Made by a program: the position numbers and the translations under genes. The notes beneath the pieces were generated by a model, which saw only the letters and a program-made list of their open reading frames with translations, made no database searches and was not told where the DNA came from. DNA of 39,660 nucleotides from contig JAFRGW010000151.1 in assembly GCA_017433615.1 (NCBI GenBank), positions 1 through 39,660 on the forward strand. Reading direction: 5' to 3'. Shown here piece after piece: positions 1 to 39,660 of the stretch (within the stretch, counting starts at the first letter, position 1; each line of letters opens with the position of its first letter). Source of the stretch: Eubacterium sp. (GTDB taxonomy: Bacteria > Bacillota > Clostridia > Lachnospirales > Lachnospiraceae).

Positions 1-96
1 CCTCACGATGGACACCCTTGCTGTTCAGCTATGTACTTCGTCGTTGCCTACGCGTACTCGGGACTTTCACCCGTTAGAGCGCGCCCATGGCGCGCA
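1..96 (-). mobile_element. Probable 5' fragment of a group II intron RNA, cut by the window edge
   Basis: Read on the minus strand, this segment resembles domain I of bacterial group II introns as I remember them: a short GC-rich hairpin around 76-95, then a phrase of the type CTAACGGGTGAAAGTCCCG, then AACAGCAAGGGTGTCC running off the left edge. No reverse transcriptase/maturase is in view because the element continues outside the window. It begins directly after a terminator hairpin (103-130 on the same strand), which is the usual insertion place of class C bacterial introns. A textbook GTGCG 5' boundary is not obvious. The call rests on remembered sequence similarity, not on a search, and could be wrong. 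Confidence 0.45.
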
Positions 97-102
97 AACG
101 CA

Positions 103-130
103 AAAAAGAATCCCTCAAAAGGGATCCTTT
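103..130. terminator. Rho-independent-type hairpin beside repeat copy 1
   Basis: An inverted repeat (AATCCCT / AGGGAT) is flanked by A-rich sequence on the left and a T-rich run on the right, so it could work in both directions. It sits at the same place relative to repeat copy 1 as the hairpin at 34026-34058 does to copy 2. The hairpin stems differ in sequence while the repeats are nearly identical. Confidence 0.5.
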
Positions 131-134
131 TGGA

Positions 135-243
135 TAGCGAGGGGGGACTCGAAGTGGATTGAGAGTCGAAAAACCCTTATTTTATGCGGGTTTCCACATC
201 ATCACAAGCCCAAGGGACCCATTAGGGACCCAAGATTTTTTTT
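135..243. repeat. 109-bp direct repeat, copy 1, containing the complement of a tRNA 3' end
   Basis: This segment matches 34061-34169 at 107 of 109 positions with no gap and in the same orientation. Its left 19 bases are the complement of a tRNA-like T-loop, T-stem 3' strand and acceptor 3' strand (TTCGAGTCCCCCCTCGCTA on the minus strand). The 5' half of the tRNA is absent, because the bases upstream do not pair with the T-stem. The right part has two GGGTCCC words (complement) close together, resembling integrase arm sites. It is best read as an attachment-site remnant of a tRNA-targeting tyrosine integrase element. The integrase that would match it is not adjacent. Confidence 0.75.
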
Positions 244-346
244 GCAATTTCGTTGTTTTCTTTTGTGATTACAGAATAACAGGCCGGGTCTAACCGATGT
301 TCAATCGCCCACATCCGCTTTCTGGAAGCCACGTGCGAGTCTATTT

Positions 347-374
347 ACATGCCTGCTCAATCCAGCAGGTATGT
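347..374 (-). terminator. Hairpin downstream of the aldehyde dehydrogenase
   Basis: An imperfect stem (ACAT plus CCTGCT paired with AGCAGG plus ATGT, one mismatch, six-base loop) lies about 30 bases after the aldehyde dehydrogenase stop. There is no clear U-run after it on the minus strand, so it is only a candidate terminator or an mRNA end-protecting hairpin. The rest of 244-405 shows nothing else I can support. Confidence 0.3.
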
Positions 375-405
375 GTCATTTCTTTTTCATCGTAGCTGAT
401 TCCGA

Positions 406-1797
406 TCAGCAGAACGCTCCCTTCATCACATATACTTTAATGTGACTGAACTCTTCGAGTGAAATGCTAATCCCCTCCCGTCCGAGTCCGCTCTGCTTAT
501 AGCCGCCGAACGGCTGATCCAGATGCCGGTAGAGACCGGTTCCGTTGATGACGGCGCCGCCGGCCTTTAGTTTCGAAGCCACACGAAATGCGCGTTGCAG
601 ATCTCCGCTCATAACACCTGAGGAAAGTCCATAGATGGAGTTGTTTGCAATTGCAATTGCCTCATCTTCTGTCTCAAATGGAATCAGCGGATACACAGGA
701 CCAAATACTTCCATATTTGAGGCAATGTCCATGTCCGGTGTCACATCTGCCAGAACGGTTGGCTCAATACGTGCTCCGGATCTGGTGCCGCCTGTCACAA
801 GGCGGGCACCCTGCTCAATTGTTTTCTGAATCTGTCCTTCTACAGTGATGGCAGCCTGTTCCGTCACAAGACAGGTCACATCAGCGTCTTCCTCAAGAGC
901 AAAACCTCGCTTTAGTGCATCGAGCCGCGCTGCAATGCCCTCACAAACTTTATCATAGATTCCTTTCTGGACAACAAATCGTTTAGATGAGCAGCAGACC
1001 TGTCCATTGTTCTCCATGCGCGCCGCAACCATTTCATCCAGTACCTTCTCCAGGTCGGTATCATCAAAGATCACCAGTGCGTCATTTCCTCCCAGCTCCA
1101 GGAACATCCGCTTCAGCGTGTCTGCACCTGCTTTTACCATCTGCTTTCCTGCCGCCGTACTGCCGGTCAGGCTGACTGCATCGATCTGCGGATTTGCCAG
1201 GATTTTCTCGTTGACCGCTTCTCTGCCGGATACAAAAAACTGCAGAACACCTTCAGGAAATCCTGCCTCTGCGGCGTATTTCGCAAAGGACATCACAACG
1301 AGCGGATTGGAACTCGGTGCCTTAACCAGTACGGTATTTCCCATTACCAGTGCCGGCGCAACCTTCTGGAATGTCAGTTCAGTCGGATAATTAAACGGAA
1401 TGATGCAGGCAATCGTCCCGAGCGGCTCGCGTTTTGTAAATACCAGGTCTCCGTCAAAACCGGGACCGCTGTCGGAAATAACCTCTCCGTAAAGGTGCTT
1501 TGCGCGCTCCGCTGCCGCACGGAGCAGCTTGATACCGTCCTCTGCCTCAACCCGAGCCTGCAGGATCGGCTTTGCCATATCCTTTGCCATCAGCTGTGCG
1601 ATTGCTTCCTGATCAGCTTCCATAGCATCAGCCATTCGATAGAGGTATGCAGCGCGATCATACAGCGGCGTACCCGCCCACATCTCCTGCGCCGCCACAG
1701 CGCGGTCTACCATCTTCTGCACCTGCTCTGAAGAGGAAAGCTCCAGTTCTGCCAGAAGTTCATTTGTCATAGGATTTGTTACTTTTAAAACTTCCAT
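406..1797 (-). CDS. NAD(P)-dependent aldehyde dehydrogenase
   Basis: The 463-residue product is a full-length ALDH-superfamily enzyme, expected to oxidise an aldehyde to a carboxylate (or acyl product) in the cytoplasm. Visible hallmarks are the oxyanion Asn136 in PFNYP, the cofactor-loop motif SLTGSTAAGK (about 209-218), general base Glu234 in LELGGND and nucleophile Cys268 in NNGQVCCSS. It resembles succinate-semialdehyde/GapN/lactaldehyde-type enzymes, but the substrate cannot be fixed from sequence. The ATG follows AAGGAGAG at a good distance. It has its own upstream half-operator of the regulon palindrome and lies after gntR paralogue 1, so it is probably co-regulated with the transporter and aminotransferase. 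I infer that it oxidises the aldehyde made in the pathway. Confidence 0.93.
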   Translation of the reverse strand: MEVLKVTNPMTNELLAELELSSSEQVQKMVDRAVAAQEMWAGTPLYDRAAYLYRMADAMEADQEAIAQLMAKDMAKPILQARVEAEDGIKLLRAAAERAKHLYGEVISDSGPGFDGDLVFTKREPLGTIACIIPFNYPTELTFQKVAPALVMGNTVLVKAPSSNPLVVMSFAKYAAEAGFPEGVLQFFVSGREAVNEKILANPQIDAVSLTGSTAAGKQMVKAGADTLKRMFLELGGNDALVIFDDTDLEKVLDEMVAARMENNGQVCCSSKRFVVQKGIYDKVCEGIAARLDALKRGFALEEDADVTCLVTEQAAITVEGQIQKTIEQGARLVTGGTRSGARIEPTVLADVTPDMDIASNMEVFGPVYPLIPFETEDEAIAIANNSIYGLSSGVMSGDLQRAFRVASKLKAGGAVINGTGLYRHLDQPFGGYKQSGLGREGISISLEEFSHIKVYVMKGAFC

Positions 1798-1822
1798 TTT
1801 TCTCTCCTTAAAAGCATTTATA

Positions 1823-1838
1823 TACTAATATATCTGTT
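1823..1838. promoter_or_regulatory. Half-operator of the TACTAATATATTAGTA regulon upstream of the aldehyde dehydrogenase
   Basis: The left half TACTAATATAT is intact and the right half is degenerate. On the minus strand it supplies a -10-like TAGTAT, preceded at 18 bases by a poor -35 (TTAGAA), 25 bases before the start codon. Compared with the full palindromes elsewhere, binding should be weaker. Confidence 0.55.
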
Positions 1839-1907
1839 ACTGTTATTCTAACGTAATGCATTGCATTTGTAAATACTGTTTGATACATATTTTCAAAAGA
1901 AAGTGCG

Positions 1908-1936
1908 AAAAACCCCGGCAGATCACCAGGGTTTTT
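1908..1936. terminator. Bidirectional terminator after gntR paralogue 1
   Basis: A stem AAAAACCC / GGGTTTTT with a loop rich in G and C lies 12 bases beyond the gntR stop. Both sides carry the A or T run needed for termination in either direction. It separates gntR from the aldehyde dehydrogenase gene, which therefore needs its own promoter. Confidence 0.7.
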
Positions 1937-1947
1937 CACTCGCTTCA

Positions 1948-2625
1948 TCATTCATTTTCAAAATACGCCGGGAATGCTGCTCTGATCTCCTTTTCACGAT
2001 CTGACATATGTGTGTAATCATGATGTATATCCAGTAGCTTCAGCAGGTCTTTCTCTTTGCCTGTCCTGATCAGTTCCACCATCTGCCGGTGTTCATTTAG
2101 CGATTTTTCAAGAATTCCTTCTCTTCGAAGATCCAGCGTCAGCACACGGTTATAGTGTGCGCGGGAATCCGAAATAATCTCCCAGGTCATCTCGTGTCCT
2201 GCCGTGCGGAAAATTGTCCGGTGGAATTCATTGTCATTGCGGATATACTCTATTACATCCTTTTTGTTGACTGCTTTCTGCATGAAGAACAGACTGTCTT
2301 CCAGTGCATCTGTGAGATTCGCCTTCTGACGGCACAGCTCCACACAGACCTCCGTATCGAGAATATGCCGCATATAGGCGCACTCACGTGCAATCCCGAA
2401 ATTAATCAGTGCTACATAAGTTCCGCGCTGTGGATAGATATCGATCAGATACTCTCCGGAAAGCCGGATCAGTGCCTCTCTGATCGGCGTGCGGCTGACA
2501 CCCAGCTGCTCAATCATCTCACTCTCTTTGATCGTCTGTCCCGGCATCAGCTCCAGAAACTGGATCTGATCCTTGATTAAACGGTATACATCTACTTTCT
2601 GTCTGCTTGCTTTAGTTCTTGCCAT
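1948..2625 (-). CDS. FadR-subfamily GntR transcriptional regulator, paralogue 1
   Basis: The 225-residue protein has an N-terminal winged helix-turn-helix (about 12-75, recognition region LGVSRTPIREALIRLS, wing PQRGTYV) and a C-terminal FCD ligand domain (about 85-215) with the metal-ligand pattern of this group (FHRTIF, then HEMTW, then DIHHDYTH). Such proteins usually repress catabolic operons and release DNA when a metabolite binds. Its own promoter contains the palindrome CTAATATATTAG plus a second half-site, which suggests autoregulation. It is very similar throughout to the GntR at 12891-13577, with nearly identical recognition helices. The ATG follows AGAGGATT. I infer that this is the repressor of the regulon; the ligand is unknown. 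Confidence 0.9.
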   Translation of the reverse strand: MARTKASRQKVDVYRLIKDQIQFLELMPGQTIKESEMIEQLGVSRTPIREALIRLSGEYLIDIYPQRGTYVALINFGIARECAYMRHILDTEVCVELCRQKANLTDALEDSLFFMQKAVNKKDVIEYIRNDNEFHRTIFRTAGHEMTWEIISDSRAHYNRVLTLDLRREGILEKSLNEHRQMVELIRTGKEKDLLKLLDIHHDYTHMSDREKEIRAAFPAYFENE

Positions 2626-2653
2626 TTGTAATCCTCTGATTCTACATTAAGCA

Positions 2654-2711
2654 CGCTAATATATTAGTATTGGATATATATTAGTTTACATTTCTTTGTC
2701 CGTTTTGTCAA
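2654..2711 (-). promoter_or_regulatory. Promoter and double operator of gntR paralogue 1
   Basis: On the minus strand, TTGACA (2706-2711) is followed after 17 bases by TAAACT (2683-2688). A half-site ATATATTAG overlaps the -10 (2676-2684), and a perfect CTAATATATTAG (2656-2667) lies just downstream in the initially transcribed region. The arrangement suits repression by a dimer or pair of dimers. Confidence 0.7.
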
Positions 2712-2764
2712 ATACCGTTGTTTCAAAAAAGCCAAACCAAAATAAGAAACAGCTGGATCATTTC

Positions 2765-2804
2765 AAAAAAAAGGATCACCAGCTCGAAAAGCCGCGATCC
2801 TTTT
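2765..2804 (-). terminator. Terminator of the rbs-type transporter operon
   Basis: On the minus strand the stem AAAAGGATC / GATCCTTTT is followed by a run of eight U. It lies about 20 bases beyond the permease stop and before the gntR promoter, so the transporter operon ends here. Confidence 0.8.
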
Positions 2805-2825
2805 CCAATTATAATATCGTTTTTA

Positions 2826-3941
2826 TTATTTCTTCTTGGAAGTCGTCGCATCAATGACAACCGCTGCCAGAATGATCAGTCCCTTGAAGATCATCTGCGC
2901 CTCTGCCGCCACGTTCATCAGGGACAGCAGGTTGTTCAGGACACCCATCAGAAGTACGCCGACGACGGTTCCGGTAAGCTTGCCGGCGCCGCCTGCCATG
3001 CTGGTTCCGCCGATGACTACTGCAGCGATTGCGTCGAGCTCCCAGTTAGTGCCGACCTGCGGAGTGCCGGCACCGAGTCTTGCTGCAGTCAGGACGCCGC
3101 CGAAGCATGCGAGACCGGAGCACATGACGTAAATGCCGATAATATTATTTGTTACATTGACACCAGCAAGTCTCGCGCTGTTGACATTTCCTCCAATCGC
3201 GTAGACGTTGCGGCCGAAAATTGAACGGTTCAGTACGATCGTAAAGAATACAACCAGCAGAACAGAAATCGTTACGATGTAGGACAGGCCCTTGGTCTGG
3301 AACATCAGATAAGCAAGATAGATGATGATCAGAACAAATGCAGCGATCTTGCCGACCGTGCCGCCGCTGACTTTTCCGTAGTGCTGTTTCTCTGTGCGAA
3401 TCATAGAATATGCGAGATAAGCAAATCCTGCAACCAGAATCACCAGAACCGGGATCGCCGGAAAGTTTCCGCTTCCGAGTGCATTAACACCTGCATTCGG
3501 AATTGCCACCGCTGCACTTCGTGTGATAACAAGCGCAGCACCTTTGGCGATTGTCTGGCCTGCCAGAGTCGCAATAAATGGCGGAACATTCAGCTTCGTG
3601 ATCAGAAGTCCGTAAATAAAACCGACCAGGCAGCCGCCCAGTACCATCACGATTGCGGACGGAATATATCCGATTTTCAGACCCAGCATCGCGAACAGAA
3701 CACCTGAGAGTGCGACAAAACTTCCGACTGACAGATCAATTCCGCCTGAAATGATGACAAATGTCATGCCGACTGCCAGCAGCGCCGGTACAGCGACCTG
3801 TTTCAGAATGTTCATAATATTGACCGGCATCAGGAAGGTGCGGCTCAGAATGATTGACAGGATAATCAGGCCGACAAGACCGATCATGGAAGTATAGTTT
3901 TTCCAGTTAAAAGATGTTTTTTTCGCTGTATCTGTACTCAT
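2826..3941 (-). CDS. Ribose-type sugar ABC transporter permease (RbsC family)
   Basis: The 371-residue integral membrane protein carries the family motifs MTFVIISGGIDLSVGS (about 59-74) and a C-terminal GGTSMAGGAGKLTGTVVG. It has many hydrophobic helices and is predicted to form the homodimeric channel of a CUT2-type importer in the plasma membrane. It is about 50 residues longer than E. coli RbsC because of an inserted hydrophobic/polar segment in the middle (about 150-215), which is common in clostridial homologues. The ATG overlaps the ATPase stop by four bases (ATGA), giving translational coupling. Substrate is unknown: CUT2 systems carry pentoses, hexoses, inositol and autoinducer-2. Its operon starts at an operator-bearing promoter, so it belongs to the regulon. 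Confidence 0.92.
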   Translation of the reverse strand: MSTDTAKKTSFNWKNYTSMIGLVGLIILSIILSRTFLMPVNIMNILKQVAVPALLAVGMTFVIISGGIDLSVGSFVALSGVLFAMLGLKIGYIPSAIVMVLGGCLVGFIYGLLITKLNVPPFIATLAGQTIAKGAALVITRSAAVAIPNAGVNALGSGNFPAIPVLVILVAGFAYLAYSMIRTEKQHYGKVSGGTVGKIAAFVLIIIYLAYLMFQTKGLSYIVTISVLLVVFFTIVLNRSIFGRNVYAIGGNVNSARLAGVNVTNNIIGIYVMCSGLACFGGVLTAARLGAGTPQVGTNWELDAIAAVVIGGTSMAGGAGKLTGTVVGVLLMGVLNNLLSLMNVAAEAQMIFKGLIILAAVVIDATTSKKK

Positions 3942-5470
3942 GGCAGAACGTCTCCCTTCATTGCATATTTGGCCAGCAGCTCTTCACTTGCTTCTTTCTG
4001 TGAAACCTCTCCTGTGATCGTTCCTTCCCGCATGATCAGGATCCGGTCACTGACACCCATAACCTCCGGGAGTTCTGATGAGATAACCACAACTGCCACA
4101 CCGGCATCTGCCAGCTTCTGCAGAATAAAATATATTTCTTTCTTTGCGCCGACATCGATTCCGCGCGTCGGTTCGTCGAGGATGAGGATCTGGGGATTGT
4201 TCAGCAGCCACTTGGATAAAACAATTTTCTGCTGATTTCCGCCGGAGAGCGTACTGACCGGCCGGAATATATCCGCCAGACGAATCGACAACTTCGGAAT
4301 CATGCTGTTCATTGCGTCCGTCTGTTTTTTATCATCAAGCAGTGTCAGCTTGTTTGCGTACTGCTTCATCGATGCCAGCGTCGCATTATCACGTATGCTG
4401 TGGATCAGGCAGAGGCCTGTCTTTCTGCGGTCCTCTGTAACCAGGCCGATTCCGTGATTGATCGCATCCTTACAGTTTTTGATGTGAACCTTCTCACCGT
4501 TAATATACAGCTCGCCGCTGGTCGGAACATCATCTCCTTCAAAAATTGAAGAGACAAATTCTGTCCGGCCGGCACCCATCAGACCATAGATACCGAGAAT
4601 CTCGCCCGCGTAAACCTGCATGCTTGCGCCTTCAACAATCTTTTCCGTTCTGGATCCGGTTTTGTAAACATCCCAGTTCCGGACATCCAGCACCGGCTTC
4701 ATCCCTTCGGGACGCTTTTTGGTCTTCGGCGCATACATGTCTTTCAGCTCACGGCCGACCATCTGCGTAATCAGCATATCCTTATCCATGTCTTTTGTCG
4801 GTGCCATATTGACGAACTGTCCATCCTTCAGGATGACCACATCGTCACAAATCTTAAAGATTTCATCCAGTTTGTGAGAGACGTACAGCATCGTCGTGCC
4901 GCGCGACTGGAGACGGCGCATGATCTCAAACAGAATATCAACTTCCTTGTCTGTCAGTGAGCTGGTCGCCTCGTCAAAGATAATGACCTCCGGGTTTCTG
5001 GAAATCGATTTTGCGATTTCAACCATCTGCTGCTGACTGATCGAAAGATCGGAAATCTTCGCATTCGGATCAATTTCAATCTGCAGCTCTTTGAAAATGT
5101 TTGCTGCGCGGTCGGTCATCTCTTTGCGTTTCACCAGACCCAGCCGGGATGGATATGCACCGAGACAGATGTTTTCCGCCACCGTCATCTCCGGAATCAG
5201 ATTCAGTTCCTGATGAATAATACAGATGCCTTCCGCTTCCGCGTCCAATGTATTGTTAAAATCAACTGCTTTCCCGTGTACCAGCACCTCTCCTGTGTAT
5301 ACCTTCTTTGTATAAACACCTGCAATAACTTTGGCCAAAGTAGATTTGCCTGCACCGTTCTCTCCACAGAGAGCTACTATATGTCCCTCTTCAACGCTCA
5401 TTGAAATGTGCTGCAGTGCTTTCGTACCGGGAAAGGTTACGCTGATATCTTTTAATTCGATTATACTCAT
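3938..5470 (-). CDS. Ribose-type sugar ABC transporter ATP-binding protein (RbsA/MglA family)
   Basis: The 510-residue protein has two ABC domains. The first has Walker A GENGAGKST, a signature-like LSISQQQ and Walker B FDEATSSL. The second has the usual CUT2 deviation GLMGAGRTE in place of Walker A, the signature LSGGNQQK and LDEPTRGIDVG. It energises import through the permease encoded just downstream, with which it overlaps by four bases. The start codon follows AGGAAAGG. It is intact and typical in length, in contrast to the degenerate homologue at 6820-8358. Confidence 0.94.
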   Translation of the reverse strand: MSIIELKDISVTFPGTKALQHISMSVEEGHIVALCGENGAGKSTLAKVIAGVYTKKVYTGEVLVHGKAVDFNNTLDAEAEGICIIHQELNLIPEMTVAENICLGAYPSRLGLVKRKEMTDRAANIFKELQIEIDPNAKISDLSISQQQMVEIAKSISRNPEVIIFDEATSSLTDKEVDILFEIMRRLQSRGTTMLYVSHKLDEIFKICDDVVILKDGQFVNMAPTKDMDKDMLITQMVGRELKDMYAPKTKKRPEGMKPVLDVRNWDVYKTGSRTEKIVEGASMQVYAGEILGIYGLMGAGRTEFVSSIFEGDDVPTSGELYINGEKVHIKNCKDAINHGIGLVTEDRRKTGLCLIHSIRDNATLASMKQYANKLTLLDDKKQTDAMNSMIPKLSIRLADIFRPVSTLSGGNQQKIVLSKWLLNNPQILILDEPTRGIDVGAKKEIYFILQKLADAGVAVVVISSELPEVMGVSDRILIMREGTITGEVSQKEASEELLAKYAMKGDVLP

Positions 5471-5518
5471 GCTTCCGGTCCTTTCCTCAATTCATCTCCC
5501 GCCGGGATATGCTGTCTG

Positions 5519-5563
5519 ATACGGAACCGTGCTGCTGCTTTTCGCAGCAGCCCGATTCCGTAT
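5519..5563 (-). other. Strong intergenic hairpin between the binding-protein and ATPase genes
   Basis: The arms ATACGGAA...GCTGCTGC and GCAGCAGC...TTCCGTAT pair around a short TTTTC loop. No U-run follows on the minus strand, so it is probably not a full terminator. Such hairpins after a binding-protein gene usually protect the upstream mRNA and give more binding protein than ATPase and permease. Confidence 0.6.
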
Positions 5564-5588
5564 TATTATTACTGTGATTGAGGTCCGA

Positions 5589-6695
5589 TTATTTAAAGAG
5601 ATTCGGGAACTTCGGTCCGCTGATTTCCTCAACAGTATCCGGTGTTACGATCGCGGTCGGGGTATACCATACCGGAACGCCGTCAACCTCCTCGTCAACC
5701 GTAACATCCTCACCTGCAACAAGTTTCTTGGTGACCTCGATCATACGTCTTCCCTGTTCAACAGCACCTTTGTCGATCGTACGCATCTTTTTGCCGTCGA
5801 TGATTGCCTGATCCATCTCTTCGTCATTATCAGCGCCGATGAACCAGATATCGTCAGCGATTCCTGCATTTTCAGCAGCTTTTCTTGCACCGAGTGCCAT
5901 ATTGTCATTGTTTGCGAGAACTGCCTGGATGTCACCGCCTGTCTGAACAATTGCATCCTCCATGAGGTTCATTGCTTTCTGACGATCCCACTCCGGAACA
6001 GCCTGGTCTACAACGATGGTCAGATTATCATGCTCTGCAACTGCATCACGTACACCCTGTGAAATTTCTTCTGCAACGAAGTCACCGACCGTTCCCGGGA
6101 AGAGCACGATATTTGCTTTTGTATCTTCGCCGATTTCGTTGAGCAGCGCTTCAACCTGCTGCTTACCGACATCATAAGAGTTGCTGGTCAGCCAGAGATC
6201 TGACTTGAAGCCCTGAATACCCATTTCCATCGTGATAACGGGGATGCCGGCATCACGTGCCATCTGTGCTGTGGAGGCCATCGATTCCATGTCCGCCGGC
6301 TCAAGAAGCAGAACATCAATTCCCTGACTCAGCATGGTCTCAACCTGATTTTTCTGCGTAGCCGCGTTGAGCTCGCAGCTCTGATACAGAACGTCTACAC
6401 CTTCCTTCTCACCTTCTGCAACTGCAGAATCACGCATAACCGTGTAAACATTAGCCTTCAGTGTCTGAACACAGGCGCCGAGAACAATATTTCCGTCCTT
6501 GCTCTTGGCTTCTGCTGATGAACTGTCTGCTACTGCACTGCTTGCTGCTGCACTGCTGCCTGCTGCTGCGCTGCTTGCTGCTGCACTGCTGCCTGCTGCT
6601 GCGCCGCTGTCAGAGGAGCCGCCGCAGGCTGCCATAGAAAGTGCCATTGCTCCTGCCAGAATCCCTGCTGCAAGTTTCTTCCAGTTCTTTCTCAT
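5589..6695 (-). CDS. Ribose-type sugar ABC transporter substrate-binding lipoprotein (RbsB family)
   Basis: The product (368 residues from this start) begins with a lipoprotein signal peptide ending in the lipobox LSMAAC and is predicted to be anchored outside the membrane. A Ser/Ala linker follows, then a periplasmic-binding-protein type I domain with the motif DAGIPVITME and a C-terminal half with VLANNDNMALGA, the Rbs-type signature. The ATG at 6695 is chosen because AAAGGAGAAGG lies just upstream and the signal peptide starts there; an earlier in-frame start would add 13 polar residues. The linker DNA contains a perfect 33-bp tandem duplication. It is the first gene of the transporter operon, downstream of an operator-bearing promoter. 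Ligand is unknown. Confidence 0.93.
   Translation of the reverse strand: MRKNWKKLAAGILAGAMALSMAACGGSSDSGAAAGSSAAASSAAAGSSAAASSAVADSSSAEAKSKDGNIVLGACVQTLKANVYTVMRDSAVAEGEKEGVDVLYQSCELNAATQKNQVETMLSQGIDVLLLEPADMESMASTAQMARDAGIPVITMEMGIQGFKSDLWLTSNSYDVGKQQVEALLNEIGEDTKANIVLFPGTVGDFVAEEISQGVRDAVAEHDNLTIVVDQAVPEWDRQKAMNLMEDAIVQTGGDIQAVLANNDNMALGARKAAENAGIADDIWFIGADNDEEMDQAIIDGKKMRTIDKGAVEQGRRMIEVTKKLVAGEDVTVDEEVDGVPVWYTPTAIVTPDTVEEISGPKFPNLFK
6538..6603. repeat. Perfect 33-bp tandem duplication in the binding-protein linker
   Basis: Two identical 33-bp units (6538-6570 and 6571-6603) encode 11 residues each of an Ala/Ser-rich linker between the lipidated cysteine and the sugar-binding domain. It is in frame, so copy number could change by slippage without breaking the gene. 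Confidence 0.9.
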
Positions 6696-6752
6696 AATCC
6701 TTCTCCTTTTATAGTGGTTGTCATCACCTTGCAATTGCTACTTGATGGTAAA

Positions 6753-6781
6753 ATTATACCTGCCACACTAATATATTAGTA
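6753..6781 (-). promoter_or_regulatory. Promoter and operator of the sugar transporter operon
   Basis: A perfect core CTAATATATTAG (6768-6779) lies ten bases upstream of a consensus -10 TATAAT (6753-6758, minus strand). The -35 that would sit inside or just beyond the palindrome is poor, so the operator covers the -35 region. A bound repressor would block polymerase. Confidence 0.75.
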
Positions 6782-6819
6782 GGGGTGTGCCATTCGAATT
6801 AGGGGGGATTCCTTTGGGT

Positions 6820-8358
6820 TTATTCAGAAGATGAAATAATCGTACCGTCCCGCACCAGGCAGATTGTATCTGCCACGCCTGGCAGGCGGTTTGAAGATGC
6901 AGCAATCAGAAGCACACCTGCGCCCGCTTCGGAAAGTTCCCGGACAAATGTATCCAGCAGCTGCAGCGACGGACCGGCAAAGCTGTCATACAAGCCGGAA
7001 AGAATCACCAGCTCCGGCCGGAACAATCTTGCGCGTACCTGCCAGATGCGCAGCTTCTGCTCCATGGATAATGCCGCAACAGGTAGCTCTGCTTCTTTCG
7101 GTGAAGTGATGAGTCCGCACGTCTGCAGCTCGTTGATAATGTAAGTTTTTATATCTTCTCCTGTCGGCAGCAAAAGATGCCCGATCCGGTTCTGGACCGG
7201 CAAAAGCACGTTGTCCAGCATGCTCATCAGAGGAAGAAGATTCAGGTTTTCTTCTGAGTGAAGAATCAGTGTTCGGTTTCTGTCTGTCGCGAAGGCCTGC
7301 AGAAAACCACGCTGGACGGAAATGCCATTGCGGAGAACCGCTCCCTGTGTCCATTTATATGATCCGCTCAGAAAATCTGCGAACCAACCGTTCCACTCAT
7401 CATCCCGGCTGACAATGCCTGCGGCTTCTCCGGCATAAACCTGCAGATTAAAATGAGAAAGCACATTTTTCTCCGTGGATACGTCATGCAGTTCCAGCAC
7501 ACACCGCTTCTGCCGGTTTACAGATGTTTGCTTATTCCCCGACCGTTCTGCTCCGGCAGCCGCTTCAGACCATTCCGCCTGGCTGCGTAAACTGTTATCT
7601 CTGCGTTTCAATCTGCTCTGCGTCTCTTCCCCCAGAAGCTGCCGGATTTGCAGCAGGTCAAAATCAGACCGCCGCATCATGCGGACGGTTCTCCCGCTTC
7701 GAATGACAGAGGCGTGATCACAAAAGCGGATCAGATTATCAATGCTGTTGAGCATCATAATGATCCCGACGCCCTTCTTTCTCGCATAATCCAAGAGCTC
7801 GGAAAATTTCTCCTGATCCTGCACAAAGTCTGCCCTTTTCAGCGGACTGTTAAATGCGATAAATGGACATTCTCCGATCAGCGCCCGCAAAAATTCCAGT
7901 CTGTGTCTTTCATCATCATTGAGACTTCCGGCCAGATCGTCCGGATTTGCCCGGATCCCTGCAGTTTTAAGTGCCTCAACCGCATCCTCCCAGTGTTGAT
8001 TCCGGTCTGCAAGCCAGCCGCCCGGACTTTTTTTCCGCGGACGGCCAAGTACATAGAGGTTTTCATAAATACTCAGGTTGTAGCATAAAATATCCTGCGG
8101 CCCGACATATTCCACCTGTTTTCTCAGCGGCAGCGCTGCATTCTGCGGCGAAAGTCTTTGTTCTCCAAAATAAAAGATCCCCTCATCAGCCACGCTGTCG
8201 CCGATCAGCAGATCCGTCAATGCTGTTTTTCCCTCCAGATCCAGTCCGATTACGCCTGTCACTTCGCCCGGATAGATCTCAAACCACAGATCAGAAAACA
8301 CCTCCCGCAGTTCCGTCTTCATTTTCAACTGCTGTCCGCGCAGTACAGGCTGTTTCAT
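6820..8358 (-). CDS. Degenerate RbsA-like twin ABC protein, probably not a working transporter ATPase
   Basis: The 512-residue protein has the two-domain layout of RbsA/MglA, but its catalytic motifs are eroded. The first Walker A is kept (GLDLEGKT, 38-45). The first signature is LNDDERHRLEFLRAL, and the Walker B is FIAFNSP, without the Asp and catalytic Glu. The second half lacks a P-loop (IVSRDDEWNGWFAD) and has LSMEQKLRIWQ and LVILSG where signature and Walker B should be. It is encoded 70 bases after a sensor kinase gene and before the binding-protein gene. I infer a regulatory role, perhaps relaying transporter state to the kinase, rather than energising transport. Its ATG follows GAGGG. 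Confidence 0.8.
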   Translation of the reverse strand: MKQPVLRGQQLKMKTELREVFSDLWFEIYPGEVTGVIGLDLEGKTALTDLLIGDSVADEGIFYFGEQRLSPQNAALPLRKQVEYVGPQDILCYNLSIYENLYVLGRPRKKSPGGWLADRNQHWEDAVEALKTAGIRANPDDLAGSLNDDERHRLEFLRALIGECPFIAFNSPLKRADFVQDQEKFSELLDYARKKGVGIIMMLNSIDNLIRFCDHASVIRSGRTVRMMRRSDFDLLQIRQLLGEETQSRLKRRDNSLRSQAEWSEAAAGAERSGNKQTSVNRQKRCVLELHDVSTEKNVLSHFNLQVYAGEAAGIVSRDDEWNGWFADFLSGSYKWTQGAVLRNGISVQRGFLQAFATDRNRTLILHSEENLNLLPLMSMLDNVLLPVQNRIGHLLLPTGEDIKTYIINELQTCGLITSPKEAELPVAALSMEQKLRIWQVRARLFRPELVILSGLYDSFAGPSLQLLDTFVRELSEAGAGVLLIAASSNRLPGVADTICLVRDGTIISSSE

Positions 8359-8428
8359 AAACGATCCCTCATATTATCCGCCATTACACGTTTTCGACTT
8401 CTTTTCATCCAGAGCCGTATCATCGTTT

Positions 8429-9409
8429 TCATGCAAGTTTCCGTACCGGCATCCGAATCAGCATTTCGGTTCCGGCGCCCCGGGTACTGAACGCATGTAT
8501 TCCATATGCTTCTCCGTAATTCAGCCGGATTCTTTCACATACATTCGGCAGTGCAATGCCGGTATGTTTCCCGTCCCGCACTTCCTGCCGGTCCGGGTGT
8601 GTCAGCCGTTCATTCAACTCCCGCAGCGTTTCGTCATCCATTCCGATGCCATTATCCTGCACCCGGATTTCCAAATCCTGATAGACCGCCCGGATGTGTA
8701 CCTTAACAATTCCCTTGCGTGAACTGCTTTCGAGCCCGTGAAGCACTGCATTTTCAACAACCGGCTGCAAAGTCATTCTGGGAATTGCGCAATCCTCCAG
8801 AGCCGGATCCTCCAGCTCTGTATACAGTTCAGCCCGGTCACCAAATCGGAACTTCTGAATCAGCATATAATTTTCAATATTTTCCAGTTCATCTCCGACT
8901 GTAACAATAGATTCTTTGCCGCTAATGCTGTACCGGAAATACGATGAAAGTGCTTCTGTCATATCAGCAATCTCGTCCATATCCTTCCGCAGTGCATATC
9001 CGCGGATTGAATCCAGTGTGTTATACAAAAAATGCGGATTGATCTGGCTTTGAAGCGCATTCAATTCCGCCTGTTTCTTCAGCATCTGCAGTGTAAATGT
9101 CTTTTCTGTAAATGTATCCTGTCTGTGGACAAGATCCAGAAGATTTTTCCGAAACATAGAGAGATCACGCAGACCCAGTTCCCGAATCATCTCTTTTACT
9201 TCCCGCTCTGCATTATACATGATCCGGATGACGCGCAGATAAAAGACCGCAGCCCAGATCCCCTGCAGTACAAACAGCAGACTTGCAGTGAAATACTCTT
9301 CTCTGCCAAGCAGTACGCCGCTGCAAACAGCGAGTGCGGCTTCCACAAACACCAGCAGGATTGTCTGTCTGCTCAGTTTCATTGCATTGATCCTCCTGTT
9401 TTCTGTCAT
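8429..9409 (-). CDS. YesM-type sensor histidine kinase with minimal membrane sensor
   Basis: The 326-residue protein has two closely spaced membrane helices (about 15-34 and 42-62) joined by a loop of only some seven residues, then a coiled-coil-like segment, the His_kinase domain with QINPHFLYN (phospho-acceptor His126) and an HATPase_c domain with PVVENAVLHGL and DNGIGM. Ordinary YesM kinases have a large extracellular dCache domain and a HAMP domain; neither is present here. The ATG overlaps the response regulator stop by four bases, so the pair is translationally coupled. The input probably comes from a membrane or cytoplasmic partner, for which the degenerate ABC protein encoded next is the obvious candidate. 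Confidence 0.9.
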   Translation of the reverse strand: MTENRRINAMKLSRQTILLVFVEAALAVCSGVLLGREEYFTASLLFVLQGIWAAVFYLRVIRIMYNAEREVKEMIRELGLRDLSMFRKNLLDLVHRQDTFTEKTFTLQMLKKQAELNALQSQINPHFLYNTLDSIRGYALRKDMDEIADMTEALSSYFRYSISGKESIVTVGDELENIENYMLIQKFRFGDRAELYTELEDPALEDCAIPRMTLQPVVENAVLHGLESSSRKGIVKVHIRAVYQDLEIRVQDNGIGMDDETLRELNERLTHPDRQEVRDGKHTGIALPNVCERIRLNYGEAYGIHAFSTRGAGTEMLIRMPVRKLA

Positions 9410-11010
9410 GCATGTAGTTTTCTGTACTTTGCCGGCGTCACCCCGACACGTTCCACAAACAGATTTCGAAAATGCTTAATGTCCCGGTATCCGACCGCTT
9501 CCATAATTGCGGCAATCGTTTCGTCACTCTGCAGCAGCAGTTCCTTTGCGCGCCGGATCCGCAGATCTGTCAGATATTCACTGAATGTGACGCCTGTTTC
9601 CTGCTTAAAAAGCTGGCTGAAGTATGCGGGGCTCAGTCCCGCCTCTTCCGCCGTCTGCTCCAGGCTCAGACGTTCGGACAGATGTTCTTCCATATAGATA
9701 CAAGCCAGACGAACCGGCCTGCCGGTAATCTGTTTTTGTTCTTTTTTGCAATGCTCCAGCAGCAGTACAAGCCGTTCTGTTAAAACAGAACGCAGATCAT
9801 AAACCGTACCTGTCATATCCAGATCTGCTTCCAGTCTGCGCTTCTCATCAGCCACATAATCCCGTCCCCAGATATGCTCTTCCATGACAGAAAATACCTG
9901 CTGTGCAGCCAGATCCGCAAGCCGGTAATAAGAAGATGCAGAAACCCGTTCCCTTCCGGCGAGGTTTGCAAAGGCAGAGCGAATCGCATTGCGCAGTCCG
10001 TCAATCTCAAATGCCTCAATCGATTTACGGATCAGATTCCGCTGTTCTGCTGACAGAAGCTCCTGATTTGTTTCCGTCGAACTGACCGGAATGTCATTAT
10101 TTTTCAGCACGGCAGTCCGTTCCTGGAAAATACGGTTTTTCAGCAGCAGTTCCGCTTCGCGGATGCATTCCGGCAGTTCTGCGGCGGAGGACACTTCATC
10201 CGAAAGGCTGAGGCTGATTCGGTAGCACTCCATCGTCTGTGCGTACTGCTCCATGCGCCGCAGAACATCCTGCAGAAGCTGGTCCGGTTGTTCCTGACAT
10301 CCATTCAGCACGGCATACAGATACGGATCCTCTGCAGATAATAAGGTCTCCTGACAGAACTGCGAGATACGCTCGCGCAGCAATTCCTCCAGATGCGCCG
10401 TAACGAAATCCGTCCGCACCTGTCCGATGCAGTTTGCCAGCACGTCCGTCTTAACCACAGCGACGTACCAGGATCCCTCCTGAAAATGCAGACCGTACAT
10501 ACTGTTCAATTCCTCAACTGTCTCTATGATCTGCGGTATTTCCCGATAATTACGGATAAACTGCTTTTGCAGCATGGCCTGCTGCGACTTTGTTTTTTCA
10601 CGCAGAGCCTGTTCCTCCTCTGCAAAGAATTCCTCCTCGGACATCCTGCTTGTAATCTTATGCAGGATGCCGTTCAGCTCTTTTTTCTTCACCGGCTTGA
10701 GCAAGTAATCTTCTACGCCGTATTTCAGTGCGCTGTATGCGTATTCAAACTCCTTGTGTCCGCTCACAACAATGAAGGTAGATTCTATTCCCGTGTCTTT
10801 TGCCTGCCGGATCATCTCCAGCCCGTCCAGGTCCGGCATGCGGACATCCGTAATAACAATATCGGGCCGAAGCGTCTGAATCATTTCAAACGCACTCCGC
10901 CCGTCAAATGCCATCCCGGCAAAAGAAAGCCCAAGACCTTCCCAGTCGATAAGTTTCCGAATCAGCCAGCAGATATTTTCCTCATCATCCGCAATCAAGA
11001 CACTTCGCAT
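9406..11010 (-). CDS. YesN-type response regulator (REC plus AraC-type HTH)
   Basis: The 534-residue product from this start has a receiver domain (1-120, phospho-acceptor Asp55 in TDVRMPDLDG, signalling Lys in LLKPVKK), a long middle region (about 130-420) of the kind common in YesN proteins, and two C-terminal AraC-family helix-turn-helix motifs ending with RNLFVERVGVTPAKYRK. The ATG at 11010 is preferred over one 33 bases upstream because it follows GAGGGTG and directly begins the REC domain. It is cotranscribed with the kinase downstream. Targets are unknown; activation of the adjacent transporter operon is the likely role. Confidence 0.92.
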   Translation of the reverse strand: MRSVLIADDEENICWLIRKLIDWEGLGLSFAGMAFDGRSAFEMIQTLRPDIVITDVRMPDLDGLEMIRQAKDTGIESTFIVVSGHKEFEYAYSALKYGVEDYLLKPVKKKELNGILHKITSRMSEEEFFAEEEQALREKTKSQQAMLQKQFIRNYREIPQIIETVEELNSMYGLHFQEGSWYVAVVKTDVLANCIGQVRTDFVTAHLEELLRERISQFCQETLLSAEDPYLYAVLNGCQEQPDQLLQDVLRRMEQYAQTMECYRISLSLSDEVSSAAELPECIREAELLLKNRIFQERTAVLKNNDIPVSSTETNQELLSAEQRNLIRKSIEAFEIDGLRNAIRSAFANLAGRERVSASSYYRLADLAAQQVFSVMEEHIWGRDYVADEKRRLEADLDMTGTVYDLRSVLTERLVLLLEHCKKEQKQITGRPVRLACIYMEEHLSERLSLEQTAEEAGLSPAYFSQLFKQETGVTFSEYLTDLRIRRAKELLLQSDETIAAIMEAVGYRDIKHFRNLFVERVGVTPAKYRKLHA

Positions 11011-11070
11011 GAATTCACCCTCAATGCATTCTGTTGTATCCATATTCGCACTACTTACTGATATTTTAAT

Positions 11071-11099
11071 ATTTTACCTGTTTTGGGCACTTTCGTCAA
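11071..11099 (-). promoter_or_regulatory. Promoter of the response regulator/kinase operon
   Basis: On the minus strand TTGACG (11094-11099) and TAAAAT (11071-11076) are 17 bases apart, about 60 bases before the response regulator start and overlapping the end of the DMT transporter gene. The regulon palindrome is absent here, so the sensor pair seems to be expressed independently of the GntR repressor. Confidence 0.6.
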
Positions 11100-11994
11100 C
11101 TTCCGTCAACTTCTTTTCTCCGGGTGCTTTCTGCACCGTGCTGTTTTCCTTTACACTGATCATGATCGCCGCAAATACCAGCGCTCCGCCGATGACACCG
11201 TTTATTGTAACCGGCTCATGCAGAAGCAGTACCCCAAACACCCATCCTAAAACGGATTCAAGCGATAAGACAACTGAGGTATGCTCCGAAGAAGCATGCG
11301 CCAGACCGTAATTCTGACATAAAAAAGCCACACCGGAAAAACAGATGCCCATATATAAAAGAGAAAAGACACCTCTCATGCTGATCGCTGAAGGATAAGC
11401 ACCGAAAGCAGGAGCTGTCAGGCCGCACAGTACCGCTGCCCCTGCAATCTGCAGCCAGGTCAGAAGGTATGTATCATCGTTCTTCGCATATTGATCTGTA
11501 TAGACGAATCCCAGCGCTGCGGTCGCAGGACATCCCAGCGCAATCAGACCGCGCGGGTCAAAAGATGACTGATCTGCCGCAAGCGAAAGCACAGCAATGC
11601 CGGCAATTGCAATTACCGCGCAAATAAAATCGAATGCAGAAGGTCTCACACGTTTCATCGCCCAGGCCACAAATGGCGTCATGACAACATATGTCGTACA
11701 CAAAAAGGCGTTCTGTCCGGCGGATGTATACTGCAGACCGATGATCTGAGAAGAAAAATTTACAAACATGATCACGCCAATCACAAGACCATGTCGAACT
11801 GTTTTTCGATCCCAGCGTTCATTTCTGCGCAGCATAAAGGGCAGCAAAAACAACGCGGCAATTCCCGAACGAAAAAAATTCAGCCAGCCGGGTCCCACCT
11901 CTGACAGGACAGACTTTCCGGCGACAAAACCAAATCCCCATATAAAGGGAGTCAGAAATAAGATCAGCTCTGTTTTGATTATATCTTTACTCAT
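11074..11994 (-). CDS. DMT-superfamily transporter (EamA family)
   Basis: The 306-residue protein has about ten hydrophobic helices in the two-EamA-domain layout. Typical landmarks are FLTPFIWGFGFVAGK at the N-terminus, FLCTTYVVMTPF in the first half and SVVLSLESVLGWVFGVLLLHEP in the second. Proteins of this family export or import metabolites and amino acids; the substrate is not predictable. The ATG overlaps the hydrolase stop by four bases (ATGA), so the two are in one operon. A second, distinct EamA transporter lies at 20486-21445 under the regulon operator. Confidence 0.92.
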   Translation of the reverse strand: MSKDIIKTELILFLTPFIWGFGFVAGKSVLSEVGPGWLNFFRSGIAALFLLPFMLRRNERWDRKTVRHGLVIGVIMFVNFSSQIIGLQYTSAGQNAFLCTTYVVMTPFVAWAMKRVRPSAFDFICAVIAIAGIAVLSLAADQSSFDPRGLIALGCPATAALGFVYTDQYAKNDDTYLLTWLQIAGAAVLCGLTAPAFGAYPSAISMRGVFSLLYMGICFSGVAFLCQNYGLAHASSEHTSVVLSLESVLGWVFGVLLLHEPVTINGVIGGALVFAAIMISVKENSTVQKAPGEKKLTEVDESAQNR

Positions 11995-12773
11995 AGCTTG
12001 AAAACACGCTCAAAAAACGAGACCGTCATGTCGATATTCTCGCTCTCATGTACCATGAAAGAATGCTCTTCACCTTCGATCAGATGAAACTCCACAGGAA
12101 ACGAAACGCTTTCGGCAAGTTCTTTCGTGCGCTCCGGATTGATGAATGCATCACTTGCACCCTGTGCCAGCAGCAGTGCTGTGTTCCGGTAATTGCAAAC
12201 ATTACCTGCAATATTAATCGCTCTGATATCCTTAACGAACTGATCTGTCACGGAAAAGTATGCCCCCTCATACTGATGGTCAATCCGTTTCACAGTACCT
12301 TTCTCCAACGCATCCCACTTTTCATCTGTAAAGATTCCCCGGAACACCTCCTCACCATTTACAACCGGTGCCCAGGCTGCAACTGCCTTGATTCTCTCAT
12401 CAATACCGGCCGTCAGAACCGTGCCGCCTCCGAAGCTGATGCCAAGCATGCCGATCCTTTCCGGATCCACCTCCGGCTGATTCTGTACAAATGTCACAGC
12501 TGCCAGCAGATCAGATACCCACCCTGACAGATGTGTATTTTCTGCAAAATCGGCCTCACTGCTGCCCGATCCGATAAAATCAAACCGAAGAACATAGAAA
12601 CCGTGCGCGGAGGCCTCTTTTGCAAAATCCACATACAGCCGGGACCCCTCATGACATGCACCCGTAAATCCATGACATAGGATCAACGCCGGAGCCGGAG
12701 CACTGCCCGCAGGCAAATGCGCATATCCGAATACCGTTTCACCGCGATTATTAAAGCATACCTGTTTCATCAT
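11991..12773 (-). CDS. Alpha/beta hydrolase, serine esterase or peptidase type
   Basis: The product (260 residues from this start) has an oxyanion loop CHGFTGACHEG, a nucleophile elbow GISFGGG, an acidic site region (LAQGASDAFINPERTKE) and a late catalytic His in GEEHSFMVHE. This is the full set of a soluble alpha/beta hydrolase of the BAAT/dipeptidyl-peptidase-IV-like type. The ATG-ATG pair at 12773 follows GAGGAAAG, so the earlier in-frame start is not used here. It overlaps the DMT transporter gene and may share a transcript with the upstream GntR paralogue. It might release the catabolised compound from an ester, amide or conjugate, but that is inference. Confidence 0.88.
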   Translation of the reverse strand: MMKQVCFNNRGETVFGYAHLPAGSAPAPALILCHGFTGACHEGSRLYVDFAKEASAHGFYVLRFDFIGSGSSEADFAENTHLSGWVSDLLAAVTFVQNQPEVDPERIGMLGISFGGGTVLTAGIDERIKAVAAWAPVVNGEEVFRGIFTDEKWDALEKGTVKRIDHQYEGAYFSVTDQFVKDIRAINIAGNVCNYRNTALLLAQGASDAFINPERTKELAESVSFPVEFHLIEGEEHSFMVHESENIDMTVSFFERVFKL

Positions 12774-12890
12774 GGTTCTTTCCTCGTACAATCGTTTTTG
12801 TATGTAGCTTCATTTCTTCTTTCCGCTTTTCCCGTTTTCTGCTGTTTTCCAGAGACCAAAGCTCTGTAACAACATGCGAGGCGTCCTGGT

Positions 12891-13577
12891 TCAAGGCACT
12901 TCGTTCTCAAAATATTTCGGAAAATCGTATCTGAGTATTTCTTCCTTCTTCCGCATATGAATATAATCGTGATGCACATCCAGTAAATCACGCAGTTCCT
13001 TTTCATTTCCCTCCGCAATCAGCTTTATCATTTCGCGGTGCTCCTTCATTGAGTTTTCCATCACGCCTTCCCGGCGAAGATCCAGTGTAAGCACGCGGTT
13101 ATAGTGCGCTCTGGAATCAGAAATAATTGACCAGGTCATCTCGTGTCCCGCGATTTCGAAGATCTTCTGATGAAACTGATTGTCACTTTTGATATAGTCA
13201 ACAACCTGCTTACGATTTACTGCTTTCTGCAGGAAAAACAAACTGTCCTCTAGTTCCTCTTCCAGATTCCGCTTCTGCCGACAGAGTTCTACACAGACAT
13301 CGGTATCCAGAATATGCCGCATATATGCGCACTCCCGGGCAATCCCGAAACTGATCGCAGCGACATATGTTCCCCGCTGCGGAAAAACATCAATCAGATA
13401 CTCATTTGACAGACGGATCAGCGCCTCGCGGATTGGTGTCCGGCTGACGCCGAGCCGTTCGATCAGTTCACTTTCCCTGATTATGGAACCGGGCAGCAGC
13501 TCCAGATATTGAATCTGGTCTTTCAGTTCCTGATAAACATCTGTTTTTGTTCTGGTATTTTTTCTTCTTGGACCCAT
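12891..13577 (-). CDS. FadR-subfamily GntR transcriptional regulator, paralogue 2
   Basis: The 228-residue product has a winged helix-turn-helix (about 10-75) and an FCD domain like those of the protein encoded at 1948-2625. The recognition-helix segment LGVSRTPIREALIRLS is identical in both, and the FCD ligand residues (IARECAYMRHILDTDVCVELC, then HEMTW, then DVHHDYIHM) are nearly the same. The ATG at 13577 follows AGAGGA; an earlier in-frame start would add 22 unrelated residues. Unlike its paralogue it has no copy of the palindrome upstream, so it is probably not autoregulated by the same site. Both proteins should recognise the same operator and might respond to different ligands or form heterodimers. 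Confidence 0.9.
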   Translation of the reverse strand: MGPRRKNTRTKTDVYQELKDQIQYLELLPGSIIRESELIERLGVSRTPIREALIRLSNEYLIDVFPQRGTYVAAISFGIARECAYMRHILDTDVCVELCRQKRNLEEELEDSLFFLQKAVNRKQVVDYIKSDNQFHQKIFEIAGHEMTWSIISDSRAHYNRVLTLDLRREGVMENSMKEHREMIKLIAEGNEKELRDLLDVHHDYIHMRKKEEILRYDFPKYFENEVP

Positions 13578-13607
13578 CTTCAGTCCTCTCTTCTTTATAC
13601 GAAAGGA

Positions 13608-13633
13608 GCTGCTGCAGATCACACCACAGCAGC
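13608..13633 (-). other. Hairpin in the leader of gntR paralogue 2
   Basis: A perfect seven-base stem GCTGCTG / CAGCAGC with a 12-base loop lies 30 bases before the start codon and just before a GGAG-like stretch. It may influence mRNA stability or translation. No terminator tail is present. The rest of 13634-13750 shows no recognisable gene or regulon palindrome. Confidence 0.35.
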
Positions 13634-13750
13634 CCGCATGCATTGTTAATTGTTTCTATTTCTATGACTGTATAACGGATTTATTCCAGTCAAATTGATA
13701 AGCAATTACACAATGGCTCCGAATTTCTTATTATTAACCGTTATCTGAAA

Positions 13751-15175
13751 TCAGATATAACCGTACTTCTTTTCTACCTCTGTGATTGCAGCATCGAGGA
13801 TCTCGAACAGCTCATCAACATCTTCCTTCTCGATGTTGATCGGCGGGATGAAGGAGATTCTGTTGCCGAGATAGCCGTTGAGCTGACACAGAAGTCCGTT
13901 ATCACGGCAGACATTGACGATATCATGTGTCTCGTCCTTGGCCGGCTCTTTGGTCTCACGGTCCTTGACAAATTCCATGCCGAGGTAGACGCCGCGGATG
14001 TTGTAGGTGCCCATGGACGGGTGATCTTCCATCAGCTTCTCAAGCTTCGGCTTCATGTACTCGCCGGTAGCGGTGCACTTTTCAAGGAGGTGATCCTCTT
14101 CAATGATGTCGAGCACTGTATTTCCAACGCGGCAGCCCATTGCATAACCTGCATAAGTGGAGCAGATGAAGGAAACATCGATGTCCTCAAACAGCTCTGC
14201 CTTACCGACGATACCGGACATCGGGATGCCTGCGCCCAGTGCCTTGCCGAATACCAGGATATCCGGAACAACGCCCTCATGCTCACAGCACCACATTTTG
14301 CCAGTGCGGCCCATACCGGTCTGGATCTCGTCGAAGATCAGAAGGAATCCGTACTTGTCAGCCAGGTTGCGCAGACCCTGCAGGAAGCCCTTCGGCGGAA
14401 TGATGTAGCCTGCGGAGCTCTGGCACGGCTCTACGATCAGTGCTGCGACGTTGCAGATGCCTGCATCCGGAGCGCCCATCGGGGTAACGCCTGTGGACAT
14501 CATGTTGTCGATCAGATTCAGGCACTGCTCAACGCACTCTTCCTCTGTGCCGCCGAACGGATTGCGGTATGCATACGGATACGGGAAGTGCTCGATGCAG
14601 TTGTCCTGAGACGGCATCGGATTGTAGTAGCTGGTCATACGGCCGGAGCCTGTCAGACCCATGGTAGCGGAGTTCTGACCGTGGTATGCGCCGTAGAAAG
14701 AGATAATGTGCTGTCTCTTTGTCGCGTAACGTGCCAGACGGATTGCATTCTCAACTGCGTCGGATCCGGACAGTGCCAGGCGGACTCTCTTTGGGAAGTC
14801 ACCCGGTGTGATGTCGATCAGACGGTTGACCAGTTTCAGTCTCTCCGGTGTCGGGAAATCGAACCAGTTGTCCAGCTGATTCATGTACTGATCATACATT
14901 GCCTCTGCAATTCTCTTATCAGAATGTCCGAGGTTCATAGAGGACATGCCGGTAATGCAGTCGATATACTCTTTTCCATCGACGTCCCAGATTCTCGCGC
15001 CTTTGCCCTTTGCAATAATCTGCGGATAGTCCCACTTTGTGAACAGGACATCGCCCGGATGCTCATGCTGCAGAAAGTCGATAATGCCGGCCTTGTTTCC
15101 CGGTGTCATATTCTCCGCATTCTCAATTCTGTCCAACAGTTTCTGGAACGGTTTTTTCTCAGCTGCGTTTGCCAT
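13751..15175 (-). CDS. Class III pyridoxal-phosphate aminotransferase (omega-amino acid or amine:pyruvate type)
   Basis: The 474-residue enzyme is full length for the class III family. Visible landmarks are the phosphate-binding GSDAVENAIRLAR, the motif FYGAYHGQ, Asp282 in LLIFDEIQTGMGRTG (holds the PLP pyridine nitrogen) and PLP lysine Lys311 in LVFGKALGAGIP. It should move an amino group between an omega-amino compound and a keto acid such as pyruvate in the cytoplasm. The ATG at 15175 is preferred to one two codons earlier because it is properly spaced from AGGAGG. Its promoter carries the regulon palindrome, and alanine dehydrogenase is under the same control. This suggests an alanine/pyruvate couple, which is inference. 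Confidence 0.93.
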   Translation of the reverse strand: MANAAEKKPFQKLLDRIENAENMTPGNKAGIIDFLQHEHPGDVLFTKWDYPQIIAKGKGARIWDVDGKEYIDCITGMSSMNLGHSDKRIAEAMYDQYMNQLDNWFDFPTPERLKLVNRLIDITPGDFPKRVRLALSGSDAVENAIRLARYATKRQHIISFYGAYHGQNSATMGLTGSGRMTSYYNPMPSQDNCIEHFPYPYAYRNPFGGTEEECVEQCLNLIDNMMSTGVTPMGAPDAGICNVAALIVEPCQSSAGYIIPPKGFLQGLRNLADKYGFLLIFDEIQTGMGRTGKMWCCEHEGVVPDILVFGKALGAGIPMSGIVGKAELFEDIDVSFICSTYAGYAMGCRVGNTVLDIIEEDHLLEKCTATGEYMKPKLEKLMEDHPSMGTYNIRGVYLGMEFVKDRETKEPAKDETHDIVNVCRDNGLLCQLNGYLGNRISFIPPINIEKEDVDELFEILDAAITEVEKKYGYI

Positions 15176-15267
15176 TTTCATATCCTCCTGTGGTTTTTGA
15201 ATTTTTTATAAAAGTATTGATTTCGTTTTGTTTCCGGTTCGCTTTTTTAAAGCTGCCCGTCTCCTGA

Positions 15268-15305
15268 TCTATTAGTATAGTAATATATTAGTATTGAAGT
15301 GTCAA
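15268..15305 (-). promoter_or_regulatory. Promoter and operator of the aminotransferase
   Basis: On the minus strand TTGACA (15300-15305), a 17-base spacer and TACTAT (15277-15282) form a good sigma-A promoter. The spacer contains the palindrome TAGTAATATATTAGTA (15278-15293), and an extra half-site ATTAGTA lies at 15271-15277. The -35 and first part of the spacer match those of the hydantoinase-family promoter over about 25 bases. Confidence 0.8.
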
Positions 15306-15335
15306 GGGGTTTTTACACTATTTTTCAGAAACAAT

Positions 15336-15374
15336 GCAAAAGGGCTGCCGTTTAATATATGGCAGCCCCTTTGC
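15336..15374. terminator. Strong GC hairpin, probable terminator between the IolB-like gene and the aminotransferase promoter
   Basis: Fourteen-base arms (GCAAAAGGGCTGCC and GGCAGCCCCTTTGC, one mismatch) enclose an 11-base loop. No long U-run follows on the minus strand, but the hairpin is very stable and lies between two minus-strand transcription units. Confidence 0.5.
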
Positions 15375-15390
15375 AGACAATTACTTGATT

Positions 15391-15551
15391 CAACTCATAT
15401 GGGGAAGTCCCCCGCCTCTACAGGCAGTGGGTATTGTAACAAACTTGACTCAGTGGAGGATTTCAATCCCCCATCTGAGTTGAGACTCCGGCGGATCGCA
15501 GAGCTGCGCATCAGAAGACGCATAAGTGCGTCGCGCAGCTCGCGCGCGATC
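15391..15551. mobile_element. Highly structured insertion, possibly a solo IS200/IS605-type right end
   Basis: Three nested or consecutive stem-loops fill this intergenic stretch. The arms are GCCT/AGGC at about 15414-15425, a near-perfect 15-base hairpin at 15448-15480 (ACTCAGTGGAGGATT with its complement), and a long GC stem at 15494-15551 whose arms GATCGC plus GAGCTGCGC pair with GCGCAGCTC plus GCGATC around an inner GACGCA/TGCGTC hairpin. The phrase around 15401-15480 reminds me of the ends of IS605-family (TnpB) elements in Firmicutes. No transposase reading frame is present, so if correct it is a non-autonomous remnant. It could instead be a terminator cluster or a structured RNA. Confidence 0.4.
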
Positions 15552-15563
15552 AGAGATCGTGAT

Positions 15564-16358
15564 TCACTCGCCTCTCCAGAACTCTGCGTCCTTGTCATAG
15601 AGATAGACATACTTCGGATCATCGATTCTGGTTTTTTCCCACGGATTATCCGGCATATGACGGATGCCCCACGCGTAGCAGCACGCAAAGCCCGGCGCCA
15701 TAACGACAGGATGTACACCCTCTGTGATGATCGACATACCGTTATTGTGTACTTCTACGATCTCTCCATCACACCAGCTTGCTCCAAAGCCTTCTTCCGG
15801 TTTTTCAAAATGGTAGAAATATACCTCCGGCTGCGGATGAGAATGCGGTGGGTAGGAAGACCACTTGCCCGGAAGATTGATCACTTCGCCAAGAACCATA
15901 TTGGACAGCGGATTGATCTCATAATCAAAGCTGGTGCGCACATCTCTCTTAATGCATCCCGCACACTCGCCGTCTGCTCCGCGGCGCCAGGTATCAGTCT
16001 CATCCGGCGTGTACAGATGGTTCTCGAATTTCTTGTCATTGTAAGTCTTCTGAACATAGAATTCGCAATGTCCGTGCGCAGTCAGCTTACAGGAGCCGCC
16101 CGCTGCCAGGTGCAGACACCATGTGCTGTAGTCAAATGGATTCGGCCGGTCCATGTCAACAGACTTGCCGTCATACTCCACGGTTGCATTTCCGCAGAAC
16201 ATGATCCATGCCATCTCCTTTTCCTCCTCATGGAATTCAAATGTATCCCCATCCTCCATGATCAGAAGCGCAACATCCATATAGCTGTTCTCACCGTTGT
16301 TCACATCTGCGCTGATATACTCGTTGTACCCGCGCCTGCAATCTTTCTCTACATACAT
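15564..16358 (-). CDS. 5-deoxy-glucuronate isomerase family protein (IolB-like cupin)
   Basis: The 264-residue product matches the KduI/IolB family in length and layout, two cupin barrels. The metal site is visible as His172 and His174 in SYPPHSHPQPE, Glu178 and a later His216 in EGVHPVVMAPG. IolB converts 5-deoxy-D-glucuronate to 5-dehydro-2-deoxy-D-gluconate in inositol catabolism. None of the other myo-inositol genes (iolC, D, E, G, J) is present here, so the real substrate may be a related open-chain uronic or keto-sugar. The ATG follows GAGGAGATAT. It is the last gene of the hydantoinase-family, B12-enzyme, isomerase operon. The family assignment is firm; the reaction is inferred. Confidence 0.85.
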   Translation of the reverse strand: MYVEKDCRRGYNEYISADVNNGENSYMDVALLIMEDGDTFEFHEEEKEMAWIMFCGNATVEYDGKSVDMDRPNPFDYSTWCLHLAAGGSCKLTAHGHCEFYVQKTYNDKKFENHLYTPDETDTWRRGADGECAGCIKRDVRTSFDYEINPLSNMVLGEVINLPGKWSSYPPHSHPQPEVYFYHFEKPEEGFGASWCDGEIVEVHNNGMSIITEGVHPVVMAPGFACCYAWGIRHMPDNPWEKTRIDDPKYVYLYDKDAEFWRGE

Positions 16359-16380
16359 TGTTTATATCTCCTCTTATTAT

Positions 16381-16441
16381 TAATTTTCACGTGATTCTGA
16401 TCTTACTCATCTTATTAATCTTCACATGATTCTGATCTTAC
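16381..16441. repeat. Imperfect 26-bp tandem repeat between the B12 enzyme and isomerase genes
   Basis: Units at 16381-16406 and 16416-16441 agree at 24 of 26 positions and fill most of the 116-base gap between the two genes. No hairpin or promoter is evident in it. It probably arose by local duplication and leaves the operon cotranscribed. Confidence 0.7.
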
Positions 16442-16474
16442 CTAAAATACAGGCTTCTTTTTCCCGAAGTCATT

Positions 16475-18247
16475 TTACAGTTTTGAAATCTGATCAACCG
16501 TGATCCGCATGTCGTTGCTCGCGTGAATACCGATTTCCTCCAGCAGATCCGCTATCTCTGTCGGCTCAGAGTGACCGGGCAAAATCGCGTTGAGTTTTCC
16601 CCCCATAAAGAACCAGTATTCTTTGCCGCGCTCCTTTGCAAGCTGTACGAGCTGCCTGCCGTAATCAAGCGCCTGTCCGTTGTGGCAGCTGACGCCGATG
16701 AACTTTGTTCCTACTTCATCTGCCAGATCAAGCATGTCAACTGCATCCATATCGACGCCTGCATTGACTGTCTCCGCTCCCATTTCCTGCAAAATGCCCT
16801 CGACCAGCACAAGTCCGTAGGTGTGAGCGTCGCCGGAGCCGACCACAACGGTCTTACCATCCAGAGAACCGCGCATATTCTTTGCATCCAGATCGTCCAG
16901 AATTTCCTGCTTCATTTCCATCGTCTGACGTCCGAGAATCGTAGTATAGAACGGCTGAATATCTGTACTTGCTGTTCCGAAGGTCGTTGAGTGGAACATC
17001 TGTTCATAGCGGATTGGATTCATCTCCATCAACACCAGAAGCATCTCAACCGGATCTTCGATGTCAATGCCTGCCTCTTTGAATCCTTCGAGACTGTTGT
17101 AGAAGAGCTTTGCTCCTTCTTCCGCCATGACGTCACGCATTTTTTCAAGCGGCTCAAAGTTAAAGTATGGAAGCCACTCGTCTGCCTTCTCTTCCGCGCG
17201 CTTTCCTGCCGCAAAGATATCCTCCAGCTCCTGAAGGGTGGGAACACGCAGCTTTTCGGTAATGGAGACCGGATTGATGCCCAGTCCCATGTGATATTTC
17301 TTCTCGACCAGTATTTCAAACAGCATCTCCGGCACACTGACGCCGTAGTTGCCGTGGATATCGTGATCCCACTGCAGATTAGTGGATCCGTTCAGATAAC
17401 GGAGAACCGGCTGATCCTCTGTGGAGAGGACTTTATCCAGTGCCATTGCGACAGCACAACGCGTATCATTTTCACTCAAAAGGCCGCCGAATCCGATGGT
17501 ATAACGAGCGCCGCAAAGCTTCGTGCAGATGTAGTGCTCCAGCATCGCGTAACCAACATATGACGCACAATCCAGGAAGTAACCTGCGTAGCCATCGTCC
17601 AGATACGTCTTTACTTCTACATAGTCGTCGCTCTTAGCCGCACAGACGCCGAGGGCACGTACCATGTTGCACATGCGCTCTACATTATCATTATATCCGA
17701 AGAACCCCCAGTTAAACTGACAGAACTCCCCGATGGTCGGTGAGCCGTGCTCGATTGCGAGAATCGTATTCGCATAGCCGTTCGGCGTTGACAGATGATA
17801 GTCATTGAAGGAAACATCGATCGGACACGCCGCCTGCTGCAATTCATAATCCTCATCTGTGTACATCTCATAGCTGGTGGTTGCCGGTGCCTTCTCGCGC
17901 CACTCCGGCGGAAGGGCGACGAGACCGCTCGGGATCGACTGGATCGAATGGATCTGCAGTCCGCTGCGCTGCGAGAACTCATACAGCTTTTTTTCCGCCT
18001 CAACCTGCTCTTCAAGCGTCGCAAGACCCAGCAGAATATTCCAGTATATCTTACCCTGCTTCATCAGGTCGCGCTTCATCTCCGCATGGTTTTTGTATTT
18101 ACTTTGACTGCGGATAAAACCGCCTTTTCCAAATGGAATTGTTTTTCCTTTTTCATAACCTTCTCGCCACATCTCCATTCCGTCCGGATGTGCCTGCGGC
18201 TTCAGACTCTTCAGATAATCCAGTGACACCTGATTCAGCTTACCCAT
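16475..18247 (-). CDS. Single-chain cobalamin-dependent carbon-skeleton mutase, glutamate-mutase-like
   Basis: The 590-residue protein ends in a B12-binding Rossmann domain (about 455-590). It has the classic motif DAHTYG with lower axial ligand His475, then VSCHNGQ (S-x-L-like position) and FFMGGKLN. The preceding ~440 residues look like the TIM-barrel catalytic subunit of glutamate mutase (GlmE/MutE), for example TIGFGGLLSENDTRCAVAMAL where GlmE has a similar TVGYGE segment. In glutamate mutase the two parts are separate chains (E, and S at the B12 side); here they are fused in the order E-S. It is encoded three bases after a hydantoinase/oxoprolinase-family gene, which may be its reactivase. 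Substrate is unknown; a 1,2-rearrangement is expected. The ATG follows GAGGAGTAAAAC. Confidence 0.82.
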   Translation of the reverse strand: MGKLNQVSLDYLKSLKPQAHPDGMEMWREGYEKGKTIPFGKGGFIRSQSKYKNHAEMKRDLMKQGKIYWNILLGLATLEEQVEAEKKLYEFSQRSGLQIHSIQSIPSGLVALPPEWREKAPATTSYEMYTDEDYELQQAACPIDVSFNDYHLSTPNGYANTILAIEHGSPTIGEFCQFNWGFFGYNDNVERMCNMVRALGVCAAKSDDYVEVKTYLDDGYAGYFLDCASYVGYAMLEHYICTKLCGARYTIGFGGLLSENDTRCAVAMALDKVLSTEDQPVLRYLNGSTNLQWDHDIHGNYGVSVPEMLFEILVEKKYHMGLGINPVSITEKLRVPTLQELEDIFAAGKRAEEKADEWLPYFNFEPLEKMRDVMAEEGAKLFYNSLEGFKEAGIDIEDPVEMLLVLMEMNPIRYEQMFHSTTFGTASTDIQPFYTTILGRQTMEMKQEILDDLDAKNMRGSLDGKTVVVGSGDAHTYGLVLVEGILQEMGAETVNAGVDMDAVDMLDLADEVGTKFIGVSCHNGQALDYGRQLVQLAKERGKEYWFFMGGKLNAILPGHSEPTEIADLLEEIGIHASNDMRITVDQISKL

Positions 18248-18250
18248 GTT

Positions 18251-20302
18251 TTACTCCTCTTCTTCCCACCCGGGACTTGCAATTGCTGTTGCAGTTACCT
18301 TCTCTTCTATAAATGTTTTTTGTTCTGTGCCGAAAATTTCTGTGTATACCGGTTTTTTCATGACACTGACGGTCATTTTATTTCCGCCGGATTCCCTGAT
18401 CCGCTGTATGACATACGCGCGGGCAGCTTCCTCTGCCCGGCGTTCTGCCGCCTCCAGCGTATCACATTCCATCGTTTCCGCAGGTGCATGTACCAGAAAT
18501 CCCCTGTGATACTGATCCGGGCGGATCAGTATTTCAACAGCCGCTGCTACTTCACCGACTGCCGCGCCGATTGCATTCGCTACTTCTGCATGTTCCGGAA
18601 TGATCAGCTTCGTCCCCAGCTGTTCTGCAACCGGCGGAAGCCAGGCCTTTACCGGCGCGCCGATTGCAATCAGCGGTTTTTTCAGGGAAAGCGATACATT
18701 TAACAGCGGATGCTCTGTCTGCAGAATAAAGTGCACCAGCGGATCCGAAAAATCAAATCTGCTGTTCTCAAAATCCGCCGTACTCTGCAGGCAGGCAATC
18801 CGGATCCTCTCTGTAACAATATGAAAACATTTTTCCAGGAATACTGCTTTGCCTTCTGCGGCGCGGTACGCCATAATCCTTACTGCCTCTGCCGCGACGG
18901 CCGGATTTCCGGCTGGGAGAATACCATCTTCACGAACCATTTGTCCTGATGTATCTGACTGCTTCCCTGCAATATCCCGTACACCCGTCTTTTCATCAGA
19001 TGAAGCATTGCCGGCGAAAAACGCCGACGCGCACAGCAGATCCGTCGGGGTAAGCGAACACCGCTGCAGCAAGCCCCGTCTGACATATTCCGAAAAATCC
19101 ATCTTGTCATAATCCCGTCCCATCTGCTCCGACAGATAAAACCGGGAATGCGGTCCGTCCGCAAGCAGACCGGCCAGTTTGTTTTCATCATAATCCGGAT
19201 GCTCTGGGACAGCGCCCAGACGGTAACAGTCTACAACTTCTCCGAAGAAGATCTCATGCTCCCGCGGCGGATGATACTGCGCCCATTCCTGAATCAGATC
19301 CGGATTTTCCAGTCCTGCAACTGCCAGGGGTATCACGCGCTCGGAACTGATCTGCAGTGAGCCGAATTTATCGTACTGAATCCAGCTGTCTCCGCCAATT
19401 CCGTGTGTAGATATTTCCGCGGCTTTCAGCTGTGTCTTCCATCCGCCGACGGTCGCGCCTGCCGATGTGATCCGCACGCGTCCGCCTGCAACATTCGCTA
19501 TATCGGTCGTTGTGCCGCCGACATCCACAATCAGCGCATCCTGTATGCCCGTCAGGAACCGGCCTCCAACCACGCTGGCAGCCGGTCCGGAAAGTACTGT
19601 CTCAATTGGCCGGTCCATCGCCGCAGTATCCAGCATCAGACTACCGTCGCCGCATACCACCATGCAGGGCGCCTCGATCCGGAGCACCTGCAGCGCATCG
19701 TGCGTCGCTTCGATCAGATGTGTAATATTCGGAATCAAAGCGGCGTTCAGGATTGCCGTAACTGTCCGCTCCCGGTAGCCCAGACTGCTGCTCAGTTCGT
19801 GCGCACAGACGACCGGAACGGACAGGATTTCCTTTGCAATCTGTTTGATCTGCAGTTCATGCGCAGGGTTGCGCACACTGGCAAACCCGGAGATAGCGAG
19901 CGCATCGATCTTCCCATCCATCTCCTTTAGATACGCACGAATCTGTTCCGGTCGAATGTGTTCGATTTCTCTTCCTTTAATATCCAATTGTCCGGAAGCC
20001 TGAAACACCAGATCAGCAGGAAGTTCCGTCTCGCGCATACGCCGTCCCAGATAAATCAGGCCGGTCCGGCCGCCCTTTCCCTCTACAACTGCATTTGTTG
20101 CCAGCGTAGTAGAAAGGCATACCAGTGTGATCTCTTCCGGCTGCTCCCAGTTCAGTTTTTTAACAGAGGCAAGAATTCCCTTCAACAGATCTTCCCGCGT
20201 TGTGAAGCTTTTGGCCTTGCACACGACTGTGCGCTTCGCGGTATCAATGAGAACACTGTCTGTATAGGTGCCTCCTGTATCAACTCCCAGAATAACGGAC
20301 AT
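18251..20302 (-). CDS. Hydantoinase/oxoprolinase-family ASKHA ATPase, possible partner or reactivase of the B12 enzyme
   Basis: The 683-residue protein has the two ASKHA phosphate motifs GVDTGGTYTDSV (N-terminus) and VDVGGTTTDIANV, the hydantoinase A signature LSGPAASVVGG, and a C-terminal PEHAEVANAIGAAVG segment. Known relatives are ATP-dependent hydantoinases, 5-oxoprolinase subunits, acetone/acetophenone carboxylase subunits and, more distantly, GlmL of glutamate mutase and corrinoid reactivators. No HyuB-type second subunit is encoded nearby, which argues against a complete hydantoinase or carboxylase. The tight spacing (three bases) to the B12 enzyme gene suggests the two proteins act together. 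The ATG follows AAAAGGAG, and the promoter bears the regulon operator. Confidence 0.85.
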   Translation of the reverse strand: MSVILGVDTGGTYTDSVLIDTAKRTVVCKAKSFTTREDLLKGILASVKKLNWEQPEEITLVCLSTTLATNAVVEGKGGRTGLIYLGRRMRETELPADLVFQASGQLDIKGREIEHIRPEQIRAYLKEMDGKIDALAISGFASVRNPAHELQIKQIAKEILSVPVVCAHELSSSLGYRERTVTAILNAALIPNITHLIEATHDALQVLRIEAPCMVVCGDGSLMLDTAAMDRPIETVLSGPAASVVGGRFLTGIQDALIVDVGGTTTDIANVAGGRVRITSAGATVGGWKTQLKAAEISTHGIGGDSWIQYDKFGSLQISSERVIPLAVAGLENPDLIQEWAQYHPPREHEIFFGEVVDCYRLGAVPEHPDYDENKLAGLLADGPHSRFYLSEQMGRDYDKMDFSEYVRRGLLQRCSLTPTDLLCASAFFAGNASSDEKTGVRDIAGKQSDTSGQMVREDGILPAGNPAVAAEAVRIMAYRAAEGKAVFLEKCFHIVTERIRIACLQSTADFENSRFDFSDPLVHFILQTEHPLLNVSLSLKKPLIAIGAPVKAWLPPVAEQLGTKLIIPEHAEVANAIGAAVGEVAAAVEILIRPDQYHRGFLVHAPAETMECDTLEAAERRAEEAARAYVIQRIRESGGNKMTVSVMKKPVYTEIFGTEQKTFIEEKVTATAIASPGWEEEE

Positions 20303-20325
20303 AGTAATCTCCTTTTCTAACTAGT

Positions 20326-20354
20326 ATGTTAATATATTAGTATTGAAGTGTCAA
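20326..20354 (-). promoter_or_regulatory. Promoter and operator of the hydantoinase-family/B12 enzyme/IolB operon
   Basis: On the minus strand TTGACA (20349-20354), a 17-base spacer and TAACAT (20326-20331) form the promoter. The palindrome TGTTAATATATTAGTA (20327-20342) lies in the spacer and over the -10. The sequence from TTGACA into the palindrome is the same as in the aminotransferase promoter, as if duplicated. Confidence 0.8.
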
Positions 20355-20430
20355 GCGTTTCTTTTACATTATTATTTCTTCCATTTATTCTTCCACTTAT
20401 ATTATACATAAACCAAACGAAAAAATACAC

Positions 20431-20459
20431 TTGACGCTGTTATACTAATATATTAGCAT
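20431..20459 (+). promoter_or_regulatory. Promoter and operator of the second DMT transporter
   Basis: TTGACG (20431-20436), 17 bases, TAGCAT (20454-20459). The palindrome TACTAATATATTAGCA (20443-20458) spans the spacer and -10, the same geometry as in the other regulon promoters. It is divergent from the hydantoinase-family promoter about 75 bases away, so one regulator can control both directions. Confidence 0.78.
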
Positions 20460-20485
20460 TGATTTAAAAAGACTGTTTACCGGTT

Positions 20486-21445
20486 TTGAAAGGAATTGCT
20501 ATCATCATAAATAAACAAATCAATCAGCATACATTTCGAAATTCCATCCTACTTCTCATCACTGCAACAATCTGGGGCACTTCTTTCGTCGCACAGCGCA
20601 TCGGAATGGAATATGTAAATCCAATCACATTTAACGGAACGCGTATGATCCTCGGCGGCATCGGATTGCTCCCGGTTACACTGATCCGCTGGCGCAAAGG
20701 AAGTGCGCTCCGCAGAGAGTACGCCGGACGATTCCGAAAGCACATGACGGGAGGATTCGTATGCGGCGTCATATTATTTTCTGCCAGCACAATTCAGTCT
20801 TACGGAATTCGACACACCACTGTTGGCAAAGCAGGGTTTATTACTGCTTTCTACATCATCCTGGTACCCCTCTTTTCAATGGCACTCGGAAAGAAAACTT
20901 CCCGCCTCATCTGGGCTGCTGTGGCAATTGCGATTGCAGGCCTTTATCTGATCAGTATCGACAGGGATTTTACTATCTGCAAAGGTGATCTATTTGTGTT
21001 GGTTTGTTCCTTTGCTTTTGCGGCGCATATCATAGCGGTAGATCACTATGCGCCTGAAGCGGACGGTATGACGCTGTCCTGCATCCAGTTTCTTACAGCC
21101 GGCATTATTTCTCTTTTTCTGTGCATATGGATCAGGCCGGATCCGGCTGCACTTGTACGGGCGTGGAGATCGTTGCTGTATGCCGGCGTTTTATCTGCCG
21201 GCGTCGGTTACACGCTGCAGGTCATCGGACAAAAAGGCCTGCATCCGGCAGTAGCATCGCTTCTTATGAGTATGGAATCCTGTATCAGTGTGATTGCCGG
21301 ATGGTTGATCCTACACCAGGCACTGACATCGCGTGAGCTTGCAGGATGCGCGCTGATGTTTGCCGCCATTGTTCTGGCTGATTTACTTCCGCTTTTCATC
21401 CGTAAACAAATAATAACAAAATTTCAAAACCCTCTTGACATTTAA
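20486..21445 (+). CDS. DMT-superfamily transporter (EamA family), second copy
   Basis: The protein (319 residues from this start) has about ten membrane helices with the EamA landmarks LLITATIWGTSFVAQR, FITAFYIILVPLFS and SLLMSMESCISVIAGWLILHQ. It is only a distant paralogue of the transporter at 11074-11994. The start is uncertain: no ATG or GTG precedes the first helix. TTG at 20486 opens the frame but has no good Shine-Dalgarno, while an AAAGGA at 20489-20494 would suit a rare ATC or ATA start at 20501-20509. Its promoter carries the regulon operator, so it probably moves a substrate, product or toxic intermediate of the pathway. Confidence 0.85.
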   Translation: MKGIAIIINKQINQHTFRNSILLLITATIWGTSFVAQRIGMEYVNPITFNGTRMILGGIGLLPVTLIRWRKGSALRREYAGRFRKHMTGGFVCGVILFSASTIQSYGIRHTTVGKAGFITAFYIILVPLFSMALGKKTSRLIWAAVAIAIAGLYLISIDRDFTICKGDLFVLVCSFAFAAHIIAVDHYAPEADGMTLSCIQFLTAGIISLFLCIWIRPDPAALVRAWRSLLYAGVLSAGVGYTLQVIGQKGLHPAVASLLMSMESCISVIAGWLILHQALTSRELAGCALMFAAIVLADLLPLFIRKQIITKFQNPLDI

Positions 21446-21463
21446 ATATTAATATATTAGTAT
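21435..21463 (+). promoter_or_regulatory. Promoter and operator of alanine dehydrogenase
   Basis: TTGACA (21435-21440), a 17-base spacer and TAGTAT (21458-21463). The palindrome TATTAATATATTAGTA (21447-21462) lies over the spacer and -10. It begins inside the last codons of the DMT transporter gene, so alanine dehydrogenase is separately promoted under the same control. Confidence 0.8.
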
Positions 21464-21482
21464 GTAACCACGAGGACGAGCT

Positions 21483-21533
21483 GATGCCGTGCGGCGGAGG
21501 CCGCCGGACATCTTATTATCTGTCTCCGACAGA
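21483..21533 (+). other. Two hairpins in the alanine dehydrogenase leader
   Basis: The roughly 100-base leader holds a GC stem (21492-21506, CGGCGG AGG CCGCCG, extendable outward by GATG/CATC) and a second perfect stem (21519-21533, TCTGTC TCC GACAGA). No U-run follows either stem, and I recognise no known riboswitch. They may affect translation or stability. Confidence 0.45.
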
Positions 21534-21571
21534 AATACACCATTTTAAATTCAGGCAAAGGAGCGTAAAAA

Positions 21572-22684
21572 ATGATCGTAGGAGTTGTGAAAGAAATCAA
21601 GAACAATGAGTTTCGTGTAGGTCTTACCCCGGATGATGTAAAAGCATACAAGGACGCGGGCCATACCGTTCTGGTAGAGGCAGGCGCAGGCGAAGGATCT
21701 TCCTTTGCTGATGAAGAATATGCGGCAGCAGGTGCTGAACTGATTGAAGCAGCTGCAGATGTCTGGGCAAAATCCGAAATGATCGTCAAGGTAAAAGAGC
21801 CGATCGAATCTGAGTATCAGTATCTCAGAAAAGACCTCCTTCTTTATACATATCTGCATCTTGCAGCAGATAAGCCGCTCACAGATGCACTTCTGGTATC
21901 CGGCACAAACTCAATTGCGTATGAGACCATCACAGGACCGCGCGGCGGACTTCCCTGCCTGATCCCGATGAGCCAGATCGCAGGACGCATGTCCGTACAG
22001 GAAGGCGCTAAATATCTCGAAAAGACATACGGCGGCCGCGGCGTCATGCTCGCAGGCGTTCCCGGTGTCCAGAAGGCAAATGTTGTCATCCTCGGCGGCG
22101 GCGGCGTCGGCACAAACGCATGCAAGATCGCTGTCGGACTTGGCGCAAATGTTACCATCCTTGATATCAGTGCTGAGCGTCTCGCATATCTCGATGACAT
22201 CTTCGGAAGCCGCATCCAGACACTATACAGCTCCCGTGCAAATGTTCTTGCTTCCATCAAAGAAGCTGATCTGGTCATCGGCGCTGTGCTGCTTCCGGGA
22301 CGCAAGACCCCGAATCTGGTGCTCGAAGAGGATCTGAAGCTTATGAAAAAAGGCGCAGTTCTGGTAGACGTCGCGATCGATCAGGGCGGCTGCATCGAGA
22401 CCTCTCACGCAACCACACATGACGATCCGGTCTTTATCAAAGAAGGCATCGTACATTACTGTGTCGCAAATATGCCGGGCGCACTGTCCCGCACCTCCAC
22501 GCTTGCACTGTGCAGCACCACACTCAATCATGGACTCGCACTTGCAAATAAGGGCTTTGAGCAGGCAGTCAAGGATGATCCCTGCCTCGCTGCAGGCGCA
22601 CAGACCTACCAGGGCAAGATCACATTCCCGGGTGTCGCAGAGGCATTCGGTATGGAATACTTCCCGATCGAGACACTGGTTTAA
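21572..22684 (+). CDS. ald: Alanine dehydrogenase
   Basis: The 370-residue enzyme interconverts L-alanine and pyruvate plus ammonium with NAD in the cytoplasm. Family residues are in place: Arg15 in FRVGLTP, Lys75 in VKVKEP, His96 in YTYLHLAAD, and the dinucleotide motif VILGGGGVGTNA followed by acidic Asp in TILDIS. Length is standard. The ATG follows AAAGGAG. It is placed under the same palindromic operator as the aminotransferase and the B12 enzyme operon. I infer that it regenerates pyruvate from alanine formed by the aminotransferase, or supplies alanine as donor. The codons near the start look well expressed, with few rare ones. Confidence 0.96.
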   Translation: MIVGVVKEIKNNEFRVGLTPDDVKAYKDAGHTVLVEAGAGEGSSFADEEYAAAGAELIEAAADVWAKSEMIVKVKEPIESEYQYLRKDLLLYTYLHLAADKPLTDALLVSGTNSIAYETITGPRGGLPCLIPMSQIAGRMSVQEGAKYLEKTYGGRGVMLAGVPGVQKANVVILGGGGVGTNACKIAVGLGANVTILDISAERLAYLDDIFGSRIQTLYSSRANVLASIKEADLVIGAVLLPGRKTPNLVLEEDLKLMKKGAVLVDVAIDQGGCIETSHATTHDDPVFIKEGIVHYCVANMPGALSRTSTLALCSTTLNHGLALANKGFEQAVKDDPCLAAGAQTYQGKITFPGVAEAFGMEYFPIETLV

Positions 22685-22779
22685 TTCCGGCATATTAAAA
22701 ACCACCGTGACCGGATGCTGCATCCACTCGCCGCATCATTTGGCATAAGGATTATTCCACCCTCCCTTTATCCCATATC

Positions 22780-22825
22780 ATAAAAGAAAGCAGAGCCTGC
22801 ATGTGCAGACTCTGTTCTCTTTTAT
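22780..22825. terminator. Bidirectional terminator between ald and the AraC-type regulator
   Basis: A long imperfect stem (ATAAAAGA...GCAGAG with CTCTG...TCTTTTAT) has A- and T-rich ends on both sides. It lies between two convergent genes, ald on the plus strand and the AraC-type gene on the minus strand, and can serve both. Confidence 0.75.
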
Positions 22826-22852
22826 CATAATCTTTACCAAATTGCCGCATAT

Positions 22853-23794
22853 TTATTTCTCCTCATAGCAGAACTGCCTGTCTCCTCCTGCCCTGAAGCT
22901 GCCGGGAGAACAGCCTTTCATTTCGCGAAAGGTTTTTGAAAAATAACTGACATTGTGGAATCCGCAGGCAAACGCTATTTCTGCAATTTTTCTGTCTGTC
23001 GTCTGCAGCAGTTTCGCAGCTTCCTGAATCCGGTACTGCCGGAGATACTGAACCGGCGACATCTCAATAGTACTGCGGAAGCAGCGCAGGCACTCGCTTT
23101 CGCTGATTTCTGCGTGACCGGCAATTTCACCGGCCGAAATATCCTCTGCATAAAATGTGTGTATGAACTCCAGCATCTTCTTGATCCGAATCTCATCACG
23201 CTCCATTTTACCCGTTCTTCTTTTGGGCGCCGACGGCAGATGTGACTGCACCAGCCAGATGAGCCGAGACAGATCTTCACGAACCATAAATGCATAGCCG
23301 TCCGGTTCGAGGCTGCATTTCTCCCAGGCACTTTCTATTACCTGCAGTGCTTCCTGATACCATGCTGTATCACTTTCGCCAGTCAGACTGTCCGAATCTC
23401 TGAGATGAAGAAACTGCATTCTGGACTGTTCCATTACAGGACGTAAATACATACTCCAGAACACGCTGTCGCTAGTGCCGCCCACGAGGCGTGGATGAAA
23501 AACGACCGAGTGAAGTTTACAAATCCCTTCACACGCCGGCCTGACTGCATGCAGTACACTGGTATTAATGAAAAACCCCTCTCCTTTTCTGATCCTCGTA
23601 TCAATTTCTCCTGCTTCCAGCCGGACTTCTCCCTCTGCAACGACTACTGCTTCCAGCTCTGCGTGCCAGTGCCATGGAATCTCTTCTCTGTGCAAATCAT
23701 CTTCATAACATCCGACCGGAAAAGCAATGGTTCCATGAACCAGCAGTTCCCGCCCATGCCTGTCAATCTGACCGGTAAACTCCGATATCGCCAT
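22853..23794 (-). CDS. AraC-family regulator with N-terminal cupin domain
   Basis: The 313-residue protein has an N-terminal cupin-like sensor (about 20-100, with WHWHAELEAVVVAEGEVRLE) and a C-terminal AraC DNA-binding domain with two helix-turn-helix motifs (about 210-300; ISAGEIAGHAEISESECLR and KIAEIAFACGFHNVSYFSKTFRE). Proteins of this type sense small carbohydrates or other metabolites and control a neighbouring gene. The ATG follows AGGGAGAG. The regulon palindrome is absent from its upstream region. It is convergent with ald and divergent from the cysteine-rich gene; its target is not evident. Confidence 0.9.
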   Translation of the reverse strand: MAISEFTGQIDRHGRELLVHGTIAFPVGCYEDDLHREEIPWHWHAELEAVVVAEGEVRLEAGEIDTRIRKGEGFFINTSVLHAVRPACEGICKLHSVVFHPRLVGGTSDSVFWSMYLRPVMEQSRMQFLHLRDSDSLTGESDTAWYQEALQVIESAWEKCSLEPDGYAFMVREDLSRLIWLVQSHLPSAPKRRTGKMERDEIRIKKMLEFIHTFYAEDISAGEIAGHAEISESECLRCFRSTIEMSPVQYLRQYRIQEAAKLLQTTDRKIAEIAFACGFHNVSYFSKTFREMKGCSPGSFRAGGDRQFCYEEK

Positions 23795-23852
23795 TTATCT
23801 CTCCCTAACCCGTGAAACTTACTACAATCTTACATTTATACACACAATTATC

Positions 23853-23868
23853 GTATTTGTTTAAATAC
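23853..23868. promoter_or_regulatory. Inverted repeat in the divergent region between the AraC-type and cysteine-rich genes
   Basis: GTATTT and AAATAC are separated by four bases, 60 bases upstream of the AraC-type gene. It is short and AT-rich, so it may be chance. It is a candidate site for the AraC-type protein or another regulator. Confidence 0.25.
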
Positions 23869-23931
23869 ACCATTTTGACGGATTTATTATATTTTATGCC
23901 TGTAATATTAAAATAAATCAGTTGTTTTTGA

Positions 23932-23940
23932 TGGTATAAT
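23932..23940 (+). promoter_or_regulatory. Extended -10 promoter of the cysteine-rich gene
   Basis: TGGTATAAT is a TGn-extended consensus -10, 90 bases before the start codon. The matching -35 region is poor (AATAAA), as is usual for extended -10 promoters. Confidence 0.5.
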
Positions 23941-24031
23941 GTTATCAGAGAATATTGGTTGTTTCAATACTTTTTCCTGCATTGACTGCTCGCAGATACC
24001 TGCAAACACAATAATATGAGGAGTGTGTGCC

Positions 24032-24325
24032 ATGACAGAAAATTCAACTACTTTCTTTGCAAATAAAGCCTGTGCCTACTATCCCTGTCATGAGGGTGCC
24101 GAAGAAATAAACTGCCTGTTCTGCTATTGCCCGTTTTATCTGGAAGAAAACTGCCCCGGCGCTCCGATGTGGCTTGGTGCCCACGGAAACTGCCTGAAGG
24201 ACTGTTCTTCCTGTACATTTCCGCACAAGGCAGAAAACTTCAGTGTGATCGTCGACTGGATCATTCAGGCGAACGCAAGACGAAAACATAGTGCTGCTGT
24301 CTGGGCAAAAGCTTATTCCGATTAA
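24032..24325 (+). CDS. Cysteine-rich small-domain protein, likely metal binding
   Basis: The 97-residue product has ten or so cysteines in pairs (CAYYPC, NCLFCYCPFY, NCPG, NCLKDCSSC), the pattern of the Cys-rich small domain family thought to bind zinc or an iron-sulfur cluster. I recall relatives sitting near cobalamin or corrinoid genes in Clostridia, which would fit the B12 enzyme in this window, but that is memory and not shown here. The ATG at 24032 is nine bases after AGGAG; a GTG three codons earlier is less likely. It is monocistronic. Confidence 0.8.
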   Translation: MTENSTTFFANKACAYYPCHEGAEEINCLFCYCPFYLEENCPGAPMWLGAHGNCLKDCSSCTFPHKAENFSVIVDWIIQANARRKHSAAVWAKAYSD

Positions 24326-24396
24326 ACAAACCGCTCCGCGGTATTGAGGCTTCGATTCCCTGTACAAGCCTGGTTTTCGTCCATCGTTTAGCATAA

Positions 24397-25164
24397 GGTA
24401 AAAAGCGAAGATACATCCCTAATAATCCATTTGACTACATCGACTATGCTGAGTTGGGGATTTACAAAACGAGAAAGAAGAAATCTACGCAAAAAACATT
24501 TTCAAAAGTAGAGTCAAGAGATATTAATGAGATTGCTTTTGAAGATTTTTATACAAAGCCGCATGCAGTTCCCCTGGCTGTGATGTTCATTTTTCAGACA
24601 GGGATACGTCTCGGTGAAGCTGCGGCATTGAAATGGGAAGATATAGACGGAAGAGTCCTTCACATTCAGCGGATCGAACGCCGGTACCAGGATGCCCGCA
24701 GTGATTTTAAATCTCTGGGCGAATATCACTACTCCATCGTTGATGATACAAAAGGAGATTTTGGACCGCGGGATATCGTCTTGTCCGATGATGCTTTATA
24801 TTTACTTGAACTACTGAAAGACTTTTATGAAGAGCAGGGTATTGTTTCCGAATGGCTGTTCTTTACAAAAAAAACAGGAAAAATACATGACCGGGCACTG
24901 GATATTCGCATCAGGAAATACTGCCGTGAAGCAGGAATCCTCGAACGGTCCGTACATAAAATCCGCAGTACCTTTATTTCTTCACTCAGAGACGCAGGAA
25001 TGTCCTTTGAAAAGATCGCAGAAATCGTCGGCCATAAAGATGTGAGGACAACATTGAGTAATTATTCATTTGATGTGAATAACATAATAATACCAATATC
25101 TTCTTTGAATGGCAAGGAAAAGCGCCGGCATCTCTGCCGGTGCCCTCACTCCAATCTTCCGTGA
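24397..25164 (+). pseudogene. 5'-truncated tyrosine integrase, degraded at the 3' end too
   Basis: The open frame begins right after an in-frame TAA and lacks the N-terminal arm- and core-binding domains. The catalytic domain is present with Arg52 in TGIRLGEAAALKW, HxxR (His168/Arg171), His194 in VGHKDVRTT and Tyr204 in NYSF, counted from a TTG at 24454 (236 residues). After the tyrosine the frame ends in Lys/Arg/Cys-rich residues encoded by the terminator region of the neighbouring leucine-rich-repeat remnant, so the natural C-terminus is also lost. No start codon with a Shine-Dalgarno is evident. It is most probably a relic of an integrated element that once moved in this region. Confidence 0.8.
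25118..25143 (-). terminator. Terminator of the leucine-rich-repeat remnant
   Basis: Arms GCGCCGGCA and TGCCGGTGC with a TCTC loop lie about 45 bases after the stop of the remnant. On the minus strand a short U-run (CTTTTCC) follows the stem. The integrase-like frame runs through it, which shows that its last ~15 codons are not native. Confidence 0.65.
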
Positions 25165-25187
25165 ATCATCCTGATTTAAGTTCGCTT

Positions 25188-25505
25188 TTACTTCAGCGTT
25201 ACATTCCTTCCCAGAACCTTCTTCGTGAAGAATTTCTTATAGGCTTTCTTTATCTTCTTGTTTGTGCTCTTCTTTCCGACCTTCACCTGCGCGGTATTTA
25301 TCTTCGAACCTTTCAGCGCATTTTTCACTGTTTTCTTCTTCAGCAGTTTTGTCTTAAGAATGAGTTTTGTTGCCGGGCTTCCCTTGAAGGCATTTGCCTT
25401 GATTTTCGCCACGTTCTTGCCAATGGTGACGGTGCGAATCTTCTTGCTCTTGAACGCCTTCGCATGTAACGCATTGAACTGAGGATGTCTATTTAGATTT
25501 CTGAA
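25188..25505 (-). pseudogene. 3' fragment of a BspA-like leucine-rich-repeat surface protein
   Basis: About 105 codons remain open between the stop of the LTA-synthase-like gene and a TAA at 25188. They encode a Lys-rich C-terminus with phrases such as HAKAFKSKKIRTVTIGKNV and IKANAFKGSPATKLILKT, typical of the last LRR_5/BspA-like repeats of clostridial cell-surface proteins. There is no start codon or signal peptide in the open part, except an internal ATG at 25412. The large 5' part is missing. Its own terminator (25118-25143) is kept. It adjoins the truncated integrase, as expected for a deletion or recombination joint. Confidence 0.7.
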
Positions 25506-27650
25506 TCACCCACGAATAGAACTGCTGTTATGTGAGAGATATTCACTCACGATTTCATAATAATCCGTTTTCAGAATGCCGTCTGACAAAAGGATTTTAT
25601 CACTGACAATTCCATTGATATACTGTACATATGCGTCATCCGCATCCGATCCCTCAGCGGGAATAAACCTCTCTTGCTCCGCGTAATAAGTGCCTTCTGC
25701 TGTCTTCCAGCTGTAATCATTCCAGAATACAAGCGGTTCCTGCTCTGAAAAAACATCACGGCCCGCAAGTAATCGGGAATCATATTCTACTCCAAATAAA
25801 TTGGAGAGTGTCGGAAGAATATCCAGAGACGAAACAGGCGTGGAGATCTCACAGGCCTTGTCTCTGTCTGTCGTTTCCAGGCATCCGGACCAGATCACCA
25901 GTGCATTTTCATCCCGATCCCACGGCAGGACGTCGTCATGTCCATACAGATCCTGCAGGTAATCTTCATCGTTTCCCCAGTTTTCTGACTCTGATAAGCC
26001 GTATGGATAATGATCTGTTGTCATACAGATTACTGTATCATCAGCAATGCCGGCCGCCTCCAGCTTATCGAGCATAATGGCCAGCGCGTCCTCCAGCGCC
26101 ATTTGATAGCAGAAATAATTCAGTGTTGTCTGTTCATAAGTATCCTCCCCGACAACCTCAATAACGCGGTCCAGATATTTCTGTGTGCGCTCATGATCAT
26201 CCTCATAGGGCGCATGTCCGCTCAATGTCATGTAATAAATGCTGAATGGCTGTTTCCCAAGATACGTTTCCATCGTCGTATCAAAAAATACATCATCTTC
26301 CGGCCATGCTCCGGAGATTTCATTGAGGCCGCCGTCTGTGGCGATCCAGTCATCGTAACCCAGATTTTTGTGTGTCAGATTACGGTCATAATAGTCATAG
26401 GAACCGTTGTGGAAGGCGCAGCTGTAATAACCCAGCCTCTGCAACTGACTGCCCATTGTGAAGTAATTGTTTTTGCCCTCTGTCTCAAGGATCGTCTCCA
26501 CCTCATCCTGAGGCGCGAGCCCCGTCAGGAAAGAGTATTCACCTGTTGAAGTGCTGCCGCCCCACGCCGGCTGGTAATAATCAGAAAAATAAAAACCATT
26601 ATGGATGAGACGATATAAAGCAGGCGTCAATTCTTCATTTACAACTGCTCCGGAAAATGCCTCCGCACAGATCAGAATCAGGTTTTTCCCCGCAAACAAT
26701 CCCGTGTATTCGTTTTGGCGGGATGGTGTCAGAGAAGCCGCATAGCTGCTGATCTTTTTGACTGTCTCATCCTCAGATGCGGCAGCAATCTCACTGAAAT
26801 CAATATCCAGTGCATTTTCTGCCGCGAAAGTTTCGTCTGTCAAAGACCCAGATTCCGGGTTGTTTTCTTCTGACTGCGCTGAAAGCGTTTCTTCCTCTGT
26901 ATTCTCATTGTAACTTTCCGAAGTAAAGGATGCATTTTTATCCTGACCGAAAAGACTGTATTTTAGCTCCAGACGCGTTCCTGTCAGGAGTCCGAACGAA
27001 GAAGCAGCCCGGCTGAATTCGTACCGGGTCACATATTCATTTTTGCTTTTTCCTGTGGATGCCGCTAAAGAAAATACGCCGAGAAGAATCATCGCGAATG
27101 CCGCAAACACCAGGGCTGCCCCGGGAGATGTGCGCAGCTCCGGCAGAATCTTTTCTCCCCTCCATTTGTACCAGATCAGGGGAAGTGCAAATACCAGAAT
27201 TTTCAAAATCCCTCTTAATAAGGCAGTCAGGACCGTCCCGCCATAATTTCCTGTGACATCGCCGGCGCCGAGGAATATATTTCTGGGTGTCATATACTTT
27301 CCGAACGCGTCATAGACCAGATATTCCAGAGAAAAATAGAACAACAAAACGCCCGCTATGGATCCTGCCAGCACCCGGTTAACCGTTTCGGAAAAAACAG
27401 TTGTCAGGACTGCCGTCAGCAGCCCTGATACAAAAGAAAAGCCCAGCAGGTAAAACAGTCCGAAAAACAAGCCTGTACCTGTAAAGATTCGCAAAAAGAG
27501 CTCGTACCATATCATCGCAAACGGGAAAAAGAAAACCTGTCTGTTTTTGTTAAACAAGTCTGCAAGAAACATAAGTATAAGAAGCAGAAAGCCTGCTATT
27601 TCCCTTACGACAGATCTTTTTTGATACGAGGCTCTTCTCGTGCTCTTCAT
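25506..27650 (-). CDS. LTA-synthase-family membrane phosphotransferase (sulfatase fold)
   Basis: The 714-residue protein has about five N-terminal membrane helices (about 18-195), an acidic linker (about 240-300) and an extracellular sulfatase-type domain. Metal and nucleophile sites are visible: Glu330 in LILICAEAF, Thr367 in GGSTSTGEYSFLTG (the phosphothreonine position of LtaS), a later CMTTDHYPYG metal site. The family transfers glycerol-phosphate from phosphatidylglycerol to glycolipid or glycan. It is encoded 69 bases after the larger adaptor of an ABC exporter and probably in the same operon. The unusually long acidic linker is odd. The substrate (teichoic acid or modified glycan) is not determinable. 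The ATG follows GGGAG. Confidence 0.87.
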   Translation of the reverse strand: MKSTRRASYQKRSVVREIAGFLLLILMFLADLFNKNRQVFFFPFAMIWYELFLRIFTGTGLFFGLFYLLGFSFVSGLLTAVLTTVFSETVNRVLAGSIAGVLLFYFSLEYLVYDAFGKYMTPRNIFLGAGDVTGNYGGTVLTALLRGILKILVFALPLIWYKWRGEKILPELRTSPGAALVFAAFAMILLGVFSLAASTGKSKNEYVTRYEFSRAASSFGLLTGTRLELKYSLFGQDKNASFTSESYNENTEEETLSAQSEENNPESGSLTDETFAAENALDIDFSEIAAASEDETVKKISSYAASLTPSRQNEYTGLFAGKNLILICAEAFSGAVVNEELTPALYRLIHNGFYFSDYYQPAWGGSTSTGEYSFLTGLAPQDEVETILETEGKNNYFTMGSQLQRLGYYSCAFHNGSYDYYDRNLTHKNLGYDDWIATDGGLNEISGAWPEDDVFFDTTMETYLGKQPFSIYYMTLSGHAPYEDDHERTQKYLDRVIEVVGEDTYEQTTLNYFCYQMALEDALAIMLDKLEAAGIADDTVICMTTDHYPYGLSESENWGNDEDYLQDLYGHDDVLPWDRDENALVIWSGCLETTDRDKACEISTPVSSLDILPTLSNLFGVEYDSRLLAGRDVFSEQEPLVFWNDYSWKTAEGTYYAEQERFIPAEGSDADDAYVQYINGIVSDKILLSDGILKTDYYEIVSEYLSHNSSSIRG

Positions 27651-27718
27651 GCTTCTGATTCTCCCGTTTCACCGTCCTCACAGTCTTTTTGTTCTCCGAT
27701 TTACTTATAGTTATTTCC

Positions 27719-30259
27719 CTATAAAAATCTATATTCCAACCCGTTTGCGTATTTATAATAAATCTGCTGTCCCTCGTCCAGGCCGGACAGAATCTCTACA
27801 TTTGTGCCGTCAGCCATACCGGTATCCACCTTTACCGGATTCGTCAGCTCATCTGTTTCTGCATTATATCCGGTATATACGTAGGTTTCTGTTCCCTCTT
27901 CTGACAGGGCTTCCGCAGGTACGGACAGGCAGTCTGCACTTTCTTCCGCAAAAACAAGACTGGCATTCATTCCCTGCAGCATTTGCTCTGTGCGGTCAAG
28001 TGTAACCGTCACATTATATTTTGTGTTTCCGGAAGCAGCAGAACCACCGGCACTGCTGTCGGAACTATCCTCATCTTCATTATTCAGATCAATCGCGGTT
28101 ATGACGCCGGTAAACGTCTTTCCCGGAATGGCATCCAGCATGATCTCTGCTTCCTGTCCAAGCCTGAGACTGCTGATATCAAGTTCGTCTACCATCGCCG
28201 CGAGTGAGATTTTTTCATGCGGCACACACTGATATACTTCTGTTTCGGAAACTGTAAATGCTGAGACCGCCTCTTCTTCGGGTGTTATTTCCCCGTCGAC
28301 GCCGGTTCCTGACGCATTCGTATCCGCTGATTTCTGACCGGACGCACTGCCTGCCGACTTCTGACCGGATGGTGCGCCTGAAGCACTTTTCTGCTGTTTT
28401 TTTTCTGTGTCTCCGCTTTTCTGTTCCTGCTTTTTGTCCTGTTTATCCTGCTGCGCAGAACGATCTTTCTGACTGCTTCCTTCGGAACTGCTGCCGGAAC
28501 TGTCGGCAGAACTGTCCCCGCCGGAACTGCTTCCACTTTCCGCGTCTTCAGTTCCGTCGGAAGAAGCATCGGCATCATAGCGCCTGACAGCTGTTTTTGC
28601 GACTCCGTTTTCAAACGTTACAGAAAGAATATCTCCTGCACCCAGTTCACTCACCCCGATTGCATTTCCTGCAGCATCTGTAATCGTCGCCTGCGAGAAA
28701 TCAACTGGCTGATCTGCCTGATTCAGGAAAAGCGTCACAGTACTTCCGCTGACAGCCTTAATTTCTGCGAGAAATGTGCCGTTCAATCCTTCTTCGGAGG
28801 TGTCCGTCGGGTCTGTCTCCTGCCCGCCGGTGTCTGTCTGATCTCCTTCTTCTGTATTTCCTGATGAATCACTTCCGGCAGAGCTGTCTCCGCCTTCCGT
28901 CCCACTGTTTTCATCTTCTGTTTTGTTGTTTCCATCCTCTGTTTCGCTGTTTCCATCTCCGGTTTCGCTGTTTCCATCTCCGGTTCCCGTACTTGTCAGC
29001 ACTCCCTGTGCCACATTGCTTACGGTCGTCACAATATTACCAACGGGTCTTACCGATACGACTGCGGCTGCAGCATCTGCCTGTATTATGCTGCTTTCCA
29101 CACTATAAGAAACCGCCTCTGCAGTCTCACTTTCGCTCTGTACGCTGTCGGACTCTGATTCTTCCGTACTGTCCTGTTCCTCCTCGACTGCAGTGAGCAG
29201 ATCCTCGTTCAGGCCGGAAATCACACCTGCTGTTTGGCTGCAGATCTCACCGGTCTGATAGATCTCAAACAAACGCTTCATCTGCTCTTCGAGCACACCC
29301 CTCTGCTGCTTCAGTGCACTGTAAACAGATGTATGTTCCGCCTCTTCCACATACAGAAGTGTATCTCCCTCATCGACTTGTTCGTTGAGACTGACTGCAA
29401 TTGACGAAACTGTCCCTTCCACAGAAGTGATCTTTAGTTCTCTGTGTATATACAGAGCCGCGCTGCCCAGCCCGGTCCCGTCCCCGGTAAATCCAGTGAC
29501 ATTTTCGCCATATGTCCCATATGCGTCACTGATCACAGCCGTGACCGTTCCGTCATTCATCTGTGTCACTTTTCCTGTCAGTTCTGTGCCGTCTGACAGG
29601 ATCACCGTAAGACTGTCTCCTGCACTTACATCCGCATTGGTTTTAAAATCTGCCGCCATCAGTCCGTCCAGAGAGAGCAGCATGAGCGCGCCATCGACAA
29701 TTACGGTCTGCATCACTGTTTCGCCGGATTCCGCAAAAACCGCCTTCACTCGGCCGCCCGAAGACGCAGTAACGGCGGTGGTATCATTGGCACTCTCTTC
29801 TTCGATTTTCTGATCCAGTTCTGTCATCTGTTCCTGAATATAGCGGATCGTCTCAAGGACTGAGTTTTTATCTGCTTTTGCGATCAGATCGCCTTTTTCC
29901 ACAAGATCTCCGTCAGAAACCATGTATCTCTCAAGCACGATTCCTTCAGGCAGCGACACGGATACTGCAGAATCTTCACTAAGTGATCCTCCCGCGGTTA
30001 TGCTTTTCTTCATGGAGACGATCTCTGCCTCTTTCGCAATCACTTCTTCACTGACCGCGACAGAAGACTCCTTTTTCTTTTCCGCATTCAAAGACATATA
30101 TCGCAGAACACCGCCTGCCGCGAGCAAAGCTGCAAGCAGCAGCATCCACCACCTGATCCTTCTCTTTTTTTTCTTCTGCTTTTCCATTTTTCTCTTCCCG
30201 TTCTTTGTCAGGTCTGTTGATTCCTTCATCTGTTCAGCTGTTTTTAGATCAGCCGTCAT
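27719..30259 (-). CDS. Membrane-fusion (HlyD/MacA-type) adaptor, second and larger, with low-complexity insertion
   Basis: The protein (846 residues from this start) has one N-terminal membrane helix (RIRWWMLLLAALLAAGG), a lipoyl/barrel-sandwich half-motif (LPEGIVLERYMVSDGDLVEKGDLIAK), a predicted helical pair, a second half and a C-terminal beta domain (SLVFAEESADCLSVPAEALSEEG). A very long Ser/Gly/Asp/Glu-rich segment with tandem GDGNSET-like repeats and a Lys/Gln-rich stretch interrupts the middle (about 430-660). It is a longer paralogue of the adaptor at 32104-33825. It overlaps the permease gene's end by 11 bases. The start is uncertain: ATG at 30187 just before the Lys-rich leader (MEKQKKKK) is an alternative. 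It likely couples the permease to the cell wall. Confidence 0.82.
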   Translation of the reverse strand: MTADLKTAEQMKESTDLTKNGKRKMEKQKKKKRRIRWWMLLLAALLAAGGVLRYMSLNAEKKKESSVAVSEEVIAKEAEIVSMKKSITAGGSLSEDSAVSVSLPEGIVLERYMVSDGDLVEKGDLIAKADKNSVLETIRYIQEQMTELDQKIEEESANDTTAVTASSGGRVKAVFAESGETVMQTVIVDGALMLLSLDGLMAADFKTNADVSAGDSLTVILSDGTELTGKVTQMNDGTVTAVISDAYGTYGENVTGFTGDGTGLGSAALYIHRELKITSVEGTVSSIAVSLNEQVDEGDTLLYVEEAEHTSVYSALKQQRGVLEEQMKRLFEIYQTGEICSQTAGVISGLNEDLLTAVEEEQDSTEESESDSVQSESETAEAVSYSVESSIIQADAAAAVVSVRPVGNIVTTVSNVAQGVLTSTGTGDGNSETGDGNSETEDGNNKTEDENSGTEGGDSSAGSDSSGNTEEGDQTDTGGQETDPTDTSEEGLNGTFLAEIKAVSGSTVTLFLNQADQPVDFSQATITDAAGNAIGVSELGAGDILSVTFENGVAKTAVRRYDADASSDGTEDAESGSSSGGDSSADSSGSSSEGSSQKDRSAQQDKQDKKQEQKSGDTEKKQQKSASGAPSGQKSAGSASGQKSADTNASGTGVDGEITPEEEAVSAFTVSETEVYQCVPHEKISLAAMVDELDISSLRLGQEAEIMLDAIPGKTFTGVITAIDLNNEDEDSSDSSAGGSAASGNTKYNVTVTLDRTEQMLQGMNASLVFAEESADCLSVPAEALSEEGTETYVYTGYNAETDELTNPVKVDTGMADGTNVEILSGLDEGQQIYYKYANGLEYRFL

Positions 30260-31439
30260 AGTGCAGCGCATCAATCGGTTTCATCCTCGCCGCTTTGTTG
30301 GCCGGATACAGGCCGAAAATGATTCCGATCACAAAACAGAACCCGACTGCGATCAGCACAACTGTTCCGTCCATTTGAAACTGCATATCCAGACTCGACA
30401 CGACGATCGTGATCAGCTGCAGGATGCACCAGGACAGAAAGATACCGATCACACATCCCATCATGCAAAGAATGACTGCTTCCATCAGAAACTGCTGAAG
30501 GATCACACTGCGGTCCGCCCCGATTGCCTTTCGGATGCCGATTTCCCTTGTTCTCTCCGTTACCGTCACCAGCATAATATTCATAATTCCGATACCGCCG
30601 ACGATGAGTGAAATTGCTGCTATGCCGCCGAGCAGGATCGTCAGAATATTTGTGACGCTGCCCATTGTGTCCTCAAGCGCATCCTGGGATTCTGCTTCAA
30701 AAGCATCTTCATCCGCTTCGAACCGGTCAAGAAGTATTTCTGTCAGCTGTGTCTTTGTCTCATCTACTGTCTTACCGTCAGCAGCCGCAGCATAAAATGA
30801 GGTCACCTCACTTGTAACAGAATCACTGATCCGGATCAGTGACGTGTACGGTATATATGCGACCAGCGAGCTGCTTCCAAACATGCCTGTCAATGACTGG
30901 TCATCATCTTTGAGCACCCCCGCCACCGTGAAACGCACGCCATCAAGCGAGATCACTTCTCCAAGGCAGTCTGTAAAACCGATCAGTTCTGAAGCTGTAT
31001 TCTCGTTGATGATACAGATGTTTGTATGATTCTCTACATCCGAACGTTTCAGGAAACGGCCGAGGAGAAGCTCCAGGCCCTGAATGTCATAGCAGGCCGG
31101 AACGGTCCCGTATACGCTGACCGTCTCGCTTGTTCCGCCATATTTCGCTGTCAGGCTTTCCTGTGCATACGCCGCAGCAGCGCCCGCTGCTTTTTCCTCC
31201 GTCCATGTGTCCAGATCTTCCAGCGAAACCGGATTTCCTTTATTGTCGGAAATCGTGACCGTGATCAGATTACTGCCCAGACGTGAGATCTGATCTGAAA
31301 CAGAGCGGCTGGAACCGTTCACCAGGCTGACAAGGATCACAAGTGCCATCACACCGATGATAATGCCGAGCATCGTTAAAAAGGCCCGCATCTTGCTGCT
31401 CCCGATGGACTTCACCGCCATTTTTGCGGACTGTATCAT
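30249..31439 (-). CDS. FtsX/MacB-type ABC transporter permease
   Basis: The 396-residue membrane protein has the MacB layout: a first helix at about 20-40 (FLTMLGIIIGVMALVILVS), a large extracytoplasmic MacB_PCD domain (about 45-260), then three helices ending in the FtsX domain with the motif ERTREIGIRKAIGADRS. The permease works with the ATPase encoded upstream (four-base overlap) as a tripartite-like exporter of peptides or lipids, or as a mechanotransmitter. It starts within GGAGGTGACAGGATG. The C-terminal ends in LYPANKAARMKPIDALHYDG, typical of the family. Confidence 0.93.
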   Translation of the reverse strand: MIQSAKMAVKSIGSSKMRAFLTMLGIIIGVMALVILVSLVNGSSRSVSDQISRLGSNLITVTISDNKGNPVSLEDLDTWTEEKAAGAAAAYAQESLTAKYGGTSETVSVYGTVPACYDIQGLELLLGRFLKRSDVENHTNICIINENTASELIGFTDCLGEVISLDGVRFTVAGVLKDDDQSLTGMFGSSSLVAYIPYTSLIRISDSVTSEVTSFYAAAADGKTVDETKTQLTEILLDRFEADEDAFEAESQDALEDTMGSVTNILTILLGGIAAISLIVGGIGIMNIMLVTVTERTREIGIRKAIGADRSVILQQFLMEAVILCMMGCVIGIFLSWCILQLITIVVSSLDMQFQMDGTVVLIAVGFCFVIGIIFGLYPANKAARMKPIDALHYDG

Positions 31440-32107
31440 CCTGTCACCTCCGTTACTCTCCCGTCACGGATCCGGATCATGCGCTCTGCCTGAATCGCAA
31501 CCTCCTGATCATGTGTAATCAGAAGAATCGTATTTCCGTTTTCGTGTAATTCGTGGAACAATGTCATGATCTCTTCACTTGTGGCTGAGTCCAGATTTCC
31601 TGTCGGCTCATCAGCAAGAATCAGCGACGGTTTTGTGACAATTGCACGCGCAATCGCGACACGCTGCTGCTGGCCGCCGGAAAGCTCCGTCGGAAAATGA
31701 TTTGCCCTTTTGGTCAGGCCGACACGTTCGAGTGCCTCTGACACACGCGCGTCCCGCTCTTTCTTACGCACCTTCTGGTAAATCAGCGGAAGCTCAATGT
31801 TTTCTGCCGCTGTCAGTTTCGCGATCAGATTAAAACTCTGAAACACAAATCCGATTTTCTGATTTCTTACAACAGCCAGACCATGCTCTGAATATTCCTC
31901 GATCGGACTCCCGTCCAGGAAATATTCGCCTGAATCTGCAACATCCAGACAGCCGATGATATTCATCAAAGTCGATTTTCCACTTCCGGAGGGACCAATT
32001 ACACTGACAAATTCTCCTGTTTTTACGTGCATCGTCGCGTGATCCAGTGCATGAATCACCTCGTCTCCGATCTGGTATGATTTACACAATTCCCTGATTC
32101 TGATCAT
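31436..32107 (-). CDS. LolD/MacB-type ABC transporter ATP-binding protein
   Basis: The 223-residue ATPase is intact: Walker [10 protein letters not shown] (about 39-47), Q-loop FQSFNL, signature LSGGQQQR, Walker [13 protein letters not shown], and H-loop LITHDQ. It energises the FtsX-type permease whose gene overlaps it by four bases. The start codon is embedded in the 3' end of the smaller adaptor gene, preceded by GGGAGGAG inside the Gly-rich tail. The ABC subfamily handles lipoproteins, peptides or antimicrobial substrates. Confidence 0.95.
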
Positions 32108-33825
32108 GGCTGTCCGGCTCCTCCCTGGCCGCTCCTTCCGGGACCCTGGCTGTTTCCGCCCTGCCGGCCGCTGTTTCCGGAATTTCCGCCGCGGTCCCCG
32201 CCTTCCGGCCGGTTCCCGCCCTGCTGACCGCCTCCTGGCTGGCCGTCCGGCATACCTCCTCCGAAATTACCGCCGCCAGGCTGTCCCTGCATTCCTCTGT
32301 CCGTGGTTTCTTCCTCGGCGTAGCAGATGCTTTCTCCCTCAGAAAGCCCCTCCTTCACTTCTGTATATTCCGTTCCCGATACACCGATCTGTATTTCTTT
32401 CATTCCGCCGAGCTCGCCGGTCTCCTCATCATATGACGTATATACATAGTAGGAAGCACTCGTCTTCTGCAGTGCATCCGTCGGAATCAACAGAACGTCA
32501 TCCGCGCTCTCTATTAAAATCGCCGCCGTGGCACTCATTCCGGAGAGCATGCCTTCTTCCTTATTGATCTGTACGCTTGCCGTATATGACGTAACGCCGT
32601 CCGCACTTGTTCCACTCTTATCAATTTCCGTGATCGTACCTGTATAGACAGTTTCCCCCAACGAATCAATCGTAACCTGTGCCTCCTGTCCTTCCTCCAG
32701 AGAAAGAATATCTGTCTCATCGATACTGACAGAAAGCGTCATCGTCTCATCAGGTGATATTGTAAATGTCAATGCTTCATCTGTTGTTCCCGTTTCTGAA
32801 CTGCTGTCTTCCGTGGCGGTTTCTTCCTCCAGATCAGGAGCACTTTTGATTGTTCCCGAGATCTCGGCGTAAAGTGCGTCCTTTTTGTAAATATCCGCAA
32901 GTTTTTTCATGGATTCCGTCAGCTCTTCGCGCTCGGACAAAAGTGTCTCATAGCCGGCTGTGTAAGCCGTATCTGTCAGTGTGAACAATTCCGCATCAGC
33001 CGAAACTGTTTCATCCAGTGATACATTGACGGTCTCGATCGTTCCTCCATAACCGGTGATACTCAGCATGTCATTGATTTCCAGCGTGCCGCTTCCAATT
33101 TCCGTCCCTTCTTCGTCTGTTACTGTAACTGTATCCTGGTAAACCGGACCGTAGTCTGTCAAAAGAATGACTGCCCTGTTCCCGTTAACTGCAGACACTG
33201 TCCCGCTGTAGTTACTTCCGTCAGATGCCATAACAGTCACATCATCGCCCTCCGCTGCCGCATCTGTTTCGATCTCAGTCTTCATATAGCCATCCAGCGA
33301 GAGCAGCGCCAGGGCGCCGGACTGATACATAACTGCCGTCACATCGTCCCCTGCCTGCGCGTTGATCAGTTTTACTCTGCCGCTCACGGCTGTGGTCAGA
33401 CTCTCAGACACCTCATTGTCTGCCGCTTCTTCAATTTGCACATCCAGTTCATCGATCTGATTCTGGAGATCTGCCATCGCAGAGAGCACCGATTCCCCGG
33501 AAACCTGTGCCAGCAGATCACCTTCTGAAACCGTGTCGCCTTTTCTGACTGCCAGTGATGTCAGTTCCACACCGGACGGAATCGTAATCGTCTCAGTTTC
33601 CTCATCTGCAAGTGTGCCGTCCCCATAGACCGTTGTGCTCACAGAGCCTTTTGTCACTTCAGCAGTCTGAATCGATTCCGAAGGATCCTCCGCATATTCT
33701 TCTTTTACCTTTTTTCTGAGAAAAAATACCGCGGCGGCAATTACAGCTGCCACAACAAAAAGTGTGACGACCAGTTTCATGACAGTTTTTTTGTTGATTT
33801 GCCTCTTCCTTTTTTTATCTGCCAT
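32104..33825 (-). CDS. Membrane-fusion (HlyD/MacA-type) adaptor with glycine-rich tail
   Basis: The 573-residue protein begins with a Lys/Arg-rich leader and one membrane helix (about 16-37), then carries the adaptor domains: barrel-sandwich halves (VELTSLAVRKGDTVSEGDLLAQ and GYGGTIETVNVSLDETV), a short helical hairpin, and beta-barrel and distal domains (LSGMSATAAILIESADDVLLIPTDAL). The C-terminal ~60 residues are rich in Gly, Gln and Asn, unusual for the family and perhaps surface-exposed or wall-associating. It is the first gene of the five-gene exporter operon. The start ATG is 12 bases from GGGGAGG, a slightly long gap. Confidence 0.88.
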   Translation of the reverse strand: MADKKRKRQINKKTVMKLVVTLFVVAAVIAAAVFFLRKKVKEEYAEDPSESIQTAEVTKGSVSTTVYGDGTLADEETETITIPSGVELTSLAVRKGDTVSEGDLLAQVSGESVLSAMADLQNQIDELDVQIEEAADNEVSESLTTAVSGRVKLINAQAGDDVTAVMYQSGALALLSLDGYMKTEIETDAAAEGDDVTVMASDGSNYSGTVSAVNGNRAVILLTDYGPVYQDTVTVTDEEGTEIGSGTLEINDMLSITGYGGTIETVNVSLDETVSADAELFTLTDTAYTAGYETLLSEREELTESMKKLADIYKKDALYAEISGTIKSAPDLEEETATEDSSSETGTTDEALTFTISPDETMTLSVSIDETDILSLEEGQEAQVTIDSLGETVYTGTITEIDKSGTSADGVTSYTASVQINKEEGMLSGMSATAAILIESADDVLLIPTDALQKTSASYYVYTSYDEETGELGGMKEIQIGVSGTEYTEVKEGLSEGESICYAEEETTDRGMQGQPGGGNFGGGMPDGQPGGGQQGGNRPEGGDRGGNSGNSGRQGGNSQGPGRSGQGGAGQP

Positions 33826-33877
33826 ATTGATGCCAGACCTCCCCTGTTAACGAATGTACAAACAAACTCTCCATGCT

Positions 33878-33910
33878 ATCTTATTGGCGTAACTTTAAAT
33901 GAACTTTAAA
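33878..33910 (-). promoter_or_regulatory. Candidate promoter and direct-repeat operator of the exporter operon
   Basis: Two copies of AACTTTAAA (33891-33899 and 33902-33910) repeat with an 11-base period, one helical turn, as do sites of OmpR/PhoB-type response regulators. On the minus strand they are followed by a -10-like TAAGAT (33878-33883). No matching response regulator lies next to the operon in this window. The remaining DNA up to 33974 shows no gene. Confidence 0.45.
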
Positions 33911-33974
33911 AACAGGGAATTCTCTCCGGCAGTGGGCAAGTAAAATAAAGTCCCTCAAAAAACAACTCCGCAGC

Positions 33975-34008
33975 AAAAAAAACCGGAAAGCCTGTGAAAG
34001 CTTTCCGG
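33975..34008 (-). terminator. Rho-independent terminator on the minus strand
   Basis: A perfect nine-base stem (CCGGAAAGC / GCTTTCCGG) with an eight-base loop is followed on the minus strand by a run of eight U. It comes after the flavodoxin gene and repeat copy 2 and before the exporter promoter, so it insulates the exporter operon from read-through. Confidence 0.85.
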
Positions 34009-34025
34009 GATCTTTAACCTGGTAT

Positions 34026-34058
34026 AAAAAACAGACCCCTCAAAGGGATCTGTTTTTT
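34026..34058. terminator. Bidirectional hairpin terminator adjoining repeat copy 2
   Basis: Arms AAAAAACAGA plus CCC and GGG plus TCTGTTTTTT (one bulged A) form a strong stem with U-runs on both strands. On the minus strand it follows the tRNA-3'-like end of repeat copy 2, as a native terminator after a tRNA would. Confidence 0.8.
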
Positions 34059-34060
34059 CG

Positions 34061-34169
34061 TAGCGAGGGGGGACTCGAAGTGGATTGAGAGTCGAAAAAC
34101 ACTAATTTTATGCGGGTTTCCACATCATCACAAGCCCAAGGGACCCATTAGGGACCCAAGATTTTTTTT
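34061..34169. repeat. 109-bp direct repeat, copy 2, containing the complement of a tRNA 3' end
   Basis: It is the same sequence as 135-243 except for two substitutions in the middle, in the same orientation. It starts with the complement of a tRNA T-loop and acceptor end and finishes with eight T, eight bases from the flavodoxin stop. No intact tRNA adjoins it. With copy 1 it could mark the ends of an integrated segment or two successive integration scars. Confidence 0.75.
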
Positions 34170-34176
34170 CTGATCC

Positions 34177-34647
34177 TCACAGTGTTTCTGCCCACGTTTT
34201 AAGTTCCTTTTCTCCGGCAGAAGCAGAAAACAATCTGGCATCCACGACAGTACCGCCTGTCACATATGGCCGCAGTTTTTCTGCAGTTCTGCCGATTCCA
34301 CTTCCTCCGGAAGTTGCAAATGCTGGGATTTTCTTTCCTGACAGATCGTATTCCTGTAAAAATGAATTCACTACATTTGGAGCACACCCATACCAAATCG
34401 GGAACCCGACGAAAATAATATCATACTCCGACATATTCTCAACTTTCCCAGTGACCGGTACGTTCTTTCTTCCAATTTTTTCACGATTACATCTGGCAAG
34501 CGGATTTGTCCATTTAATATCCGCGGCAGTATATTTTTTCATCGGAATGATCTCAAAAAGATCTGCATCAATTGCTTTTGCGAGTCGTTCCGCAATCTGT
34601 TTTGTAGTTCCTTCAGCGGAAAAATAAGTGACTAATGCCTTATCCAT
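34177..34647 (-). CDS. Flavodoxin
   Basis: The 156-residue protein has the flavodoxin fold: the FMN phosphate loop TYFSAEGTTKQIAE (about 7-20), an aromatic FMN contact in GFPIWYGCAPNVV (about 81-93), and FATSGGSGIGRT. It is expected to transfer electrons in the cytoplasm or act as a flavodoxin-type quinone/nitro reductase. The ATG follows AGAGAG. It is one of three flavodoxin-like genes between 34 and 37.3 kb. Confidence 0.92.
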   Translation of the reverse strand: MDKALVTYFSAEGTTKQIAERLAKAIDADLFEIIPMKKYTAADIKWTNPLARCNREKIGRKNVPVTGKVENMSEYDIIFVGFPIWYGCAPNVVNSFLQEYDLSGKKIPAFATSGGSGIGRTAEKLRPYVTGGTVVDARLFSASAGEKELKTWAETL

Positions 34648-34686
34648 ATCAATTCTCTCTTTCTACAGATTACTAATCGCTTTTCG

Positions 34687-35337
34687 TTATAAAACAAACA
34701 CCCTGCACTTGTATTTCTTTTTTCCGTATTTTGCTATTATCGTCGCCGTTCCTGCTCTTTTTGCCTTAATTTTCCCTTTTATTACTGTTGCAATCTTTCT
34801 ATTCGATGAACTCCATTTTACCTTAGAGGCTTTTACTCCTTTTAACTTAATTGTTTTCGTCTTACCCGGTTTCAGCGTAAGACTTTTCCGGGATAAACCG
34901 ATTTCCTTTTTCTTCGAAAACCGTATTGTTACTTTCTTCTTTCCTACCGCATTCTCTAAACCTCTCGGATTTCTAACATATCCTACGGGAGTATATTCGT
35001 AGGACGTGTTGAAAGATTTGTAAAAAACCACCAGACAATCAGATCCATAAAGCATGATGTCTCCGGCTTTGATATGTTTGACATTTTTCTCATTTGTCGG
35101 AAGTTCTTCGCTAAGATACTTGTATTTCTCATTGCCGTTTAGTTCAGACATCTTATACTTTACCGGCATGGATTCAAGAAGTGCTTTTGCTGTATCATTC
35201 TCATAAAATGTACATTCAAACGACTCGTCCCCAACTCTCATATTAACCGCATTGCCATTAGATGCTATAACCTGATTTGCAGGAAAACCGATCACCAAAA
35301 GCATCAGCAATAATACTATAACAATTCTTTTGGACAT
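34687..35337 (-). CDS. Secreted cyclophilin-like-fold protein with a C-terminal Ig-like (BIG2-type) domain
   Basis: The 216-residue product has a signal peptide (about 1-26, hydrophobic VIVLLLMLLVIGF, cleavage near ASN), then a cyclophilin-like domain of bacterial type (about 30-135; FYENDTAKALLESMP, MSELNGNEKYKYL, GDIMLYGSDCLVVFYKSF). It ends with a BIG2-type Ig-like repeat (about 150-216; VKWSSSNRKIATVIKGKIKAKRAGTATIIAKY). It is predicted to be exported and may attach to the cell surface through the Ig-like domain. The cyclophilin-like domain also occurs in the gene at 37289-38284. Function of these domains in bacteria is unknown to me. The ATG follows AAGGGAGAG. Confidence 0.85.
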   Translation of the reverse strand: MSKRIVIVLLLMLLVIGFPANQVIASNGNAVNMRVGDESFECTFYENDTAKALLESMPVKYKMSELNGNEKYKYLSEELPTNEKNVKHIKAGDIMLYGSDCLVVFYKSFNTSYEYTPVGYVRNPRGLENAVGKKKVTIRFSKKKEIGLSRKSLTLKPGKTKTIKLKGVKASKVKWSSSNRKIATVIKGKIKAKRAGTATIIAKYGKKKYKCRVFVL

Positions 35338-35418
35338 GGATCTCTCCCTTCATAAAGATTTAGCAGCTGCCTATAAAATCCGGCAATTTAGTGCTAAAGA
35401 AATGATACACTTCTATTC

Positions 35419-35955
35419 TTAAATGCTTCTCCCCAATTCATATGCCTTCTGCGGATACGTGGTGCGTCTTGTCATCTCAGGTGTCCCGCATCCACCTCCA
35501 TAAATAGCCCCGCAATCTTTGAAGGGTTTGTATTTACAGAGTGTTTCATAATATGTTTTCGTGATTTTGAATACTTCCTCTGTGTTGTCCCATGCAACTG
35601 CCAGCATCACTGTTTTCTTATGCATACTGCCCAATTCCATGGTAAAGCTGTAAAATCGATCCACAACGGTTTTTAACTGTGCCGGCCAATTATAATAATA
35701 AACCGGCATAACAAAAACAATCATATCCGTATCCAAAAGCATTCCCTTTAGCTCTAATTCAAAATCATCCTTCTGGATACATGGTCCGCTCATTTCGCAT
35801 GCATTGCATCCAATGCAAGGCCGGATATCTTTTCCGCATAGATCATATTCTGTTATCAGATGACCCTTTTCCTGTGCGCCGCGAATAAATTCTCGCGCAA
35901 GAATTGTAGAAGACCCGTTTTTATTTCCACTGCTTTTCAATACAAGTATTTTCAT
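35419..35955 (-). CDS. Flavodoxin-fold NAD(P)H-dependent oxidoreductase with a Cys-rich motif
   Basis: The 178-residue protein starts with the FMN-binding loop SSGNKNGSSTILAREF (about 9-24) and carries the pattern CIGCNACEMSGPCIQKDD (about 52-69), the iron-sulfur or zinc-type signature of the iron-sulfur flavoprotein/NADPH:FMN reductase group. The later MPVYYYNWPAQLKTVVDRFYSF is typical of the same group. It is a close relative of the protein encoded at 36751-37287. It is 44 bases upstream of the HD gene's end and has only a weak Shine-Dalgarno. Confidence 0.88.
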   Translation of the reverse strand: MKILVLKSSGNKNGSSTILAREFIRGAQEKGHLITEYDLCGKDIRPCIGCNACEMSGPCIQKDDFELELKGMLLDTDMIVFVMPVYYYNWPAQLKTVVDRFYSFTMELGSMHKKTVMLAVAWDNTEEVFKITKTYYETLCKYKPFKDCGAIYGGGCGTPEMTRRTTYPQKAYELGRSI

Positions 35956-35999
35956 AATTGATCAGGCAATTTCACTTTCAGATTCTCAATACAGACTGT

Positions 36000-36548
36000 C
36001 TATGGTTTTTCAACACCGGAGTACCGATAAAAAAGATCCAGGTATTCCTCTTCAACGTCGATGAAAGGCTGTACCTCGTAGGACAGATCGATGTGAATCT
36101 CCGGGCTCTTCCCCGACCGGAACTCACCCAGAAGCTTCTCCAGATCGTACCAGAGCAGCGCATTGTCGATCTCTTTCACTGCATGTGATTCTTCCTCCGT
36201 CAGATCCGATCCCAGATACTTCTCGTAGATCACGGAAAGCAGTCGCTCTTCCGTTTCGGAATAAGTAGGCAGTGTCTTTTTAACCGGACGCGGCACGTCG
36301 GACAGATAACATTCACCCGCATCATGCAGCAGACAGGCCAGTACAATCCGATCCGGCAGGTTTCGTGCCGCCGCCTCTTTCGCGCAGGCAATACAATGCT
36401 GGCCCACTGACCAGAATGTCTTTACATGGCCGTTTCCTCTACATAGCATGGAAAGTGCATGCGCTATATCATCAATGCAGATCTCCTCCGGAGACGGATT
36501 GGATGGAACAATATGAATACCAGTGTAGGTTGTGATGTATTCATTCAT
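36000..36548 (-). CDS. HD-domain hydrolase (YfbR-like)
   Basis: The 182-residue protein has an HD-domain metal site: His in VGQHCIACA, the HD pair in ACLLHDAGECYLSD and a later Asp in EIDNALLW. This matches the small HD hydrolases such as the 5'-deoxynucleotidase YfbR type. It should hydrolyse a phosphorylated nucleotide, but the substrate is unverified. The ATG at 36548 follows AGAGGA; a TTG six codons earlier is less likely. A small frame of 47 codons lies just upstream and might be cotranscribed. Confidence 0.85.
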   Translation of the reverse strand: MNEYITTYTGIHIVPSNPSPEEICIDDIAHALSMLCRGNGHVKTFWSVGQHCIACAKEAAARNLPDRIVLACLLHDAGECYLSDVPRPVKKTLPTYSETEERLLSVIYEKYLGSDLTEEESHAVKEIDNALLWYDLEKLLGEFRSGKSPEIHIDLSYEVQPFIDVEEEYLDLFYRYSGVEKP

Positions 36549-36573
36549 TTCTTCGGATCCTCTCAAACATTAC

Positions 36574-36717
36574 TTATACATTAGACAATCCTTTATCTGC
36601 GTAACTATCCGAAGTACCGGTTGACTTTCCTTTCCCGCCCAGGTATGTTTTCAGATTCGCAGATGATACCGGATAGAATTTCGGATATTTTAAGTCTGAA
36701 AGGTATGTGGTTTCCAT
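36574..36717 (-). CDS. Small open reading frame of 47 codons, unknown
   Basis: An ATG preceded by a CGAGG at eight bases opens a frame that ends in TAA 25 bases before the HD gene start. The product is polar, with Lys/Ser/Gly-rich sequence (KYPKFYPVSSANLKTYLGGK) and no membrane segment or motif. The same frame is open from the stop of the flavodoxin-like gene at 36751, so it could be a read-through extension or a remnant of another gene's end. I recognise no family. Existence as a protein is unproven. Confidence 0.35.
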   Translation of the reverse strand: METTYLSDLKYPKFYPVSSANLKTYLGGKGKSTGTSDSYADKGLSNV

Positions 36718-36750
36718 CTGCGCAGCCTCGTTCTCTGTTAAATAAAGATG

Positions 36751-37287
36751 TCAATGTTTCAGGGAAGCCCCAAACGCTTGCAGCTCCTCACGTTTCTCCT
36801 CCGACAACCCCGGATCATAACCCTTCGTTGTGAACACGCCCATTCCTTCCAGCTTCAGGAAATCCAGAAAATCCCCCTGATAAGAGAACAGCGCACCGTC
36901 GTACATATCAGGTTCTCCGGAACTCAGAAACATAGCCACTTTTTTCAGTTTTGGAGGCTTAACCGGATATGCCGCCGCATAGAAGCGGTCAATCGCGCAT
37001 TTCAGCTGACCGGACATATTATGATAGTAAATCGGAGATGCAATCACGAGCATCCCGGCCTCAGAAAGTTTCTGATAAATATTCTGCATGTCATCTTCCT
37101 GTATACATTGTCCGTTCCCTTTTGTGTGACAGTATTCACACGCAAGACATCCGTGAATGTTCATTTTACAGACATCAAAGACATCCCATTCGTGACCGGC
37201 TTCTTCAAGTCCTTCGCAGAATGCCTGAATCATCTGCTTTGTATGCCCCTTTGGTCTGGGACTTCCGTTTAAGATCAATACCCGCAT
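36751..37287 (-). CDS. Flavodoxin-fold NAD(P)H-dependent oxidoreductase
   Basis: The 178-residue protein has the N-terminal FMN loop NGSPRPKGHTKQMIQAF (about 7-23), the Cys motif CLACEYCHTKGNGQCIQEDD (about 48-67) and SPIYYHNMSGQLKCAIDRFYA, the same order as in the gene at 35419-35955. It is thus an iron-sulfur-flavoprotein-like FMN reductase. The start follows AAGGAG and lies two bases from the stop of the cyclophilin/PEBP gene upstream. A TGA ends it, and 55 more codons continue in frame beyond. Confidence 0.9.
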   Translation of the reverse strand: MRVLILNGSPRPKGHTKQMIQAFCEGLEEAGHEWDVFDVCKMNIHGCLACEYCHTKGNGQCIQEDDMQNIYQKLSEAGMLVIASPIYYHNMSGQLKCAIDRFYAAAYPVKPPKLKKVAMFLSSGEPDMYDGALFSYQGDFLDFLKLEGMGVFTTKGYDPGLSEEKREELQAFGASLKH

Positions 37288-37288
37288 C

Positions 37289-38284
37289 TTACTTCTCCTT
37301 CTGAAGTGTTATTACAACGTCTCCATTTCCCAGCAGTTCTGTCATCTCACCTTCATCGAGATTCACATGGCCAAGCCGGGTGTACGCCCAGGAATTAGAT
37401 CCATAAAAGACAACGATCTGATCTCCAGCGTACAGAACGATGTCACCAGCTTTCGTCGTAGTTTGCTGATCATTACGCACAATGGCCTGGCCGATTGAAC
37501 CGACCTGCTCGAAACCGCCATACATAGACATCTGTATGCTTAACGGTCCTTCCTTTATTAATTCCCCCAGCGCATCTACAGAATCATTCTTCTCCCAGCT
37601 TACCGGGATTTCTGTGTCCCCGATCTTCAGCTTCATATCCTGTTTCTCCTCGTCTTTCAACTGCGTTTCAGCAGCGCTTTCCTGCGAAAGATCTTCCTGC
37701 CGGGCGCTCTCATAAGTACCTTCCAGCATTCCATATCCGATACAATTATCATTTCTACCGTCTTCCGTAACGGTCAGTTCCTGCAGAATTCCATCCGGAT
37801 CATTCCCTCCGGCATCAAAGTGAATGGATTCCAGTACCCTGCTTTCTCTGAGTGCAAATACATACACGTCATACCGGTGCGTTCCTTCCGGCGGGTATGG
37901 ACCGATATATTTACCGGAACCTTCTCCTTCTGTCGTAAAGCCTTCCTTAATATCCGTCTTCCTGATGTCTGTTTCAATCCAGTGAAGCCAGTTATTTCCG
38001 TCCGGATCAATCATTACAATTGCATAACACGCTACACCATCCACTGCATCTCATGAAAGCTGTGGAGAGACATTGTCACCTTTTTCGGTATTCGTAATCT
38101 GATCTTCCCATCTGCCATCCTGTAAATTGTCAGAAGTGATAACTACCTCCTGCAACTCTGCTTTTCCGGCGTTTTCATTTTTGGCAGAAGAATCAGAATT
38201 CTGCATTTTTTCACTGCATCCTGAGAATAAAACTGCTAACACAATGATTGAAAATACAATTGCTTTTTTTGCACCATTTTTCAT
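37289..38284 (-). pseudogene. PEBP-family lipoprotein fused to a cyclophilin-like domain, interrupted by an in-frame TGA
   Basis: Read through one stop, this gene encodes about 331 residues. It starts with a lipoprotein signal ending in LFSGC, followed by a PEBP/YbhB-type domain (DNLQDGRWEDQI...NVSPQLS[stop]DAVDGVACYAIVMIDPDGNNWLHW), then a linker and a cyclophilin-like domain (about 215-331) like that in the gene at 34687-35337. The stop is TGA at 38051-38053, exactly where PEBP proteins carry a conserved Trp (TGG) after the Ser. The frame on both sides is otherwise uninterrupted, so one base change explains it. It may be a fresh pseudogene or a sequencing error; TGA recoding is unlikely because many neighbours end in TGA. 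A GTG at 38044 could restart translation, but without a signal peptide. The start ATG at 38284 is preceded by GTGGGA. Confidence 0.8.
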
Positions 38285-38309
38285 ATTATTTCCCACTATA
38301 TCACTCTCA

Positions 38310-38591
38310 TCAGTGTTCCGGAAACCATCTCATCAGAAACCAAATAATTACAATCTGCAGAATCAATATCACCGGAATTCCGTACTTAAATGCCGGTTTC
38401 CGCGTCTTATGATGAAATAAATACATCGCCAGCAGGCCGCCAACTGAGCCACCACAGATAGAAAGACCAAATAATACCGCTTCTCTGATCCTCCGCTGGT
38501 CGTGAACCGCTTTCCATTTATCAAACCCGAACAGAAAAAACGAAGCAATATTAATAGATACAAGATACGACAAAATGGGTAGAATGGTCAT
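38310..38591 (-). CDS. DUF1294 small membrane protein
   Basis: The 93-residue protein has about three hydrophobic helices and the family phrases NIASFFLFGFDKWKA and SICGGSVGGLLAMYLFHHKTRKPAF. The family is widespread, often fused to or beside cold-shock domains, and its role is unknown. The ATG overlaps the stop of the membrane-protein gene upstream by four bases, so the two are translated in coupling. Confidence 0.9.
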   Translation of the reverse strand: MTILPILSYLVSINIASFFLFGFDKWKAVHDQRRIREAVLFGLSICGGSVGGLLAMYLFHHKTRKPAFKYGIPVILILQIVIIWFLMRWFPEH

Positions 38592-39061
38592 TGCTCGATT
38601 TCCTTCTTATGCATCAAATGAATTCCAATATGTCCAATCCCTAAAATCAGAACAGCAACTCCAAGAATAATATTCTTTCCATATATAGACAACAGCAGGA
38701 ATGCCAGCACTGGCAGTGTTGCTCCTGCAACCGGTATGTCAAGGATGCTGCTGTAAAAATCCTTCATAGTCTTCTCGCTTCTGAAGTACCTGATCCAGAA
38801 AACCTCATACAGCACCATCAGCGCAAAAGCTGCCACCAGCCACCATGACCAGTTTGACCATGACCTGAAATTGAAATCTGCAAAAATGAGGGCAACACAA
38901 GAAACCAGCACCTCTCCGATTCTCTCGAAGGCCAGCAACATCTTATTTTCATTAACAACATATTTTTCATAATTTTCCGGCTGATTCTTTGTCCAAATGA
39001 TGTTTGGCAGCATCAGCATGGCAAGGAAAATCAATCCCACATATGAAAATCCAAACTTCAT
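38588..39061 (-). CDS. Four-helix membrane protein, unknown function
   Basis: The 157-residue protein has hydrophobic segments at about 5-22, 48-66, 72-92 and 112-148 with a Trp-rich turn (SWSNWSWWLVAAFALMV). The N-terminal phrase ANIIWTKNQPENYEKYV-like (LPNIIWTKNQPENYEKY) is shared by a group of uncharacterised Firmicutes membrane proteins that I recognise only by look. It overlaps the DUF1294 gene by four bases and follows the TfoX-type gene closely. No function can be assigned. Confidence 0.8.
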   Translation of the reverse strand: MKFGFSYVGLIFLAMLMLPNIIWTKNQPENYEKYVVNENKMLLAFERIGEVLVSCVALIFADFNFRSWSNWSWWLVAAFALMVLYEVFWIRYFRSEKTMKDFYSSILDIPVAGATLPVLAFLLLSIYGKNIILGVAVLILGIGHIGIHLMHKKEIEQ

Positions 39062-39068
39062 TGCTTAC

Positions 39069-39386
39069 TCACTTCTTCTTTTTCTTTGGAGCCGGCAATT
39101 CATCATACATCGCATTCAGCAGTTCTTCCAGGAACTCCCGGTTCTCTACAGTGTCTACAAGCAGCATTTCTTTCGCGCCTTCATACGGCAATTCCATATC
39201 TGCATCCGGCATCATCGCCACAGCGGACGCAACAGGTTTTACCAGAAACCGGTCATCGTAAATACCGCCGACTATTTTGGCGCGATAGTAGAGAATGTAC
39301 TCTCCCATCATGGCACGGTATGAAATCTCATCCAGCCCGGAAAGCTGCTCCAATATGAAATCCAGATACTCTTTGCTCGATGCCAT
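39069..39386 (-). CDS. TfoX N-terminal-domain protein
   Basis: The 105-residue product matches the stand-alone TfoX_N family: YRAMMGEYILYYRAKIVGGIYDDRFLVKP (about 23-51, in pieces MMGEYILYYRAK and GGIYDDRFLVKP) and a Pro/Lys-rich tail. TfoX in gammaproteobacteria regulates competence; single-domain relatives in Firmicutes are uncharacterised and not known to regulate competence. The ATG follows AAGGTGAAG. It heads the three-gene run with the membrane protein and DUF1294 genes. Confidence 0.9.
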   Translation of the reverse strand: MASSKEYLDFILEQLSGLDEISYRAMMGEYILYYRAKIVGGIYDDRFLVKPVASAVAMMPDADMELPYEGAKEMLLVDTVENREFLEELLNAMYDELPAPKKKKK

Positions 39387-39422
39387 ATCTTCACCTTAAT
39401 TTGGAGACCAGTAGCCGTGTAG

Positions 39423-39458
39423 AAAAACTCCCGAATTCTCGGGAGCTTTCTTTTATTT
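39423..39458. terminator. Hairpin terminator upstream of the TfoX-type gene
   Basis: A perfect stem CTCCCGA ATTC TCGGGAG is flanked by five A on the left and a T-rich run on the right, so it works for plus-strand transcription and, more weakly, for minus-strand transcription coming from the right edge. Sequence 39459-39582 shows no gene or repeat I can support. Confidence 0.75.
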
Positions 39459-39582
39459 TGCGCCAGTTTCCATTTTTGCATTATTCTTTAATGTGCTAAA
39501 AATCGTAGTTTTCTTAATTTTGTTAGCGGCGGAAGAATTTGACCATCTAACGCCGATTTAATGTAACCACTGCGAGCTGGAT

Positions 39583-39660
39583 TTATTTAGCCAATCTCCG
39601 CCAGATTAAAAAAGCCATTACTTTCTGTTCTTCTTCTCCTAAAATGATGTTAGCCAATGC
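39583..39660 (-). CDS. Possible 3' end of a gene entering from the right edge
   Basis: An open frame of 25 codons enters from beyond the window and stops at TAA (39583-39585), encoding ILGEEEQKVMAFLIWRRLAK at its end. The length is too short to judge coding, and no family is recognised. A terminator at 39423-39458 lies downstream on the same strand. Confidence 0.25.
   Translation of the reverse strand, partial: ALANIILGEEEQKVMAFLIWRRLAK

Follow-up and report, generated by a model that had tools for sequence, protein, structure and literature searches.

A B12-dependent mutase-like protein is encoded directly beside a protein that carries a hydantoinase label in a contig of Eubacterium sp., which raises the question of what the two do together. 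Judged from sequence, the pair looks like a one-piece B12 enzyme of no named family and an ATP-binding, hydantoinase-labelled protein that resembles a B12-enzyme helper.

Organization of the gene pair

The window (the whole 39,660-nucleotide stretch that was analysed) carries both genes on the reverse strand: an ORF at 18251-20302 for a HyuA-like ASKHA protein of 683 aa (C4, characterized by domains, tree and motifs), the proposed ATP-dependent reactivating partner, and one at 16475-18247 for a fused B12-dependent mutase-like enzyme of 590 aa (C1, hereafter the mutase, characterized by B12 domain, alignment and tree). As the sequence-only reading had it, the genes are three bases apart, the mutase ATG following the stop of the HyuA-like gene at that distance. 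A ribosome-binding-site-like stretch of the mutase gene, recognized by eye, falls within the 3' end of the HyuA-like gene (gaagaggagTAAaacATG); given this and the three-base gap, translational coupling of the mutase to the HyuA-like gene is likely. Chance juxtaposition was rejected in view of the conservation of the pair and the overlapping translation signals. No tRNA was found in the window, and an Rfam scan over seven sources gave no match there, B12 riboswitches included; its three matches in all include a TwoAYGGAY just 3' of the mutase gene of one relative (L037).

The mutase-like protein

The earlier description of a single chain with a C-terminal B12 domain, a DAHTYG motif and His475 held up. 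Residues 462-590 (16475-16864, reverse strand) form a B12-binding domain with D473xH475xxG, S520 and G549G550, recognized by alignment and by a PF02310 match over residues 470-559 (37.6 bits, cut-off 32.1). DAHTYG corresponds to D473-G478, and D473, H475 and G478 are invariant in all 26 aligned rows. In a PDB profile search, GlmS matched mutase profile positions 461-570. Scores close to that of GlmS were also obtained for the B12 domains of methyltransfer proteins, a point in favour of the alternative that a corrinoid methyltransferase and the corrinoid domain it uses are united in the fused protein, the HyuA-like protein being its activator as in MttB operons. Against this, a Pfam scan found no PF02607 (B12-binding_2) helical cap in the mutase, whereas the one corrinoid methyltransfer protein tested (L205) carries both the B12-binding domain and the cap.

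Residues 1-450 (16898-18247, reverse strand) make up a conserved, putatively catalytic region outside any named family, as delimited by alignment and profile searches. The region matched no Pfam or NCBIfam family, PF06368 (the GlmE-type barrel) did not match the mutase at E 0.1, and of the PDB searches, that with the mutase alone returned B12-domain matches, one chance hit and nothing else, and that with the profile B12-domain matches only. In profile comparisons GlmE ranked first of 13 unreversed templates, with P 0.002 and a probability of 13.9% over 59 columns, and the GlmE-like B12 family gave P 0.004-0.005; the remaining unreversed templates gave P of at least 0.12, reversed GlmE 0.14 and the query against its own reverse 0.074. 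There was no signal from OAM/lysine-aminomutase-type or methylmalonyl-CoA-mutase sequences. The N-terminal domain may thus be called weakly GlmE-like: GlmE stands as the best template, while the glutamate-mutase-like barrel proposed earlier was not confirmed. Nor did Pfam or NCBIfam place the region in a known non-mutase family, an outcome that would have counted against a mutase.

The acids D149, D217, D218, D226, E237, D296 and E331 are invariant in this region, and R117 is the sole arginine kept in at least 90% of mutase rows (25 of 26). The ITExxxVPT region places E331 opposite the Glu of PHEAxGIPT in GlmE. R66, R100 and R149 of GlmE, the arginine claw of that enzyme and invariant in eight GlmE rows, are not conserved at the aligned mutase sites, some doubt attaching to this comparison as the alignment is remote. 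A dicarboxylate would be expected to be held by arginines, and their lack of conservation also argues against the mutase being 2-methyleneglutarate mutase or a close derivative, and hence an enzyme already known. 2-Methyleneglutarate mutase resembles the window protein in being a single polypeptide of about this length whose B12 domain is C-terminal, so a single-chain mutase is not new in itself. The scanned neighbours of the window gene, part of those present, include no genes of the known nicotinate-breakdown pathway, and we consider this identity quite improbable.

Mutase relatives and their ASKHA partners

Relatives of the mutase were found at 26 loci and form two branches of 15 and 11 rows (support 100/100). 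The 26 rows of the alignment (A2) come from the window and 24 of the 26 loci, one of which (L048) gives two; a near-copy (L052) and a truncated sequence (L056) were excluded. In the co-occurrence survey that the sequence-only reading had called for, a HyuA-like ASKHA gene accompanied the mutase at 11 of the 13 loci of the window's own (close) branch and at none of the 13 distant loci. A MutL-type ASKHA gene, its product at least 49% identical to the L057 copy, is present at all 13 distant loci and at none of the close ones, and none of the 26 loci holds both types. The L057 protein, the only copy among the 13 covered by a TIGR01319 scan, is a GlmL-family member (314.1 bits, cut-off 204). Both mutase-ASKHA pairs occur in a Bacilliculturomica genome (L058, L265). 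Neither ASKHA gene type was seen in 17.7 kb at L046 or in 10.9 kb at L044, where the stretch begins at a contig edge.

In the class of G280, one of 46 genomes, G280 itself, has a mutase relative. When 398 genomes of the phylum were searched with the 26-row profile, no further full-length mutase appeared (full length in 3 of 398), and among the matches listed those short of full length cover the B12-domain region. Exact peptide patterns taken from the window protein had no match in viral contigs. Proteins of ~550 aa at L107-L110 and L112, with an N-terminal B12 domain and a weak PF06368 match, at first resembled single-chain mutases of the window's kind; they were set aside, as their loci bear no appreciable resemblance to the window's pair.

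Family placement of the HyuA-like protein

The 683-aa protein shares Hydant_A_N (109 bits), Hydantoinase_A (84.5 bits, profile positions 1-142 of 291) and the ASKHA fold with the HyuA subunits of N-methylhydantoinase, 5-oxoprolinase and acetone carboxylase. Its Pfam MutL match is weak (30.6 bits, cut-off 27) and confined to two short segments, of which that at residues 4-60 scores best. Scores of 30.3 against 475 bits for the GlmL equivalog and 12.4 against 204.05 for glmL_fam amount to no full-length match, and caprolactamase alpha in NCBIfam, at 96.3 against 1000, is likewise far under its cut-off. The ASKHA motifs D8xGG..T14D15, D260xGGTTxD267 and G548AP...P569...V574ANAxG579 are kept in 25 or 26 of the 26 rows that a length filter left of 28 clade rows.

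In a tree made by a quick method, the window protein groups with 16 other HyuA-like proteins of ~650 aa (98; clade of 28 rows), and 17 HyuB-linked HyuA proteins are split off together by a branch (99) that leaves it outside; four of 30 HyuA loci (L153, L161, L162, L165) are missing from this tree as the script did not recognise their motif. At E 1e-3, HyuB was detected neither in the window nor at any of the 26 relative loci. The HyuB model matches 14 of 14 HyuA/HyuB loci, which is not an independent control because it was built from the flanks of such loci. An ordinary hydantoinase was rejected in view of the absence of HyuB and the separate clade. The absence of HyuB had been noted, and a normal hydantoinase called unlikely, from sequence alone, and the pairing with HyuB that would have spoken against a mutase partner occurred at no locus.

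Genomic neighbourhoods of the HyuA-like clade

Across 119 genomes surveyed in the phylum, a corrinoid protein or MttB lies near 10 of the 16 other members of the ~650-aa clade, against 1 of 24 in other HyuA-like groups; the models used came mostly from those same loci and may favour them over the controls, and Pfam confirms the families. Of the control loci, 14 of the 17 that are HyuB-linked and 6 of the 7 in the h560 group enter the neighbourhood and HyuB counts. One more of the 16 adjoins a URO-D-family protein. HyuA-like proteins of MttB loci from other genomes fall in one clade (98) with the window protein, and the frequent position of its closest relatives in MttB/corrinoid operons is a further point for a methyltransferase fusion. 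In those operons, however, the HyuA-like protein stands beside separate methyltransferase and corrinoid proteins, and in the window beside a fused mutase-like enzyme. HyuA-like proteins of MttB loci, among them copies in Ca. Formimonas warabiya (L270-L272, by BLAST), are similar to the window protein from end to end. In the part of the report on that organism's glycine-betaine MttB cluster available to us, the gene is labelled hydantoinase or N-methylhydantoinase A ('HydA') and given no function (PMC9768040). It was the one paper found to name the gene in the literature on the pair and on HyuA-like proteins in corrinoid operons; the portions available of PMC10418091, PMC8473912 and PMC12316311 added nothing on the pair, and a word search of the available text of PMC13222342 found none of the terms.

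Other clade members have no B12 protein nearby. For six of the 16, neither a corrinoid protein nor MttB is present in the stretch retrieved (three of these six stretches are under 10 kb), and the same is true of six of 11 copies in a second set: L263 and L264, with 2-aminoethylphosphonate-type surroundings, L268 and L269, with ABC/PHP surroundings, L273 and L267. The last has an aldehyde dehydrogenase, a class III enzyme and a glutamate-type dehydrogenase as in a mutase locus, and no mutase was found in the ~26 kb made up of L267 and the adjoining L274. It is the sharpest counter-case to B12 partnership of the clade. Because of such members, this partnership is frequent, not universal.

These neighbourhoods, including the phosphonate-type and ABC/PHP ones and the pathway enzymes at L267, speak for an alternative in which the HyuA-like protein does not act on the mutase and itself catalyses a metabolic step of the pathway, for instance as an ATP-dependent carboxylate or amide kinase. 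Known HyuA proteins do participate in ATP-dependent reactions of metabolites. We nevertheless regard a metabolic enzyme as unlikely: in the sister mutase branch the corresponding position is held by a GlmL-type protein and never by a HyuA-like one, clade members are over-represented next to corrinoid methyltransfer systems, which should have different substrates, and there is no HyuB to complete the hydantoinase reactions that are known.

Pathway context

Downstream of the mutase, the IolB-like gene noted earlier was found in place (15564-16358, reverse strand): its 264-aa product is a KduI/IolB-family (cupin) isomerase-like protein (146.2 bits to PF04962) that scores 93.2 against 205 bits for true IolB and so is IolB-like, not IolB. 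Counterparts occur at L037 (77% identity) and L038 (80%, partial). Domain matches on the same strand identify a class III PLP enzyme, either aminotransferase or amino-acid racemase (13751-15181, 476 aa; 7 of the 13 close loci have a counterpart of 58-80% identity, partial at L042), a GntR/FCD transcriptional regulator (12891-13643), an alpha/beta hydrolase (11991-12791; also at L036, L038 and L040), an EamA-family transporter (11074-11994), a sugar-type ABC importer comprising a Peripla_BP_4 periplasmic protein of sugar-binding type (5589-6734), a xylose/arabinose-like ATPase (3938-5470) and a BPD_transp_2 permease (2826-3941), and an aldehyde dehydrogenase of 463 aa (406-1797; 7 of 13 close loci, 29-74% identity). 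On the forward strand, 21572-22684 encodes an alanine dehydrogenase (514.7 bits to TIGR00518, above cut-off), found also at L038, L040, L041 and L042 (partial). These neighbours support a locus for amino-acid or amine catabolism, in line with the catabolic pathway first suggested.

Neither the window nor any of the 26 mutase loci has an MttB, and L060, in the distant branch, is the only locus where a pterin-binding methyltransferase and a separate corrinoid protein were seen, on the opposite strand. A corrinoid methyltransferase fusion was therefore rejected: the cap domain is lacking, the close loci have neither MttB nor a pterin-binding methyltransferase, and the sister branch uses a GlmL-type partner, of the kind known for AdoCbl mutases. 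It is the least probable of the alternatives considered.

Discussion

We favour, at a probability of roughly 0.55, the reading that the pair consists of an AdoCbl-dependent one-chain mutase and its dedicated ATP-dependent HyuA-type helper in an amino-acid or amine catabolic locus. The mutase would combine an N-terminal catalytic domain with a C-terminal B12 domain of the base-off/His-on type, His475 serving as lower ligand. Its cycle would run from Co-C homolysis through hydrogen abstraction and radical rearrangement to back-transfer. The helper would be a HyuA-type ASKHA ATPase that has departed from hydantoin chemistry; it would bind the mutase and use ATP to swap damaged or wrongly loaded cobalamin, or keep the enzyme active otherwise, as GlmL/MutL is thought to do for other mutases. 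As for the pathway, the sugar-type ABC importer may take up an amino acid or amine-bearing polyol, which the mutase probably rearranges; the class III PLP enzyme and aldehyde dehydrogenase could then convert amine to aldehyde to acid, with the amino acceptor regenerated by alanine dehydrogenase (in a relative, by a glutamate-type dehydrogenase).

The closest parallel compared, glutamate (methylaspartate) mutase, shares a DxHxxG B12 domain and an adjacent ASKHA partner with the window system, and its GlmE is the nearest of the profiles tried to the mutase N-terminal domain, with a Glu aligned to E331. However, glutamate mutase has two chains and GlmL as its partner, whereas the window enzyme is one chain that has no PF06368 match, does not conserve the claw arginines at the aligned sites, has R117 as its sole well conserved arginine, and is paired with a HyuA-like ASKHA protein. 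That the ASKHA protein reactivates or partners the mutase, as first proposed, is favoured by the tree, the neighbourhoods and the exclusive swap with a GlmL-type protein; the clade members that have no B12 protein nearby weigh against it. A broader and more tentative suggestion, to which we give somewhat less than even odds, is that the ~650-aa HyuA-like clade may be a general ATP-dependent activator or reactivator of B12 proteins, serving corrinoid methyltransferases of the MttB family and a new family of fused AdoCbl mutases, in which it has replaced GlmL or been replaced by it, and that the mutase may perform an undescribed amino-acid or amino-polyol rearrangement.

The pair suggests a B12 pathway not yet described and a possible function for a widespread HyuA-like protein. 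The HyuA-like gene is present in many corrinoid methyltransferase operons, and the pair bears on its role there: the exchange of HyuA-like and GlmL-type proteins beside two branches of one mutase family makes B12-enzyme reactivation a concrete hypothesis. The mutase would be a new member of the short list of B12 carbon-skeleton mutases.

A conserved gene pair

The window spans a complete 39,660-base contig of a 2.97-Mb assembly, whose host assignment is not certain because the assembly is fragmented in 173 contigs and has 6.89% contamination. Its minus strand carries open reading frames for a 683-aa HyuA-like ASKHA protein (18251-20302) and a 590-aa protein with a B12 domain (16475-18247). As the sequence-only reading had it, the latter starts three bases past the former; its Shine-Dalgarno-like stretch, read by eye, sits within the final codons of the 683-aa gene. 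The 590-aa protein is almost certainly a B12-binding enzyme: its B12-binding domain (residues 470-559) exceeds the Pfam cut-off, and it carries D473xH475xxG478, S520 and G549-G550, which agree with the classical B12 motif and its spacing. Beyond this domain it had no further Pfam match at E 0.1, and a search against NCBIfam gave weak B12-domain matches and nothing else. Elsewhere, the window encodes a phage-integrase-family protein (24454-25164, 71.6 bits), after which come a sulfatase-family gene and genes for MacB/HlyD-type export. A cyclophilin-like domain (PF18050) occurs in two more proteins (34687-35337 and 37289-38044), one with a Big_2 domain and one with a PBP-family domain.

Among 398 genomes sampled from the phylum, full-length relatives of this mutase-like protein turned up in three: that of the window, G083, and G280, which has two copies. 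A repeat survey with a 26-row profile returned the same three. Scanning genome contigs by motif yielded 26 loci, which divide into 13 close (L036-L048, 37-87% identity to the window mutase) and 13 distant (L049-L061, 24-27%). Two additional close mutases (40% and 44%) were found later next to extra HyuA-like gene copies, so the scan was incomplete. Locus L048, from Anaerovorax odorimutans, has a second mutase copy (580-2334, 35% identity to the window's) ~5.7 kb ahead of the first; the fetched stretch has one HyuA-like gene. In L037, a TwoAYGGAY RNA (9841-10008, 85.6 bits vs 43) lies immediately 3' of the mutase gene, on the opposite strand.

Two mutase branches with different ASKHA partners

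In the mutase tree (26 rows), one branch with support of 100/100 parts 15 close from 11 distant members. By tblastn, 11 of the 13 close loci and none of the 13 distant ones encode the HyuA-like protein, and all 13 distant loci and none of the close ones encode a MutL-type protein. Two close loci have no HyuA-like gene: the contig of L044 starts 1.1 kb upstream of the mutase gene, and the genome of L046 carries the pair at another locus, L045. Mutase and partner can also lie apart, with intervening genes in L038 and L045 and ~5 kb between the two in L041. The L057 MutL-type protein scored 314.1 bits against a GlmL-family cut-off of 204, and the remaining 12 share 49-70% identity with it. Bacilliculturomica massiliensis has both systems: a distant mutase with a GlmL-type partner (L058), and a row of genes for an aldehyde dehydrogenase, HyuA-like protein, class III enzyme and close-type mutase (L265). 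This branch-specific pairing is the strongest evidence for the HyuA-like protein in the GlmL role. The pair is real and conserved.

The HyuA-like clade

Among the matches of a PF01968 survey of 119 phylum genomes, 17, the window's included, are ~650-720-aa frames that cover just the first 137-186 of 291 profile positions; the other 16 of these were fetched with ~6 kb per side where the contig permitted. In a tree of 58 N-terminal domains (a quick method with a single support measure, in which L036, L144 and L172 are under half filled and L143, L160 and L203 sit on long branches), these 16 group with the 12 mutase-linked proteins in a single clade (98*). Outside it fall 17 HyuB-linked HyuA proteins (99*), acetone-carboxylase-like proteins and two further groups. 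Eleven of the 12 mutase-linked proteins cluster (99*); the twelfth, from L045, sits among corrinoid-locus proteins (support unstarred, 83-89) and may have been recruited separately. HyuB was found neither in the window nor in the 26 mutase loci or the 16 clade loci. The pair therefore does not look like a hydantoinase, bearing out the earlier view, and the phylogeny places its ASKHA protein away from HyuB-linked HyuA. The ASKHA nucleotide motifs are intact, so ATP binding is predicted. A HyuB-linked HyuA gene in L233 (G090:C1) lies within ~3 kb of a GlmE gene, the sole B12-domain match among 14 HyuA/HyuB controls.

A corrinoid protein or an MttB methyltransferase is encoded near ten of the 16 fetched clade members, compared with 1 of 14 HyuA/HyuB loci and 0/4 and 0/6 in two other control groups, counts whose models were built mostly from these same loci and may favour the clade over the controls. 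Pfam confirmed representatives as MTTB, B12-binding with B12-binding_2, pterin-binding enzyme, BCCT transporter, PocR and DUF1638. Of the six without such neighbours, three are full length; the rest are pieces measuring 4.6 kb (L203), 7.0 kb (L209) and 9.1 kb (L213). L203, from the window's own assembly (contig C43, 4.5-kb), encodes a second clade protein adjoining a URO-D-family protein (181.9 bits).

Eleven further copies came from genomes preselected for mutase loci; five (L265, L266, L270, L271 and L272) are near a family mutase or corrinoid/MttB genes and six are not. Of these, L263 is near a 2-aminoethylphosphonate transaminase (above the HMM cut-off) and a phosphonatase relative (below it), L264 has similar surroundings by eye, and no B12 protein was seen within ~6 kb of either gene. 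L268 and L269 are near ABC and PHP-domain genes, L269 sharing a contig with the L040 mutase at >10 kb, and L273 has a DUF1638-type neighbour only. In L267 (Butyricicoccus faecihominis), the HyuA-like gene is found with genes for an aldehyde dehydrogenase, a class III enzyme, an FMN reductase-like protein and a glutamate-type dehydrogenase; no mutase was found there or in adjoining L274 (~26 kb together). The tally of B12 neighbours is thus not clean.

N-terminal domain and predicted chemistry

The N-terminal domain was compared by profile with 13 unreversed templates from 11 families, two also in part. GlmE scored best (P 0.002, probability 13.9%, 59 columns), followed by a GlmE-like family with an N-terminal B12 domain (P 0.004-0.005), and all other templates gave P 0.12 or more; reversed controls gave 0.14 (GlmE reversed) and 0.074 (query against its own reverse). 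An earlier, collinear alignment with GlmE (336 columns, P 0.014, probability 3.2%) places the invariant E331 opposite the conserved Glu of the GlmE PHEA motif. For the proposed glutamate-mutase-like barrel, which has no Pfam match, the apparent GlmE kinship is a lead, not proof of homology. A separate ~550-aa family with an N-terminal B12 domain (L107, L108, L109:7938-9569, L110:5800-7446 and L112) has a weak PF06368 match in its C-terminal half (Pfam, L109 only), adjoins a gene that by eye is NAD-binding dehydrogenase-like in L109 and L110, and looks like another undescribed glutamate-mutase relative.

R66, R100 and R149, the three substrate-binding arginines of GlmE, are invariant in 8 GlmE rows but lack clear counterparts in the mutase, where R117 alone is conserved (25 of 26 rows). 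Their lack, together with the invariant acids D149, D217, D218, D226, E237, D296 and E331, would argue against a glutamate-like dicarboxylate and favour a compound bearing amine or hydroxyl groups as the substrate. Methyl transfer was considered and rejected, as the missing B12-binding_2 cap counts against it. AdoCbl mutase chemistry is quite probable for the 590-aa protein.

Genomic context and proposed role

Downstream of the pair lie a KduI/IolB-family gene, matching the IolB-like isomerase described earlier, and genes for a class III PLP enzyme, GntR regulator, alpha/beta hydrolase and EamA transporter; farther on are a two-component system, a xylose/arabinose-like ABC importer and an aldehyde dehydrogenase. 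Upstream, on the opposite strand, is a gene for an alanine dehydrogenase. The class III enzyme recurs in close loci L036-L040, L042 and L043 (58-80% identity) and, diverged, in L041, L047, L048, L265 and L266. In the PDB it best matches an amino-acid racemase, an entry named 4-aminobutyrate aminotransferase, isoleucine 2-epimerases and further aminobutyrate aminotransferases, so it may be either a transaminase or a racemase. Seven of the 13 close loci encode an aldehyde dehydrogenase (29-74% identity); alanine dehydrogenase occurs in L038, L040, L041 and L042, and a glutamate-type dehydrogenase in L266. ABC genes of L039, L041, L042 and L043 cluster by BLAST with the window importer, the only one confirmed by HMM. 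Relatives of archaeal-type (type II) GAPDH and PGK recur within or close to mutase loci (L048:13044-15352, L037:6-1814, L275:10832-15722) and could provide substrate-level phosphorylation for the aldehyde. The L048 PGK-like protein is closest to PGK 2cun, with HQGD replacing HQGK of the 2cun chain, possibly reflecting a different acyl phosphate.

The locus would catabolise an amine-bearing compound, and the mutase would rearrange that compound or its product. On balance, we favour the HyuA-like protein as the reactivating partner of the mutase, as first suggested; for AdoCbl mutase chemistry and this partnership jointly we estimate a probability of about 0.55. An enzyme with an ASKHA helper is of a kind already known; the novelty, as far as open-licence literature searches can show, lies in a helper of HyuA type that also extends into MttB operons.
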